Assembly: GCA_003244105.1 (NCBI GenBank)
Contig: QHBK01000008.1
Coordinates: forward strand, 62,001 to 126,000
Reading direction: 5' to 3'
From: Candidatus Eremiobacter antarcticus
GTDB taxonomy: Bacteria > Vulcanimicrobiota > Vulcanimicrobiia > Eremiobacterales > Eremiobacteraceae
DNA: 64,000 bases
The notes below the pieces were generated by a model. The model did no database searches. It was not told the origin of the DNA and saw only the letters and a list, made by a program, of their open reading frames with translations. The translations under genes and the position numbers were made by a program. Below are positions 1-64,000 of this stretch, one piece after another. How positions within the stretch are numbered: the stretch's first letter is position 1; every line of letters starts with the position of its first letter.

Positions 1-479
1 ATGAGCAGCGGTGCGCCGATCTCGCGCGCCGCGCGCTCCAACACGCTCGCCGATTGCGACGTCGGCGCAAATCCGGGGACGGTCGGAACGCCGCGCGCGG
101 CGACCGTTTCTTTGGCCGCGATCTTGTCGCCCATGGCGCGCATCGCTTGCGGCGAAGGGCCGACGAAGGTTATCCCCGAGTTGGCGCAGGCCTGAGCGAA
201 GGCGGCGTTTTCGGACAGGAAGCCGTAGCCCGGGTGGATCGCCTGCGCGCCCGTCTTAAGCGCCGCGCCCATGACGGCATCGATGTTGAGATACGAATCC
301 CGAGCCGGAGCCGCGCCGATGCGCACCGCCTCATCGCACTCGCTGACGTGGAGCGCTTGGACGTCGGCGTCGGAATAGACGGCGATCGAGCGCATGCCCA
401 TAGCTCGGCATGTGCGCGCGACGCGCACCGCGATCTCCCCGCGGTTCGCGATGAGGACGCTGCGGAAGGGTGGGTTCAA
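1..479 (-). CDS. liuD: Methylcrotonyl-CoA carboxylase alpha (biotin carboxylase) subunit, 5' part only
   Basis: About 159 N-terminal residues of a biotin carboxylase are visible before the window edge; the ATP-grasp core and biotin domain lie outside. The start of the fold is clear: [14 protein letters not shown] at residues 9-22 and [10 protein letters not shown] at 82-91, the usual N-terminal signature of acetyl-, propionyl- and methylcrotonyl-CoA carboxylase alpha chains. No ATG is available. A TTG at 479-477 overlaps the stop of the upstream hydratase as TTGA, which I take as the start. Substrate assignment rests on the operon, since the beta subunit and hydratase upstream are leucine-pathway enzymes. 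The enzyme would carboxylate biotin for conversion of 3-methylcrotonyl-CoA to 3-methylglutaconyl-CoA in the cytoplasm. The family is certain; the specificity is inferred. Confidence 0.88.
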
Positions 480-1252
480 TGCCAGTCGGGCCGGCGCTTT
501 TCGAGAAACGATCTCAGGCCTTCTTGTCCTTCCGGGCCGACCCGTTGCTGCGCGATCTGGCGGGCAGTCCACGAGCGAGCCTCATCGCGCTCGAGTTGCG
601 CGGCCGTTTTCGCGATCTTTTTCGCCATGCGCGCAGCCGTCGGTCCGCTCGTCAGCACTTCGCGCATCTTGCCGTCCGTGCTCGCGTCGAGTTGGCTGGG
701 CGGCACCATCTCATGGACCAAGCCGATGCGCAGCGCGCGTTCGGCGCTGAAACGTTCCGCGGTCGTGAAGAGCGCCCGGGCATGACCCGCGCCGATTTTG
801 CGGACCACGAACGGTGAGATCACGGCGGGAACGATCCCAAGCTTCGCCTCCGTGAAGCCGAACAGTGCGTCATCCGCCGCGATGACGATGTCGCACGCAG
901 CGACGAGGCCCGCGCCTCCTCCGAGTGCCGCGCCTTGCACCTTCGCGATCGTGGGAATGGGGCAATCGTCGATAGCTGCGAAGAGGTCCGACAAGCGCAG
1001 CGCGTCCTCGTAGTTCTGCTGCTCGTCTAAGTCGAGCGCCTTGCGCATGTACTGGATGTCGGCGCCCCCACAAAAGATGGCGCCGGCGCCTTCCAGCAAG
1101 ACCGCCCGCAACTCCGCGCGCGCGTGGAAATCCAAGAAGGCCTTCGTCAAAGCGGCGATCAGGTCGCCATCCAAGGCGTTGCGCACGATGGGGCGGTTCA
1201 GCCGAACGTTGGCGGTCGGTCCGTCGATGGAAACTGCGAGCGACTCTGACAT
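476..1252 (-). CDS. liuC: Enoyl-CoA hydratase family, probable methylglutaconyl-CoA hydratase
   Basis: A 258-residue crotonase-fold protein. The first oxyanion-hole segment is CGGADI at residues 61-66 and the second is [10 protein letters not shown] at 107-116. The start is ATG at 1252 with a GGAGAG ribosome site just upstream; a longer reading frame to 1399 would run into the upstream gene and is not needed. It sits between the two methylcrotonyl-CoA carboxylase subunits, so hydration of 3-methylglutaconyl-CoA to HMG-CoA is the likely reaction. An oddity: the position of the first classical crotonase glutamate (in GGGxEL) is glycine here, while the second (FGFTEAKLG, residue 135) is kept. 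This may reflect a LiuC-type variant or a changed mechanism. The stop shares TTGA with the next gene, implying translational coupling. Confidence 0.88.
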
Positions 1253-1289
1253 GCTCTCTCCGTGTTGAAGTGTGGCGGGCGGCCGCCCG

Positions 1290-2897
<1,608 letters not shown>

Positions 2898-2958
2898 GCG
2901 TCAGGGCTTACTCGTCGCCAGGGACGCAGCCTGCTCGGCGCAAACGGGTGCGCTGTTC

Positions 2959-3837
2959 ATGCCCAAGATCTTCGAGTGCGTTCCCAACATTTCGGAAGGC
3001 CGCAGATCCGACGTCATCACATCGCTCGGACAGATCGTGTCTTCGACGCCGGGTGTGGCGCTGGTCGACACGCAAAGCGACGCGTCACATAACCGCTCGG
3101 TCTTCACGTTCGTCGGCACAGGCGACGGCGTCGTGGAGGCGGCCTTGCGTCTCGCCGGCGCTGCCGTGGAACACATCGACTTGCGAACGCATCGCGGAGA
3201 GCATCCGCGCATGGGCGCGGTGGACGTCATTCCCTTCATACCGTTGGGCGACTCCACGATGGAAGACGCCGTCCTGCTCGCGCGCCGCTGCGCTCAAGGC
3301 ATGTGGGAGCGATTCCGCGTCCCTTCCTATTTCTACGAGCACGCGGCCACTCGGCCCGAGCGGCGCGACCTTGCGGCGGTGCGCCGCGGCCAGTTCGAAG
3401 GACTGCTCACCGCCGTCGCAGAGCCGCAGCGCCGCCCCGACGTCGGCGAGCCGCAGCTGCATCCGAGCGCGGGATGCGTCGCGGTCGGCGCGCGCGATTT
3501 TCTCGTCGCCTACAACGTGGATCTGCGCAGCTCGGATTTGAAGCTGGCCGAGCGCATCGCGCTTCTCGTGCGGCAGCGCAGCGGAGGTCTAGCGGGCATC
3601 AAGGCGCTCGGCTTCGAGCTGTCGCCGACCGAGGTTCAAGTCTCAATGAACGTGGTGGACCTCAAAGCCGCTCCACTGTATCGCGTGACCGAACTGATCC
3701 GCGCGGAAGCTGCGTCGGCCGGCGTCGACGTCGCGCGCTGCGAGCTGGTCGGTCTTGCCCCTCTTGCCGCAATCGCCGAAGCGGCCGCCTACTATCTTCA
3801 CCTCGACGGGATCTCTTCCGCGCAAGTCACGTGGTAG
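2959..3837 (+). CDS. ftcD: Glutamate formimidoyltransferase
   Basis: A 292-residue protein matching the formimidoyltransferase half of FTCD; the cyclodeaminase domain is absent. It opens with ECVPNISEGR (residues 6-15) and contains RGEHPRMGAVD (79-89), in which His82 coincides with the catalytic His82 of the porcine enzyme. It transfers the formimidoyl group of N-formimidoyl-L-glutamate to tetrahydrofolate, the last step of one histidine degradation route. ATG at 2959 is chosen because the upstream extension lacks homologous sequence. The stop lies 7 nt inside the next gene, imidazolonepropionase, whose product leads directly to this enzyme's substrate. hutH and hutU are not in the window. 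Confidence 0.93.
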   Translation: MPKIFECVPNISEGRRSDVITSLGQIVSSTPGVALVDTQSDASHNRSVFTFVGTGDGVVEAALRLAGAAVEHIDLRTHRGEHPRMGAVDVIPFIPLGDSTMEDAVLLARRCAQGMWERFRVPSYFYEHAATRPERRDLAAVRRGQFEGLLTAVAEPQRRPDVGEPQLHPSAGCVAVGARDFLVAYNVDLRSSDLKLAERIALLVRQRSGGLAGIKALGFELSPTEVQVSMNVVDLKAAPLYRVTELIRAEAASAGVDVARCELVGLAPLAAIAEAAAYYLHLDGISSAQVTW

Positions 3838-5093
3838 CCCGGCCGGGCAACTCATACGCCATCCACAACGCGACGCTGCTGACGCTTGCGCCGCTCTCCC
3901 GCCTGGGCGCTGCCAAACCGCACGTGTCCGAAGAGGACCTCGGCATCTGTGCGGGTTGCTCTGTCGTGGTGGAGCAGGGCGTCATCGCGTCGACGGGCTC
4001 CTACGCGGATGTCCGCAACGCGGTTCGCGACGTCAAAGCGCGCGCGGCGTCGTTTGAAGAGATCGATGCGCGTGGACAGCTTGTGATGCCGGGATTTGTG
4101 GATGGGCACACGCACGCGCTCTTCGCGGGCAACCGGGTCGCGGATTTCGAAGCCTTGGCCGCGGGCCGGCGCCCGGAATTGGGAATGGCGTACACGATCG
4201 AGCAGACGCGCCTGTGCAGCCGTGAAGACCTCGTCGAAATCGGCCGAAGGCATCTCGCTCTCATGTTCTCTCACGGCACGACGACCGCCGAAGTCAAAAG
4301 CGGCTATGCGCTGACGGCGGACGGCGAGTGCAAGCTGCTTGCGGCGATCGCCGAGCTGGGCCGCGCTGCAGAACTGCCGCGAACGGTGGCGACTTTTTGC
4401 GGCGCACATGCGCTTCCGCCTGAGTTTCACGATTTCGGCGCTTTTGTCGCCGAGCTGTCCGAGCGCTTCCTGCCGCAAGTGGTGGCTCAAGACATCGCTC
4501 GCTTCGCGGATGCGTTTTGCGAACCAGGTTTTTTTTCAGTCGCACAGTCGGAACGCTTTCTGTCCGCGTGCGCTGGGAAGGGCTTGCGCTTGCGCATTCA
4601 CGCAGATGAGCTTGCGGCTGGAGGCGGCGCACGCTTGGCTGCGCGCTTGGGCTGCACGTCAGCCGATCATCTGAACTTCATCGAAAACGAGGACATCGGA
4701 AAGCTGGCGCAAGCCGGCTGCATCGCGGTCTTATGCCCCGGTACGGTCGCGCATTTGGGCTTGCCGCGATTCGCGCCGGCTCGTGCGCTCATCGATAGCG
4801 GTGTGCCGGTCGCGCTTGCGACGGATTTCAATCCCGGGACGTGTCCGTGTTGGTCTCTGCAGATGATCGCGTACCTGGCGCGTCGTCATATGCGAATGAG
4901 CGTCCCCGAAACAATCGCGGCGCTCACGATCACTGCAGCTCATTCCCTGAACATGGCTGAGGCGATCGGGAGCATAGTGCCGCAAAAGTGCGCTGACTTG
5001 CTCTTGCTCCACATCAGCGATTATCGCGAACTCGGGTATTATTTCGGCTCGAATCTCGTGGCATCGGTGTTTGTCGGCGACAAGGCGCGCTGA
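3831..5093 (+). CDS. hutI: Imidazolonepropionase
   Basis: A 420-residue amidohydrolase. The metal-binding GFVDGHTHALFAGNR segment is near residue 90, HADEL near 255, SADHL near 277, and TDFNPGTCP near 335; together these are diagnostic of HutI. It hydrolyses 4-imidazolone-5-propanoate to N-formimidoylglutamate in the cytoplasm. The best start is GTG at 3831, overlapping the ftcD stop by 7 nt; a longer open frame reaches back inside ftcD but carries no family sequence. Gene order ftcD-hutI with overlap implies one transcript. Confidence 0.94.
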   Translation: MVARPGNSYAIHNATLLTLAPLSRLGAAKPHVSEEDLGICAGCSVVVEQGVIASTGSYADVRNAVRDVKARAASFEEIDARGQLVMPGFVDGHTHALFAGNRVADFEALAAGRRPELGMAYTIEQTRLCSREDLVEIGRRHLALMFSHGTTTAEVKSGYALTADGECKLLAAIAELGRAAELPRTVATFCGAHALPPEFHDFGAFVAELSERFLPQVVAQDIARFADAFCEPGFFSVAQSERFLSACAGKGLRLRIHADELAAGGGARLAARLGCTSADHLNFIENEDIGKLAQAGCIAVLCPGTVAHLGLPRFAPARALIDSGVPVALATDFNPGTCPCWSLQMIAYLARRHMRMSVPETIAALTITAAHSLNMAEAIGSIVPQKCADLLLLHISDYRELGYYFGSNLVASVFVGDKAR

Positions 5094-5133
5094 AACTGCG
5101 TTTCTGAGGCCGGCCCAGAGGGAATGTTATCTA

Positions 5134-5625
5134 ATGGCCAACCTCATGAAAACCCTCAGCCACGAATACCCCAGCTCCTACGCCTCGGTGAACCAGGCTC
5201 GCCGGCATGTATCAGCGTTCGCTGCGCAGTGCGGCTTGCAGCCACCCGATATCAGCGACATCGCCCTTGCGGTTGGTGAGGCGTGCAACAACGCCGCGGA
5301 GCACGGCCACGTCGCTCACGGCCATTTCAGCGTGCACTGCTCGTTCAACGGCCACTCCTTCGTCGTGCACGTGAAAGATTCGGGCGGCGGTTTCGAACTC
5401 GCCGGCAAGGGCGAACGGATGGAGCCCGATCAGCGCGGCATGCGCGGATTAGGGATTTTCATCATGCGCTCGTTGATGGATGATATCTCATACGCGATCA
5501 CGGATGGCGGGACGTCGGTGCGGCTCACGAAGATCGTCTCGCCGAATCCGGCCACTCATGAGCACAGCCAAGAGCTGTTCGAGCACGACAGCTCGCACCA
5601 TTCGGCGCTGGGCTGCCGAGGCTAA
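5134..5625 (+). CDS. Anti-sigma regulatory factor, RsbW-like serine/threonine kinase
   Basis: A 163-residue single-domain GHKL ATPase. The N box is EACNNAAEH (residues 49-57), G1 is DSGGGF (82-87) and G2 is RGMRGLGI (101-108), the layout of RsbW/SpoIIAB-type kinases that bind a sigma factor or phosphorylate an STAS anti-anti-sigma protein. No partner sigma or STAS gene is adjacent. The start is ATG at 5134 with an AGAGGGA ribosome site 10 nt upstream; ATG at 5146 is possible. It follows hutI by 40 bp and converges on the phosphofructokinase gene, the two stop codons overlapping by 4 nt. The kinase family is clear; its target is unknown. Confidence 0.88.
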   Translation: MANLMKTLSHEYPSSYASVNQARRHVSAFAAQCGLQPPDISDIALAVGEACNNAAEHGHVAHGHFSVHCSFNGHSFVVHVKDSGGGFELAGKGERMEPDQRGMRGLGIFIMRSLMDDISYAITDGGTSVRLTKIVSPNPATHEHSQELFEHDSSHHSALGCRG

Positions 5626-6866
5626 CGGGCGATCGACATCGCTGAGAAGCGCTCCGCAAAAGCTTGCGCCTTCATGCCGGCCGCCGTCGCAAGCGCGGTC
5701 AGTTTCGGCTCGGTGAAGTCATCGAGCTCAAGGCGGATCATGTACTTCCGCCCGACCTCGTAAGCCTCGGTCTTCGTGTCCACCATGCGCACTCGAATGC
5801 GCGCAGTCTGCGGATCGAGCATCTCCTGAAGCGTCACGGGGGTGACCTTGCCGCCTCGCAGCGACACCATCGCACCTGAGCCGCCCGACAAGAGGTAGCG
5901 GACAGCGCCGTAGCCGAGCGTACGGGTGTACTCAACGTCGAAGGCCAGCGGCTTCGCGCAACGCAGTTCGTAGCCGATCTCTTTGCCGACGACCGTCACC
6001 GGCAGACCCATCTCTTGCAGCGACGCGCTCACCGAATTGCTCAGCAGATCCGCCAAATCGACTTCGCTGAGGCGCGCATTTCCGTAGGCATCCCTGGCGG
6101 CGCTTTGCAACGGCTGGGAATCCGCCGCTTGCAACCGCTCGATCAAGCCCTCTGCGACGATCGCGACGCCGTGATCGTGACCGGAAACGCGCCGCTTGAT
6201 CATGCTGCCGATGATCGTATCCCGGACGAGCTGCAACGGCACTCGCTCCTGCCCGAACTCTTCGGGTATGATGGCAAGGGTCGCGCCCGCGGCCTTGCAG
6301 ATGCCGAGCGCAAGAGCGCCGGATTTGCGCCCCATGCTGACCACGACGTACCAACGCGTCGTCGTGCGCGCGTCCTCCATCAGGCTCTCCACGATGTTCG
6401 TGCCGACCGCGCGCGCGGTCTCGAAGCCGAACGTCGGCATGTTATCGGGCAAAGGCAGATCGTTGTCGATGGTCTTGGGGACGGTCGCCACCTGAAGGCC
6501 GCCTCCCGCTGCCTCGGCGATCTTCGCGGCACCGAACGTGGTGTCGTCGCCGCCGATGCAGAGCAGGTGCGTGACGCCGAGCGTGCGCAAAGCCGACACG
6601 CTGTTGGCCAAAGTGGTTGCGTCCCGAGCCGGATTGGCACGTGAGGTGCGCAGGATGGAGCCGCCCAGCCAGTGGATCCTGCTGACCTCTTCGATGCTCA
6701 AGTCCGCTGCGTGCGTCGCATCGCCTTGCGCCAGCCAGTGGTATCCGTCGTAAATGCCTTTCACGCGACAGCCTTCATTGATCGCCTCGATGGTCGCCGA
6801 TGCGATCACGCCATTGATGCCAGGCGCCGGCCCGCCGCCTACCAAGATGCCGAGCGTGGGACTCAT
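5622..6866 (-). CDS. pfp: Diphosphate-dependent 6-phosphofructokinase
   Basis: A 414-residue PFK-family enzyme. It begins with LVGGGPAPGIN (8-18). GGDD at 105-108 and PKTIDND at 130-136 are the residues that mark the PPi-dependent form; ATP-PFKs have GGDGS and lack the lysine. It phosphorylates fructose 6-phosphate reversibly using pyrophosphate, so it can serve glycolysis or gluconeogenesis. Its ATG forms an ATGA overlap with the stop of the small upstream gene, so the two are co-translated. Start and length fit the long PPi-PFK group. Confidence 0.9.
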   Translation of the reverse strand: MSPTLGILVGGGPAPGINGVIASATIEAINEGCRVKGIYDGYHWLAQGDATHAADLSIEEVSRIHWLGGSILRTSRANPARDATTLANSVSALRTLGVTHLLCIGGDDTTFGAAKIAEAAGGGLQVATVPKTIDNDLPLPDNMPTFGFETARAVGTNIVESLMEDARTTTRWYVVVSMGRKSGALALGICKAAGATLAIIPEEFGQERVPLQLVRDTIIGSMIKRRVSGHDHGVAIVAEGLIERLQAADSQPLQSAARDAYGNARLSEVDLADLLSNSVSASLQEMGLPVTVVGKEIGYELRCAKPLAFDVEYTRTLGYGAVRYLLSGGSGAMVSLRGGKVTPVTLQEMLDPQTARIRVRMVDTKTEAYEVGRKYMIRLELDDFTEPKLTALATAAGMKAQAFAERFSAMSIAR

Positions 6867-7511
6867 TCGCCTGACGCGCCGGCGGCCGGCATACCGCCGG
6901 GCATGTCCGCGTCTTGGGGAAAGAGATCGCTCACCGGCATGCGCGGGGTGTCGGCGGGATACGTGCCGCGGCTATGTGTTTCTTCCCAGCGCAAGCAGCG
7001 CGCTGCGAGCCACTCCAAGTTGTCATATACTTGGGGCCCGCGCGTGCGGCGCATGATCGCGACCACCGGCATCAGCTTGTTCCAAATGGCGATGCACAAC
7101 GACCCGCCGGTCTCCATAAAAGTTTCTTCGGGAGTGTAGCGCATCTTTATGAACGTCGCGAGGTTTTCCCAATAGTCCAGCAAGGCCACTTCCGGATGAG
7201 CGAGTCGATCGACCCACGGCCGCATGAGCTCCTGGCGGAACTGTGGGTCCTGCAGATGCCGATCGAGCTCGCCCTGAAAGACGTAATTGATCGACTTGCG
7301 ATGTTCCGGGGTAGCCCATTTGTCCATGAACCCCAAAGACGGCGGTGATCGCGTTGCCCGCGCGCATGTGACGCAGCTGCACGAGCGCCGCGATGGCCGT
7401 CGCGCCGATGACGACCATGGTGAGAAACGCCGAAATCGCTGCGAGCGCCTCCCAGTTCATGGCGGAGCAGTTGGCGCAGAGCCGCCCTGCTGCCTCGTTC
7501 TCGGGCGTCAC
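6863..7511 (-). pseudogene. Membrane-anchored conserved protein disrupted by a single-base frameshift (DUF4760-like)
   Basis: Two adjoining frames make one protein. The upstream frame (GTG 7511, or ATG 7460 which opens with MNWEAL) encodes one transmembrane helix and then LRHMRAGNAITAV. The other frame continues with FMDKWATPEHRKS and runs to 6863. The switch falls in the run read TTTGGGG on the minus strand (7331-7337): with one T fewer it reads through as AVLGFMDKW. The composite of about 199 residues from 7460 resembles small DUF4760-type proteins (weak recognition). The C-terminal frame overlaps the phosphofructokinase start as ATGA. A real frameshift, a sequencing error, or less likely a programmed +1 shift could explain it. 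Confidence 0.6.
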
Positions 7512-7570
7512 GATGATTGACAGGTGTCTGCGCGAATTGTGAACCGCCAGAGCAGAGGCGGTGATGACGA

Positions 7571-7590
7571 GGGCGGCGTTGCCGCCGCCC
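7571..7590 (-). terminator. GC-rich hairpin downstream of clpC
   Basis: A 7-bp perfect stem (GGGCGGC/GCCGCCC, 6-nt loop) lies 46 bp past the clpC stop, in the gap before the frameshifted gene. There is no T-run, so it is at best a weak or factor-assisted terminator. Confidence 0.3.
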
Positions 7591-7635
7591 CTTCGTCGCG
7601 TGTTAAGGTATCCGATTCACCCGACCGTGGTCGTT

Positions 7636-10122
7636 TTACGAACCCGTGGGTTGCGGCGTCGGAGGCTTGAGCGGTTCGCCCACCTTCGTGAAGGTGGTCT
7701 TGCCGTCTTCGACGTCGAGCAGGATGTGGTCGCCGACTTTGAACGTGCCGCGCAGCAGCTCTTCCGATAGCGGATCCTCCACGAACCGCTGGATCGCTCT
7801 GCGCAACGGCCGGGCGCCGAACTGAGGATCCCAGCCTTCCTTTGCGATGAGTTCTTTGGCGGCCTCGGACGCCTCCAAGCTCATTCGCTGGTTCTCCAGC
7901 TCTTTGACGACTTTGGCCAACTCCAATGTGACGATCTGCTTGATCTCGTCCATGTCGAGCTGGTGGAACACGACCACTTCGTCGATGCGGTTGAGGAACT
8001 CGGGCCGGAAGAGATGTTTGATCTCTTCGAGTATCCGGTTCTTCATCCGCTCGTAGCGGACGGTGACGGATCCTTCTTCTTTGATCGGGCGGAATCCGAT
8101 GTCGGCGGTCTTCATGAGCCCAGTCGTGCCCACGTTGCTGGTCATGATGATGAGCGTGTGCTTGAAATCGACGACGCGCCCTTGCGAATCGGTCAGGCGG
8201 CCGTCCTCCAGCACTTGCAGCAACAAGTTGAAGACGTCGGGATGAGCTTTTTCGATCTCATCGAGCAGAACGACCGCATACGGCCGGCGTCGCACGGCTT
8301 CAGTGAGCTGTCCGCCTTCTTCGTAGCCGACATAGCCTGGCGGCGCGCCGACCAGGCGCGAGACGGCGTACTTCTCCATGTACTCCGACATGTCGATGCG
8401 CACCATCGCGTCAGTATCGTCGAACAAGAACTCCGCCAGCGTGCGGGCCAGCTCGGTCTTGCCGACGCCCGTCGGACCCAAGAAGATGAACGAGCCGATG
8501 GGCCGCATCGGGCTTTTCAGTCCGGCGCGAGCCCTGCGGATGGCACGAGTGATCACTTTGATCGCTTCGTCCTGGCCGACGATCCGCTTGTGAAGCGCCT
8601 CCTCCATGTTGAGGAGCTTCATCGTCTCTTCTTCTTTCAGCTTGCTGACGGGGATGCGTGTCCAGGTGGACACGATGTGCGCGATCTCTTCAGGCCCCAC
8701 GACGTTGGTCGTCACGCCTTTGATGTTGCGCTTCTCGCGCCACTCCTCTTCCATCTGCTGTTTCTTCGTGCGCAGCTTCTCTTCGCGGTCGCGGATCTGG
8801 GCGGCTTTCTCGAACTCTTGCGCCTTGATAACCGCCTCTTTCTCGGTGCGCACTTTGCGGATCTCGTTTTCGACTTCGCGGATCTCCGGCGGCAGCGACG
8901 TGGACTGCAGCCGCACGCGCGAGGCCGCCTCATCCATGAGGTCCACGGCTTTGTCGGGCAAGAAGCGGTCGGTGATGTACCGGTCGCTCAAGCGCGCAGC
9001 CGCTTCGAGCGCCTCGTCGCTGATCTTGACGCGATGGTGCGCTTCGTAGCGGTCGCGCAGGCCCTTGAGGATCTCAACGGTCTCATCGACGCTGGGCTCG
9101 CCCACCATGATGGATTGGAAGCGGCGCTCGAGCGCCGAGTCCTTTTCGATGTGCTTCCGGAATTCGTTGAGCGTCGTGGCGCCGATGCACTGCAGCTCGC
9201 CGCGTGCCAGCGCCGGTTTGATGATGTTGCTCGCGTCGATCGCGCCCTCGGCGGCGCCGGCTCCCACGAGTGTGTGCAGCTCGTCGATGAACAGGATGAT
9301 CTCGCCGCTCGCGGCTCTGATCTCGTCCATGACGCGTTTCATCCGCTCTTCGAACTCGCCGCGGTACTTGGTTCCGGCGACGAGGCCCGCCAGATCCAAC
9401 GTGATGACGCGCTTGTCGCGCAACGGTTCAGGAACATCGCCTGAGAGGACGCGCTGCGCCAGGCCCTCCGCGATGGCCGTTTTTCCGACGCCTGGTTCGC
9501 CGATGAGCGCCGGGTTGTTCTTGGTGCGCCGAGACAAGATCTGGATGACGCGCTCGATCTCCATGTTGCGGCCGATGACGGGGTCCAGCTTGCTCTCGCG
9601 AGCCAGCTGCGTGAGATCTCGTCCGTAGGCGTCGAGCGTCGGGGTCTTGCTCTTGCCCTTGGCCGTCGCTTGCGTCTGCGTCTCCGCACCGAGCAAAGAC
9701 GTCGTCTGGACTCTGACCTTCGCCGGATCGACGCCGAGGTTGGTCAGCACCCGAGCGGCTACACCCTCACCTTCGCGGATGAGGCCGAGCAAGAGATGCT
9801 CGGTGCCGATGTAGTTGTGGTTGAGTTGACGGGCCTCTTCAAACGCAAGTTCGATGACGCGCTTGGCCCGCGGGGTGAACACCATCTCTTGCTGCACGGT
9901 TTGCCCACCGCGTCCGACGATCGCCTCAACTTCGGCTCGAACCTTGGCCAGGTTGACTCCTAAAGTTTCCAACACTTTGGCCGCCAGGCTCTCGCCTTCG
10001 CTGATGATGCCGAGCAAGATGTGTTCTGTCCCGATGTAGTTGTTACCGAGACGCTGCGCCTCTTCTTGTGCGAGCACAATCGAACGGCGCGCTCGTTCGG
10101 TGAACGGTTCCCACATGGACAT
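7636..10122 (-). CDS. clpC: ATP-dependent Clp protease ATP-binding subunit ClpC
   Basis: An 828-residue HSP100 unfoldase with the full ClpC architecture: two Clp_N repeats (about 1-145), AAA-1 with Walker A GEPGVGKT, a middle segment with a UVR-like [12 protein letters not shown] motif (ClpC rather than ClpA or ClpB), AAA-2 with Walker A GPTGVGKT, and the C-terminal D2-small domain. It unfolds proteins for ClpP in the cytoplasm. The start is ATG at 10122 with an excellent AAGGAGT ribosome site at 10139-10133. No ctsR, mcsA or mcsB genes sit beside it, and I see neither a CIRCE element nor a CtsR heptad repeat upstream. The 574-bp gap to folK must hold its promoter. Confidence 0.96.
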
Positions 10123-10696
10123 TAGGCTTTTGACTCCTTGAGTGCATATCGGGACATCGCACTCGATGTGCCGCGCCTAAGCGGCAGACTTTTCCCATGA
10201 ATCGACTTCGACGGCCGGGCGTACGGTGCTTGCTTTGTCTGCCCACGGGTGCACGGAGCGCCTGAGGCCGCTTATAGTGAGAACGGGCCGCGAGCGAAGT
10301 TGGTTTTGGACCGGCACATTGGCGACGCACAGTCTCGTCTCATCATCTATGCATCGGCAATGCGCGCTGGATTAGCGAAAGCCTCAAGGAGTCGCGGTCC
10401 GTGCTGTATTGTTGCCCGACGTTACTCGGGATGTCGCATCGGCTTTCGGTCGATTGGCATGCCAATCGCTACGCCCGGGTTGCACAATCCGGATGCGGGT
10501 TCGTCGCTCGACCCGCTCGCCGATCAATACGCCTAGGAGCGCGGCCGCTTGAGGCCTACCGCGATAATACCCCCGGCCCTTTTGACGTGTCAAGCGCGGC
10601 TCGTCTCTCGCCTTGAAGGCCGTGACGGGAGCGCGTTGCGGCAGGGCGAACATCAAGCAGGCGAGAGGCACGAGATTTTTTAGCGGTGTTCATCAT
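10123..10696. other. Long gene-free divergent region between clpC and the folK fusion gene
   Basis: This is the only stretch above 300 bases without a convincing gene. Short open frames on both strands have no ribosome sites and no recognisable sequence. What stands out is inverted repeats: CCCGA/TCGGG (10415-10430), an 18-bp perfect palindrome (10451-10468), GCGGGT/ACCCGC (10495-10516), and TTGAC/GTCAA (10582-10593). No tRNA, SRP RNA, tmRNA or known riboswitch could be recognised. It must carry the two divergent promoters and might encode a structured RNA. Confidence 0.5.
10451..10468. promoter_or_regulatory. 18-bp perfect palindrome, possible operator
   Basis: CGATTGGCATGCCAATCG is its own reverse complement over all 18 bases. 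It lies 330 bp before the clpC start and 230 bp before folK. A gapless even palindrome of this size fits a dimeric repressor site (LacI- or TetR-like spacing), but no regulator gene is nearby and no second copy was seen in the window. Confidence 0.4.
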
Positions 10697-12265
10697 ATGA
10701 AAACGGCAGGCGCTTCAGGGGATTCCCAACCAAAACGTGACGGCGCCCGCACACACCTGTTCGCGATTGCCATCGGCTCGAACATCGGAGACCGGCGGGG
10801 TAACATCGCCGCCGCGCTGCAGAAACTGCGCGCCCTGCTCTCCGTCACCCGCATTTCATCGGTATACGAGACGGAGCCCGTCGGGTACACGGATCAGCCC
10901 GACTTTTTGAACATGGCGTGCATCGGCATGACACATCTGCCGCCCTTGGCGCTGCGGCGGGAGCTCGCGCGGATCGAGCAGCAGCTTGGCAGGCACAGGA
11001 CCGTGCCCCAGGGGCCGAGGCCCATCGATCTCGACCTGCTGTTGTACGGAGAGGCGATCATCGATGACTCGGAGTGCATGATTCCTCACCCCGGATTGAC
11101 GTCACGAGCGTTTGTCCTGGTCCCATTGGCCGAAATCGCGCCCACCTGGCGAGAACCGCGCTCCGGCAAGACCGTCGATGAGTTGCTGGCAGCGGTGGAC
11201 ACGTCCGGCGTCCGGCTTTGCGAGCAAGGGCTCCTCACCCGCATCCGCCGCGATGTTCAGGAATCGCGGCCCCAAGTACCGATCGCTCTCAACAGGGTCG
11301 GCATCTGCGGCGTCAAGACGCTCGTGCAGCTGCCCGCTTCGCTCAGCGATCAGCGTTCGACCATAGCCGTGTTCGATATATACGCCGACTTGGACGCACA
11401 TCGAAGCGGCGTTCATATGTCGCGTTTTTCACAAGATCTGGAGGACGCGCTTGACGACCTCTCAGGAAGCGGCGGCGGCGTGAGCAATGTCGCTCTTGCG
11501 CTTGCGGAGCGCGTCGTCGCAAGCCAACGCGCGGAGCGTGCAGAGGTTGCGATGCGGGCTCCCTTGGCGCTGGCACGCGTGACACCCGCGAGCGCCATCC
11601 ACACTCACGAGTTCTACACCGTCGTATCGAAGGCGGTGGTAACGGCGGACCGTTCGCGCAAGCTTTTGGGTGTTGAGGCTGAGGGAATGACCGCTTGTCC
11701 GTGCGCGCAGACGATGGTGGCGGATTATTCCCGTGAGCGCCTCTTGAGCGAAGGCTTCAGCGAGGAGGAGATCGCCAAGGTCCTTGCGGCAATCCCGGTG
11801 GCCACGCACAATCAGCGCGCGCGCGGCGCGTTGATGGTGGGAAGCGACCATGACATCGATCTTCCGCGCATCATCGAGATCGTCGAACAGTCGATGTCGT
11901 CCGAGACATACGATCTGTTGAAGCGGCCGGACGAGCTCTTCATCGTCAACAAAGCTCATTCCGCGCCGCGCTTCGTGGAAGACGCCGTCAGAGAGATGTT
12001 GCGCTACGCACACGATGCGCTGGCGCACCTGCCCGATGCTGATTTTGTACTTGCTCGACAGATCAGCTTTGAGAGCATCCACAAGCACGACGCAGTGGCC
12101 GAGTCGTGCGCGACGTTGGGCGAGCTGCGCCGCGAACTGCGCGGACATCCGCACGTCACGCACACGACGCTGGAGCAGTGGCTCGACGGGAACGCAGCGG
12201 CTCGTCCGTCGGACGGTCTCACGGAAGCCACGAGCGGACCGGCGATCAAAGGCGCTCGCGCATGA
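10697..12265 (+). CDS. folK-folE2: Fusion of HPPK (FolK) with GTP cyclohydrolase FolE2/MptA
   Basis: A 522-residue two-domain folate enzyme. Residues 20-180 are HPPK: IAIGSNIGDR (24-33), SVYETEPVG (55-63) and the GPRPIDLDLLLYG signature (106-118). Residues about 190-500 are a type IB GTP cyclohydrolase: HMSRF (240-244), MTACPCAQ (331-338) and HNQRARG (about 372). The Cys within PCAQ should bind the catalytic metal. ACPCAQ is the form I associate with archaeal MptA-like enzymes, which make a neopterin cyclic phosphate, rather than with bacterial FolE2. The protein would combine the first pterin step with the pyrophosphokinase step. ATG at 10697 opens just before the HPPK fold; an in-frame TTG at 10613 is less likely. 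The stop overlaps the next start as ATGA. Confidence 0.9.
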   Translation: MKTAGASGDSQPKRDGARTHLFAIAIGSNIGDRRGNIAAALQKLRALLSVTRISSVYETEPVGYTDQPDFLNMACIGMTHLPPLALRRELARIEQQLGRHRTVPQGPRPIDLDLLLYGEAIIDDSECMIPHPGLTSRAFVLVPLAEIAPTWREPRSGKTVDELLAAVDTSGVRLCEQGLLTRIRRDVQESRPQVPIALNRVGICGVKTLVQLPASLSDQRSTIAVFDIYADLDAHRSGVHMSRFSQDLEDALDDLSGSGGGVSNVALALAERVVASQRAERAEVAMRAPLALARVTPASAIHTHEFYTVVSKAVVTADRSRKLLGVEAEGMTACPCAQTMVADYSRERLLSEGFSEEEIAKVLAAIPVATHNQRARGALMVGSDHDIDLPRIIEIVEQSMSSETYDLLKRPDELFIVNKAHSAPRFVEDAVREMLRYAHDALAHLPDADFVLARQISFESIHKHDAVAESCATLGELRRELRGHPHVTHTTLEQWLDGNAAARPSDGLTEATSGPAIKGARA

Positions 12266-13497
12266 ACTGGGAGATGGCAGCCGTTCCCTACTGGCCCATC
12301 CGGCGCCGCAAGCTTTTGAGACGGCGCCTTCTTTTGCTGACAGCGCTCCTGCTGGCCGCCGGCGGCGTGGTCGGCGTACGTCAGCATCTTGCATCTCAGC
12401 GCGCCGGAGAACGCGTGTTCAACGAGGTCGTGTCGACCATCTCGATACGGTATTACGATCCCTCATTTCATGGTCTCGACTGGCATGCGCTCGTCGAAAG
12501 CTACCGTCCTCAGGTTGAAGGCGCGAGGACGACGGCCGAGCGCTATCGTCTGCTGCAGCAGATGCTGGCGAGCTTAAGGGACAGTCACACGGCCGTATCA
12601 CCACCGGATGAGCTGGGCTCGAATGGGCAAGACGAAACAACCGGCGCCTTGGGGGCGGCCTTTGTCAGGCTCGGGCCAGATCGCGTGGTGCTGCGAGTTG
12701 CGCCTCGTTCTCCTGCGGCCTTGGCCGGTCTGCGTCCGGGCTTCATCGTATCGGAACGGCCAAGCTTCCAACGCTCGCCCGCGGGCAGCCGCTCGTATGC
12801 GGTTCGCGATCCTTTGAGCGGACGCCAGTGGCAGCGCAGCGTCCGCCTCGGGCCGCCGCATGCGTACGAATCGCTCGCCCCGCCGGATTTGGACTGGGGC
12901 ACGGTCGGTCACGGTGTCGGGTACTTGCGGATGGCATCGTTCCCCAACGGCATCGATGAAGCGCTCCGCTGGGCCATGGCCGATCTCGGCCACTATCCCG
13001 CGTTGGTGTTGGATCTGCGAGGCAATCCCGGCGGCTTGATCGACGCCGTCGACGCGACGGCCGGCATCTTCGTGCCCCCTGGCACCCTTGTCGTCAGCGG
13101 AGCGGGCCGATTCGGCTGGCTCGGGCGCAGATCGTTCTCAGCGAGCGGTAGCGTCGGCGCGCGCTACGGCGGTCGCGTCGCGGTCCTCGTCGACCGCATG
13201 AGCGAGAGCGGCGCGGAGGCGCTCGCTTCAGCGCTGCAGATCACTCATCGCGCGACGGTCGTGGGCACTCCGACCGCTCGCAAAGTCTTGGGCGTCGAGG
13301 TCGAACAGCGGCTCTTCGACGGCGGGCTCTTGCGGGTGGCCACTTTGAACATGCGTGACGCCCGCGGCGCCGTGTTGGAGGGCAAGGGCGTGACCCCGGA
13401 TATTTTTGCCGCTCGCACGGCGGCAGACATCGCTCGCGGACGGGATCCGCAGTTGCGCGCAGCCCTCGCCTCGCTCGAACGTCAGCGCTCGCGCTAA
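12262..13497 (+). CDS. S41 family carboxyl-terminal processing peptidase, membrane anchored
   Basis: A 411-residue protein: a basic N-terminus and one transmembrane helix (about 24-42), a helical N-terminal domain, a PDZ-like segment (about 125-210) and the S41 protease core. DRMSESGAEA corresponds to the family serine motif with Ser316 the likely nucleophile. Lys341 in TARKVLG lies exactly 25 residues later, the same spacing as the Ser-Lys dyad of E. coli Tsp. It ends with GKGVTPDI, also typical. It should cleave proteins on the outer face of the inner membrane. ATG at 12262 overlaps the folK-folE2 stop by 4 nt; a functional link with folate synthesis is not obvious. Confidence 0.88.
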   Translation: MNWEMAAVPYWPIRRRKLLRRRLLLLTALLLAAGGVVGVRQHLASQRAGERVFNEVVSTISIRYYDPSFHGLDWHALVESYRPQVEGARTTAERYRLLQQMLASLRDSHTAVSPPDELGSNGQDETTGALGAAFVRLGPDRVVLRVAPRSPAALAGLRPGFIVSERPSFQRSPAGSRSYAVRDPLSGRQWQRSVRLGPPHAYESLAPPDLDWGTVGHGVGYLRMASFPNGIDEALRWAMADLGHYPALVLDLRGNPGGLIDAVDATAGIFVPPGTLVVSGAGRFGWLGRRSFSASGSVGARYGGRVAVLVDRMSESGAEALASALQITHRATVVGTPTARKVLGVEVEQRLFDGGLLRVATLNMRDARGAVLEGKGVTPDIFAARTAADIARGRDPQLRAALASLERQRSR

Positions 13498-13889
13498 ATT
13501 TGCTCCGCCTGCGCCTGCGCTCGACCTGTCGGCGCAGAAGAAAGAGTCTCGCGCACGGTGCACTCAAGCTGATCGCGCCCGACAATGCGCGCGCGGTTAG
13601 CCGAACTGCGGGCTTTCATTAGGTCATTCTCGCGGACGTCCACCAGCAGAACCGGGATGTCGCGCGTGTTGAAACCGTCGCCTAGGTAACGCGCGCACTC
13701 GAAGGCATGCGACGGCAGCCGGCTGCAGGCGATCACGATCACGTCAGGCCGGCGCACGTTGACCGCCTCGAAGAAGACCGGCCAGCGCGGCTCAGCCTCG
13801 GCCACGTCCATGGCGTCATGACTCAAGAGATCGCGCCGCGCGCCGCACTCCGGATCGTTGCGGAACTGCAAAAGCAGGATCGTATGCAT
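13494..13889 (-). CDS. Small receiver-like protein lacking the phospho-acceptor
   Basis: A 131-residue protein with the alternating hydrophobic strands of a CheY-like fold: HTILLLQF at the start, [10 protein letters not shown] in the middle and DIPVLLVDV later. Where a receiver domain has the phosphorylated Asp (PDxxxxD), this protein has Ala-Cys-Ser, so I read it as a pseudo-receiver; fold assignment is by pattern only. It converges on the S41 peptidase (stops overlap by 4 nt) and is divergent from pccB with a 59-bp gap. ATG at 13889 is the only good start. No partner kinase is adjacent. Confidence 0.65.
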
Positions 13890-13948
13890 GCGCGCCGTTT
13901 CGCGTTCAGCCTGAAAGGTCCGCTGTGCGCTTTGCCAAAGCGGCGTGC

Positions 13949-15498
<1,550 letters not shown>

Positions 15499-15499
<1 letters not shown>

Positions 15500-15696
15500 T
15501 GCGGGTCTTGAGCGTGAGTCCGCGGCCGTCGCCCTTTGAGATGTCGGCCATTCGGGCCGCCCTGTCCGCGCTGACCAAGAAAGAGGCGCCGCTGTCGAGG
15601 CGTTCGCTTCGCTATCAAGACGCCGCAAGAAGCGGCGCGAGGCATGCCTCTTGGGCTGCCGTCGCGAGAGCCGAAGCCCTCCACGACGGTGTTTAA
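15499..15696 (+). CDS. Small protein between carboxylase beta and alpha genes, possible epsilon-like subunit
   Basis: A 65-residue reading frame locked between its neighbours: its ATG overlaps the pccB stop (TGATG) and its TAA lies 8 nt inside pccA. The sequence has PSPFEMSAIRAAL, a basic serine-rich middle (SRRSLRY) and a C-terminal SWAAVARAEAL helix. Actinobacterial acyl-CoA carboxylases carry an epsilon subunit (PccE/AccE) of similar size, with an N-terminal helix and a Trp-containing C-terminus. By size, position and pattern this could be a counterpart, but the match is loose. If it is not translated, pccA would follow pccB after an unusual 190-bp gap in a tightly packed operon. Confidence 0.62.
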
Positions 15697-17464
15697 GCGC
15701 GTCCTCATCGCCAACCGCGGCGAGATCGCCGTGCGCGTCGCACGCGCTTGCCGCGAACTGGGCATCCAAACGGTAGCCGTCTTCTCGGACGCCGATCGCA
15801 CCAACGCACACGTCACAGCGGCCGACGAAGCCTACCACATCGGGCCCGCGCGAGCGGCCGATTCCTACCTCAACGTGCAACGCCTCATCGAAACTGCGCA
15901 GCGCGCTGAATGCGACGCGATCCATCCGGGCTACGGTTTCTTGGCTGAGAACGCCGGCTTCGCTCGCGCTTGCGCCGCTGCCGGCCTGACCTTTATCGGG
16001 CCGTCGCCCGGCGTCATGGAAGAGATGGGCGACAAGATCCAGGCGCGACTGCGCGCGGCGAACGCCGGTTTTCCCGTTGTTCCCGGTTCGACGGAAGCCG
16101 TGGCTGAGGTGGCGCACGCGCTGTCGCTGGCCGACAGCCTCGGTTATCCGGTGGCCATCAAAGCATCCGCGGGGGGCGGCGGCAAAGGCCTGAAGATCGC
16201 GCACGAGCGCGCGGCTGTGGCGCAAGCGTTCTCGCTCGCCGCCAAAGAGGCGGCCGCCTATTTCGGCGACGGGCGCGTCTATCTCGAGCGCTACCTGGCT
16301 GCTCCCAAGCACGTCGAAATTCAGATCCTGGGCGACAAACACGGTCACGTGATACATCTGGGTGAGCGCGACTGCTCGCTGCAGCGACGCCACCAGAAAC
16401 TGGTTGAGGAAACGCCGGCGCTCATATCCGCCGGCACGCGCAGGCGCATGCTCGAAGCCGCCGTCGGCTTGGCCCTCGCGATGCACTACGACAGCGCAGG
16501 CACGATCGAGTGCCTGGTGGAGGGCGACGAGTTTTTCTTCTTGGAGATGAACACGCGCATCCAAGTCGAGCACACCATCAGCGAAGCCGTCTACGGAATC
16601 GATCTGGTCAAAGCGCAGATCCGGATCGCCGCAGGCGAGGCGCTGTGGCTCTCACAAGCCGACATCGTGGCGCGCGGTCATGCCATCGAGTGCCGCATCA
16701 ACGCCGAAGCGCCGCTGCAGGAATTCTCAGCAAGTCCGGGGCTCATCTCCGCATATCGCGAGCCTGGCGGCCCTGGCGTTCGCGTCGATGCCGCCGCCTA
16801 TGCCGGCTGGAACATCCCAACCGATTACGACTCCCTCATCGCAAAATTGATCGCATGGGGCATGGATCGTGAGGAAGCTCGCCTGCGGATGTTGCGGGCG
16901 CTGGCGGAGTTCACCGTCTCAGGCGTCACGACCACCATCCCGCTGTTTCAAGCGCTCTTGGAAAGCGACGAGTTTCGGGCGGGCTCGTACAGCACGTCGA
17001 CGGTCGAGACATTCATGGCAGATCGCCGTTCCGATATCGCGCGCGCGTATGACTCGGCGGCTCAGCGGCTCGACGATGATCGAACGCCAACCACCGCCGC
17101 CGCAGACGGAAACTCCGATTCGACTGCTCTGACCGTGGAGGTGAACGGCAAGCGCTTCGAGGTACGAGTCAGCGGCTGGAAGGTTGGGCCTAAGGCCGGG
17201 TCGCGGCCTTCTGCGCGCCATCGCCCGGTGAAACAGGTAGCCTCAACAGGTGCGTGCGTGCAGGCGCCGATGCACGGCGTCTTGTCGGAGATCAGGGTGA
17301 AGCCGGACGACGCGGTCACTCAAGGACAGGTGATCGCCACGATTGAGGCCATGAAGATGATGAACGAGGTGATCGCTCACCGCTCCGGAGTGGTGAAGTC
17401 GGTCGAAGCGGCGCCCGGTTCGACGTGCGAGGCGGGCGCGTGCATCGTCACGCTCACTGAGTGA
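15689..17464 (+). CDS. pccA: Propionyl/acyl-CoA carboxylase alpha subunit (biotin carboxylase plus biotin carrier)
   Basis: A 591-residue protein with all parts of an alpha chain: N-terminal fold ([16 protein letters not shown] from residue 4), ATP-grasp with the glycine-rich KASAGGGGKGLK, catalytic EMNTRIQVEH, biotin carboxylase C-terminal domain, and a biotinyl domain with EAMKMMNE, where Lys556 is the biotinylation site. It carboxylates biotin with ATP and bicarbonate for the PccB reaction. GTG at 15689 gives the usual N-terminus; ATG at 15644 would add 15 residues inside the preceding small gene. Confidence 0.93.
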   Translation: MFKRVLIANRGEIAVRVARACRELGIQTVAVFSDADRTNAHVTAADEAYHIGPARAADSYLNVQRLIETAQRAECDAIHPGYGFLAENAGFARACAAAGLTFIGPSPGVMEEMGDKIQARLRAANAGFPVVPGSTEAVAEVAHALSLADSLGYPVAIKASAGGGGKGLKIAHERAAVAQAFSLAAKEAAAYFGDGRVYLERYLAAPKHVEIQILGDKHGHVIHLGERDCSLQRRHQKLVEETPALISAGTRRRMLEAAVGLALAMHYDSAGTIECLVEGDEFFFLEMNTRIQVEHTISEAVYGIDLVKAQIRIAAGEALWLSQADIVARGHAIECRINAEAPLQEFSASPGLISAYREPGGPGVRVDAAAYAGWNIPTDYDSLIAKLIAWGMDREEARLRMLRALAEFTVSGVTTTIPLFQALLESDEFRAGSYSTSTVETFMADRRSDIARAYDSAAQRLDDDRTPTTAAADGNSDSTALTVEVNGKRFEVRVSGWKVGPKAGSRPSARHRPVKQVASTGACVQAPMHGVLSEIRVKPDDAVTQGQVIATIEAMKMMNEVIAHRSGVVKSVEAAPGSTCEAGACIVTLTE

Positions 17465-17603
17465 ACTGCAACTCCGCTTTCTTCCCGTCAGTTCCCCGCG
17501 GCTCGAGCGCCGGCGCATTCTGAAACGCCGCAGGCTGAAACGATCGGCGATTCACGACCGGCGGATGCTGCACGACCGCGACTGTATTCTTGCTGCGAGC
17601 CAT
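17454..17603 (-). CDS. Hypothetical small basic protein
   Basis: A 49-residue open frame starting ATG at 17603 with a GAAAGG ribosome site 8-9 nt upstream. It is antisense to the gap between pccA and the mutase and overlaps the last 11 nt of pccA. The product begins MARSKNTVAVV and is rich in Arg, Gln and Pro, with no signal or membrane segment. The ribosome site and the otherwise empty gap are the only support; no family is recognised. It may be spurious. Confidence 0.3.
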   Translation of the reverse strand: MARSKNTVAVVQHPPVVNRRSFQPAAFQNAPALEPRGTDGKKAELQFTQ

Positions 17604-17687
17604 GACACGGCCTTTCTTTTTTGAGCGTCTGCGGCGGTTCGAAAGACGTTCGAAGGGCCACACAACGCACCTTTGGCGGGCGCACGG

Positions 17688-19319
17688 ATGCCAATCGGCG
17701 GAACTGCGCCCGATGCCGCTGAAAAGCGGCGTATGCGGCAACGAACGACCGGCAGCGGCATCCACATCAAACCTTGCTACACAGCGGGCGACGTCGATGA
17801 CCTGGATCTCAGCGCGCAACCCAAGCCCGGCGAGTTCCCGTTCGCGCGGGGCATCCAAGAGACGATGTACCGCGGCCGGCTATGGACCATGCGCCAGTAC
17901 GCCGGCTTTGCCAGCGCGGCCGAATCAAACGCCCGCTATCGCTATTTGCTGGCTCATGGCCAGACGGGCCTCTCGGTGGCGTTCGACCTGCCCACGCAGA
18001 TGGGCTACGATTCCGACTCGCCCATGGCCGCGGGTGAAGTCGGGCGCACGGGCGTCGCGATCGACAGCGTCGATGACATGGAGGCGCTCTTCGACGGGAT
18101 TCCCATGGCTGACGTCAGCGTCTCGATGACCATCAACGCGCCGGCTGCTATTCTGCTGGCGATGTATCTGGCGGTGGCGCGCCGTCGCGGCATCCCATTC
18201 GAAAAGCTTTCGGGAACGTCGCAGAACGACATCCTCAAAGAATACGCGGCGCGAGGCACCTACATCTACCCACCCGCAGCCTCGATGCGGCTGGTCACCG
18301 ATCTGATGCGTTACTGTGCCAACAACGTGCCCGGCTGGAACACGATCAGCGTGAGCGGCTACCACATCCGCGAGGCGGGCGCCACCGCCGTGCAAGAGCT
18401 GGCGTTCACGCTTGCCAACGCTCGCGCGTACCTCGAGGCGGCCGTCAACGCGGGCCTGAGCGTCGACTCGGTCGCGCCGCGCATGTCGTTTTTCTGGAAC
18501 GCCCACAACAACTTCTTCGAGGAGATCGCGAAGTTTCGCGCCGCCCGCATGCTGTGGGCGCAGCTCGTTCGGGAAACGTTCGGCGCCCGCTCCGACCGGT
18601 CGTGGCGCATGCGCTTCCATACCCAGACGGGCGGATCGACGCTCACCGCACAAGATCCGGAGAACAACGTCGTGCGCGTGGCGCTGCAGGCCCTGGCCGC
18701 GGTGTTGGGCGGAACGCAGTCGCTCCACACCAACGGACAGGATGAAGCGCTCGCGCTGCCCACCGCCCAGTCGGCCAAAACAGCGCTTCGCACTCAGCAG
18801 ATCATCGCCCATGAAAGCGGTGTGCCGGACACGGCCGATCCCCTGGGCGGCTCGTACTTCGTCGAGCGCTTGACGGCCGACATGGCCGCTGCGGCGCAGC
18901 AGCTCTTGACCGAAGTCGCCGAGCGCGGCGGAGCGGTGAGTGTCATCGAGAGCGGCTGGATGCAAGAGCAGATCGCGGACAGCGCCTACCGCGCCCAACG
19001 CGCAATCGAAAACGGAGACAGCATCGTTGTCGGCGTCAACAAGTACATCGACGCCGCTGCATTCGCTCAAGCTCCACAACTGCAACGCATCGACCCCTCA
19101 CTGGAGCGCGAGCAGCGGGAGCGTATTGCGGCGGTCCGCGGGAGGCGCGACAGCGCGCGCGCAAGCGCCGCCTTGGAGGGTATACGCCGTGCAGCCGAGG
19201 ACGATGCTGCGCTAATGCCGCTGTTCATCGAGGCAGTCGATCGCGGCTGCACGCTCGGCGAAGTCTGCGATGCGCTCCGCGAAATTTTTTCGGTCTATCG
19301 CCCGGTGGCTGCGGTGTGA
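17688..19319 (+). CDS. mcmA: Methylmalonyl-CoA mutase large (catalytic) subunit without B12 domain
   Basis: A 543-residue protein covering only the TIM-barrel substrate domain. [13 protein letters not shown] and [17 protein letters not shown] near the start, [24 protein letters not shown] and [13 protein letters not shown] are standard mutase segments. The chain stops where a fused enzyme would enter the cobalamin domain, so a separate small B12-binding subunit must exist; none is in the window. It converts (R)-methylmalonyl-CoA to succinyl-CoA; an isobutyryl-CoA mutase-type large subunit is the main alternative, but the carboxylase and epimerase neighbours favour methylmalonyl-CoA. ATG 17688 is preferred to TTG 17673. 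The stop overlaps the next start as GTGA. Confidence 0.92.
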
Positions 19320-19741
19320 CGCACGCAAACGCCTTGGACCACGTCGCGGTGGTGGTAGCGGATCTGGAAGCCAGCCAGCAGGTGTACGCGATGCTGGGCT
19401 TCGGGGTGGCGTATCGCGAGCGCGTCGAGGAGCAGGGAGTCGACATCGTCGGGCTGCGAGCGGGCGACACCGTCATCGAGCTGCTGAAACCGCTGAACGC
19501 CGAGTCCGGGATCTCCACTTTTTTGGGTGACCGGAGGTCAAAGCTGCACCATATCGCCTACCGCGTGGACGACCTCGAAGCGGAGCTCAAACGTCTCAAG
19601 TCAGCCGGCGTTCCCCTCATCGACGAGAAGCCCCGCCGGGGAGCCCATGGGAATCGCATCGCCTTCATCCATCCTTCTTTTTCAGGCGGCACGCTCATCG
19701 AGCTGTGTCAGCCGCCTGAGCGTTCGGGTTCCCCCAGATGA
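19316..19741 (+). CDS. mce: Methylmalonyl-CoA epimerase
   Basis: A 141-residue VOC/glyoxalase-fold protein. [11 protein letters not shown] (residues 7-17) carries the first metal His, [11 protein letters not shown] near residue 78 the second, and the C-terminal [10 protein letters not shown] the acidic ligand; this is the standard epimerase pattern. It interconverts (S)- and (R)-methylmalonyl-CoA between carboxylase and mutase. GTG at 19316 overlaps the mutase stop (GTGA) and the stop overlaps the methyltransferase start (ATGA), so all three are coupled. Confidence 0.93.
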
Positions 19742-20469
19742 CGACCGAGGCCGTGTGGCGAGAATCGGATTCAGAGCTGTTCTTGAGATTCGGGCGCGCG
19801 TTCACACCGGGCTGGGCCGAATTGCGCGAAAGCTTTCTGCACGTGATCCCGGCGGCGGCCGAAGAGCGCTTTTGCTGCGTCGACATCGGCGCGGGGAGCG
19901 GCTGGCTCAGCGAGGCGATCCTGCACCGCCTCCCGGGTTCGCAGGTCGTCGCGCTCGACGGCTCAGAGGCGATGCTCGAACATGCCGCCAGCCGCTTGAG
20001 TGCGTTTTCAACGCGCTTCACGACGGTGAAGTTCGACCTCGAGAACTTTTCCTGGATCGAGCATCTGCCCGCGCGTCCTCGCTGCTTCGTGAGCTGTCTG
20101 GTCATCCACCATCTGCCCGACGAGCGAAAGCGACGCCTCTTCGCGGCGCTGTATGACGCGCTGGAAACAGGCGGTGGGCTTTTGATGGCCGATCTCGTGC
20201 GGCCGCTCGGGGAGACAGCCCGAGAGCTGTACGCTCGTGCGTGGGAGCAGAGCGTGCTGCAGCAGTCGCGCGATCTCTTCGGCGATGCGCGGGCGTACGA
20301 AGCGTTCGTCGAGCGGCGCTGGAACTATTACCGTTATCCCGATCCTATGGACCAGCCGTCCACCCAGCCCGAGCTGCTATGCTGGTTCGCTGAAAGCGGC
20401 TTCAAGGACGTCGAGGTGCTGTGGGCTTACGCCGGTCACGTGTTGATCGCAGGCTTCAAGAAGACATGA
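19738..20469 (+). CDS. Class I SAM-dependent methyltransferase
   Basis: A 243-residue protein with a Rossmann methyltransferase core: VDIGAGSGW (48-56) binds SAM, VVALDGSEAMLE is the post-II acidic region, and CLVIHHLPDERK is motif IV. The substrate cannot be inferred; it is not a recognised UbiE or cobalamin methyltransferase. Translational coupling to the epimerase (ATGA) places it in the propionate operon. It converges on a secreted hydrolase, overlapping its 3' end by 14 nt. Confidence 0.85.
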   Translation: MTTEAVWRESDSELFLRFGRAFTPGWAELRESFLHVIPAAAEERFCCVDIGAGSGWLSEAILHRLPGSQVVALDGSEAMLEHAASRLSAFSTRFTTVKFDLENFSWIEHLPARPRCFVSCLVIHHLPDERKRRLFAALYDALETGGGLLMADLVRPLGETARELYARAWEQSVLQQSRDLFGDARAYEAFVERRWNYYRYPDPMDQPSTQPELLCWFAESGFKDVEVLWAYAGHVLIAGFKKT

Positions 20470-21493
20470 CTCCTTTGAGCATGTCGGTCCATGCCTTCAC
20501 AAACGCGTTGCGAATCGTGCCGATCGCGTGGCGGCCTCCGGGCTCCTCATAGTAAGCGGTATGAATGCGTGCGGAGCGAAGGGCTTCGACCGTGCGTCGC
20601 GCATATTCGGCCGGCACGGTGCTGTCGTCTGATCCTTGGACGACGTACACGGGTTTGTCATGGAAGGCTTGCAGCGAGGCCTCACGGTTCGCCTCGGTCA
20701 ACGCTCCCGACGCGCATAAGAGCGCGCTCCACATCTCCGGGTGTACGCGCCCGACATCGAACACGCCGAAACCGCCCATCGAGTGACCGGCCAGATAGAC
20801 GCGCTTCTTGTCGATGTTCAGCTCGCGCTGCGCAAGCTCGACCAACTGGTAGATCTCGCGCGGCGCGGGTTGCGCATAGTGAGAGTCTCCGCGAGCGTAC
20901 GGAGCGATGACGATGGAGCCCGTCGAGGCGGCTGCCTGGCGGATCCACGGCGATGCGATCTCGTCAGCTTCGGTCTGAGTGTAACCGTGCAGAAATATCA
21001 CCAGCGGGGCGGGCGTTCGCGGGTCGTAAGACGGAGGCACGAACACCCCAGCCGGCTGCAGCTTGCCGTCCGCGACGGAACGAAAGGCGATGTCGTCCAT
21101 GCCTCGTATGGCATGCAGCGGCTGCGTCCGCCCGCCAGCTAACTGTGCGATGAGCCGCCCGTCCAGATCGGCGACCGCCTGCGCATACTCGAGATACAAC
21201 GCGGCTGAGAGCCACTGCGGCCGTGCGGCGGCGCCGAACTCGCCGCTTTCCGCGTCCAGTCGAACCTGCAGAATTGCTGCCATTCCCGAGCGCGCGTCGA
21301 TCTCGCGGAAATGGTCGACCAACTGAGCGCGCGTCGCCGCCATCTTCGAAGCGAAGTGCTGCCAATCGGACGATTCCGATGCGAGCGCCGCAGGGCCGCG
21401 CGCACCAGCCACGGCGAACAGCGCGATCGCCGTCACCCATCTCGCTCGCAGCGGGCGCTCGCGAAGCGCGGCGAATTGCATTTTTGAAGCCAT
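20456..21493 (-). CDS. Secreted alpha/beta hydrolase (prolyl oligopeptidase/PHB-depolymerase-like esterase)
   Basis: About 345 residues. A signal-peptide-like N-terminus (RARWVTAIALFAVAGARG) precedes a roughly 100-residue helical region and an alpha/beta hydrolase domain. LVIFLHGYTQ is the oxyanion strand, LAGHSMGGFGV holds the nucleophile Ser, GSDDSTVP the Asp and GGRHAIGT the His. The domain resembles secreted esterases of the PHB-depolymerase/ferulate-esterase group. ATG at 21493 is preferred because it keeps the signal sequence; upstream in-frame codons add nothing recognisable. Export is inferred; the natural ester or peptide substrate is unknown. Confidence 0.82.
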   Translation of the reverse strand: MASKMQFAALRERPLRARWVTAIALFAVAGARGPAALASESSDWQHFASKMAATRAQLVDHFREIDARSGMAAILQVRLDAESGEFGAAARPQWLSAALYLEYAQAVADLDGRLIAQLAGGRTQPLHAIRGMDDIAFRSVADGKLQPAGVFVPPSYDPRTPAPLVIFLHGYTQTEADEIASPWIRQAAASTGSIVIAPYARGDSHYAQPAPREIYQLVELAQRELNIDKKRVYLAGHSMGGFGVFDVGRVHPEMWSALLCASGALTEANREASLQAFHDKPVYVVQGSDDSTVPAEYARRTVEALRSARIHTAYYEEPGGRHAIGTIRNAFVKAWTDMLKGVMSS

Positions 21494-21564
21494 GCAGGAG
21501 TGGCTAAACGCAAACCCGATTGTTCGAGGTTGAAGGGAGCGGGCGCGCGTTCCGCGGCGAGTCA

Positions 21565-22365
21565 ATGGCCTTGCATATCGGCACCTGTGGGTTTTCTTAT
21601 CGCGACTGGATCGGTCCCTTTTATCCGAACGGGATCAAGTCGCTCGAGATGCTGCCCTACTACGCCGAACGATTCAGCGCGGTCGAGATCAACAGCACTT
21701 ATTATGCAATCCCGGCGCCCAAACTCTTCGAGAGCATGGACAAGCGCACGCCGCAACAGTTTCGCTTTACGGTCAAGGCACCGGGCAGCATCACGCACGT
21801 CCCCGCGGCGGAAACGCCGGCGGCCGCAGAAGCGCAGGCTTTCCGCGAGTGCCTGCAGCCGCTGATCGGGTCGGGCAAACTGGCGGCGGTGCTGGCGCAA
21901 TTTCCCAACAGCTTCCGGCCGGGCGATGAGGCTTGGGAGCGCCTGGGCCAGCTGCGCTCCTTCTGGCCGGATCTTCCGCTGATAGCGGAATTCCGGCATC
22001 GCGACTGGCAAGCCGACGCGACCTTGCGAGGCCTGCGAGAGCTCGGCATCGGCTGGTGCAACGTGGACGAGCCGCGCTTCCGCTCGTTGATGCGCCCGGG
22101 CGCCGAGGTCACTTCGGACATTGGCTACATCCGGTTTCACGGCCGCAACTACGACCGCTGGTGGAAGCAGCAGCGCGAAGCGCACGAACGCTACGACTAT
22201 GCGTACCCGCCGCAGGAACTCACTGAATGGATACCACGCATCGCTGAGGTCTCGGAGCAGACCAAAGAGTCGTTTGTCTTCTTCAACAACCACCGCAACG
22301 GCAAGGCTGCCGTCAACGCCCGTCAGCTCAGCGAGATGCTGGACGCGGGTGACGCGGATCGGTGA
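21565..22365 (+). CDS. DUF72 domain protein (YecE-like)
   Basis: A 266-residue TIM-barrel-like DUF72 protein. It starts HIGTCGFSYRDWIGPFYP and has EINSTYYAIP, FRFTVKAPGSITH, IAEFRHRDW, YIRFHGRNYDRWW and FFNNHRNGKAAVNA, the conserved blocks of YecE. The biochemical role of the family is not settled. The stop forms a GTGA overlap with the ABC permease gene, so it belongs to that operon by position. Confidence 0.9.
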   Translation: MALHIGTCGFSYRDWIGPFYPNGIKSLEMLPYYAERFSAVEINSTYYAIPAPKLFESMDKRTPQQFRFTVKAPGSITHVPAAETPAAAEAQAFRECLQPLIGSGKLAAVLAQFPNSFRPGDEAWERLGQLRSFWPDLPLIAEFRHRDWQADATLRGLRELGIGWCNVDEPRFRSLMRPGAEVTSDIGYIRFHGRNYDRWWKQQREAHERYDYAYPPQELTEWIPRIAEVSEQTKESFVFFNNHRNGKAAVNARQLSEMLDAGDADR

Positions 22366-23528
22366 TTTCGCCCGTACTTCGAAATTTGGCGCGCCAGCGC
22401 GTTCGCTCCGCTTTGACGATCTTGGGCATCGCGATCGGCATGATGGCCTTGGTCGTGGTCGGCGCGCTTTCGCAGCAACTGGCGCGCATCGTGCAGCGCA
22501 GCGAAACGCTGCAGGGCGTCGTGCTGGCGTTCGTGCAGCAAAGCGCGGTGGCGCGCCTCAAAACGAGACGTCACGAACTCGAGACCCGATTGCTGCACAC
22601 CGAAGGTGTAGTGAAGGTCGTTCCCGAGGTGGTGCTGCCTTTCGATTTCGGGCCGGGCGAGCCGGATCGCTTCGGTCCGCCGAGGCTAATCTTCGGCCTG
22701 CCCGATGTCGGTTCGCAGCTGCTGCGCGACACGCTCGTCATGCGCGCCGGAAGCGGCGACTGGCGTAAGGAGGCGAGATCGGTCGGCGTCGGCTCCGATT
22801 TCGCCAACAGCGAGGACGCCGGCGTCGGTTCCATCATCTCGCTCTACGGCTCATCCTATAGCGTGGGCGCCGTCTACGATCAGTCGTTCACGATCTTCGA
22901 CGCCGGCGTGATCGTGCCGCTGCACGAGGGCCAGCGCATGCTCAGGCAGGCGCTGCCGGCCAATTTAACACCGGCGACGAAAGCGGCCGATCTCGCGACT
23001 GATTTCATCTTGGTGCTGCGCAAGGGGACCGATCCGGCGCTGGTCGCCGGCAGGGTCAACTTTATCGAGGGCCTGCATGCCAGCGACCCACGGCGTCTGA
23101 ACGCCGGACTAGAAGCGACCTCGCGCATCTTTCGATCCATCGTCTTCGGCGCTGCGCTCATCGCGTTGATCATCGGGTCGCTTTCGATCGTCAACACCAT
23201 GACCACCGCCGTGCGCGAGCGCACGCGCGAGATCGGCATTCGCAAAGCGATCGGAGCCACCGATGGCGCCATCGTGGCGGAGGTGCTGCTGGAGTCGGCC
23301 GTGGTGGGCGGCCTTGGAGGACTCGCCGGCCTGGCCGCTGCCCTGATTTTTTGCGCAGCGTTCAACGCTCACACAGCCTCGCAAGGATCGCTGCAGCTTT
23401 TCTACGTTACCCCAGGCCTGGCACTCGGCGCTTTCTTGTTCTCCGTCGCGCTGGGGGCCGTATCCGGTTTGCCGCCTGCTTGGACGGCCGCCCGCTTGAA
23501 CCCGACGGAAGCTTTGCGCAGACTGTGA
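22362..23528 (+). CDS. ABC transporter permease, MacB/FtsX type
   Basis: A 388-residue permease with the MacB layout: one N-terminal transmembrane helix (LTILGIAIGMMALVVVGAL), a periplasmic domain of about 220 residues, then a C-terminal FtsX region with three helices beginning SIVFGAALIALIIGSLSIV. NTMTTAVRERTREIGIRKAIGA is the conserved cytoplasmic coupling loop. With the ATPase encoded next it likely forms a mechanotransmission-type complex acting on envelope lipids, lipoproteins or peptides. No membrane-fusion protein gene is adjacent. GTG start overlaps the DUF72 stop. Confidence 0.9.
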   Translation: MISPVLRNLARQRVRSALTILGIAIGMMALVVVGALSQQLARIVQRSETLQGVVLAFVQQSAVARLKTRRHELETRLLHTEGVVKVVPEVVLPFDFGPGEPDRFGPPRLIFGLPDVGSQLLRDTLVMRAGSGDWRKEARSVGVGSDFANSEDAGVGSIISLYGSSYSVGAVYDQSFTIFDAGVIVPLHEGQRMLRQALPANLTPATKAADLATDFILVLRKGTDPALVAGRVNFIEGLHASDPRRLNAGLEATSRIFRSIVFGAALIALIIGSLSIVNTMTTAVRERTREIGIRKAIGATDGAIVAEVLLESAVVGGLGGLAGLAAALIFCAAFNAHTASQGSLQLFYVTPGLALGAFLFSVALGAVSGLPPAWTAARLNPTEALRRL

Positions 23529-23529
23529 C

Positions 23530-24198
23530 GTGATCGCAGCCAAGCACGTGATGAAGGTGCACGCGCCCGGGACGCCGCTCGAAGTGCGCGCCTTGAACGA
23601 TGTGTCGCTTGAGATAGGCGCCGGCTCATTCGCGGCCGTCATCGGCGAGAGCGGATCGGGGAAAACGACGCTTCTCACCCTGCTGGGCGCGCTCGACACG
23701 CCGACGGCCGGCGCCGTCACCGTGAACGGCACGGAACTGGCCGCGAAGTCGCGCCGGGAACTGGCTGCCTTTCGCGCGCGTTCGGTTGGCTTCGTATTCC
23801 AAGGCTTCGATTTGATACCGTCATTGACCGCGCTTGAGAACGTCGCGCTGCCCGGGCGCTATGCAGGCCGCGCAGCCGGCGAAGCGCTTGCACGTGCTCA
23901 AGCGTTGCTGGCCGACGTCGGTTTGCAGCATCGCAGCCGTCACCTTCCCGGCCAGTTGAGCGGCGGGGAACAGCAGCGGGTGGCGATCGCACGCGCGCTT
24001 GCAAATGAGCCGCTCGTCGTGCTGGCCGACGAACCGACGGGCGAGCTGGATTCGAAGACCGCCGAACACATCATGACGCTGTTGGAGCGCTTCAATCGCG
24101 AGCGAGGTGTGACTATGGTGATCGTCACGCACAACCACGACCACGCCCGCCGTTGCTCGCCGGTGATCGTGCTGAAGGACGGCAGCGTTGTCGCGTAG
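23530..24198 (+). CDS. ABC transporter ATP-binding protein, MacB/LolD type
   Basis: A 222-residue ATPase. Walker A is GESGSGKTT, the Q-loop region is FVFQGFDLIPSLTALENV, the signature is LSGGEQQRVAIARAL, and Walker B is VVLADEPTGELDSKT, all of the MacB/LolD subgroup. It powers the permease encoded 1 bp upstream. GTG at 23530 is the start. The next gene begins within its last 11 nt. Confidence 0.92.
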   Translation: MIAAKHVMKVHAPGTPLEVRALNDVSLEIGAGSFAAVIGESGSGKTTLLTLLGALDTPTAGAVTVNGTELAAKSRRELAAFRARSVGFVFQGFDLIPSLTALENVALPGRYAGRAAGEALARAQALLADVGLQHRSRHLPGQLSGGEQQRVAIARALANEPLVVLADEPTGELDSKTAEHIMTLLERFNRERGVTMVIVTHNHDHARRCSPVIVLKDGSVVA

Positions 24199-24928
24199 CC
24201 CGCGCTGCCGAGATCGTCAGCGCTTGTTGTTCGCAGCTGCAGTGGCAGTCGCGTTGCTGTGTGCGCCCGCATGCGTGGGCCGCCACCGCTCAGCCGGCCT
24301 GAATGCCGATTCGGCTGCCGGCGCTCAAGCGCGGCGAGTACCGCCTCGCATCCTGGTGTTCGGCGACAGCCTGGCGCTCGGCACGGGAGCTTCAGACCCG
24401 GCGCGCGGCTTCACTTTCCTGCTCTACCGCGACATACGAGCCACAAACCGAAACGCGCGTATCACGAACTACGCGGCGGGCGGCTCGAAGGTCAGCGATG
24501 TTCTGAACTATCAAGTGCCACGCGCCGCGGACGAAGAGGTTACCGATGTGTGGTTGTGCGTCGGCGCCAACGATGTGACGCGCTCCACTCCGCCCGAGCG
24601 CTTCGCCGCGGACGAGAACCGGCTGTTGATGGCTGTGCATCGCCGCTGGCCCAAAGCGGCTTTGGTCGTTTTCGGCGTTCCGGACGTCTCACGGTCGCCG
24701 CTGTTCAGCGGGCAGAGCCGGGCGGTGTTCAAGACCTTGGCGTCTGAAGACGACCGCGCAGCGCGTGCGGCGGCCATGAAGGTGCACGCCGTCTTCGTGG
24801 ATCTCTTCGTCTTAGGCGCGCGTGCCGATGCTGCCCACGATTTCGCGCGCGACAACTTCCATCCGAACGACCGAGGCTACGCGGGCATCGCGCGGTATGC
24901 TCGCACGGTGATGCAAAAGGCCCAATGA
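24188..24928 (+). CDS. SGNH/GDSL-family hydrolase, exported
   Basis: A 246-residue protein with a signal sequence (LLFAAAVAVALLCAPAC, residues 13-29; the Cys could be lipidated but the lipobox is poor). Block I is LVFGDSLALG (57-65), block III is GAND near 123, and block V is DNFHPND near the end, so Ser, Asp and His of an SGNH esterase are present. Substrates may be acyl groups on lipids or cell-wall glycans. The start is TTG at 24188 overlapping the ABC gene, which suggests a shared operon and possibly a lipid-related function. Confidence 0.84.
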   Translation: MSRSPRCRDRQRLLFAAAVAVALLCAPACVGRHRSAGLNADSAAGAQARRVPPRILVFGDSLALGTGASDPARGFTFLLYRDIRATNRNARITNYAAGGSKVSDVLNYQVPRAADEEVTDVWLCVGANDVTRSTPPERFAADENRLLMAVHRRWPKAALVVFGVPDVSRSPLFSGQSRAVFKTLASEDDRAARAAAMKVHAVFVDLFVLGARADAAHDFARDNFHPNDRGYAGIARYARTVMQKAQ

Positions 24929-24971
24929 TAGCCGCCGGGAAGCCGCCGCTGTTGAAAGAATAGCGAAAGCC

Positions 24972-25901
24972 ATGGCTCACGACGCCGCGGTAACCACCGT
25001 GAATACATTCCACGCGTCAAAAGACGGCGTCAATCCGGCCGCTGCGCTACCCACCGGCACCGTCACGTTCTTGTTCAGCGACATCGAGGGCTCGACGCAG
25101 CGGTGGGAGTCGAACAGGCCGGCGATGCAAGAGGCGTTGCGCCGGCACGACAAGCTCATGAACGAGGCTATCGCGAGCAACGATGGTCACGTGTTCAAGA
25201 CCATGGGCGACGCTTTTTGCTCGGCCTTCAGCGCCGTTCCCAATGCGATCGGGGCTGCGCTCGCAGCTCAGCGCGCCTTGAAAAACGAAAACTTCAGCGC
25301 GGTGGACGGCTTAAACGTACGCATGGCCATCCACGTCGGTCTTGCAGACGAACGCAACGGCGACTATTTCGGCCCAAGCGTCAACCGCGTCGCCCGCCTG
25401 CTGGCCATCGGTCACGGCGGTCAGGTGCTCCTCTCCGGCGCGGCCGCGGATCTGGCGCAAGGCGAGATGCCGGCTCAACGCCCCCGAGTTGCCGCAGTCG
25501 TTCTTGCCCTTGCGCTCGCTCGAGGCGCTTCCCAACAACCTGCCGCTGCAGCTCACCAGTTTTCTCGGCCGCGACGAAGAGGTGGCGCACCTGCGCGAGC
25601 GCCTGAAGACCGCGCGCCTGCTGACGCTGGTCGGCACGGGCGGGGTAGGCAAGAGCCGCCTCTCACTGCAAGTCGCTGCCGACCTGCTCGATCACTTCGA
25701 AGACGGCGTCTGGTTCGTCGAGCTCGCGCCCATCTCGGATCCCGCTCTCGTGCCGAACGCGATCGCGTCGGTCTTCGAAATCGTCGAGTCCGAGAAGCGG
25801 CCGTTGCTGGAGACGATCATCCAACGCCTCAAAGACAAGCATATGCTGTTGATCGTGGACAACTGCGAGCACGTCGTTGCGGCCGCCGCCAAGGCGATTG
25901 A
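24972..25901 (+). CDS. Class III adenylate/guanylate cyclase domain, N-terminal part of a frameshifted gene
   Basis: Residues 28-168 form a class III nucleotide cyclase domain that looks catalytically complete: FLFSDIEGST with metal-binding Asp37, KTMGDAF with Lys76 and Asp80, and PSVNRVARL with Asn138 and Arg142. After GEMPA (about residue 168) the sequence loses homology and the remaining 140 residues are out-of-frame translation of the ATPase region. In relatives this domain is followed, through a linker, by a large STAND ATPase in the same chain; here that part lies in another frame. The start is ATG at 24972. As it stands the product would be a truncated soluble cyclase with a random tail. 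Confidence 0.7.
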   Translation: MAHDAAVTTVNTFHASKDGVNPAAALPTGTVTFLFSDIEGSTQRWESNRPAMQEALRRHDKLMNEAIASNDGHVFKTMGDAFCSAFSAVPNAIGAALAAQRALKNENFSAVDGLNVRMAIHVGLADERNGDYFGPSVNRVARLLAIGHGGQVLLSGAAADLAQGEMPAQRPRVAAVVLALALARGASQQPAAAAHQFSRPRRRGGAPARAPEDRAPADAGRHGRGRQEPPLTASRCRPARSLRRRRLVRRARAHLGSRSRAERDRVGLRNRRVREAAVAGDDHPTPQRQAYAVDRGQLRARRCGRRQGD

Positions 25902-27717
25902 TATGCTGCTGCGGGGCTGTCCCCGCTTAAAAGTCATCGCCAGCAGCCGTGAAGGGCTTGGCATCGCCGGCGAGAGCGTGCAGCGCGTGTCGTCGCTCGG
26001 GGTCCCTGCGGCCGGACAGCGCATCACAGGGGAAGACGCTCTTCATTATGGTGCGGTGGCGCTTTTCGTCGAGCGCGCGGCTGCCGCCAGCGAGCGCTTC
26101 CAGTTGACCGATACGAGCGCGCCGATCGTGGCCACGATCTGTCGCCGGCTCGACGGAATTCCGCTCGCCATCGAGCTGGCCGCGCCGCGCGTCAAAGCGC
26201 TCAGCGTCGAAGAGATCGCAAGCCGTCTCGACGAGCGCTTTCGCATTCTCACGGGCGGCAGCCGCACCGCTTTGCCGCGCCAGCAGACCATGCGCGCCCT
26301 CATCGACTGGAGCCATGATCTGCTCTCCGATAGAGAGCAGGCGGTTTTCCGGCGCCTCGCCGTGTTCGCCGGCGGTTGGACGCTGGACGCGGCCAACGCC
26401 GTCTGTTCGGATGAGGCCATCGAAGCGTGGGACGTGCTCGATCTGTTGTCGGCGCTGGTCGACAAATCGCTGGTGGTCGCCGAATTGACCGAAACCGAAC
26501 AGCGTTATCGCTTACTCGAGTCGACGCGGCAATACGCTCTCGAACGCCTGCAGAAGAGCGGCGAGCTCGAGCGCGTGCAGCGCCGTCACGCCGAGCACTT
26601 TCTCGCTGTAGCCGAAGGCGGGGAACGCACCTGGGCCACCACGCCGTTTAAGATCTGGCTTCAGCCGCTGGAAACGGAATGGGATAATTTTCGAGCCGCT
26701 ATCGACTGGGCGCTTGGCGCGGATGCGCCGTTGGCCATCGCTTTGGTCGGCGCCCTGCGCAATTTCTGGCGTGAGGCCGGAGCGATCGTCGAGGGTCTGC
26801 GCTACGTCCAAGCGGCGCGCGCGTTGGTGGACGGACGCACTCCGAAAGAAAGAGACGCTGCGCTCTGGCTCACCGCAGCACTGCTTTACAGCTCTTTGGT
26901 CTACAACGAAGAGGCACACGATGCCGCTGAACGCGCTGGAACGCTTTACGAAGCGTTGGGCGATCGGCTGGCGTCCGGCATGGCGATGGACCTCAGCGCC
27001 AACGCATTGGGACGTATGCGCCGGCACGCCGAAGCCGAGCCGCTCTTCGACCGCGCCTTGGCCATCTTCCAGGAGCACAACGACCGTCGCTGGATCAGTC
27101 GCAACCACACGAATCGAGCGCGAAGCGTTATATTCGCCGGTCAGTATGAACTGGGGCGCACCTTGCTGCTCGAGGCGTTGCACAGCGCGCGCATGGTCGG
27201 GGACGAGCGGCAGACCAGGGTCATCTTGAACAATCTAGCGGAAGCGGAATTCGCGCTCGGCAACGCCGAGGATGCCATCAAGTACGGTCTCGAAAACCTG
27301 GCCGCGATTCGCAAATCGGGGCTCGTCGGGCGCTTTACGCTGCCGAATCAGCTCGTCAACATCGCAGGCTATCTGGTCGAGTTAGGACGGCTCGATGAAG
27401 CTCGCACGATGGCGCGCGATGCGATCGATGCCAACCGTGAGGGCCAATGGCCGTCGCAAACGGTCATCGCGGTGCAGCACCTCGCTGTGATCGCCGCTTT
27501 GCAAGGGGAGCACCTGGGTGGTGCAAAGCTGTTGGGTTACACAGATGCGGCCTATGCCGCGCTGCACGCTTGGCGCGAGCCCACCGAACAAAAGGGCTAC
27601 GACCGCGCGATGGTGGCGTTGCGCGAGCGGCTGAGCGCAGAACAACTGAAGGCCGCCTTCGCTGAGGGGTCGACCTGGAGCGACGAGCGTTCCGTCGAAG
27701 AGGCCTTACGCTTGTAG
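25342..27717 (+). CDS. STAND-type ATPase with TPR-like repeats, C-terminal part of the frameshifted cyclase gene
   Basis: From about 25477 this frame reads LNAPELPQSF, the normal end of the cyclase-ATPase linker, then TSFLGRDEEVAHL, Walker A GTGGVGKSRL, Walker B-like MLLIVDNCEH, SREGLGIAGE and the GIPLAIELAA motif typical of the NB-ARC-like ATPases called predicted ATPase next to cyclase or LuxR domains. The last 350 residues are helical TPR-like repeats. The first 45 codons of the open frame overlap the cyclase domain and are not real protein. Expression would need internal initiation. Signal-responsive regulation is expected for the family. Confidence 0.72.
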   Translation: MQTNATATISAQASTASPACWPSVTAVRCSSPARPRIWRKARCRLNAPELPQSFLPLRSLEALPNNLPLQLTSFLGRDEEVAHLRERLKTARLLTLVGTGGVGKSRLSLQVAADLLDHFEDGVWFVELAPISDPALVPNAIASVFEIVESEKRPLLETIIQRLKDKHMLLIVDNCEHVVAAAAKAIDMLLRGCPRLKVIASSREGLGIAGESVQRVSSLGVPAAGQRITGEDALHYGAVALFVERAAAASERFQLTDTSAPIVATICRRLDGIPLAIELAAPRVKALSVEEIASRLDERFRILTGGSRTALPRQQTMRALIDWSHDLLSDREQAVFRRLAVFAGGWTLDAANAVCSDEAIEAWDVLDLLSALVDKSLVVAELTETEQRYRLLESTRQYALERLQKSGELERVQRRHAEHFLAVAEGGERTWATTPFKIWLQPLETEWDNFRAAIDWALGADAPLAIALVGALRNFWREAGAIVEGLRYVQAARALVDGRTPKERDAALWLTAALLYSSLVYNEEAHDAAERAGTLYEALGDRLASGMAMDLSANALGRMRRHAEAEPLFDRALAIFQEHNDRRWISRNHTNRARSVIFAGQYELGRTLLLEALHSARMVGDERQTRVILNNLAEAEFALGNAEDAIKYGLENLAAIRKSGLVGRFTLPNQLVNIAGYLVELGRLDEARTMARDAIDANREGQWPSQTVIAVQHLAVIAALQGEHLGGAKLLGYTDAAYAALHAWREPTEQKGYDRAMVALRERLSAEQLKAAFAEGSTWSDERSVEEALRL

Positions 27718-27745
27718 GCGCTCTGCGACGAACACGGCCTACGGG

Positions 27746-28711
27746 CTACCGGCCGGCTGATTTTTTGGACAGCGGCTTTGCATTCAGCAGCGCTCGCAAG
27801 TTGCCGCCGTTGCGAGCTAGGGCTGCCTCAGCCTCGTCCACGCCGAGGCCGCATGCCAACATCGCCACTGCGAGCTTGACGCGATAGCCGCTTCGCTCGA
27901 GGGCGCTGCGAGCATCGCTCGGCTGCGCACCGCTCAGCAGCACGGTCAGACGCTCAGCGCGCGCGCGCAGCTTCTTGTTCGTCGGTCGCACGTCGACCAT
28001 CAGATTGCCGTAGACTTTCCCGAGTTTCGTCATGATCGCGGTGCTCATCATCGCGAGCGCCATCTTCTGAGCAGAGCCGGCCTTCAGACGCGTCGAGCCG
28101 GCTATCACCTCAGGGCCGGTGAGCAGCTCGATCGGTATGTCCACAGCCGCCGCAAGCTGGCTTGCGGGGCTGTTCGTGAGGGCGACCGTGAGCGCGCCGG
28201 ATGCCTTGCTCGCCGTCAGGGCGGACACGACGTACGGCGCTGAGCCGCTGGCAGAGATGCCGATGACGGCGTCGCCGCGGCCGATGCGATGCTCTTCGAC
28301 CTCGCGGCGGCCTGCCTGTTCGTCGTCTTCCGCCTCTTCCACCGCCGTCAGCAGCGCTGGCGGACCGCCGGCGATGTGGGCGATGACGACGTCGTGAGCG
28401 GAAAACGTCGGCGGAATCTCCGCCGCATCGAGCGCACCGATGCGACCGCTCGTCCCTGCCCCGAAGTAGTGAAGCTTGCCGCCGTCTTTGAGGCATTGCG
28501 TGATGGCGTCGACCGCCGTCGCGATGACGTCGATCTCGCGCTCGACGGCCCATGCCACGCGCCTATCTTCATCGTTGATGCGGTGCAGCAGTTCGGGCGT
28601 GTCCAGCACATCCAAATCGCGCGTCGACGCATTCACCTCCTCAGTCAGAGGAAGAACGGCGGTCAGAGATTTTTCGGCTGGTCGGGGCCGTTTGGTGCTG
28701 GACGCCCGCAT
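27746..28711 (-). CDS. murQ: N-acetylmuramic acid 6-phosphate etherase
   Basis: A 321-residue SIS-domain enzyme. LPLTEEVNAST, DTPELLHRINDED, YFGAGTSGRIGALDAAE, SASGSAPYVVSAL and AGSTRLKAGSAQKMALAMMST are the MurQ pattern. It splits the lactyl ether of MurNAc 6-phosphate to GlcNAc 6-phosphate and lactate. ATG at 28711 leaves a 20-residue basic tail before the family start; TTG at 28762 is possible. It belongs functionally with anmK, nagZ and the amino-sugar kinase upstream on the same strand, but a Met-rich protein gene and a strong terminator separate it from them. Confidence 0.93.
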   Translation of the reverse strand: MRASSTKRPRPAEKSLTAVLPLTEEVNASTRDLDVLDTPELLHRINDEDRRVAWAVEREIDVIATAVDAITQCLKDGGKLHYFGAGTSGRIGALDAAEIPPTFSAHDVVIAHIAGGPPALLTAVEEAEDDEQAGRREVEEHRIGRGDAVIGISASGSAPYVVSALTASKASGALTVALTNSPASQLAAAVDIPIELLTGPEVIAGSTRLKAGSAQKMALAMMSTAIMTKLGKVYGNLMVDVRPTNKKLRARAERLTVLLSGAQPSDARSALERSGYRVKLAVAMLACGLGVDEAEAALARNGGNLRALLNAKPLSKKSAGR

Positions 28712-28780
28712 ACGGAGCGGTTTGGCATCGGTCCAAGCATGCCCTGGCTTGCATCGGGCCAAGCATACCGCAAAAACAAA

Positions 28781-28805
28781 GGACGCCGACCTGGCGTCCT
28801 TTTGC
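28781..28805 (-). terminator. Rho-independent terminator for the Met-rich protein gene
   Basis: A perfect 7-bp stem GGACGCC/GGCGTCC with 5-nt loop; on the minus strand it is followed by TTTGTTTTTG. It lies 19-43 bp after the stop of the 28824-29513 gene. On the plus strand a TTTT also follows. Transcription from the upstream gene should stop here, so murQ needs its own promoter. Confidence 0.85.
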
Positions 28806-28823
28806 TCGCGAGTGGGTTAAGGG

Positions 28824-29513
28824 TTAGTGGATTGGGGCGAGTTTGACCGACGTCGCACCGAGCGCCTGCGCGAGATCGTAGAACGCCTGGTTGCTGATGC
28901 GGTGGTAGTCGAGGTCCGCTTTCTTGCCGAGCCCGGGCTCGCGGTCGATGTCGTTCATGACTTGCACGTGGATCTTGTGCGTGACCGCTTTGTCGAGCAA
29001 GTACTCGATCTGGAACGTGCCATCTTTCGACCACGTCCCCGCGCTGACGAGCGACGCCGCAAGCTTCTTGCCGGACATCGCGGGCGCCGGCAATTTCACG
29101 CCTGCTGCGGTAGCGATCTTGAGCGAATCGTGGACCGCGAAGTCGAACGTCTTCAGCCACATGGTGGTGGCGCTTGCGCCGTACTGCTTGCTCAGCTTTT
29201 TAACTTCGCCGTTGACGAGATTTTTTCCGACCATCGACGTGAGCGCAGTCGCAGTCGAGTAGTTGCTCGGCCCGCCACCAGCAGACACGAGCGAAGCCGT
29301 CACCGCGAGCGCGGGCGGTCCATTGTACACCGGACCGCCGAAACGGCCCATCATCATGCCGTGCATCATGGTGTCGCGGCCCATATCACGCCCCATTTTC
29401 ATGTGGCCCATCTGCCCCGTTCCCATCTGGCCCATGTTGTCCGCAAATGCGGCGGTTCCGGCGAGCATGCTGCCAGCCGCCACAAGCGCCGCGGTTGTCC
29501 GCTTTAAGTCCAT
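28824..29513 (-). CDS. Exported Met-rich protein of unknown function
   Basis: A 229-residue protein. A signal peptide (residues 1-24, ending AAFA) is followed by a stretch of about 35 residues with many Met, Gly and His (MGQMG, GHMKMG, MMHGMMMG), the composition of periplasmic copper-binding regions. The remaining 160 residues contain lysine-rich helices and no family I can name; loose similarity to DUF4142-type periplasmic helical proteins is possible. ATG at 29513 has a GGAGGG ribosome site. It has its own probable promoter and a strong terminator, so it is a single-gene unit inside the murein-recycling cluster. Confidence 0.75.
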   Translation of the reverse strand: MDLKRTTAALVAAGSMLAGTAAFADNMGQMGTGQMGHMKMGRDMGRDTMMHGMMMGRFGGPVYNGPPALAVTASLVSAGGGPSNYSTATALTSMVGKNLVNGEVKKLSKQYGASATTMWLKTFDFAVHDSLKIATAAGVKLPAPAMSGKKLAASLVSAGTWSKDGTFQIEYLLDKAVTHKIHVQVMNDIDREPGLGKKADLDYHRISNQAFYDLAQALGATSVKLAPIH

Positions 29514-29540
29514 TGAACCCTCCAAATTGTCGTGCAAAAT

Positions 29541-29570
29541 AAAGTATTGCATCCGTTTGCCTAACGGCAA
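29541..29570 (-). promoter_or_regulatory. Possible sigma-70-type promoter of the Met-rich protein gene
   Basis: On the minus strand TTGCCG (29570-29565) and TACTTT (29546-29541) are separated by 18 bp, about 28 bp before the start codon, in an AT-richer patch of a GC-rich genome. The match to consensus is partial. Confidence 0.35.
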
Positions 29571-29652
29571 TGCGATGCGTTTGGATGAACGGTTCACCAA
29601 GCATTGGCCGCACCGGACGCGAGCAGACGTTTCACCGGCTAAAGTCGCAGCG

Positions 29653-30561
29653 TTACGCCTCGCGCAGCATATCCCAGGCGATTCTCGCGGCGCCCATGGC
29701 AGGCTCGACTGCCAGCCGCTGCACCGCGCACGGCCCGGTCTCTGCACATGCACGGCTCATCTCGGTGAGAAGGCGCGGCACCGCGTCGAAGGCCCCTCCC
29801 GAAAAGATGGCTGGCAACTCGTCGTTCGTGCGAATGTTCGAAGCGATCAGCGTGACCCCTGATGCGAGCAGCGCGCTTTCATCGTCGATGATGCGCCGGG
29901 CTGCGGGATCATGCTCTTCGTCGGCGTCTCCGACAAGATCGGCGAGCGCGGCGATGGCGGCCACATCGGGGGGCCAGACGTGCACGCGCTCGATGAGGTC
30001 CGCCACGCTCGCGCACTGAAGCGCCTTTGAGATGGCCATCGCTAAGGGGCCGCGCGTTTCTATTCCATCGAAAACTCTCGCTGTATGACGCACCGCCGCC
30101 ATCCCAAACGTGTAAGCGCCGGCTGCATCGCCGATCAGCGAGCCGTATCCGCCCGCGCGTCGACTTAGTCCCGAGGCGGATTCGCCGTACACGAGGCTCC
30201 CGGTTCCCGCGATGACCACAAGCGCCGGTCGCTTATCCGTCGCAGCTCGCAAAGCGATCTGAGCGTCATGACGCACGTCGACCGCAACGCCCGGCGGCAG
30301 CATCAGTTGGACGGCATTGCAAAGGCGGTCGCGGTCCGCGGCGCGACCTGCCCCAGCGGCGCCGACGCAGACGGCGCCGACGTCGGCATGCGGCCACAAC
30401 TCGTCGATGACGGTTCGCAGGTTCGCGAGCGCCTTCTCCTCGCCGACGGAGCGGACGTTGGCGCCGGCCCCTGTTGCTCGACGCAACACTTCACCGCGCT
30501 CGTCCACCAGCAGCCCGCGCGTCTTGCTTCCGCCGGCATCGAGTCCGATGACCGCCTTCAG
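29653..30561 (-). CDS. nagK: BadF/BadG-type amino-sugar kinase (N-acetylglucosamine/MurNAc kinase-like), CTG start
   Basis: About 302 residues of ASKHA fold. The phosphate-1 motif DAGGSKT (residues 8-14) is followed by CVGAAGAGR, DVRHDAQIAL, VVIAGTGSLVYG and RAGGYGSLIGDAAGAYT, as in GlcNAc kinases of the BadF family. No ATG, GTG or TTG precedes the DAGGSKT motif in frame; the first, GTG at 30507, would delete it. CTG at 30561 overlaps the anmK stop as CTGA and has GAGG 7 nt upstream, so I propose CTG as start. It would phosphorylate GlcNAc (or MurNAc) released by the upstream NagZ. Confidence 0.85.
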   Translation of the reverse strand: MKAVIGLDAGGSKTRGLLVDERGEVLRRATGAGANVRSVGEEKALANLRTVIDELWPHADVGAVCVGAAGAGRAADRDRLCNAVQLMLPPGVAVDVRHDAQIALRAATDKRPALVVIAGTGSLVYGESASGLSRRAGGYGSLIGDAAGAYTFGMAAVRHTARVFDGIETRGPLAMAISKALQCASVADLIERVHVWPPDVAAIAALADLVGDADEEHDPAARRIIDDESALLASGVTLIASNIRTNDELPAIFSGGAFDAVPRLLTEMSRACAETGPCAVQRLAVEPAMGAARIAWDMLREA

Positions 30562-31799
30562 GTCCAGACCTCGCGCATAAGCTTCTCGTAATTTCGACCG
30601 GGCACGATCTTGCCGAGGATAGGCGCTTGGCGCGCTCCGGTGACGGACGGAAGCGCGGCGGATCGGCCGCGCAGCGTTTGATAACCCAAGAGCGCAAACG
30701 CGATGGATTCCTTGGCGTCGCTCGGCAATCCGAACTCGTCGGAGGGTGTGATGAGCGAAGCGGTTCCCTTCGGCGAATCCGCATGGGCCAGCCGCTGCTC
30801 CAGCGTTTCGCCGAGCATCGCCAAAAGCGTGGCGTTATGAGATCCGCCCCCGCTCACGATGATTCTCTCGCACTTCGGCGGAACGGCAGCGGCGATCGTT
30901 TGCGCCGTCAAAGCCGTCAAGGTGGCTACGGTATCGTCCGCGCTGCAGCCGACTGCTTCAGCTTTGGCGAGCGCCTGATCACCAAACGCTGATCCGAAAA
31001 GCTCGTGGCCCGCGGTCTTCGGCGGGGTTTGATTGAAATACTCATGCGACAGCAGCCAGGCGAGCAGCTGCGCATTCACCCGTCCGCGGCGTGCGATCGC
31101 GCCATCGTCGTCAAATCCGTTCGAGCCCGGGTAGAGCATGCGGACCGCACGGTCGATCAGCATATTGCCCGGTCCTGTGTCGAACGCCAACACCTCGTCA
31201 GCTTTGCATGCCGTCGGCAGCACGGTGATATTCGCGATGCCTCCGATGTTCAGCGCGACGCGAAACTCGCGGTCGCTGACGAGCAGCGCGTGATCGAGAT
31301 AGGGGACCAAAGGCGCGCCAGCCCCGCCAGCCGCGACGTCGGCGACTCGAAAGTCAGCGACGCACGTGACGCCGGTGCGCTCGGCGATCACCGCGGGTTC
31401 GCCGATCTGCAGCGTCGAGCGGACGTATCCCCCGGTTGCTGAACCCTCGCCTTGCATCGAGTGATAAATCGTCTGCCCGTGCGAGGCGATGAGGTCCGGC
31501 GCTGCGTTCATCGCCGCTTGCGTTCCATGATGCCCGAGCAGCTGGCGCGCTGCGGCGGCGAATGCTTCTCCCACGGCAAAGTTCAGCTCGCACACTTCAC
31601 GCACGGTCTTCACCGGTACATCGGCCGGCGCGCTTGTTTCGAGCAGGTCGATGAGCGCTGCGCGCAGCGCAGGCTCATAAGGAACGGTGAGAAACGACTG
31701 CAGTTCGCACCGCGGCCGCTCGCGCTCTTCGCGGATTTCGACCAGAGCGGCGTCGATGCCGTCCATCGACGTCCCTGAGATCAAGCCCACGACGCGCAT
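30558..31799 (-). CDS. anmK: Anhydro-N-acetylmuramic acid kinase
   Basis: A 413-residue kinase. It opens with LISGTSMDGIDAAL (residues 6-19), the AnmK signature; IASHGQTIYH, LNIGGIANITVL, FDTGPGNMLID and IVSGGGSHN follow in order. It phosphorylates and opens 1,6-anhydroMurNAc to MurNAc 6-phosphate, the substrate of MurQ encoded 2 kb downstream. Its stop overlaps the kinase start (CTGA) and its ATG is 3 bp after the serine hydrolase stop, so the four genes 34492-29653 form one minus-strand operon. Confidence 0.95.
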   Translation of the reverse strand: MRVVGLISGTSMDGIDAALVEIREERERPRCELQSFLTVPYEPALRAALIDLLETSAPADVPVKTVREVCELNFAVGEAFAAAARQLLGHHGTQAAMNAAPDLIASHGQTIYHSMQGEGSATGGYVRSTLQIGEPAVIAERTGVTCVADFRVADVAAGGAGAPLVPYLDHALLVSDREFRVALNIGGIANITVLPTACKADEVLAFDTGPGNMLIDRAVRMLYPGSNGFDDDGAIARRGRVNAQLLAWLLSHEYFNQTPPKTAGHELFGSAFGDQALAKAEAVGCSADDTVATLTALTAQTIAAAVPPKCERIIVSGGGSHNATLLAMLGETLEQRLAHADSPKGTASLITPSDEFGLPSDAKESIAFALLGYQTLRGRSAALPSVTGARQAPILGKIVPGRNYEKLMREVWT

Positions 31800-31802
31800 C
31801 GG

Positions 31803-32906
31803 TCAGCTTGCGCGGTCAGAGCCATGCGCGATGTCAGCGAACACGGCATCGTGAACGGCCGCTCGCAGACGGCGGATCGGCTCCGGGTCTCGGCTAAAGT
31901 ACACCCTGTTGGTCAGAAACGCAACGGTCAGGCGATTGTCCGGATCGACCCACAAAGATGAGCCGGTAAACCCTGTATGGCCGAAAGAGTTCCAAGACAT
32001 TCGCGCCCCGCAAGAATGGTCGGTGCCGGATTTGAGCGCCCACGCCAGGCCTCGGCGCTCATCCACGCCGGATACCTGTTCACGTGTGGCCTCATGCGCC
32101 GTCGGGCGCATGAGCACGTACCGTAATGCGACGCAGCCGGAGAGCCGGTACATCTCGCCGAGCTCCGCGATGTCGTGCGCCGTCGCGAACATGCCCGCAT
32201 GGCCGCCGACCCCTCCCATCGCCCAGCTATTCTCGTCGTGGACTTCGCCGCAAAGCAAGCGCTTGCGCCAACCATCGCGTTCGGTGCAGACGATACGATT
32301 GTGTTGGAAAGGCGAAGGATGATAGGCGGCATCGGCCGCCCCGATTGGGACGGTCACCAACGCGGCAATGGCGTCCTCCAGAGGTTGGCCGGCGAGGCGC
32401 GCCACGGCTTCCCCCACGAGCATGAAGCCAAGGTCGCTGTAGACGATGCCGGTTCCGGGTGCAGAGGCGAGCGGCGTGGCACAGACCCGTTCGATGACGG
32501 CACGCGCGCCGTGCTCCTCGCGAAAGCTCACATGCGCCGGCAAACCGGATGTGTGCGTGAGCAGTTGGCGGAATGTGATGCAGCTCCGGCGCGTGTCGGC
32601 GCCTGCAAGCTCCGCAATCACTCCCGCCACCGGATCATCCAAGGCGACGGCCCGTTTGTCGACGAGCGACAAGAACGCGCTGCCGACGAACAGCTTCGTG
32701 AGAGAGGCGATGTCAAAGATGGAATCCGGCGTTGCGGCCGCGCCCTTGGGCGTGCGACGGCCAAAGCCGAATTCGCCCACGACGTTGCCGTCGCGGCGCA
32801 CGTGCAGCACGGCGGCCGAGCAAACGTTGCCGATGGATGACATGATCTGCTCGCGCGCAGCGCTCAACGTTCCGGAGACATTTCTGTCGCGGACGCCGGC
32901 TCTCAA
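31803..32906 (-). CDS. Beta-lactamase/penicillin-binding-protein-like serine hydrolase (class C fold)
   Basis: A 367-residue protein with the class C serine hydrolase triad of motifs: SLTK (68-71) with the nucleophile, YSDLG near residue 156 in place of YSN, and HTGFTG near the end in place of KTG. No clear signal peptide is seen, so it may be cytoplasmic. Coupling by TTGA to nagZ and 3 bp from anmK suggests action on murein fragments, for example as an amidase or esterase on muropeptides, rather than antibiotic resistance. The start is TTG at 32906 with GGAGG 4 nt upstream; ATG at 32843 would shorten it by 21 residues. Confidence 0.88.
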   Translation of the reverse strand: MRAGVRDRNVSGTLSAAREQIMSSIGNVCSAAVLHVRRDGNVVGEFGFGRRTPKGAAATPDSIFDIASLTKLFVGSAFLSLVDKRAVALDDPVAGVIAELAGADTRRSCITFRQLLTHTSGLPAHVSFREEHGARAVIERVCATPLASAPGTGIVYSDLGFMLVGEAVARLAGQPLEDAIAALVTVPIGAADAAYHPSPFQHNRIVCTERDGWRKRLLCGEVHDENSWAMGGVGGHAGMFATAHDIAELGEMYRLSGCVALRYVLMRPTAHEATREQVSGVDERRGLAWALKSGTDHSCGARMSWNSFGHTGFTGSSLWVDPDNRLTVAFLTNRVYFSRDPEPIRRLRAAVHDAVFADIAHGSDRAS

Positions 32907-34492
32907 GCGACCTCCACCGGCAGCTTGCCGCGAGTACGAATAACGCCGAGCAGCGCTTCCGAAGCCGCCTGCAGAGCGAGCGGGTCGTCTCCATACGATG
33001 CCACCACCGTTGCGCTGCCCGGCAGCATCGATGCGTCATACGGCTCGCGGGCAGCAATGGCGATCAACGGCTTGCCCAGCAGCGCGAGGTCGCCCACCGC
33101 CCGAGCCTGGAGAGGATGCTGGCGCACCCGAGCGGTGATGGCGATGATCGATTGAGCGCTGCCCGCCGCCATCAACAGTTGCTTGTATTCGTGGCCGGCG
33201 GGATCGAAAGTCCGCACCTGTTCTTGCACTCGCGCGCCTGCTGCCGCCAGCGCCTTGCCGATGACCGTCTGATGCCGCGCGGCTTTGTCTTCCACAGGCG
33301 TGTGGCCGCCCGAGCAGAAGCGCACGACGAATACTCTGTCCCCGGCCTCGAAGCGAAGCGGCAGCAGCCCGTTCGGATCTCGTATGAGGGTGATCGCCTT
33401 GCGCGCGGCCTCGAGCGCTGCGCTTTGATGCGCCGCGCCGCCCACAGCCGTGAGTCCGTCCAGGTGCGCGGCCCTCCGATCGCCGGCCAAGCGCTGTTGC
33501 GCGCTGCAGCGAGCTCTCAGCGCATCGACGCGCGCCAAACTGCGGTCCACCTGTTCTCCGGTGACGCGACCGTCTTGCAAGGCGCGCTCGAGGCCATCGA
33601 CCGCGCGCCGCGCCTTGTCAGCGCCGTGAGAGAACAGAACAAGGTCCGCACCGGCCGCCACGGCCATGACCGCCGCCTCTTCGGCCGAGTAGGTCGCTGC
33701 GATCGCGTCCATCTCCATGCAATCCGTGCACACAACGCCGTCGAACCCAAGCTCCTCGCGCAAAACTCCGGTGAGCAGCGCGCGCGAGAGCGTGGCAGGA
33801 ACCGCTGCAGCATCGATTGCGCGCAACGTGATGTGAGCCGTCATGATCGCGTCAACGCCGCCTGCGATGGCAGCCGCGAACGGCACCAGCTCGAACTCCC
33901 GCAGCCGGTCGATGCCGTGATCGAGCGCCGGAAGCCCGACGTGGGAATCGACGAATGTGTCACCGTGGCCGGGAAAATGCTTGGCTGTCGCCGCCACGCC
34001 GGCACCGTGGAGGCCCCGAACGGCAGCGTTCACGTGGGCCGCAACTTCAGCCGGGCGAGAGCCGAAAGAGCGCACGCCGATCACGGGATTCTGCGGGTTG
34101 CTGTTGACATCCGCGACGGGCGCAAAGTCCCAGGAGACGCCGAGCGCCGCTAGCTCCTGGCCGATGATCCCGTACATCGCCTGCGTCACCGTCTCATCGG
34201 CTATCGCCCCGAGCGCCATCGCGGATGGGGTCGTGGTGCCGAAATCGGCCAAGCGAGAGACCGTGCCGCCTTCTTGATCGATGGCGATCAGGGGACCCAG
34301 CTCCTCCTGGTGCAGCTCGCGCAGAGCATCCGTAAGGCTGCGGGTCTGAGCAGCGGATCGCAGGTTGTGCTTAAAGAGGATCGCTCCGGCGAGGTTTTTC
34401 AGTTGCGAGAGCGTGTCGTCGTCGATATCGACGCCCGGGAAGCCGGTCATCACAAGACCACCCAGGCGTCCGGTCAACGAAGCGCTGAGCAC
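32903..34492 (-). CDS. nagZ: Beta-N-acetylglucosaminidase NagZ (GH3)
   Basis: A 529-residue GH3 enzyme. DQEGGTVSRL (72-81), KHFPGHGDT (171-179) and DSHVGLP (182-188, with the catalytic His) are NagZ hallmarks. VVCTDCMEMDAI holds the nucleophile Asp257. A C-terminal domain of about 170 residues, longer than in E. coli NagZ, resembles two-domain NagZ of Bacillus type. It removes GlcNAc from GlcNAc-anhydroMurNAc peptides. No signal peptide is apparent. The start is GTG at 34492 with a strong GGAGGAGA site. It leads the recycling operon and is divergent from the M16 protease gene. Confidence 0.94.
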   Translation of the reverse strand: MLSASLTGRLGGLVMTGFPGVDIDDDTLSQLKNLAGAILFKHNLRSAAQTRSLTDALRELHQEELGPLIAIDQEGGTVSRLADFGTTTPSAMALGAIADETVTQAMYGIIGQELAALGVSWDFAPVADVNSNPQNPVIGVRSFGSRPAEVAAHVNAAVRGLHGAGVAATAKHFPGHGDTFVDSHVGLPALDHGIDRLREFELVPFAAAIAGGVDAIMTAHITLRAIDAAAVPATLSRALLTGVLREELGFDGVVCTDCMEMDAIAATYSAEEAAVMAVAAGADLVLFSHGADKARRAVDGLERALQDGRVTGEQVDRSLARVDALRARCSAQQRLAGDRRAAHLDGLTAVGGAAHQSAALEAARKAITLIRDPNGLLPLRFEAGDRVFVVRFCSGGHTPVEDKAARHQTVIGKALAAAGARVQEQVRTFDPAGHEYKQLLMAAGSAQSIIAITARVRQHPLQARAVGDLALLGKPLIAIAAREPYDASMLPGSATVVASYGDDPLALQAASEALLGVIRTRGKLPVEVA

Positions 34493-34519
34493 CCTTCTCC
34501 TCCTTGGGTTACTTTTCGC

Positions 34520-34535
34520 GAGCTGTCATCAGCTC
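34520..34535. promoter_or_regulatory. Inverted repeat in the nagZ/M16 divergent promoter region
   Basis: GAGCTG-TCAT-CAGCTC, two perfect 6-bp arms around 4 bases, lies 27 bp before nagZ and 67 bp before the M16 gene. A second smaller dyad, TGCTC-GTAA-GAGCA, is at 34560-34573. Either could be an operator; the second may also fold in the M16 leader RNA. Confidence 0.35.
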
Positions 34536-34602
34536 AGCCAAAGGGAACCGGCGACAGCCTGCTCGTAAGAGCAAGGTTCTACCACTTGTTGGAAAGGTTT
34601 TC

Positions 34603-37269
34603 ATGCGATTCATCGACCGGCTTGCCTGCACCGCCCTTTGTTCGCTCGCACTGCTGGCGATCAGCGTCCGCGCTGCGGCGGATGAAGACGTCACGCGGGC
34701 CACGCTTCCCAATGGGCTGCGTGTCGTGATTGTGCGGGATGCGTTGGCGCCCGTCGTGTCGACCGAGATGACCTACCTTGCCGGTTCTGATGAAGCGCCG
34801 CGAGGATTCCCGGGCATGGCGCACGCCCAAGAGCACATGATGTTTCGCAGCAGCAAGGGCCTTTCCACCGCGCAGCTGGCGGACATCTCCGCCGCCATCG
34901 GCGGCGACATGAACGCGCAGACCGAAAACACGGTCACGCGCTACTTCTACACCGTGCCTGCCAACCGGCTGGATATCGCGCTGCACATCGAAGCCATCCG
35001 CATGCGCGGAGCATTGGACACGCAGGCCGATTGGTCGGAAGAGCGCGGCGCCATCGAGCAAGAGGTCGCGCAAGACCTATCCAACCCGTTCTACCGCTTT
35101 TTCTCGACGGCTCTCGGCGACATCTATAAGGGCACACCGTACGAACACGATGCGCTCGGCACGCGTCCGTCGTTTCAGAAGACCACCGGCGCTGCGCTGA
35201 AGTCGTTTTACGACAAGTGGTATCACCCCAACAATGCGCTGCTCGTGATCGCGGGCGACGTCGATCCGGCAAGCGCGCTCGATCGCGTCAAGCGGTTGTT
35301 CTCAGGAATCCCCAAAGCGCCGCTGCCCGCGCGCATGCCCGTGCGGCTGCGGCCGTTGGCCCCGGCACGCATCGCCTTGGATACAGATTTTCCGTTCTCG
35401 CTGTCGCTCGTAGCCTATCGCATGCCCGGATACGAGAACGCGGACTGGGCCGCGGGTCAGGTGCTGCAGGACGTGCTCGCGAGCCGGCGCGGAGAGCTGT
35501 ATGCGCTTGGCGCGAGCGGCAAAGCATTGGCGGGCGGCTTCTTCCCCGGCTCGGGGCTGCCGAAATCAGCCGCCGGTTTTGCCTACGCCGCGGTCGCGCC
35601 GGGAAGCGATGCCTCAGCCGCGGTGAAGACGGTCAAGGATGTGGTCGCGGGCTACGTGGTGAGCGGCGTTCCGCAAGATCTGGTCGAGGCATCAAAGCGG
35701 CGGTTGCTGGCGCAAGCGGCCTTCAGCCGCAATTCGATTTCCGGGCTGGCGGATGCGTGGACGGAGGCGCTCGCAATCGAGGGCCGCTCCTCACCTCAAG
35801 ACGACGTGGCAGCGATTCAAAAAGTGACGAAAGCCGACGTCGACGCAGTGGCTCACCGCTACTTGCACAACGACAGTGCCGTTGTCGGCGTCCTGACTCC
35901 TAAGCCGTCGGGCAAAGCAGTGGCCGGGAAAGGCTTCGGCGGGGCCGAGTCTTTCGCACCGAAGGACACGAAGCCCACGACGCTGCCGGACTGGGCAAAA
36001 GAAGTGCTCGCAGACGTCAGCGTTCCCAAGTCCGACCTCAACCCTACTGAGAAGGTCCTCGCCAACGGCATCCATGTCATCGTGCAGCGCGAGACGATCA
36101 GTCCGACGGTGACCGTCGTGGGGCGGGTGAAATCCAACGCCGATCTCGAGGAGCCGCAAGGCAAGGAAGGTGTGAGCCTCGTGCTCGAGGGCTTGTTCTC
36201 TTACGGCACTCAGACGAAAGACCGGCTGGCGTTTCAAAAGGCGCTGGACGACATCGGCGCTCAGGAATCTGTCGGCAGCCGCTTCTCTCTTTCCGTGCTC
36301 TCCTCGCATTTCGACGAAGGCGTCCAGTTGCTGGCCGACAACGTCTTGCATCCTGCCTTGCCGCAGAGCGCATTCACCATCGTACGCACGCAGACGAGCC
36401 AAGCGTTGAGCGGCGAGCTGCAAAGCCCCGAGTATCTGGCGCAGCGCGCCCTCAACGGCGCATTGTATCCCAAGGGCGATCCCGTGCAGCGCGAGGCCAC
36501 GCCCGCAGGGGTGACCGCGCTCAGCGTAGATGACGTCAAAGCGTACTACGCGCGCGCGTTCCGCCCCGACCTCACGACTATCGTGGTGATCGGCGACGTG
36601 ACCGCAGAGCAAGCGCAGGCGAGCGTCGCAAAGTGGTTCAGCGCATGGTCGTCCACCGGTGACCGGCCGCAAACGGATTTGCCGCCCGTGCCGCTCAATC
36701 AGCCGGCAGCGTCAAACGTCCCCAACAGCTCGCGAGTGCAGGATGCCGTGCAAATGGCCGAGACGCTCGCGCTTTCCCGCTCCGACCCTGACTATTACGC
36801 ACTGCAAGTCGGCGACCACGTTTTGGGCGGAGCTTTCTACGCGACGCGGCTCTATCGCGACGTCCGGCAGCAGGAAGGCTTGGCCTATTACGTCGGCAAC
36901 CAGCTCAACGTCGGCAAGACTCGCGCGACCTACACGGTCACGTTCGGGTCGGACCCGGAGAAGGTGGGTAAGGTGCGCAGCATCATCCAACGAGATCTTC
37001 GGGCCATGCAAACGGCTCCGGTGACCGCAAACGAATTGCGGCTGGCAAAGGCGTTGCTCTTGCAAGAGATCCCGCTGAGCGAGTCAAGCGAAGACAGCAT
37101 CGCCTCCGGCCTCCTGTCTGCATCGATCGACGGGCTGCCTTTGAACGAGCCCGAGCTGGCCGCTCGCCGCTATGCCTCGGTGACGGCCGAGCAGATACAA
37201 GCCGCTTTTGCGAAGTGGATCCGCCCCGATGGCTTTGTCGAAGTCGTGCAAGGCCCGCAACCGCACTAG
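34603..37269 (+). CDS. M16 family zinc metallopeptidase (pitrilysin-like), exported
   Basis: An 888-residue protein with a signal peptide (about 1-25, ending VRAAA). It carries two M16 halves. In the first, HAQEH (74-78) is the inverted zinc motif and Glu154, 76 residues on, the third ligand. The second half (from about 470, ANGIHVIVQRETISPTV) lacks HxxEH, as usual for the inactive partner. It should degrade peptides in the periplasm. ATG at 34603 has GGAAAGG 5 nt upstream; a longer open frame to 34504 would bury the signal peptide. It converges on the thiolase gene with a 4-nt overlap. Confidence 0.92.
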   Translation: MRFIDRLACTALCSLALLAISVRAAADEDVTRATLPNGLRVVIVRDALAPVVSTEMTYLAGSDEAPRGFPGMAHAQEHMMFRSSKGLSTAQLADISAAIGGDMNAQTENTVTRYFYTVPANRLDIALHIEAIRMRGALDTQADWSEERGAIEQEVAQDLSNPFYRFFSTALGDIYKGTPYEHDALGTRPSFQKTTGAALKSFYDKWYHPNNALLVIAGDVDPASALDRVKRLFSGIPKAPLPARMPVRLRPLAPARIALDTDFPFSLSLVAYRMPGYENADWAAGQVLQDVLASRRGELYALGASGKALAGGFFPGSGLPKSAAGFAYAAVAPGSDASAAVKTVKDVVAGYVVSGVPQDLVEASKRRLLAQAAFSRNSISGLADAWTEALAIEGRSSPQDDVAAIQKVTKADVDAVAHRYLHNDSAVVGVLTPKPSGKAVAGKGFGGAESFAPKDTKPTTLPDWAKEVLADVSVPKSDLNPTEKVLANGIHVIVQRETISPTVTVVGRVKSNADLEEPQGKEGVSLVLEGLFSYGTQTKDRLAFQKALDDIGAQESVGSRFSLSVLSSHFDEGVQLLADNVLHPALPQSAFTIVRTQTSQALSGELQSPEYLAQRALNGALYPKGDPVQREATPAGVTALSVDDVKAYYARAFRPDLTTIVVIGDVTAEQAQASVAKWFSAWSSTGDRPQTDLPPVPLNQPAASNVPNSSRVQDAVQMAETLALSRSDPDYYALQVGDHVLGGAFYATRLYRDVRQQEGLAYYVGNQLNVGKTRATYTVTFGSDPEKVGKVRSIIQRDLRAMQTAPVTANELRLAKALLLQEIPLSESSEDSIASGLLSASIDGLPLNEPELAARRYASVTAEQIQAAFAKWIRPDGFVEVVQGPQPH

Positions 37270-38471
37270 GAGGTCGCGGTGTTGAGCCGCTCGACGGCCA
37301 GCGCGGTCGATCCGCCGGTGCCGTGACAGAGCGAAGCGAGACCATACGTCGCATCGCGCTCTTCCAGCGCGTTGAGCAGGGTCACGATGAGTCGCGCGCC
37401 CGAAGCGCCGATGGGATGCCCAAGTGCGATCGCGCCGCCATGGACGTTGAGACGTTCGCGGCTCACGCCGAGCTGGCGTTCGAACAACGCGTTGCTGAGC
37501 GCGAACGCTTCGTTGTTCTCGAACAAGTCGAAGTCGTCCAAATCCATGGACAGCTTTTGCAGCAGCTTCTTCACCGCGGGAATGGGCGCTTCGGCGAAAC
37601 GCCAGGTCGGACCGGCGCTCCAGGAAGCGCCTAGGATCTTCGCCAGCGGCCTGAGGCCGTGCTTAGCAACAGCTGATTCGCCGGCCAGCACAACGGCTGC
37701 GGCGCCGTCGGATATCTGGCTCGAATTGCCGGCGGTCAAGACACCATCTTTTGAGAAAGCCGGGCGAAGCGACGCAAGCGATTCCATGGTCGTATCCGGC
37801 CGCACGCCCTCATCTTGATCTACTTTTTCAGCGCCTCGCTTCGTCTTGACCTCGACGGCAGCGATCTCGCGCGCGAAGATCTCGCGGCTCGTGGCGTCGG
37901 CCGCTCGCGCGTGAGAGAGCACGGCCCACTCGTCAAGTTCATGGCGCCCAATCCCATACTCGCGCGCAAGGCGCTCGCTTTCCTGACCCATCGCTTCGCC
38001 GTTGGTGGGGTCGGTCAAGCCGTCATACAGGAGGACGTCGGTCATGGTCTCAGGCGCGCCCAAAAGCAGCTTGTATCCCCAACGCGCGCGCTGCGAGATC
38101 ATGAAACCGGTCTGAGTCATCGATTCGAAGCCGCCCGCAAGTACGAGGTCCGCATCGCCGAGCGCTACGACGTTGTTGGCATTCATCACACTCATCATGC
38201 CTGACGAGCAGACCATGTCCACCGCGTAGCCGTCCACCGTATCCGCTATGCCGGCCTTGAGCGCTGCCTGGCGCGGCAAGAGCTGCCCGTGCCCCGCGCG
38301 CAAGACGTTCCCGAAGACGTACAGATCGAGCTGCTCGCCGGAGACCCCGGCGCGTTCCAGCGCCGCGCGCATCACATGGGCTCCCAGCTCCACCGGAGTG
38401 AGATCTTTGAACATGCCGCCGAATCGTCCGATCGGGGTCCGCACGGCTGAGACGATCAACGCGCTCTGCAT
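37266..38471 (-). CDS. atoB: Acetyl-CoA acetyltransferase (thiolase)
   Basis: A 401-residue thiolase. Cys88 in VDMVCSSGMMS is the acyl-binding nucleophile; GGAIALGHPIGASGAR holds the catalytic His and SLCHGTGGSTALAVER the second Cys. The length and the Cys88 position fit biosynthetic/acetoacetyl-CoA thiolases. It would cleave or form acetoacetyl-CoA, compatible with leucine degradation ending in acetoacetate at the left of the window, but it is monocistronic here. It starts at ATG 38471; the ABC operon upstream ends 62 bp away. Confidence 0.93.
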   Translation of the reverse strand: MQSALIVSAVRTPIGRFGGMFKDLTPVELGAHVMRAALERAGVSGEQLDLYVFGNVLRAGHGQLLPRQAALKAGIADTVDGYAVDMVCSSGMMSVMNANNVVALGDADLVLAGGFESMTQTGFMISQRARWGYKLLLGAPETMTDVLLYDGLTDPTNGEAMGQESERLAREYGIGRHELDEWAVLSHARAADATSREIFAREIAAVEVKTKRGAEKVDQDEGVRPDTTMESLASLRPAFSKDGVLTAGNSSQISDGAAAVVLAGESAVAKHGLRPLAKILGASWSAGPTWRFAEAPIPAVKKLLQKLSMDLDDFDLFENNEAFALSNALFERQLGVSRERLNVHGGAIALGHPIGASGARLIVTLLNALEERDATYGLASLCHGTGGSTALAVERLNTATS

Positions 38472-38532
38472 GAGGTGCGGCGACTTCCAACGTTTTCAAC
38501 GGGGGACCTTCGGATTTGCGCGGCGTGCAGTT

Positions 38533-39549
<1,017 letters not shown>

Positions 39550-39552
39550 AGG

Positions 39553-40383
39553 CTAGCCTTTCAAGGCGCCGATCGTCAAGCCGCGCACCAGGCTGCGCTG
39601 GAAGGCGAAAAACACGACGATCATCGGAATGGCTGCCAGCAAAGCGCCGGCCATGAGGGGACCGTACAACGTCGCGTACTGAAAACGCAGGCTTGCAAGA
39701 CCCACTTGGACGTTGCGCATCTCGGCGGAGCTCGTGAACAAGAGCCACCACAGCAGCGAGTTCCATTGCCCGACAAACGTGAAGGTGCCTAACGCGCCAA
39801 GAACCGGCTTGGCGAGCGGCAGCACGATCTTGCGGAAGATCAGCCACTCCGAAGCGCCGTCGATGCGCGCTGCCTCGAGCAGCGCATCGGGGAGCGTCTG
39901 CAAGAATTGCTTGATCAGAAAGATGCCCCACACGGACGCCAGAAACGGCACGATCAAGACGAAGAACGTGTCGCTCAGCCAGAGGTCGTTGACGACCACG
40001 TAGAGCGGGATGAGCATCACGATCTCCGGCACCATCAGCAAGCTCAACAACATCCAGAAGACCAGCTCTCGGTGCGGGAAGCGCATCTTTGCAAACGCAT
40101 AGCCGGCCATCGCGTTGATCAAGAGGCTGCCCGCCGTGACCGAGGCAGCGACGGCGAGGGAGTTCACAAACCAACGGCCGATGGCGGCGTGGCTGAACAG
40201 CCACGCGAAGTTGTCAAGCGTCAGACGTCGCGGGAAAAAATGGGGAGGGAAAGCGACCGTATCCGCCTGCGGGCTGAATGCGGTGAGCAGCATCCAGTAG
40301 AGCGGAAACACCGAGAGCGCGGCCCACGCGACCAGAGCGACCGTCGCGCCGGCGTGTCTGGCGCGGCGTTCAGTACTCGACAT
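39553..40383 (-). CDS. Carbohydrate ABC transporter permease (MalG/UgpE type)
   Basis: A 276-residue inner-membrane protein with about six helices. AARIDGASEWLIFRKIVLPL is the EAA loop that contacts the ATPase. It starts at ATG 40383, overlapping the preceding permease gene by 14 nt; a longer frame to 40503 reads antisense-like sequence inside that gene. With the gene at 40370-41251 it forms the channel of a CUT1-type importer. Confidence 0.92.
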   Translation of the reverse strand: MSSTERRARHAGATVALVAWAALSVFPLYWMLLTAFSPQADTVAFPPHFFPRRLTLDNFAWLFSHAAIGRWFVNSLAVAASVTAGSLLINAMAGYAFAKMRFPHRELVFWMLLSLLMVPEIVMLIPLYVVVNDLWLSDTFFVLIVPFLASVWGIFLIKQFLQTLPDALLEAARIDGASEWLIFRKIVLPLAKPVLGALGTFTFVGQWNSLLWWLLFTSSAEMRNVQVGLASLRFQYATLYGPLMAGALLAAIPMIVVFFAFQRSLVRGLTIGALKG

Positions 40384-41251
40384 CGGTAGCCAGCGTCCGG
40401 TACTGCAACAGCGAGACGGCGACGATGATGAGGCCCAGCAGAAACGCTTCCGCGCAGGCGCTGCCGACTTGGCCTCGCTTGAAGAAGGCATCGTAGATGT
40501 CATAGACCACGGTATCGGTGCTGAACTGCGGGCCGCCTTGCGTCATCAGATACACGCTGCCGAAGACCTGGAACGAACCGATGACGCCGATGATCAACAC
40601 GTACACCGTCGTCGGACGCAGCAACGGGAACGTGATGCGCCAGAACTGCGTCCAGGCGCCGACGCCGTCGAGCCGGGCGCTTTCATAGTACGACTGCGGG
40701 ATGCCGCTCAGCGCCGCCAGATATAAGATGACGGCCGCGCCGTGGCCGCCGATCAATGCGGTCGCGATGATGGCAGGCAGCGCTGTATGGGAGTTGGCCA
40801 ACCAGAGCGGCTGTGGCAGATGCAGCGCCGCCAAGATGTGATTGAGCAGTCCGTCCACCGGCGCAAAGATATAGACCCAGATCACCGCACTGACCACGGC
40901 CCCGATCTGCGCGGGCAGGTAGTAGAGCGCTTTGAACGTCGTCTGCCACGCCGAGCTGCGGCCGTGCAGCAGCAAGGCTAGCGAAAGCGAGATGGCGATG
41001 CCTCCTGTCACGACAACCGCCGTGTACTCAAGCGTGTTGGCGAAGGCGCGATGAACGATGGGGTCGGCCAGCACGCGCCGGTAGTTCTCCAAACCCACCC
41101 ACGACGTGCCTGAGATGCTGTAGTGCTGGAACGAGAGCACGAACGCATACGCGAGCGGATACAGGTTGAACGCGGCGATGATGAGCAGCGCAGGCGCGAG
41201 GAAGAGCCAAGCGATCGCAGCGCGACGCATCGGCAGCCGCACCGAGCTCAC
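40370..41251 (-). CDS. Carbohydrate ABC transporter permease (MalF/UgpA type)
   Basis: A 293-residue permease with six helices: AIAWLFLAPALLIIAAFNLYP at the N-terminus, and an EAA loop SARLDGVGAWTQFWRITFPL near residue 200. GTG at 41251 overlaps the binding-protein stop as GTGA. It partners the MalG-type permease encoded next. Confidence 0.92.
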   Translation of the reverse strand: MSSVRLPMRRAAIAWLFLAPALLIIAAFNLYPLAYAFVLSFQHYSISGTSWVGLENYRRVLADPIVHRAFANTLEYTAVVVTGGIAISLSLALLLHGRSSAWQTTFKALYYLPAQIGAVVSAVIWVYIFAPVDGLLNHILAALHLPQPLWLANSHTALPAIIATALIGGHGAAVILYLAALSGIPQSYYESARLDGVGAWTQFWRITFPLLRPTTVYVLIIGVIGSFQVFGSVYLMTQGGPQFSTDTVVYDIYDAFFKRGQVGSACAEAFLLGLIIVAVSLLQYRTLATDVEY

Positions 41252-42654
41252 GTGCCGTTGAGAACCGACGCAGCGCCGGCCGTCATGTCCGACATCGCTT
41301 GGGGGACCGTTTTGTCGGCGGCCAGCGCTGCCTCCCAGTTGGGCGTCACCGCGACTTCGAGCACACGCGCCTCGCGCGAGCTGGCAACATCCAGCGGCGG
41401 ATGAATGCGCGGCGCCGACTGTTGGAGGTAGCGCTGGAAGAAGCGCATGTTCGGGCTCTCGAGATCGAGCTGACCTCCAAAACGTCTGACGCCTGAACGT
41501 CTTGAGGGCAGCAGCGAGAGATGAGCCGCGAATTGCATACCGTCCGTATTCGACAAGAAATGCGCGAGCCGCACTGCCGCTTCCACGCGCCGCGGGTTCG
41601 CGACGTTCTTCTGACGGAAGACCATGTAGCCGCCGCCTCCCGCGTGAGCTCTTTGCGCTGTCGCAGGATGATGCGGAAACGGCAGCAGCGCCAGCGGAAA
41701 CGCGCGGTAGCCGGGATGAGGCAGTCGCGCGCCCCCCGCTTGCGCCCGTGCGATGCGCTTCTGCTCGGTGAGCACGTACGGCCCTTGGCGCGCCGAGACC
41801 GCCGCCCTGCCCGTGAAGAAGAGATCCGTTTGGTTCTCGTCGCTGAAACCGGGCTCTTGAGGCGGCGAGATTCCATGGCGCCGAAAGGTGTCGATGAGGA
41901 ATTGCAGCGCCTCAGCGACTCCCGTCCGGTTCCAACCAAAACTGCCGTCGGCGCGCAAGCCGCTGCTGTTGGCGTCGACCACACCATTGTTTAAGGCAAA
42001 CCAGCTCCACATCTCCGGCGTCGGCCGCACGAAAAACACAAACGGATACACGCCGGGCGCCTTGAGGGCGCGGCAATCTGACAGAAAACGGTCCCACGGC
42101 CAGCCTTCCGATTGAATCGCGCGCCAGCTCACTGAAGCGTCTTCAAACATATGCGCGTTTCCGGCCATGCAGTACAGCGTCTGGTATAAAGGAAAGCCCC
42201 ACAGACGGCCGCTGAAACGCATGGCCTCTAATGCGGTGTCATAGAAGTCGCGGCGGTCGAACGCTGTCAGTTGGTCGTCGATCGGCACCTGCAGCCCGGT
42301 CGCAAGCCAGCGCGGGTCGAGCGCTCCCCACAGCACGTCGGGCGGCCGGCCGGATGCCATGGCGACCGTCAGCTTATCGTCTTCCTCGGCCCACGAGATG
42401 ATCTCATACGCGGTCGTGAAGCCAGGTCGCCGGCGCTCGAATTCCGCGAGCTGCGCCTTCAGCATGCCCTCGTAGCCCTCGAAGTGGTTGAAGCTCCAGA
42501 CGCGCAGCGGTCCCGAGGCGGCGCGTTGCGCACAGCCGCATGGCAGAAGCAAAGAACCGGCAGCCAGGCAGGCACATCGCAAGAAGGCGCTTCGCCGCAC
42601 GGTCCAACGGTTCACCGCGGACGGCGAGACGCGGCACCGCCGATGCTGCTCCAT
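41248..42654 (-). CDS. Extracellular sugar-binding protein of the ABC importer, possible Tat substrate
   Basis: A 468-residue solute-binding protein of the MalE/UgpB class: LRVWSFNHFEGYEGMLKAQLAEFE opens the mature fold in two pieces, and DDKLTVAMASGRPPDVLWG and FPLYQTLYCMAGN follow. The N-terminus has RRSAFLR (20-26) before a hydrophobic stretch, resembling a twin-arginine signal, and Cys41 could be lipidated although the lipobox is not canonical. Substrate is unknown; the murein-recycling genes 4 kb away on the same strand make amino sugars or glycans a reasonable guess. First gene of the importer operon. Confidence 0.88.
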   Translation of the reverse strand: MEQHRRCRVSPSAVNRWTVRRSAFLRCACLAAGSLLLPCGCAQRAASGPLRVWSFNHFEGYEGMLKAQLAEFERRRPGFTTAYEIISWAEEDDKLTVAMASGRPPDVLWGALDPRWLATGLQVPIDDQLTAFDRRDFYDTALEAMRFSGRLWGFPLYQTLYCMAGNAHMFEDASVSWRAIQSEGWPWDRFLSDCRALKAPGVYPFVFFVRPTPEMWSWFALNNGVVDANSSGLRADGSFGWNRTGVAEALQFLIDTFRRHGISPPQEPGFSDENQTDLFFTGRAAVSARQGPYVLTEQKRIARAQAGGARLPHPGYRAFPLALLPFPHHPATAQRAHAGGGGYMVFRQKNVANPRRVEAAVRLAHFLSNTDGMQFAAHLSLLPSRRSGVRRFGGQLDLESPNMRFFQRYLQQSAPRIHPPLDVASSREARVLEVAVTPNWEAALAADKTVPQAMSDMTAGAASVLNGT

Positions 42655-42747
42655 GAGGAGCGGTTCTGCGGCCGCGGGGAGATTGCTTAGCTCTTGAGGT
42701 ATTGCGGTGGCGTTGGCAGTCGAGGCTCCAGGAGGGGTACTGCCAGG

Positions 42748-43191
42748 CTACTTGAGCACGATCGTCAGCGCGATCATGGCTCCATCGCGGACGACGCCGG
42801 ATGCAGCTATTTTTCGACCCTTGTGAATATCCGCGATGCTTCCCACTTCGTGACGGTATTCGATCACCGTTGTGGGCGTGATCACGATATCCGAGCGCTT
42901 GTCGCCTGAGCTGATGGTGACGGAATTCGCGTCATAATGAACTGCCACGACAATGCCGGAAATGGAGAAGCGGTGAGCATCGTCAGCCGTCTGGGGGGAG
43001 TCTTGCGGATCCTGATGGTGCTTGGAAGCGCTCGAGGCGTGCGTCATGGCAGCGGCGACGTGCGGTTTGCCGGCTTCCGCAGCGGTCCCGAAGGCGGTCA
43101 GCAGGCAAAGCACAGCGAGAGTCGCCGCCGGCCCGCGGCCGTTTGCGACAAAGTTCAAGCATAGCCGTTTCGAGGTTGCGATCAGCTCCAT
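42748..43191 (-). CDS. Exported small protein with a beta-rich (DUF5666-like) domain
   Basis: A 147-residue protein. A signal-like segment (LAVLCLLTAFGTAAEA, about residues 25-40) is followed by a His/Ser-rich linker and a domain of about 75 residues: SISGIVVAVHYDANSVTI, ITPTTVIEY, IHKGRKIAASGVVRDG. This repeats the pattern of DUF5666 or OB-like domains, where a Gly-x-V strand is followed by a stated-threshold strand and a KG turn. Function unknown. ATG at 43191 has GGTG upstream. It stands alone between the importer operon and mqnD. Confidence 0.7.
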   Translation of the reverse strand: MELIATSKRLCLNFVANGRGPAATLAVLCLLTAFGTAAEAGKPHVAAAMTHASSASKHHQDPQDSPQTADDAHRFSISGIVVAVHYDANSVTISSGDKRSDIVITPTTVIEYRHEVGSIADIHKGRKIAASGVVRDGAMIALTIVLK

Positions 43192-43258
43192 GTCACCACG
43201 ATAACGCTTTCAGGGCCCGCTTCGTTGCGCCTCTCGTCTAGGAGGCAGCGGCTGGGGC

Positions 43259-44122
43259 CTAGCTCACGAACTCCACGCGGCCGACATCGGGGATGAAACC
43301 CTCCCTAGCGGCCCTGTCCAAGAAGAGCTGGATGCTCTCGCGCCCGTCAGTCCCTAGGTCCACCGTCCTGTCGTTCACATACATGCCGACGAACGCATCG
43401 GCAGTCTCCGTCTTCATGCCCCGCGCATAGCGCAGCGCCCATTCCAAAGCTTCTTGGCGGTGCGCGAGCCCATATTCGATGCTCTCGCGCAGGTGGCGTG
43501 ATGCGAGCTTCTTCACGTCTGGGCTCAGGGAGCGGCGGATGGCGTTCACTCCGAGCGGCAAGGGCAAGCCGGTGGACTCGTGCCACCACGTTCCCAGGTT
43601 GAGGATGGCCGACAGCCCCAGTTCCGCGTGGGTGAGCTGTCCTTCATGGATCAGCAGTCCGAAATCTGAGCGCCCGCTTGCGACTGCCTCCATGATGCGG
43701 TCAAAGGGCATCACCTCGGGCTCAAACTCGCCCACGCGCAAGCGCAGCGCGAGATAGGCGCTCGTCAACAAGCCGGGCACGGCGATCTTTTTGCCGCGCA
43801 ATTCTTGCGGCCGCGCGGCGCTGCGCGCCACCACCAGGGGGCCGTAGTCCGCACCTCCCATAGAAGCTCCATGCGTGAGAACGGCGTAGTTGCCGGCCAC
43901 ATAGGCATAGGCGTGAACCGAGATCGCCGTCGTGTCCAGTCTGCCTTCTTTTGCCCACTCATTCAGCGTTTGTATGTCTTTGAGGATGTGTTCGTAGGTA
44001 TAACCGTCGGTATCGATGCGCCCGGCGGCCAGGGCGTAGAACATGAACGCGTCATCCGAATCAGGCGAATGACCCAACGTGAGCGTTCGGATATCGCGCA
44101 GACTCGATGGAGGGTGCGACAT
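43259..44122 (-). CDS. mqnD: 1,4-dihydroxy-6-naphthoate synthase-like protein (MqnD family)
   Basis: A 287-residue periplasmic-binding-fold enzyme of the MqnA/MqnD group. It opens with LTLGHSPDSDDAFMFYAL (14-31), the counterpart of SPCPNDTF in classical MqnD, then has DIQTLNEWAKEGRLD, TAISVHAYAYV, IAVPGLLTSAYLALRL, DFGLLIHEGQLT and GLPLPLGVNAIRR. MqnD cleaves cyclic dehypoxanthinylfutalosine in the futalosine route to menaquinone. The variant motif suggests a distinct subfamily, so the exact reaction is inferred. No other mqn gene is nearby. ATG at 44122 is the start. Confidence 0.82.
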   Translation of the reverse strand: MSHPPSSLRDIRTLTLGHSPDSDDAFMFYALAAGRIDTDGYTYEHILKDIQTLNEWAKEGRLDTTAISVHAYAYVAGNYAVLTHGASMGGADYGPLVVARSAARPQELRGKKIAVPGLLTSAYLALRLRVGEFEPEVMPFDRIMEAVASGRSDFGLLIHEGQLTHAELGLSAILNLGTWWHESTGLPLPLGVNAIRRSLSPDVKKLASRHLRESIEYGLAHRQEALEWALRYARGMKTETADAFVGMYVNDRTVDLGTDGRESIQLFLDRAAREGFIPDVGRVEFVS

Positions 44123-44227
44123 AGGACGGCTCGTGCCTCACAAGACAGTGCGGGGAAGCAGCGCTTCGTCATCGGCGCTCGCTCTCCGCGCACAGGACTT
44201 GAAACCGTGCGACCATAAGCACAAAGC

Positions 44228-44619
44228 ATGAATCCAGACGATGTTTCCGTCAAAGGAACCGCCTCTCTCGATGGCGCTCAGACCAGCGCCGCGACACCTG
44301 GCGCGGCGGCGGAGCCTCTGACTGAGACGCGCATTCGAGACGAGCTGAAGAACGTCGTCGATCCCGAGATCGGCATCGACATGGTGAACCTCGGGCTGCT
44401 CTACGACGTCCAGGTCAACGACGGCAACGCCGTCCAGGTCACCATGACGCTCACAACTCCGGGTTGCCCCGTCGCAGGCATGTTCATGAACAGCGTGCAT
44501 GCTGCCGTGATGTCGATCCCGGGAGTGAGCGACTGCAAAGTGGACTTGACCTTCTCGCCGCCGTGGGATCCGCGCACCATGGCGAGCGAGGAAGCCAAGA
44601 TGATGTTAGGCATCTATTA

Positions 44620-44623
<4 letters not shown>
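44228..44623 (+). CDS. sufT: SufT/MIP18-type iron-sulfur assembly factor (DUF59)
   Basis: A 131-residue protein with a disordered first third and a DUF59 domain from about residue 37: LKNVVDPEIGIDMVNLGLLY, MTLTTPGCPVAGMF (with the conserved Cys), VDLTFSPPWDPRTM. The family helps to mature Fe-S proteins; PaaD-like roles are an alternative. It starts at ATG 44228, divergent from mqnD, which is not Fe-S dependent. The stop overlaps the ABC ATPase as CTGA. Confidence 0.9.
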
Positions 44624-45370
<747 letters not shown>

Positions 45371-45378
<8 letters not shown>

Positions 45379-46135
45379 CTACACGGGCTTGGGCACGCTC
45401 ATCCGCCGGGAGCTGAAGCGCACGCTGATGGTGATCAACCAAGTGGTGTGGCCTCCCATCATCACCACGCTGCTCTTCCTCTTCATCTTTGGGTTGTCGC
45501 TCGGGTCGCGCATCAAGACCTTGGGCGGCGTGCCGTACGTGGAGTTTTTGCTGCCCGGACTTGTGATGCTGAACGTCATCTCGTCCAGCTACGACGAATC
45601 CGCCTCGTCGTTGTTCCAGCAGCGCTTCATGAACTCGATTCAAGAGCTGCTCATCGCGCCGCTGTCTTACGTGGAGATCATCGTCGGGTTTTTGACCGGC
45701 AGCGTGCTGCGCGGCATCGTGATCGGCAATCTGGTGATGCTGCTGGGATTACTGCTGGTGCGAGCGCATCCGCACAACCTGCTCATCTATTTCTACTTCA
45801 TGTGCGTCACCGCGCTGTTGTTCTCGGCGGTCGGCATGATCGCGGGGCTGCTCGGCAAGACCTGGGATAATCTCGCCATTTTCACGACGTTTCTCATCAC
45901 GCCGCTCACGTATATCGGCGGCGTGTTCTCCAGCATCACGCTGTTGCCGCCGTTCTTCAAGCACTTGTCGCTGTTCAACCCGATGCTCTACATGATCGAC
46001 GGCTTCCGCTCTTCCTACACGGGCGTCGTTGAGGTGAACCTGTGGGCCGACGCCGCGGTCGTGACTGGCCTCAGCCTAAGCGCGCTTGCCATCGCGTTCA
46101 ACCTGATGCGCCGGGGCGTCAATCTGCGCGTGTAG
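45371..46135 (+). CDS. ABC-2 type transporter permease
   Basis: A 254-residue membrane protein with about six helices, e.g. VWPPIITTLLFLFIFGL, GIVIGNLVMLLGLLLV and LLFSAVGMIAGLLG. SSYDESASSLFQQRFMNSIQ and PLTYIGGVFSSITLLPPFFK are conserved ABC2_membrane segments (DrrB/NodJ type). It forms an exporter for an unknown lipid, polysaccharide or drug. GTG at 45371 lies inside the ATPase gene; TTG at 45356 is an alternative. It converges on the thioesterase with a 17-nt overlap. Confidence 0.9.
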
Positions 46136-46577
46136 CTTCGGCGTCGGCCATTGAAAGCCCGCGGCCCTCGAAGGCCTCGATCTGATGACGACGTTGCTCC
46201 GATAGCCTCATGGTCTTGTCTGCGGCATAGTCGTACATGACGCCGACGATGCTGAGGTCCGCGACCAGCTTACCGCCCTGTGCCTGGCGGATCTCGTGCT
46301 GCATCACAAAGCTGGAGCGGTGCAATTCCGTGACGCCGCACGCGACCAGCAGTTCGTCTCCCAATGACGCAGGGAAGCGGTAGCGCGCCGTCAGTTCCGC
46401 CAGCACGAAATCGTACTGTTCCACGCGCGAGATGCCCGTGACGTGCATCCAGTACTCGTTTCGGGCTGCCTCGCAGTAGCTGAGATAGACCGCGTGGTTG
46501 ACGTGGCGCATGCCGTCGAGGTCCCGAAAGATGACTTTGATGGGCCGGACGAACTTGAACGCGTGCTCCTCGCTCAC
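46119..46577 (-). CDS. Acyl-CoA thioesterase, YbgC/4-hydroxybenzoyl-CoA type
   Basis: A 152-residue hot-dog protein. FRDLDGMRHVNHAVYLSYCEAAR (residues about 17-39, shown here by its key residues Asp, His, Asn and Tyr) is the catalytic helix region of the YbgC family; YRFPASLGDELLV follows. It hydrolyses a small or aromatic acyl-CoA; substrate unknown. ATG at 46577; the short divergent gap to the lipid kinase holds both promoters. Confidence 0.86.
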   Translation of the reverse strand: MSEEHAFKFVRPIKVIFRDLDGMRHVNHAVYLSYCEAARNEYWMHVTGISRVEQYDFVLAELTARYRFPASLGDELLVACGVTELHRSSFVMQHEIRQAQGGKLVADLSIVGVMYDYAADKTMRLSEQRRHQIEAFEGRGLSMADAEATRAD

Positions 46578-46618
46578 GACGTAAGCATTAGCGGCGCTTG
46601 CCCGCCCATCATTTCAGT

Positions 46619-47545
46619 ATGTTCAAGAACGCGCCGATGGGTATGCTGGTACAGATGCTTACAAGTCTAAGGCGCCGGGCGCTTTTCTTCGTCAACCGCA
46701 ACGCGCGGCGCGGCGCCGAAAAGATCGGCGAGGCGCAAGGGCTTTTGGAAGCGGCCGGCTTTGAGCTGGTCGAGATCCCCTCGTACCGTCCGGCCGACAT
46801 GACGGCCATCATATGCGACAAGGCATCCACCGTTGATTGCGTCATCATGGGCGGCGGCGACGGCACTCTCAACAGCGCTCTCGAGGGCTTGGTGAAAACC
46901 AAACTTCCCCTCGGGATCCTGCCGCTGGGCACCGCCAACGATCTGGCCAAAACGCTCGCCATCTCGACCTCCCTTTCGGAAGCCTGCGAACACATCGTAC
47001 GCGGCCATCTGCGTCGCATTGACATCGGTCGGGTGAATGAGAAGTACTTCTTCAACGAGGCGGGCTGCGGCTTGAGCGCCAAGCTCGCGCGGGCGCTCAG
47101 CAAGGAGCAGAAGGGAACCTTTGGAGTGCTTGCAGTCGGGATGTCCGGCTTGCAGATCTTAAGCGATATGCGGCCGTTCCGCGCGGAGATACGCTGCAAC
47201 GGCGACGTCCTGAAAGTGCGTACGGCGCACCTTATGATCGGCAACGGAAAGAACTTCGGCGGCTGGCTGAAAAGCCACGATGCCGCGATCGACGACCACA
47301 AGCTCGACCTTTACAGCCTGGAGATACGGCACGCCTGGGAGGTAGTGAAGATCATCCCCGGCATGCTGCAAGGACGCTACGTGAACTCGCCCGGCGTGCG
47401 CCTGATCCAGGCTCAAGAATTCGAGGTGCGCACGAGCCGTCCGCTTCGCATCGACACCGACGGCGAGTTGACGACCATGACGCCGGCGGTCTTCCGCGTC
47501 CTGCCGCAAGCGATCGCCATCTTCGCTCACACGCCGCCGGAGTAG
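46619..47545 (+). CDS. Diacylglycerol/lipid kinase, DagK/YegS family
   Basis: About 308 residues. FFVNRNARRGAEK (23-35) is the nucleotide-binding opening, VIMGGGDGTLNSALEGL (75-91) the GGDGT motif, and GILPLGTANDLAKTL (99-113) the second conserved loop, followed by a beta-rich C-terminal domain. It phosphorylates diacylglycerol or a similar lipid at the membrane. ATG at 46619, 46643 and 46655 are all possible; none has a good ribosome site, and the longest is reported. The YqeG-type phosphatase gene follows after 7 bp, suggesting a phospholipid-turnover pair. Confidence 0.88.
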   Translation: MFKNAPMGMLVQMLTSLRRRALFFVNRNARRGAEKIGEAQGLLEAAGFELVEIPSYRPADMTAIICDKASTVDCVIMGGGDGTLNSALEGLVKTKLPLGILPLGTANDLAKTLAISTSLSEACEHIVRGHLRRIDIGRVNEKYFFNEAGCGLSAKLARALSKEQKGTFGVLAVGMSGLQILSDMRPFRAEIRCNGDVLKVRTAHLMIGNGKNFGGWLKSHDAAIDDHKLDLYSLEIRHAWEVVKIIPGMLQGRYVNSPGVRLIQAQEFEVRTSRPLRIDTDGELTTMTPAVFRVLPQAIAIFAHTPPE

Positions 47546-47552
47546 CGCGCGG

Positions 47553-48053
47553 ATGCTGATGCCCGACAGCTATGCTCCCCATATCTCCGATATCTCGCTC
47601 GACGAGTTGCACGCGCAGGGCTTCCGCGGGCTCATCATCGATCTCGACAACACGCTCGTCGGCTACCGTCAAGAAAAGCCGACGCCGGAGGTCAGCGGCT
47701 GGATCGATCAGGCGTTGCAGCGCGGACTGCGCGTCGTCATCGTTTCCAATAACGTGCGGGCGTGGGTCGAAGAGGTTGCCACTCACCTCAAGGTTTCGTT
47801 CGTCCACAAAGCGGCCAAACCGTTGCCCGTCGGTTTCGGTAAGGCTCTCGAGCTTTTGCAGACGGGCCGCAAACACACGATCGTCATCGGCGATCAGTTT
47901 TTCACGGACGTGCTGGGCGCGAAGCTGCGCGGCCTGAAAGTGATTCTGACGGATCCCATCGTGCAGCGCGAACATGTGGCTATGAGATTTGTGCGCCGCA
48001 TCGAACACGTGATATTGCGCAAGCGCAAGGGCAAGCGGGTAGAAAAAGTTTAG
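47553..48053 (+). CDS. YqeG-type HAD phosphatase (phosphatidylglycerophosphatase-like)
   Basis: A 166-residue HAD enzyme. DLDNTLVG (30-37) provides the Asp nucleophile and acid, IVSNN near 74 is motif II, AAKPL near 92 holds the Lys, and IGDQFFTDVLGA near 113 is motif III/IV. This matches the YqeG/GEP4 class, which includes phosphatidylglycerophosphate phosphatases. Next to a lipid kinase, a role in phospholipid synthesis is likely. ATG at 47553 or 47559. It converges on the HxlR gene (4-nt overlap). Confidence 0.9.
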   Translation: MLMPDSYAPHISDISLDELHAQGFRGLIIDLDNTLVGYRQEKPTPEVSGWIDQALQRGLRVVIVSNNVRAWVEEVATHLKVSFVHKAAKPLPVGFGKALELLQTGRKHTIVIGDQFFTDVLGAKLRGLKVILTDPIVQREHVAMRFVRRIEHVILRKRKGKRVEKV

Positions 48054-48463
48054 GCGGTCTGCTCCAGCGAGGCTTCTTCTGCTTCGGCTTCGCCGTCCGG
48101 CGTGGTTGAGTGCTTGAGCAGTGAGTCGGAATTCGCGACGGCCCAGTGATGCAGTTGCTGCAGCACCGGCAGCAAGCTGCGACCCAGCGGCGTCAGCGTG
48201 TATTCGACGCGCGGCGGGACTTCGGCGTAGGCCTTACGGCTGACCAAACCGTCGTGCTCCAAGTCGCGCAACTGGCGGGTCAGGACTTTCGGTGTCACTC
48301 CCTGCATGGCACGCTGCAGCTCGCGAAAGCGCTTGGTCCCCTCGCCGAGGTTAGCGATGACGATCACCTTCCATTTGTCGGCGATCATCGCGACCGTGCG
48401 TTGGATCGGGCAGACGAGCTTGGTCGAATAGGCCATTGGCGCTTTGGTTCCTTTCGGCGGCAT
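48050..48463 (-). CDS. HxlR family transcriptional regulator
   Basis: A 137-residue winged helix protein. LVCPIQRTVAMIADKWKVIV (residues 16-35) is the HxlR start with the redox-type Cys18; RFRELQRAMQGVTPKVLTRQL and the wing VEYTLTPLGRSL follow. ATG at 48463 has AAGGAAAG 4 nt upstream, better than the longer frame to 48511. It is divergent from the envelope operon at 48582 and could regulate it, sensing a thiol or electrophile signal; this is inference from position. Confidence 0.9.
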   Translation of the reverse strand: MPPKGTKAPMAYSTKLVCPIQRTVAMIADKWKVIVIANLGEGTKRFRELQRAMQGVTPKVLTRQLRDLEHDGLVSRKAYAEVPPRVEYTLTPLGRSLLPVLQQLHHWAVANSDSLLKHSTTPDGEAEAEEASLEQTA

Positions 48464-48581
48464 GCTTTCCTTTTGACCACACCAAGTGGCTGCGGCGCGC
48501 GGAACCGACAAGCTTTGGCGCTGTTTCCCAGCGGTGTCCTTTGGGCATATGAGTGTGCAACTTCAACGGAGGAGAAAAACA

Positions 48582-49124
48582 GTGGACGAGTATCAGCGGA
48601 CAGACTCTGGCGGTCAATCGACGATCAGCAACGCTATGGGTCAGGCCAAGGAGAGTGCCAAACAGGCTGCCGGTCAGGCCAAAGGTTTCGTACGCCGGCA
48701 ATGGGACGCACGCAACAGCGACTGGGGGAACAAAATCCAATCCGTCGCTGAGGACTTCCGCAGCGCGAGCGAGCACATGCGCGACCGCGGCAACGACGCC
48801 GGCGCGAATCTCATCGAAACAGTGGCGCAACGGGCCGAGCGCCTGAGCCAATACGTCAAAGATGCAGATTCGGAACAGATCCTCGGTGATATCGAAAACT
48901 TCGGCCGCAGTCAACCGTGGGCCGTTGCGACCGTCGGGCTTTTGTTGGGCTTCGCAGCCTCGCGGCTCATCAAGACGTCGAGCAGCCGGCGGTATACACA
49001 GCGCTACGAGAACGACCCGTCCTACGGCAGTGCTTACGGCGGCCGAGATGCCACCGATTACGCAGGCGGCTACTCACAGGTTTTGCCCGATGAAGGCCCG
49101 ATGACGGCATACGGGAGCCCGTGA
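48582..49124 (+). CDS. LEA/CsbD-like helical protein with a membrane anchor
   Basis: A 180-residue protein. The N-terminal half has alanine/glutamine/lysine repeats of LEA type (GQAKESAKQAAGQAKGF) and long amphipathic helices; one transmembrane helix, PWAVATVGLLLGFAASRLI, is near residue 120; the tail is Tyr/Gly rich. GTG at 48582 is chosen for its GGAGGAG ribosome site 7 nt upstream; an in-frame ATG at 48549 lacks one. First of five tightly spaced genes. A structural role in membrane stress is plausible; the exact family is not certain. Confidence 0.8.
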   Translation: MDEYQRTDSGGQSTISNAMGQAKESAKQAAGQAKGFVRRQWDARNSDWGNKIQSVAEDFRSASEHMRDRGNDAGANLIETVAQRAERLSQYVKDADSEQILGDIENFGRSQPWAVATVGLLLGFAASRLIKTSSSRRYTQRYENDPSYGSAYGGRDATDYAGGYSQVLPDEGPMTAYGSP

Positions 49125-49125
49125 C

Positions 49126-49545
49126 GTGGAGATGAGACGCGACGAGGACTTGCGGGATCTTCCCATTCCGGAGCTGCTCAAGCGTCTGTCTCAGGACACG
49201 ACGCTGCTGCTCCGTCAGGAAATAGAACTCGCAAAAGCCGAGGTGACCGAAAAGGGCAAACAGGCCGGCGCGGGAGCCGGCATGTTCGGAGCGGCGGGCA
49301 TCAGCGCCTTAGCCGCAGTCGGAGCGCTCACCGCGTTTCTGATTCTCATTCTTAGCACGGTGATGGCACCGTGGCTTGCAGCTCTCATCGTGACGGTCGT
49401 GTACGGCACCTTCGCGGCAGTCTTGGCACAGAGCGGCAAGAAAAAATTGCGCGAAGCTGCGCCGTTAGCGCCGACGCAAACCATTCAAACGCTCAAGGAG
49501 GACGTTCAATGGGCAAAGACCCGGGCCGGATCCGGCAACAAATAG
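49126..49545 (+). CDS. Holin-X-like (YqjE) phage-holin-family membrane protein
   Basis: A 139-residue protein. An N-terminal amphipathic helix, IPELLKRLSQDTTLLLRQEI, then ELAKAEVTEKGKQAG, then two adjacent transmembrane segments (ISALAAVGALTAFLILIL and MAPWLAALIVTVVYGTFAAVL). This is the Actinobacteriophage holin X/YqjE pattern, common in chromosomal stress clusters and not itself evidence of a prophage. GTG at 49126 or ATG at 49132. It overlaps the DUF3618 gene by 37 nt. Confidence 0.86.
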   Translation: MEMRRDEDLRDLPIPELLKRLSQDTTLLLRQEIELAKAEVTEKGKQAGAGAGMFGAAGISALAAVGALTAFLILILSTVMAPWLAALIVTVVYGTFAAVLAQSGKKKLREAAPLAPTQTIQTLKEDVQWAKTRAGSGNK

Positions 49546-50171
49546 AAGACACGCGGGAACGCATGGGCGACACCGTCGACGCGCTGGGTTATCGCGCAGA
49601 CGTCAAGTCACGCGTGAAAGATAAGATATCCGACACGGTCGGCAACATCAAGGGTACCATCTCCGACAAAGTTGGCGGAGTGAAGTCCGCTGTGGGCGGT
49701 CTTGGGGGACGTGTGAGCGATCGCATGCCGTCGGGAGATGACGTACGGCGGTCTGCCGGCCAAGTGGTCAGCGTCGCGCGGGAAAATCCCATTGGACTTG
49801 CGCTCGGCGCACTGGCGCTGGGCTTCGTCGCGGGGCTGCTGGTGCCGGCCACCCGCGTTGAGGACGAAAAGATCGGGCCGGTGGCCGACAACGTACGGCG
49901 TGCGGCTTCTGAGACGGGCCGCGAGGCGATGGAGCACGGAAAACAATTGCTCCAAGACGTGGCCAAGAGCGCAAGCGAATCAGGTCAGCGTCACGGTCAG
50001 GAACTCGCGTCGAGCGTGCGCGACCGCGCGCAAAGCGTTGCCGGTCAGGGCGGATCAGGCGACGATGACCTGAACGACGGTTCTCTTTCACAGCCGAGTT
50101 CGGGCCGGACGTCAGCGTCCGGGGGCACGGGTCAAACCGGCACGTCCACCACGTCCTCGTCGGGAGTGTAG
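49509..50171 (+). CDS. DUF3618-type membrane-anchored protein
   Basis: A 220-residue protein. IRQQIEDTRERMGDTVDALGYRADV at the start (key residues Ile-Glu-x-Thr-Arg-x-x-Met) is the DUF3618 motif. A coiled, charged region with KISDTVGNIKGTISDKVGG repeats follows, one transmembrane helix (GLALGALALGFVAGLL, near residue 100), a second coiled region and a Ser/Gly/Thr-rich disordered tail. ATG at 49509 has AAGGAGG 8 nt upstream. Its end repeats resemble the first gene of the operon, suggesting a related structural function. Confidence 0.85.
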   Translation: MGKDPGRIRQQIEDTRERMGDTVDALGYRADVKSRVKDKISDTVGNIKGTISDKVGGVKSAVGGLGGRVSDRMPSGDDVRRSAGQVVSVARENPIGLALGALALGFVAGLLVPATRVEDEKIGPVADNVRRAASETGREAMEHGKQLLQDVAKSASESGQRHGQELASSVRDRAQSVAGQGGSGDDDLNDGSLSQPSSGRTSASGGTGQTGTSTTSSSGV

Positions 50172-50182
50172 CGCCGGCATCG

Positions 50183-51052
50183 ATGACCGCCGGCAATCTT
50201 CTTCAGCTGCTCAAAGACACGGTCCGCGATTGGCTGAAAGTGAAAGCGCCGCGCTTAGCCGCGGCGCTTGCCTATTACACAGCCTTTTCGCTTGCGCCGC
50301 TGCTCATCATTTTGATAGGCATTGCGGGGCTTGTGTTCGGCCGTGAGGCGGCTCAAGGGCAGATATTAGGGCCGTTGCAAGGCGTGTTGGGTCCGCAAGG
50401 CGGCCACACGTTGCAATCGTTGATAGCAGCTTCCAGCAAGCCTTCGTCCGGCATCCTGGCGACCATCATCGGGCTTGTCACGCTGGTGTTGGGTGCTTCC
50501 GGTGTTTTCGGGCAGCTGCAAGAAGCGCTCAACACTATCTGGGAAGTCCCAGCCAAAGCCGCCGGTGGCATCTGGCACGCCATCCGGGAGCGCTTCCTCT
50601 CCTTCGGTATGGTCTTGGGTGTCGCGTTTTTACTGCTCGTATCTCTGGTTATCAGCACCGGTCTGGCGGCGCTCGGAAAGTTCGTAGGCCACGCTTTTCC
50701 AAGCCTCGTGATCCTGACGACCATCCTGAGCTTCTTGATCAGCTGGGCGGTGATCAGCACGCTCTTCGCCGTTATCTTCAAGTACTTGCCGGATGCAGAG
50801 ATCGCATGGAAAGACGTGTGGATCGGTGCCTTTGTCACGGGTCTGCTCTTCATGGTGGGCCAAATGCTCATCAGCCTCTACATTGGTCACAGCGCGATGG
50901 CCTCGACCTATGGGGCCGCTGCATCGCTCTTGATCATCTTGGTGTGGGTGTATTACTCCGCCCAGATCTTGTTGTTCGGCGCAGAGTTCACGCGCGTTTA
51001 TGCCAAGCAGTATGGCTCGCACGCCCAAGCAGGCCGCACCCAAGCCGCCTGA
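50183..51052 (+). CDS. YihY/BrkB family inner-membrane protein
   Basis: A 289-residue protein with six predicted helices. APRLAAALAYYTAFSLAPLLIILIG at the start, QEALNTIWEVP in the middle and YGAAASLLIILVWVYYSAQILLFGAEFTRVYA near the end (cited by their conserved Ala-Tyr-Tyr, Asn-x-x-Trp and Gly-Ala-Glu residues) identify YihY, once misnamed ribonuclease BN. Possibly a lipid or protein translocation factor. It overlaps the acetyltransferase gene by 41 nt. Confidence 0.9.
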   Translation: MTAGNLLQLLKDTVRDWLKVKAPRLAAALAYYTAFSLAPLLIILIGIAGLVFGREAAQGQILGPLQGVLGPQGGHTLQSLIAASSKPSSGILATIIGLVTLVLGASGVFGQLQEALNTIWEVPAKAAGGIWHAIRERFLSFGMVLGVAFLLLVSLVISTGLAALGKFVGHAFPSLVILTTILSFLISWAVISTLFAVIFKYLPDAEIAWKDVWIGAFVTGLLFMVGQMLISLYIGHSAMASTYGAAASLLIILVWVYYSAQILLFGAEFTRVYAKQYGSHAQAGRTQAA

Positions 51053-51551
51053 GGCGGCGGCCGTCCGAAGCGCGGGCGCGGACGACCTTGAGGCGATCCG
51101 CGCTATCTATAATGAAGGCATCGAGGACGGCATCGCCACTTTGGACTACGATGTGAAGACTCACGCGCAGATGCGCGACTGGTTCGAACAGCGCTCGACG
51201 CGCTATCCGGTCATCGTGGCGTGCCGCGACGGCCAAGTCGTGGGCTGGGCTTCCTTGAACCCTTATTCGCACCGTTGCGCTTACAATGGCGTGGCCGATT
51301 TGTCGATCTACGTCCGGCGCGACGCGCGCGGCCAAGGGGTCGGCACGGAGTTGATGGCAGAGATCGAGGAGTTGGCCAGGGCGAAGGACTTTCACAAAAT
51401 CGTCTTGCACGCCCTGACGGACAACCCAGCCGGCCGCCGCCTTTATGAAAAAAGAGACTTCCGCGACGTCGGCGTTTTCAAGGAACAAGGCCGTCTGGAT
51501 GGCCGTTTTGTGGACGTCATCGCGATGGAGAAGATCCTCGCGGCCGGCTGA
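51012..51551 (+). CDS. GNAT acetyltransferase, phosphinothricin acetyltransferase-like
   Basis: A 179-residue GNAT. IRAIYNEGIEDGIATLDYD and HAQMRDWFEQRSTRYPVIVA at the start, VADLSIYVRRDARGQGVGTELM with the acetyl-CoA loop RGQGVG, and LTDNPAGRRLYEKRDF with the conserved Asn. The pattern is of the Pat/YncA family that acetylates phosphinothricin, methionine sulfoximine or similar amines. ATG at 51012 begins inside the BrkB gene; ATG at 51000 adds four residues. Confidence 0.86.
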   Translation: MARTPKQAAPKPPEAAAVRSAGADDLEAIRAIYNEGIEDGIATLDYDVKTHAQMRDWFEQRSTRYPVIVACRDGQVVGWASLNPYSHRCAYNGVADLSIYVRRDARGQGVGTELMAEIEELARAKDFHKIVLHALTDNPAGRRLYEKRDFRDVGVFKEQGRLDGRFVDVIAMEKILAAG

Positions 51552-51678
51552 AGGAGCGGTTCCCTGACGCGCACTAACTAAAGATATAGGTGACGTTGCT
51601 CCTCGCAATCGTCGCTCTCTCATTCACAGGGTTGTCGTGACGCACAGCGTTCTCGGTGCTGGCGTAGGAGATATCCGG

Positions 51679-54279
51679 ATGCGCAAGGTCCTCGTTTTTT
51701 GTCTGGCCCTCGTCTGGCTCGGCCTGCAAGCCGCGGCACGGGCCGGGGCCGATCAGGATGGTCCCCAGGCTTACAGCAAGTTCATCGAAGGCGCCCAGGC
51801 CCAACATGGCTTGTTCACGTTGTGGCGCAAGAGCGGAAAAGTCTACATCGAGATCTCAAAAGCGCAGCTCGATCGCGATTTCGTCCAAAGCGCCGTACCG
51901 GTCAACGGCTTGGGCGGCTTTGGCATCTACTCGGGCGCTTTCGATTATGCGCCCGCGCGACTGATTCGGTTCACCCGTGCGGACGATAAGATCGCCATCA
52001 TCTGGCCGAACGCGAGCTTTCTCGCCAAACCGGATAGTCCCGCCGAACGCGCCGTCAAGCAGAGCTTTGCGGATTCGGTCGTCGGCCTTGCGAAAATCGC
52101 AGCGGAAGATCAAACGACCGGCCATATCGTCTTCGAGGCCACGCCGTTCTTGAGCGATGTCATCGATATGGCGGACGCGTTGAAGCAGAATTTGGGCACC
52201 AAGCCTGACCAAGCGTATCACCTGAACTCTGAAGAGTCGTATTTCGGCCCCAGCAAGGCATTTCCCAAGAACGTTCTGATCGAGGCGCGCCAGACGTGGG
52301 AGACGAGCGAACCCGCGGTCGTCGACAATGTGCCGGATGCGCGCACCATTCAGTTCCGCATCGATTACAACATCATCGCGCCGCCGGACGACCGCAGCTA
52401 CATGCCGCGGCTCGCAGACGACCGCGTCGGCTTTTTCGACAACCCGTACTTGGATTTCGGCGACGACCGCAAGCGCAACCGTCAAGTGCACTACGCCGTC
52501 CGCTGGAACATGCAGCCGTCCGATCCGAGCAAACCGCTGTCGCCGGCTACTCATCCCATGGTGTTTTATCTCGGCAACACCATTCCGATGGAGTACCGCG
52601 CGCCGCTGCGCGACGGATTGCTCGCTTGGAATGCTGCGTTCGAGCGCATCGGGATCAGCGACGCCGTACAGGTGATGGATCAGCCGGACGATCCGAACTG
52701 GGATCCCGACGATATCCGCTACAATGTCGTACGCTGGCTGACGGAGTCAAACGGCGGGGGATTCGCCGAGGCGCAGATCGTTATTGATCCCCGCACGGGC
52801 GAGGAGTTCCACACGGGCGTATTGTTCGATGCCGATCTCATGTTGGGCGGCAATTCGTTGTGGCGCTATCTCGTTGACCCCACCCGCAACGCGACCGGCT
52901 CGGGCTTCGGCCAACGCGAGGCGGCGTATGCCGCCGGGATGCACGACCAGGCGGTGTTCGGCGGCGTCGCGCTTGACCTCATGGGCCGCAGCAGCAGCTA
53001 CGACATGCCGGAAAAATTCCGCTATGCTTTCTTAAAGAGCCTCATGCTGCATGAAGCAGGCCACGACATGGGGCTGCAGCACAACTTCATCGGTTCGCAG
53101 GCCTACACGGCTAAGGATTTGCAAAGCACGGCCTTCACTTCGCGCTATGGCGTGGCAACGAGCGTCATGGAATACGCGCCGCTGAATTTGTGGCCCAAGA
53201 AGACGCCGCAAGGCGCCTACTGGCAAAGCGTGCTGGGACCATACGACTACTACGCCATCCATTGGGGTTACGCGCGCATACCAGGCGCCCGAACGCCGCA
53301 AGACGAAGTCCCGGTGCTCAACCGCTGGGCCGCCGCTTGGTCAAACCCCCGCTTTCGTTTCGCCTCGGACGAGGACGTCGCATGGTTCAACGGCCACGCG
53401 ATCGACCCGCGCGTCAATCAATGGGATCTCAGCAACGACACGCTGGGCTGGTGCGAGACGCAGATGAAGATCCATCATACCCTTTTCAACACGCTCGACC
53501 GCCGCTTTCCGCGCTACGGCGAGGACTTCGAGGCCGAACGCCAAGCCTTCGGCAGCGTGGCTCGGCAGTATGCCCGCTGCGCGCTCATGACCGAGCACTT
53601 CATCGGCGCTGAGTATCTGTCGCGGGCTCATATGGGCGACCCGCGCTCCGGTGCACCGCTGACGCCGGTGCCGCGGTCTCAGGAGCTGCGCGCCTGGCGG
53701 ATCATGAACGACTCCCTCTTCTCCGACGATGCTTGGCGCTTTTCGCCCGCGATGCTCAACCGCTTGACCTACACGGAGTGGGGCTCGTGGAGCGGGGCGC
53801 AGTGGGCGTACAACCCGCCCGACCGCCATGACTTGCCGGTGGTAGACATCGTGGGCGCCTGGCAGACGGCGGCGTTGAACACCATGTTCCAGCCGCTTGT
53901 CTTGCAGCGGCTGCGCGACACGGCGGTCACCGCCAAGCCCGGGCAGACCATGAGCCTGACCGATCTGTTCGACTGGGCGCAGCAAAGCGTCTACGGCGAC
54001 CTCCGCTCGGCGAAGCTGCGCAGCATCCCGCTGATACATCGAAACCTGCAGCAAAGCTACGCGCGATTGCTGATGCGCCTGGTCAACGCGCCGGCGGAAA
54101 ACACGCCGTACGACGCGCAATCGCTTGCGCGAGCCAAGCTGGCCGCCCTGAAGAACGACATCCAAGCCGCTCAGAAGCGGCCTTTGGATGAGATAACGCG
54201 CGCTCATTTGAGCGATCTTTCTCACCGGATTTCGCAAGGGCTCGATGCGCGGCCGATGCTTACGCAGCCGCGGGTATAG
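51679..54279 (+). CDS. Secreted zinc metalloprotease, DUF5117/metzincin-like
   Basis: An 866-residue protein with a signal peptide (about 1-19). HEAGHDMGLQHNF at residues 458-470 is a metzincin zinc site (HExxHxxGxxH) and VMEYAP some 35 residues later is a likely Met-turn. The long N-terminal half (GLFTLWRKSGKVYIEI, FLSDVIDMADAL) is the DUF5117/DUF5118 region and the C-terminal part carries DUF4953-type sequence. Such proteins sit beside TonB-dependent receptors in many diderms and probably degrade extracellular protein. ATG at 51679 has GGAG 9 nt upstream; GTG at 51637 would hide the signal peptide. Confidence 0.88.
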   Translation: MRKVLVFCLALVWLGLQAAARAGADQDGPQAYSKFIEGAQAQHGLFTLWRKSGKVYIEISKAQLDRDFVQSAVPVNGLGGFGIYSGAFDYAPARLIRFTRADDKIAIIWPNASFLAKPDSPAERAVKQSFADSVVGLAKIAAEDQTTGHIVFEATPFLSDVIDMADALKQNLGTKPDQAYHLNSEESYFGPSKAFPKNVLIEARQTWETSEPAVVDNVPDARTIQFRIDYNIIAPPDDRSYMPRLADDRVGFFDNPYLDFGDDRKRNRQVHYAVRWNMQPSDPSKPLSPATHPMVFYLGNTIPMEYRAPLRDGLLAWNAAFERIGISDAVQVMDQPDDPNWDPDDIRYNVVRWLTESNGGGFAEAQIVIDPRTGEEFHTGVLFDADLMLGGNSLWRYLVDPTRNATGSGFGQREAAYAAGMHDQAVFGGVALDLMGRSSSYDMPEKFRYAFLKSLMLHEAGHDMGLQHNFIGSQAYTAKDLQSTAFTSRYGVATSVMEYAPLNLWPKKTPQGAYWQSVLGPYDYYAIHWGYARIPGARTPQDEVPVLNRWAAAWSNPRFRFASDEDVAWFNGHAIDPRVNQWDLSNDTLGWCETQMKIHHTLFNTLDRRFPRYGEDFEAERQAFGSVARQYARCALMTEHFIGAEYLSRAHMGDPRSGAPLTPVPRSQELRAWRIMNDSLFSDDAWRFSPAMLNRLTYTEWGSWSGAQWAYNPPDRHDLPVVDIVGAWQTAALNTMFQPLVLQRLRDTAVTAKPGQTMSLTDLFDWAQQSVYGDLRSAKLRSIPLIHRNLQQSYARLLMRLVNAPAENTPYDAQSLARAKLAALKNDIQAAQKRPLDEITRAHLSDLSHRISQGLDARPMLTQPRV

Positions 54280-54377
54280 CTAGCGAGGAACCGCAAGCTC
54301 GGTTTGGTCATCGAGGCCGGCGTCATGCGCCAGCCTCTCATTTTGATGTGCCCTCGCCGCGCGCTCTTCACAAAGGA

Positions 54378-54405
54378 TTAACGAAACCTTAACTTTGAAT
54401 TAAAG
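54378..54405 (+). promoter_or_regulatory. Three direct repeats with 11-bp period, Pho-box-like
   Basis: TTAACG-AAACC-TTAACT-TTGAA-TTAAAG: three hexamers, each 11 bp from the next, in an AT-rich patch 97-124 bp before the first receptor gene. Tandem hexamers every helical turn are how PhoP/PhoB-type OmpR-family regulators bind (B. subtilis box TTAACA repeated every 11 bp). Role in phosphate response is inference. Confidence 0.45.
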
Positions 54406-54447
54406 CACCGCCGGCTCACTTGAGGTGTTGCCGGTGCCGCGGTAATT

Positions 54448-54461
54448 CTCGCTCGAGCGAG
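54448..54461. promoter_or_regulatory. 14-bp perfect palindrome before the first receptor gene
   Basis: CTCGCTCGAGCGAG reads the same on both strands and lies 41 bp before the start codon. It could be a dimeric operator or a hairpin in the leader RNA. No T-run follows, so it is not a typical terminator of the protease gene. Confidence 0.35.
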
Positions 54462-54501
54462 CAACCCTAAAACCGCGAGCTTCATCCCAGAAAGGATCTC
54501 G

Positions 54502-57500
54502 ATGTCGGTAAAAGGCTTATGCCGTGCTGGCATTTTGGCGGTCCTGATGCTGGTCTGTCAGGCAACATGGACACTGGCAGGCACGACCGGTACGATCAAC
54601 GGTACCGTGACGACGACGGACGGAACGCCCTTGCAAGGCGCGCGCGTCACAGCATCTTCCGCCTCGCAAACCGCCAGCGCGATATCCGATATTCACGGAC
54701 ATTACACGATGCTTTCCATCGGGCCGGACACCTATACGGTGACCGCCAGCAAGGAAGGCTACGAACCCGTGCAACAGCTCGGCATTACGGTCATCGCCGA
54801 CAACACGGCGACGGTGAATCTGGTGACGCGCAAGCTCGTGGCGACGCTCGGAAAAGTGACCGTGCTCGGCATCAGCACGCCCCTCGTCAGCAAGAGCACG
54901 ATCTCCAACGTGTACACCGTGAGCGACAAGAATCTCACGCACATCCAAGCGCTCGGCGGCGGCAACAACTTGGAGACCGCGTACTCCGCCATCGACTCCG
55001 TCCCCGGCATCTTCCACAACATCAACAACGCCGGTTGGGGACAGACGCTGTACATCCACGGCGGCAACTACACGGAAGTCGGCTACGAATACGACGGCAT
55101 TCCGGTCAACAGAGCGTTCGACCAATACAACGGGGACACGCTTTCAAGCCTCGGCAACCAGCAGGTCCAGGTGTACACGGGCGGCGCTCCGGCAAGCGCT
55201 TCCTCGTCCACCGTTTCCGGGTTCATTAACCAAGTGATCAAGACCGGCACATACCCAGGCTTCGGCTCGATGTCGCTGGCCTTCGGCGCGCCGAGCCTTT
55301 GGAACGGCCAAAAGCTTGAGGTAGGCGGGGCAACGCCGGACAAGCGTTTTACTTACTACGCGGGCGTCTCCAACTACGCTCAGGCCATCCGTTACTTCGA
55401 CCCGTTCAACGGCGGCACGGGCACTGGGCCGATCAACAACCCGTCCATCTACACCAACTTCACCTTTTACGGCGCAGGGACCATACCATATTGCAATAAC
55501 GACGGGTCTTACCCGATTCCAAACGTCAACACCGATGCGGGCTGCTATCCGCCCGGTGTGCCGCTCAACGTCGGCAGCACGTATGTGGGCAGCCCCGCGT
55601 CGCTGAACGACCATGAAGGCGTCCTCAACCTGCACTTCGCCGTTCCACACGCTGACGGCAACCATGACGACATCCAAGCATTGTACAGCAGTTCCTACCT
55701 GCTGCAGCGATACTACAGCAGCACGAACGACGTCGGCGGGCTGCAAACGCTCCTGCGACTGTCAGGCGGCCTCCCGCCGAATTTCAAGGACGGCTATGCG
55801 TTCCCGAACGGCACGCAGTTCTTCCAACCCGTCTCATTCGTGCCGGGCGGCGGCAACAACAACTCAAACCTGCCCTATATCCGCTATGCCTTCCCTAATA
55901 CGCCTGCGCACGAGCCGGACTCCCTCATCCCGCCCGACCTGCGCGACGGCGAGGCAGTCAACGATCAAATACTCAAACTCCAGTACACGCATGCCATTGG
56001 CTCCAACGCGTATCTGCGCGGCTTTGTCTATAGCCTCTATTCGGACTGGCTCCAGACCGCCCCACAGGGCGCGCTGTGGTTCTACGTCTATGGGTTAGGA
56101 CAATTCGGCCAAGGCATCGCTGCTCCGGATTACGAGCTCTCCAGTCACACGCGTGGCGGCGAGCTCCAGTTCGCTGATCAGATCAACGAGCGAAATCTTC
56201 TCGAGGCAACGGCGAACTTCACCACTTCGAAGACCTTGCGTTTCAACAACCGCGAGTGGTTGAACTCGAGCAGAACCAGAGCGACGGTCCTTGCAGACGC
56301 CAACGGGAACTGCTACGACTGGACCACCGGCGATCAGACCTTCTGCGACGACACGACCGCTCAGGGCAGCTTCGGCAATCCAGTGCCCAGCGGCGCGGCT
56401 CCGATCGGCGGAGCGGCTGCAGCAGCCGGGGCGGCATGGCATACGGCCTTCCTCGGTCCGACCGGGACCTACAACACCGTAAAGCCCACGTTCAGCTCGT
56501 TCTCCCTGTCCGACCAGCTCAAAGCTTCGGACCGGGTCTTGTTGAACTTCGGAGTGCGCTACGAGAAATACCACTACAAGCTGGCATCTGCGGAGAGCCC
56601 GGACAACAACTTCTGGTTTCACGCAGCCGCACAAGAATATTGCTACGATCCTGCCAACGGACAGCCGGTCAGGGAGGCGCTCGGCCCGTTTGATTCCCCG
56701 CCCGCCAATCCGTTCAGGGGCTTAGTATGTCCGAACAGCCAGATCACGGGTCAGCCGACCGTGCATCCTGACGGTTTGAACGGTCACCTACTGTTCACCA
56801 ACAAGATCAGCGGCGACATCAACCGAAACGAGCTGCTGCCTCGCTTCGGAGGCACCTATACCCTCAACCAAAACAGCGTGATCCGCTTCAACTACGGGCG
56901 CTATGCGCAGCCCGTCGCGACCGCGTTCACCGAGTATCTGTACGCGCCGGGGGCCGGCCATCAAGCGGCCGCGTTCAACTTCGTGAATTTCTGGGGCCTC
57001 GGCTTCACCAACCCGAAACACGACCTCGGCCCTGTGCTCTCCAACAACTACGACGTCTCCTTCGAGCAGAATCTGCCGAAGATCGACGTGTCGCTCAAGC
57101 TCACGCCGTTCTATCGCAGATCGAAGGGCGAGTACGGTCAGATTCTGCTCGGGCCCAATTTCGCGAGCGCGTTCCCGTACGCGAATCAAACCAGCAGCGG
57201 ACTTGAGTTCCAGATCAACAAGGGCGACCCGAACAAGAACGGGTGGGCCGGTCAGTTGGCATTCACGTACACGCACGCCACCGTGAAGCTGCTCAACACT
57301 CCCAACGGGAAAAACGGCATCGACGTACTCAACACGTACATCGACGGCTTCAATGCTCTGACGGGCGCTGGGAACGTGCAGGGGCTCAAAGGCGCTCCCT
57401 GCTACTTCCAGGATCAAAACCTCGGACCGCTACCCGACTTCACCAACTGCACGGTCTCCGGCAAGACGATCACCGTCAACCCGGTGGGCCTGGCGCAGAA

Positions 57501-58221
57501 CGACATCATCAACCCCTACTACTTCACGCCGCGGCAGCCCGATCTCGATCGCAACGGCTCCTACCTGCCGTACCAGACATTCCCGAACACACCGCCAAGC
57601 AGCGACACCTCAAATCTGTGGCCGTACTTGTTCTCCGGCTTCCTGAGCTACAAGCACGACAAGATCACGGTGACGCCGACGTTCTCGCTGCAGTCCGGCA
57701 ACAACTACGGGGCCCCGACATCGATCTACGGCTACGATCCTCGCACCTGCACGCAAAACGCGGCCAATGCCGGCATTGCGACGGGCAACCCGGGTCAGCC
57801 CAACTTCGTCAGCTGCGGTCCCTCACTCATCGACGGCGGCATTCTCGCCATTCCGAACCCGAGCACTGGTACGTTCGACACCCCTGGCCAGTACCGCCAG
57901 CCTTGGACGTTGAACATCAACGCCCAAATCGCGGCGGACATCAGCCCGCGGGTGACGGCACGGCTCGTCATGGCCAACATCCTCAACACGTGCTTCGGCG
58001 GCAGCAAGACGCCGTGGAGCAACGCGTTCCCATCGGGTCACACCGTGTGCGGCTACACGACGAACTTCAGTCCGGTTTCGAACTTCTACAACGGCACCGG
58101 ACCGAATGACACGGTCGCCAATGTGGGCCGGCCGGTTCCTCAATGGTCGTACGCGTACGCGCCGACGGTGAACCCGTTCAATCCATTCCAAGCGACGATG
58201 CAGCTGCAGTTCAAACTGTAG
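54502..58221 (+). CDS. TonB-dependent receptor with N-terminal carboxypeptidase-regulatory-like domain (first of tandem pair)
   Basis: A 1239-residue outer-membrane protein. Signal peptide 1-26; residues 27-110 are a CarboxypepD_reg-like beta-sandwich (GTINGTVTTTDGTPLQGARV, DIHGHYTMLSIGPDTYTV); a plug follows (YIHGGNYTEVGYEYDGIPVNR, VSGFINQVIKTGTYPG); the rest is a beta-barrel ending in a C-terminal aromatic/leucine residue pattern (MQLQFKL). No obvious TonB box was seen. The architecture is that of Oar-like transporters for peptides, proteins or glycans. ATG at 54502 has AAAGGA 6 nt upstream. A strong terminator follows and a paralogue lies downstream. Confidence 0.9.
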   Translation: MSVKGLCRAGILAVLMLVCQATWTLAGTTGTINGTVTTTDGTPLQGARVTASSASQTASAISDIHGHYTMLSIGPDTYTVTASKEGYEPVQQLGITVIADNTATVNLVTRKLVATLGKVTVLGISTPLVSKSTISNVYTVSDKNLTHIQALGGGNNLETAYSAIDSVPGIFHNINNAGWGQTLYIHGGNYTEVGYEYDGIPVNRAFDQYNGDTLSSLGNQQVQVYTGGAPASASSSTVSGFINQVIKTGTYPGFGSMSLAFGAPSLWNGQKLEVGGATPDKRFTYYAGVSNYAQAIRYFDPFNGGTGTGPINNPSIYTNFTFYGAGTIPYCNNDGSYPIPNVNTDAGCYPPGVPLNVGSTYVGSPASLNDHEGVLNLHFAVPHADGNHDDIQALYSSSYLLQRYYSSTNDVGGLQTLLRLSGGLPPNFKDGYAFPNGTQFFQPVSFVPGGGNNNSNLPYIRYAFPNTPAHEPDSLIPPDLRDGEAVNDQILKLQYTHAIGSNAYLRGFVYSLYSDWLQTAPQGALWFYVYGLGQFGQGIAAPDYELSSHTRGGELQFADQINERNLLEATANFTTSKTLRFNNREWLNSSRTRATVLADANGNCYDWTTGDQTFCDDTTAQGSFGNPVPSGAAPIGGAAAAAGAAWHTAFLGPTGTYNTVKPTFSSFSLSDQLKASDRVLLNFGVRYEKYHYKLASAESPDNNFWFHAAAQEYCYDPANGQPVREALGPFDSPPANPFRGLVCPNSQITGQPTVHPDGLNGHLLFTNKISGDINRNELLPRFGGTYTLNQNSVIRFNYGRYAQPVATAFTEYLYAPGAGHQAAAFNFVNFWGLGFTNPKHDLGPVLSNNYDVSFEQNLPKIDVSLKLTPFYRRSKGEYGQILLGPNFASAFPYANQTSSGLEFQINKGDPNKNGWAGQLAFTYTHATVKLLNTPNGKNGIDVLNTYIDGFNALTGAGNVQGLKGAPCYFQDQNLGPLPDFTNCTVSGKTITVNPVGLAQNDIINPYYFTPRQPDLDRNGSYLPYQTFPNTPPSSDTSNLWPYLFSGFLSYKHDKITVTPTFSLQSGNNYGAPTSIYGYDPRTCTQNAANAGIATGNPGQPNFVSCGPSLIDGGILAIPNPSTGTFDTPGQYRQPWTLNINAQIAADISPRVTARLVMANILNTCFGGSKTPWSNAFPSGHTVCGYTTNFSPVSNFYNGTGPNDTVANVGRPVPQWSYAYAPTVNPFNPFQATMQLQFKL

Positions 58222-58243
58222 TTTCATCCGCTAGCGACAACGG

Positions 58244-58275
58244 ATCGGGCCCTCACGCGAGGGCCCGATTTTTTT
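58244..58275 (+). terminator. Strong rho-independent terminator after the first receptor gene
   Basis: An 11-bp perfect stem ATCGGGCCCTC/GAGGGCCCGAT with a 4-nt ACGC loop followed directly by seven T. It ends the first receptor transcript, so the second receptor needs its own promoter. Confidence 0.95.
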
Positions 58276-58287
58276 ATGCCTCCCCCA

Positions 58288-58303
58288 TGGCACAACCGTG
58301 GCA
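58288..58303 (+). promoter_or_regulatory. Sigma-54-type promoter candidate of the second receptor gene
   Basis: TGGCACAACCGTGGCA agrees with the sigma-54 consensus TGGCAC-N5-TTGCA at every fixed position but one (TGGC for TTGC), and the GG and GC pairs are 10 bp apart. It lies 12 bp after the terminator; transcription would begin near 58314. No enhancer-binding regulator is in the window, so use by sigma-54 is inference; TGGCAC repeats could be operator half-sites instead. Confidence 0.45.
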
Positions 58304-58340
58304 CTTTTGATGTGCGGCGTCGCGTGCGAATGCCCACGTT

Positions 58341-58436
58341 ATGCCACGAGGCGCTAGGCGGCGGGGAAACGCCGTAGGCACTGCGGATAAGCAGAACAGA
58401 TCGCTGTCCGGCGTGTCATGCGTGAAGCCGTGGCAT
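58341..58436 (+). ncRNA. Candidate structured leader RNA of the second receptor gene
   Basis: ATGCCACG (58341-58348) is complementary to CGTGGCAT (58429-58436); the stem gains GC/GC past a 2-nt bulge. Inside are three small hairpins in a row: CGGCG-GGGAAA-CGCCG (58359-58374), CTGC-GGATAA-GCAG (58381-58394), ACAG-ATCG-CTGT (58396-58407). The closing stem ends 30 nt before the start codon, 20 nt before the ribosome site. The layout suits a riboswitch-like element, but it does not match the cobalamin, c-di-GMP or other classes I could recall, and GC-rich DNA forms such stems readily. Confidence 0.35.
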
Positions 58437-58466
58437 TGCGATCAACTGCACCTACGGAGGAACGCA

Positions 58467-61400
58467 ATGTCTACACATCGCCTTCTCCGCACCGCGCTCG
58501 TGGCGCTTTTGGTCGTGGTCTTCCAGGGAACGTGGGCACTGGCAGGCACGACCGGCAGCATCTCGGGCAAAGTGACGGATCAGAACGGCAATGGGATCGT
58601 GGGAGCAAAAGTCACTATCGCTTCGCCATCGCAATCAGAAACAATGACGACGGCGGCGAACGGCTTTTACTCCGCGCTGAATCTCTCACCCGATACGTAC
58701 ACCATCACGACCTCGAAAGACGGATACGATAGCGCACAGGTCTACGGCATCACCGTCCAAGCTGACCAAGTCAGCCGCGCAGACGTCGCGCTGCGAGGCT
58801 CGACGAAAACGCTGGGCCGCGTGACGACAACTGCGACGGCGAGCGTCGTGAGCAGGACCGTGACCGGGGACCTCTACTCGGTCAACTCCGCGGCCATCAA
58901 CTCATACGCCGGCAGCGCGGGCGGCGCCGAGACGCTGTACAGTCAAAACGGCGTCGTGGGATCGCTTCCCGGCGTCGTACGCAATGTCGGCGGCGGCGGC
59001 GGCTACGCGAGCCAAGGCTCCTTGAGCTTGCGGGGCGGAGCCCAAGACCAGGTCGGATACGAACTCGACGGCGTGCCGTTGAACCGCGGATTCGATTTCT
59101 ACAACGGGACCGCATTCGTCACCAACGGCCTCGCCAGCCTGGAAGTCTACACGGGTGGCGCACCCTCGTCTGAGGGCCGCGCCATGTCCGGGTTCATCAA
59201 CGAGACGATCCAGCGCGGCAAGTATCCGGGCGGCGGAGACATCACGGGCGTCATCGGGTCGCCGACGTTCAACCACACGGTGCAAGCCGATGTGTACGGC
59301 GGCACGCCCGACAACCGCTTCACGTACTACCTTGCGACGCTTGCATCCAACGCCGCGTACAACTTCGGCGACCGCAACGATCTGGATAACCAGATCATTC
59401 ACGTGGCACCGAACGATCCCGGCTGTGCGCTCTTCAACGCGGCGGCCACTCCGGCGCTGCAACCAGGACCTCCGCTCAACTGCGCCGTCGCAAACGACCT
59501 GACGCAGCCGCAATCGATCGCGGCCTACGGCTCGACTCCAGGCAACGCCGGCCGCGACACCGTGGCCAACCTGCACTGGACGCTGAATCACAACTCACTC
59601 AACGATGACGTGCAAGCGCTCTACATGGTGGGGACGACCGATTCGTCACCGTTCGGAAAATACGCCAGCTTTCAACTCGACCCATCCATCTACACCGCCT
59701 ACAGCGGCGGAAGAATCGACGCTGCCGGCAGCAATCTGTGGCCTATCGGCACGTTCTACCGCGGCTTCGTCGGACAGCCGTACAATCCGGCCCTGCTGAC
59801 GACGCTCACATGGCCGACGTCGGGCAACTCGACAGGAAGGGTGCCCGCCAATTTCACCGATAGCCAGACCACGCAGTACAGCATCGAGAAGCTGGCATAC
59901 ACGCGCGCCCTGACGCAATCGTCGTTTTTGCGTGTGTACGCATTTTCGATGTACTCAGGCTGGACGCTCGACCAACCGCTCAACGGCATCATCGGCTCGA
60001 GCTTCTATCAGCTGCACGACACCCTTAGGGGCTACACGGGCATCTATCAGAATCAGCTCAACCAGCAGCATCTCTTGAAGCTGACCGGCGATTATTCAAG
60101 AGATCGCACGCTGCGCAGCAACTACTTCAACTACACGGGCGCTGCCCCGACCTGCATCGGCCACGTGGATCCGGCAGACCCGACAAACACGACGGACACC
60201 AACTGCGACGTTCCGGGCCTAGCCGTGACCCACGTCGGCGCACCGTCGAACAATTGGTCCACGGTGGAGCCCGTGAACACGGACTTCGTCATTTCGGACA
60301 CCTTCAAGCCCAGCGAGAAACTGCTGTTCGACCTTGGCTTGCGCTTCGACCAATTCAAGTACAAGCTGATGCCGATGACGATCACCGGCGCGAATGGACT
60401 AGCGATCCAATCAGAGCAGCAGTACGGCGATTGCCTGCACGGCTTCAACTACAGCCCGAGCGATCCGCGCAACATCGGCGACGGAACGCAGAACTGCTTC
60501 GACATCCTGTCCGATCCTACGCTGACGCCCAATGCGCAGGACCGCCCGGGTGCTGCGGCGTGGACCGACGCGCCTGCGGAGCTGACATTTAACACGACCA
60601 GCCCGCGCTTCGGCGTGACGTTCAGCGCGTCTCCCACAGACGTGCTGCGCTTCTCGGTCGGCCGCTACGTGCAACCGCCGAACTCGGCGTTTGAACAGTA
60701 CCGCGACAACCCGGCCTACGGCCCCGGCCGCACGATTCGCCGGCTCAACCAGTTCTACGACGGCTTGGGCTTCCTCGTGGTCCACAACGTGCAGCCTGAG
60801 GACAGCACCAATTACGACCTATCCTACGAGCATGACTTCCGCAGCGGGCTCTCCATGAAGATCACTCCATACTTCCGCAACACGCGTGGTCAGGTGCTGA
60901 ACCTGCCGGTGAACCCGACGACGCCGAGCTTCGTGACGGGCTTCAACTTCGGGGCCGCCCGCATCAAAGGCACGGAGTTCCTGCTGCGCCAGAACCGGGC
61001 GTCTGAGAACGGCCTGTCGGGCACGCTTGCGGTTACCTACACCGATTCGAAGATCCGCTTCACCAAGGGACCCAGCGGCGCTTCGTTTATCGACGTGGTC
61101 AACACGCAGATCTCAGCCTACAACGCGGACCACGGCACGAACTACGCGCTGCTGGATCCCGCGGGCTACTACTCGCCGTCCTTCACGCAAGCGCCCACAG
61201 CTACATCGCCCTCGTACGACGTCAGATGGGTCGCGAACCTCAATCTGAACTATCGCACGAACGGCTTTGACATCTCGCCGACGTTCAATTACCAGTCCGG
61301 AAACCCGTACGGCGATCCGCTGCAATTCCCCGACATCACCGCAGACGTTGCCAACGGACCGGATCCTTACACCAACAGGTTCGACGCCCCCGGTTCGCTC

Positions 61401-61712
61401 AAAGGCCCGTCCTGGTGGACGATGAACCTCGGCGTCTCCCACGACATCGGCAAGAACATGAAGGCGACGGTTTTAGCCACGAACCTGATCACGCGGGTGC
61501 ACAATCACGGTTATCCGTGGGAGCAGCCGACGAGTCAGAACATCGTTGCCTATTCCGACAACTTCTTCTACACGGCCGCTCCGCTCGGATCGTTTGGAGC
61601 AGTGCCTCCAGCGACCCCGACCGCGTACTACGGCGACAACTACTATCCGTACACCGCCGGCACGGCGATGCCGACTCGAGACTTCGTCTTCAGCATCTCG
61701 ACGAAGATCTAA
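58467..61712 (+). CDS. TonB-dependent receptor with N-terminal carboxypeptidase-regulatory-like domain (second of tandem pair)
   Basis: A 1081-residue paralogue of the preceding receptor, about 160 residues shorter. Signal peptide 1-26; CarboxypepD_reg-like domain with TGSISGKVTDQNGNGIVGAK and NGFYSALNLSPDTYTI; plug with SLRGGAQDQVGYELDGVPLNR and GFINETIQRGKYPGGG; beta-barrel ending MPTRDFVFSISTKI. The two leaders share GTTG-x-I-x-G and DTYT motifs, so they arose by duplication. ATG at 58467 has a GGAGG site 6 nt upstream. Likely an importer of peptides or glycans through the outer membrane. Its own promoter and leader suggest separate regulation from its twin. Confidence 0.9.
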   Translation: MSTHRLLRTALVALLVVVFQGTWALAGTTGSISGKVTDQNGNGIVGAKVTIASPSQSETMTTAANGFYSALNLSPDTYTITTSKDGYDSAQVYGITVQADQVSRADVALRGSTKTLGRVTTTATASVVSRTVTGDLYSVNSAAINSYAGSAGGAETLYSQNGVVGSLPGVVRNVGGGGGYASQGSLSLRGGAQDQVGYELDGVPLNRGFDFYNGTAFVTNGLASLEVYTGGAPSSEGRAMSGFINETIQRGKYPGGGDITGVIGSPTFNHTVQADVYGGTPDNRFTYYLATLASNAAYNFGDRNDLDNQIIHVAPNDPGCALFNAAATPALQPGPPLNCAVANDLTQPQSIAAYGSTPGNAGRDTVANLHWTLNHNSLNDDVQALYMVGTTDSSPFGKYASFQLDPSIYTAYSGGRIDAAGSNLWPIGTFYRGFVGQPYNPALLTTLTWPTSGNSTGRVPANFTDSQTTQYSIEKLAYTRALTQSSFLRVYAFSMYSGWTLDQPLNGIIGSSFYQLHDTLRGYTGIYQNQLNQQHLLKLTGDYSRDRTLRSNYFNYTGAAPTCIGHVDPADPTNTTDTNCDVPGLAVTHVGAPSNNWSTVEPVNTDFVISDTFKPSEKLLFDLGLRFDQFKYKLMPMTITGANGLAIQSEQQYGDCLHGFNYSPSDPRNIGDGTQNCFDILSDPTLTPNAQDRPGAAAWTDAPAELTFNTTSPRFGVTFSASPTDVLRFSVGRYVQPPNSAFEQYRDNPAYGPGRTIRRLNQFYDGLGFLVVHNVQPEDSTNYDLSYEHDFRSGLSMKITPYFRNTRGQVLNLPVNPTTPSFVTGFNFGAARIKGTEFLLRQNRASENGLSGTLAVTYTDSKIRFTKGPSGASFIDVVNTQISAYNADHGTNYALLDPAGYYSPSFTQAPTATSPSYDVRWVANLNLNYRTNGFDISPTFNYQSGNPYGDPLQFPDITADVANGPDPYTNRFDAPGSLKGPSWWTMNLGVSHDIGKNMKATVLATNLITRVHNHGYPWEQPTSQNIVAYSDNFFYTAAPLGSFGAVPPATPTAYYGDNYYPYTAGTAMPTRDFVFSISTKI

Positions 61713-61732
61713 ACCGTCCGTCCCCCCACAGC

Positions 61733-61771
61733 AGCGGCCGCCCTCTCCCAAGGGCGGCCGCTTTCCTTTCC
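61733..61771 (+). terminator. Terminator hairpin after the second receptor gene
   Basis: A 12-bp perfect stem AGCGGCCGCCCT/AGGGCGGCCGCT with a 6-nt loop, followed by TTCCTTTCC. It lies in the 65-bp convergent gap with the S9 peptidase gene; the pyrimidine tail is on the plus strand. Confidence 0.8.
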
Positions 61772-61777
61772 ACTGTG

Positions 61778-63856
61778 CTAGCGAGGCATGCGTGCGAACA
61801 AGAAGGTGGATGCAGCGGAATAGAGCCTGAGCACATCGCGATAGAGCAGATTTTCATGGTTTTCGTTGGGAAAGACGAGCGTCTGCACATCGACGCCTTG
61901 GTCGCGCAGACGAGTCGTCAAATCGTTCCCTTGCGAGAAAGGAACGTTGCGGTCGTCATCGCCCTGCGATAGAAACACAGGTGAGGACCAACTGGCCAAC
62001 GATGCTTCGGGGGATGCTTCGTACGCGACGCGCCGTTGCTCGCTAGTCCCCAACTTCTTGTGAGCATACGAGTCATAGTAGCTGACCCAGTTATGAACGC
62101 CAGCGAAATCCAATCCGGTTTTGAAGGTGGCCGAATCGCGCGCCAACCCCAATGCTGTCAAATAACCCCCGTACGAAAGGCCATACAACGCGATCTTATC
62201 CAGGTCAACGTCGGCTCTTCTCTGGAGAAAGCGCGCCCCGGCCAGCACATCTTGGTATTCGCTAGCGCCGCGGGCGCCGACGTTTTTGGCCTCTCGAAAA
62301 TCGTGGCCGTACATGATGCCGCTGCGGTAGTTGATGGAGAGCACCACGAAGCCATGGTTGGCGAAGTACTGGTTCAGCTCGTACAGGTCGGTGTAGACGT
62401 CCATATAGTGGAACCCCAGCAACATCTGCCGCTCGGAACCGCCATGCGTGAATATCAATGCGCGGTGTCTGCGCTGACCATCGCGCGGGAGAAAAAGCTG
62501 TCCGAACAGATGTAGACCGTCGGGCGCCGTGAACTGCACGAGCAGCGGTTTCACGAACCGATCACCAGCGAACTGCGACGGTATCGGCACCGCTTGCATT
62601 CGTGCCGGAGCACCCAGCGGATGAGTCACCACGGCTGTGGGCACTCTCCAGCCTGCTTCGATGTCCGCGAAGCCCGCTGCCGTCGCCACAGGCGACCATT
62701 GATTTGCAACGGACCTGCCGACCGGGCGCTGCTGTCCTTCTAAACCGACTCGCCAGATGTGGCGAGCGTTGAGATCGTCTTGGTTGCTGGAGTATACCAG
62801 GGATCGTCCGTCGAGTGCGTGCGAGACGGTTTCGATTTCGAATTTCCCGCGCGTGAGCAGCCGCGCGGCTCCGCCGCGCGCCGGCACCGCGTAGAGATGC
62901 CGCCATCCGTCGCCCTCCCATGTGAAGACCAGATGATCGGGGCGTAACCACCAGAGCTGGTCGCTGTTGTCGCTCTCGTAGAATTGAGATCCGATGCCGC
63001 GCGCAGCGCGCCACACTGCATGCGCTTGCATCGTGCGAGCATCCACCACCCAGATGGACCACGGCTCGTGCGACGGCGCTGAATAAGAAGACTCGTCTTC
63101 TCGGTTGCCGGGTTGGCGGATAAAAGCCAGCCGCGTGCCGTCCGGCGACCATGTAGGATAATCGTCGATCGCGAAGTCGGGCGCCGCATAGGCGAGCATC
63201 TTCGATCGGATATCGTACACCACGATGAACCGGTGGTCGTCGCGATCGTTGGCGAAGGCGATTTTTGATCCGTCCGGCGACCACATCGGAATGCCGACAG
63301 CTCCACGAATGTGGAAAGGTATCTGAGGGCGGCCGATGCGATAACCTGAGGACAGGCGCCTGAGCGACGCTGTGTACAGCTCGTCGCGGTTGACCCAGGC
63401 GACGACGTCACCCCTCGGCGAGATGCGCGGGTACGTCCCTTCACCAATGCGCAGCGTTCGGCCGCGTTCCATATCGACCAAGAATATAGTTCGCCTTGGG
63501 GGCTCGGACAAAGAACGCGGATTCACGTTGTCTCCGCCGGTGTCGCTGCCCGATCCGCCGCGCATGTAGATCATGGCGTGATCGCCGGGCAAGAAGCTCA
63601 CCGAATCCAGCTCTTGGCCGTCATCCGCGTCGTAGCTGGTTACCTTGCGCATGTGCGTGCCGCGGTCGGTGCTGAGGTACAAATTGCGACGGCCTCGAAT
63701 CGCGACTTCCCACACGAGCGCGCGTCCGTCAGACGCGGCGCTCAAATTCGAGACGAAAGGTGCGCATAACGCGGCGTCGATGCCGAACTCTGGCGTCGGT
63801 TGCGTCGAAGCCGCCATCGGTGAGAGCGCGATTATGATAACAGCCACGAGATGCAT
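61778..63856 (-). CDS. S9 family peptidase (prolyl oligopeptidase/dipeptidyl-peptidase-like), exported
   Basis: A 692-residue protein with a short signal peptide, an N-terminal seven-bladed-propeller-type domain (WD/PD40 repeats such as SPDGSKIAFAND and SPDGTRLAFIRQ) and a C-terminal alpha/beta hydrolase. GLSYGGY places the nucleophile at Ser561; GDDDRNVPF and NENHENLL give Asp and His. It would trim peptides in the periplasm. It is convergent with the second receptor gene. Start ATG at 63856. The 144 bases beyond it to the window end hold no gene I can support. Confidence 0.92.
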   Translation of the reverse strand: MHLVAVIIIALSPMAASTQPTPEFGIDAALCAPFVSNLSAASDGRALVWEVAIRGRRNLYLSTDRGTHMRKVTSYDADDGQELDSVSFLPGDHAMIYMRGGSGSDTGGDNVNPRSLSEPPRRTIFLVDMERGRTLRIGEGTYPRISPRGDVVAWVNRDELYTASLRRLSSGYRIGRPQIPFHIRGAVGIPMWSPDGSKIAFANDRDDHRFIVVYDIRSKMLAYAAPDFAIDDYPTWSPDGTRLAFIRQPGNREDESSYSAPSHEPWSIWVVDARTMQAHAVWRAARGIGSQFYESDNSDQLWWLRPDHLVFTWEGDGWRHLYAVPARGGAARLLTRGKFEIETVSHALDGRSLVYSSNQDDLNARHIWRVGLEGQQRPVGRSVANQWSPVATAAGFADIEAGWRVPTAVVTHPLGAPARMQAVPIPSQFAGDRFVKPLLVQFTAPDGLHLFGQLFLPRDGQRRHRALIFTHGGSERQMLLGFHYMDVYTDLYELNQYFANHGFVVLSINYRSGIMYGHDFREAKNVGARGASEYQDVLAGARFLQRRADVDLDKIALYGLSYGGYLTALGLARDSATFKTGLDFAGVHNWVSYYDSYAHKKLGTSEQRRVAYEASPEASLASWSSPVFLSQGDDDRNVPFSQGNDLTTRLRDQGVDVQTLVFPNENHENLLYRDVLRLYSAASTFLFARMPR

Positions 63857-64000
63857 CGAACTTGCCTCGGCGAAAGCTGCAGGGGAATGACGTCATTCGA
63901 GCTGACAGGCAGCATAAATCTTGCGCCTTGACCCGTGTTGTGCCTTCGCGGCCAATTTGAGCACGATAATCATTCATCCGGTGCACCGGGGCGATTCCTA
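63857..64000. other. Window end upstream of the S9 peptidase gene
   Basis: This stretch should contain the promoter of the minus-strand S9 peptidase gene. A long overlapping open frame on the minus strand looks like chance. No other element is recognised. Confidence 0.3.

Follow-up and report, generated by a model that had tools for sequence, protein, structure and literature searches.

Two tandem TonB-dependent receptor genes flank the element studied here. They belong to the window, by which we mean the whole 64,000-nt stretch of DNA that was analysed; it comes from contig C8 of a genome of 2.64 Mb (G000) that is 95.8% complete. The upstream receptor gene (54502-58221) follows a met-zincin protease gene (51637-54279), and the downstream receptor gene (58467-61712) is followed by a convergent S9 peptidase gene. 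With its met-zincin protease (DUF5117/DUF4953), its two receptors and its S9 peptidase, the region 51637-63856 looks like a peptide-uptake cluster. The strong terminator and the ribosome site between which the original prediction had placed the element are both present, and the region contains the following features:

58242..58271, + strand: terminator-like stem-loop with a T run at the end of the upstream receptor gene (13 pairs, 8 of them G-C, then TTTT)
58288..58304, + strand: predicted operator pair 1, TGGCAC-AACCG-TGGCAC (GGCA-N7-GGCA, an 11-bp direct repeat), the sequence proposed as a '-24/-12' element
58331..58347, - strand: predicted operator pair 2, TGCCCAC-GTTA-TGCCAC (TGCC-N7-TGCC), present also in two receptor leaders of genome G001
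58361..58368, + strand: GCGGGGAA box, conserved in the leader comparison, 30 nt from the start of pair 2
58386..58391, + strand: GATAAG, a putative -10-like element, 17 nt past GGGGAA
58399..58443, + strand: hairpin GATCGCTGTCCGGC...GCCG-GGCA-GCGATC (MFE -20.6, z -2.20, 31 of 1000 shuffles as good)
58456..58461, + strand: Shine-Dalgarno sequence GGAGGA, read from the sequence
58467..61712, + strand: TonB-dependent receptor gene starting with ATG (1081 aa; CarboxypepD_reg, Plug and beta-barrel, with a Plug score of 23.2 bits, just below the cut-off of 23.9)

Pair 2 is the repeat of pair 1 on the opposite strand, 42 bp away from core to core. The exact hexamer GTGGCA/TGCCAC, which had been counted four times, occurs in three copies in the leader (58298, + strand; 58342, - strand; 58430, + strand), the supposed fourth being a related ATGGCAC at 58287. 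Over the whole window GTGGCA is not enriched (21 copies for 36.8 expected), and RTGGCAC-N4-GTGGCAC, with up to two mismatches allowed, is observed once, without mismatch, for 1.10 expected. The GCGGGGAA box is probably a -35 region or part of an activator/promoter surface; an ECF-type -35 (GGAAC) is a further possibility that was considered for it. GATAAG, followed by a conserved AGAA at 58393-58396, is a poor -10, its sixth position not being T, and a standard scan for sigma-70-like promoters over positions 57000-59500 found nothing.

Pair 1 had been read as part of a sigma-54 promoter. The sigma-54 consensus is TGGCAC-N5-TTGCA, with the GG and GC of the -24/-12 element 10 bp apart, and TGGCACAACCGTGGCA at 58288-58303 differs from it at one position (TGGCA instead of TTGCA). 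Such a match is indeed present, but it is the only one observed with at most one mismatch, where 1.19 are expected per window by chance. The search for rpoN that had been suggested, made with the PF04552 profile, gave no match in the 31 genomes of the class (the own genome, 95.8% complete, 13 of the same family and 17 of the same class), the same profile matching in 4 of 14 named control genomes (E. coli, B. subtilis, C. vibrioides, B. ihuae). As to sigma-54 activators, the own genome has weak and partial PF00158 matches only, the best (E 1.7e-7, over part of the model) lying inside an 828-aa frame at window positions 7636-10122 that is presumably Clp-ATPase-like; this profile is not specific, because it matched in all 61 genomes searched and in all 14 control genomes. 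With rpoN found in none of the 31 genomes, PF00158 matches weak and partial and the -24/-12 match at chance level, we rejected the sigma-54 promoter and leave it practically no probability, barring an rpoN gene in the missing part of the assembly or one diverged beyond the reach of the profile. A single strong activator match was seen among the 61 genomes (L074, G043:C48:139028-139384, E 8.5e-48), which may be a real exception or a contamination.

When 26 receptor leaders were compared pairwise, that of the window stood out only with those of G001:C17 and G001:C66 (z 6.0 with none of 100 shuffles as good, and z 3.2 with one of 100; next best 0.9). The three leaders have in common TGCCCAC-N-T-N3-GCC-N-CG, GCGGG(G/A)AA and ATAA-N2-AGAA in a fixed register: GCGGG(G/A)AA stands exactly 30 nt from the start of TGCCCAC, so that the spacing of pair 2 to GCGGGRAA is identical in all three, and ATAA-N2-AGAA stands 25-26 nt from the start of GCGGG(G/A)AA, the order from box to -10-like element and their spacing of 16-17 nt being alike throughout. 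Ungapped columns identical in all three number 20 of 38, versus 12-14 in 20 shuffles. The block includes two TGCC 11 bp apart in the window and in G001:C17, and in G001:C66 a TGCC and a CGCC 11 bp apart with another TGCC 11 bp before. Upstream of the block, GGCA-N7-GGCA is found in the window and in G001:C66, in the latter also in the full form TGGCAC-N5-TGGCAC, and the two pairs are 42 bp apart in the window and 44 bp apart in G001:C66. Altogether the three leaders hold five GGCA/TGCC pairs at 11 bp, versus 0.054 expected, in a test run after the repeats had been noticed; none of 2000 shuffles reached this number, and no half-site spacing gave five pairs in any of them. Half-sites repeated directly at 11 bp, the arrangement of OmpR/PhoB-type operators, are thus found in the three leaders. 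The gene upstream of the leader differs at each locus, namely a receptor gene in the window, a gene for a small secreted-looking protein at G001:C17 and winged-helix and HD-domain genes at G001:C66, and therefore the block travels with the receptor gene and not with a syntenic stretch.

The full block is confined to these three leaders, two of them from one genome (G001), and the pattern, which was derived from the same three leaders, was found nowhere else in 148 genomes. Relaxed to three mismatches, it gave 15 extra matches in 61 genomes versus 37 for the reversed control and was discarded as noise. The exact TGGCAC-N5-TGGCAC has 9 copies in the 14 family genomes, its reversed control 8, and over the 61 genomes the counts are 36 and 27; the repeat was dropped as a regulon marker and is not specific, because these counts are near those of the control and some copies lie at integrase or tRNA sites. 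Further genomes of the class also contain TGGCACCGTTGTGGCAC, and around position 1501 of L109 and L111 it marks the 3' end of an integrase gene of phage type that neighbours genes for tRNA-Gln and tRNA-Glu, a position seen for two of the eight inspected copies of TGGCACC-type variants; the copies in L109 and L111 are possibly integrase arm sites. Among 39 further receptor leaders the 11-bp pair was found three times, as often as an 18-bp spacing, which is suggestive only of a wider use before other receptors.

The receptor paralogs themselves have different histories in their coding regions and in their leaders. The receptor of G000:C17 (L058) is 87% identical to the window receptor protein, and the identity drops to background at the start codon, the two leaders being unlike (z -0.6). 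By position, G000:C17 is the ortholog of G001:C151, with the same gene order (acyl-CoA dehydrogenase, sucC and sucD, assigned by reading the translations, then the receptor) and a common leader (z 7.8). The coding tree instead groups G000:C17 with the window gene (100/100) and G001:C151 with G001:C66 (99/98), and over the first 325 residues the grouping of G000:C17 with G001:C151 was rejected (AU p 3.6e-8), in a tree that leaves the three G001 genes unresolved among themselves and in which G001:C151 is truncated at about 314 residues, where its contig stops. Leaders and coding regions thus follow different trees across two genera. Since the 87% identical paralog has an unrelated leader that it shares with its G001 ortholog, the coding regions appear to have been homogenised and the promoters kept apart; the simplest account would be within-genome gene conversion that spares the promoters, the alternative being parallel duplications with promoter capture.

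A different box precedes the first receptor gene. The family of the window has a phoB-phoR-phoU-pstS-like cluster (PhoU in 13 of 14 genomes, PBP_like_2 also in 13 of 14; phoB and phoR assigned by reading the translations), and TTAA units 10 or 11 bp apart stand before several of its pstS genes; TTAA-N7-TTAA was seen in 12 of the 17 loci inspected, in some of them without being placed relative to a start. The first receptor gene (start at 54502) is preceded by ATTAACGAAACCTTAACTTTGAATTAA at window positions 54377-54403, with three TTAA units at 11-bp intervals, and because this resembles the pstS boxes of the family, the first receptor (54502-58221) may be phosphate-regulated. No TTAA is present in 58277-58466, and a Pho-type box was rejected for the second receptor. 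With a TTAA box before one gene and a TGCC repeat before the other, the tandem receptors appear to answer to different regulators that share a DNA-binding fold.

Regulators of this fold were then considered at their own genes. In G000 and G001, 22 loci surrounding Trans_reg_C genes were scanned, and 11-bp TGCC pairs were found directly before small genes, the products of which match Trans_reg_C alone. In a set of 46 Trans_reg_C genes, picked by a profile built from three of the small proteins and cleared of duplicates and of frames cut by the locus end, a TGCC pair lies between -250 and +60 of all five small receiver-less genes versus one of 41 full-length genes (Fisher 4.4e-6, or 3.4e-5 minus one of the two small genes that come from one genus; the split into small and full-length was drawn after a first look at the data, and for the full-length gene L164 the stretch searched was only 124 nt). 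TGCC is therefore the half-site found both in the three receptor leaders and in five small regulator promoters. At L219 and L220 the automatic start codon is too early, and the pair counted for L220 is a different one; read from the sequence, each has two pairs, 44 bp apart, before a likelier ATG (ATGAAAGTC). A distance of 42-44 bp between two pairs is seen in the window and in G001:C66, and also in front of small regulator genes in G002 and G012. Upstream of the G001:C66 receptor, which carries the block, at a distance of about 1 kb, is a small regulator gene that has a pair directly after TATAAT; its repeat at -181 is, by eye, within a terminator-like hairpin, and only the one at -65 was therefore given weight. 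A Trans_reg_C-TPR gene is convergent with the G001:C17 receptor gene; it is absent from the 46-gene set, and no 11-bp TGCC pair was found in its examined locus. When the G001:C66 and G000:C7 proteins were combined in a profile, full-length matches came only from those two genomes, which supplied the profile with its rows, the next matches having mostly ordinary response-regulator frame lengths, together with the small ones of G002 and G012. The short Trans_reg_C frame of G004:C80 was rejected, because its translation shows a full response regulator truncated where the contig stops.

An array of operator half-sites had been the alternative offered in the original prediction, and the 11-bp register, the shared leaders and the small regulator genes all argue for it. 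We propose, with a probability of about 0.6, that 58288-58396 is an operator array and promoter for a winged-helix protein of the OmpR/PhoB type (Trans_reg_C), most likely one of the small receiver-less proteins. Two TGCC half-sites 11 bp apart would seat two monomers on one face of the helix, and the second pair lies 42 bp or four turns off on the opposite strand. The bound protein would activate or repress a promoter made of the GCGGGGAA box and the GATAAG element, and the transcript would start near 58397, so that a stable hairpin of 45 nt would precede a ribosome site that stays open. The presumed readers would also be autoregulated, their own genes carrying the same repeat.

Similar arrangements are known for several families. 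ArcA boxes are described, in the accessible part of PMC3798270, as direct repeats 11 bp apart from centre to centre, often with extra repeats, and like these and PhoB boxes the window has 11-bp direct repeats, the extra ones of ArcA being about one or two turns off. The window differs from such boxes in its half-site, which is TGCC and not of the TTAA type found before pstS in the family, in the opposite strands and 42-bp distance of its two pairs, and in its likely reader, which would have no receiver domain. For SARP-type activators, which combine an OmpR-type DNA-binding domain with a BTA domain, the portions consulted of PMC10936776 give direct repeats spaced 11 or 22 bp and near the -10, the 11-bp spacing being that of the window repeat; the small proteins here, however, match Trans_reg_C alone, and the repeats stand farther upstream of the -10-like element. 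For ChvI, what could be consulted of PMC9731502 gives N-GCC-N8-GCC as the consensus in Sinorhizobium meliloti, with core letters and spacing equal to those of the window repeat, and TTGC-N3-GCAA as the motif of Caulobacter, in which ChvGI acts on the TonB-dependent receptor ChvT through an sRNA; an 11-bp putative motif is reported for ChvI in the accessible text of PMC3687685. ChvI is, in contrast, an alphaproteobacterial full response regulator, and the likeness is one between the window and a published consensus. By analogy, the element would work like ArcA, SARP and ChvI sites; we do not claim that it belongs to a ChvI or PhoB regulon.

The ChvI consensus also suggests that a phosphorylated full-length response regulator of a ChvI-like kind could read the operator and control the small winged-helix genes as well. 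Seven of the nine Trans_reg_C matches of the own genome are in open frames of 244-278 aa, a length like that of full-length regulators, which agrees with such a reader, but the repeat precedes only one of 41 full-length regulator genes, and we hold this version to be rather doubtful, though still one to be reckoned with. Far less probable is that the block is a functionless inheritance between paralogs. The three receptors do fall in one clade of five (99/99); against this, the identity of their leaders is limited to short blocks with unrelated spacers in front of proteins that are 56-62% identical, the leader of the closest paralog (87%) is unrelated, and the repeat also precedes regulator genes.

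Compared with the operator reading, control through RNA folding, the leader being a riboswitch, a thermometer or an sRNA target, has to account for a conserved block that lies upstream of the folded part. The 8-bp arms that had been proposed to close a structured leader, ATGCCACG at 58341-58348 and CGTGGCAT at 58429-58436, are present and span 96 nt, but 603 of 2000 shuffled versions of the leader also hold a perfect 8-bp inverted repeat, and the two related leaders reach 6 of 8 pairs at best, i.e. have no such stem. The stem would pair an operator half-site with a half-site-like stretch inside the 58399-58443 hairpin. The fold of 58300-58470 is ordinary (z -1.45, 17 of 200 shuffles equally good), and the 100 nt around the closing stem, a stretch tested because it holds the stem, gave z -2.94, with one of 300 shuffles folding as well. 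Neither the Rfam search nor the covariance check suggested at the outset favoured the RNA reading: no covariance model matched the leader, even at E up to 1, so that a riboswitch or other Rfam family was set aside, and the RNAalifold consensus folds of the leaders are weak (covariation terms -0.55 and +1.11). What stands of the multi-hairpin leader is one hairpin, at 58399-58443, different from those originally drawn. Hairpins at the matching place of the two related leaders have z -5.99 and -2.99, and the joint sum for the three is -73.9 versus -43.9 (sd 4.7) in shuffles, lower than in all 1000, for a segment delimited after the hairpins had been seen. In each leader the hairpin begins at most 2 nt from AGAA and leaves 23-25 nt between its end and the start codon, and the stretches immediately upstream give z -0.97, -0.06 and -1.03. 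In favour of folding, the G001:C17 leader taken whole has z -3.88. The three hairpins differ in sequence and size, and the ribosome site lies outside them. Among 24 receptor leaders no consistent folded region was found (mean z -0.88 to 0.16 in 50-nt windows), and a 5' hairpin general to receptor leaders was discarded. Taken together, we regard RNA-based control as improbable. The hairpin of the window would rather be a generic 5' stem-loop near the predicted 5' end of the transcript, its role probably being the protection of the mRNA. The ompA mRNA carries a protecting 5' stem-loop, and the window likewise has a hairpin before the ribosome site of an outer-membrane protein gene, downstream of a predicted transcript start. 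Stem-loops and 5' UTRs are among the mRNA-protecting features named in the part of PMC7509114 available, in which ompA is an example of a stable mRNA.

Under the operator reading, a testable cis-trans pair takes the place of the sigma-54 or riboswitch idea in a lineage in which no rpoN was found: half-site and spacing are specified and candidate regulators named, for a phylum most of which is uncultured. The class of switch is ordinary; the lineage is not, and the evolution has a curious twist. A bolder version, which we advance tentatively and think possible without expecting it to hold, is that a family of small receiver-less DNA-binding proteins of the OmpR fold, each autoregulated through TGCC-N7-TGCC, drives one receptor paralog of a set in Eremiobacterota, while gene conversion homogenises the coding regions and promoters remain particular to each locus. 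Conversion acting on coding regions and leaving promoters in place would then put a near-identical receptor under different signals, a TTAA-type and perhaps phosphate box at one locus and a TGCC box at another. Receptor paralogs with differing coding and promoter histories bear on how surface receptors are re-wired. No description of control of this kind was found in the literature on Eremiobacterota covered by our search, subscription journals lying mostly outside it.

The search for Trans_reg_C genes gave none on the contig to which the window belongs. The candidate small winged-helix genes of the own genome are on other contigs, at G000:C7 and G000:C19, and their products would act in trans. 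At the first of these loci (L221), the small Trans_reg_C gene (4178-4687) lies end to end with a gene for a TPR protein (4692-5858), which resembles, by eye, the Trans_reg_C-TPR protein encoded convergently with the G001:C17 receptor.
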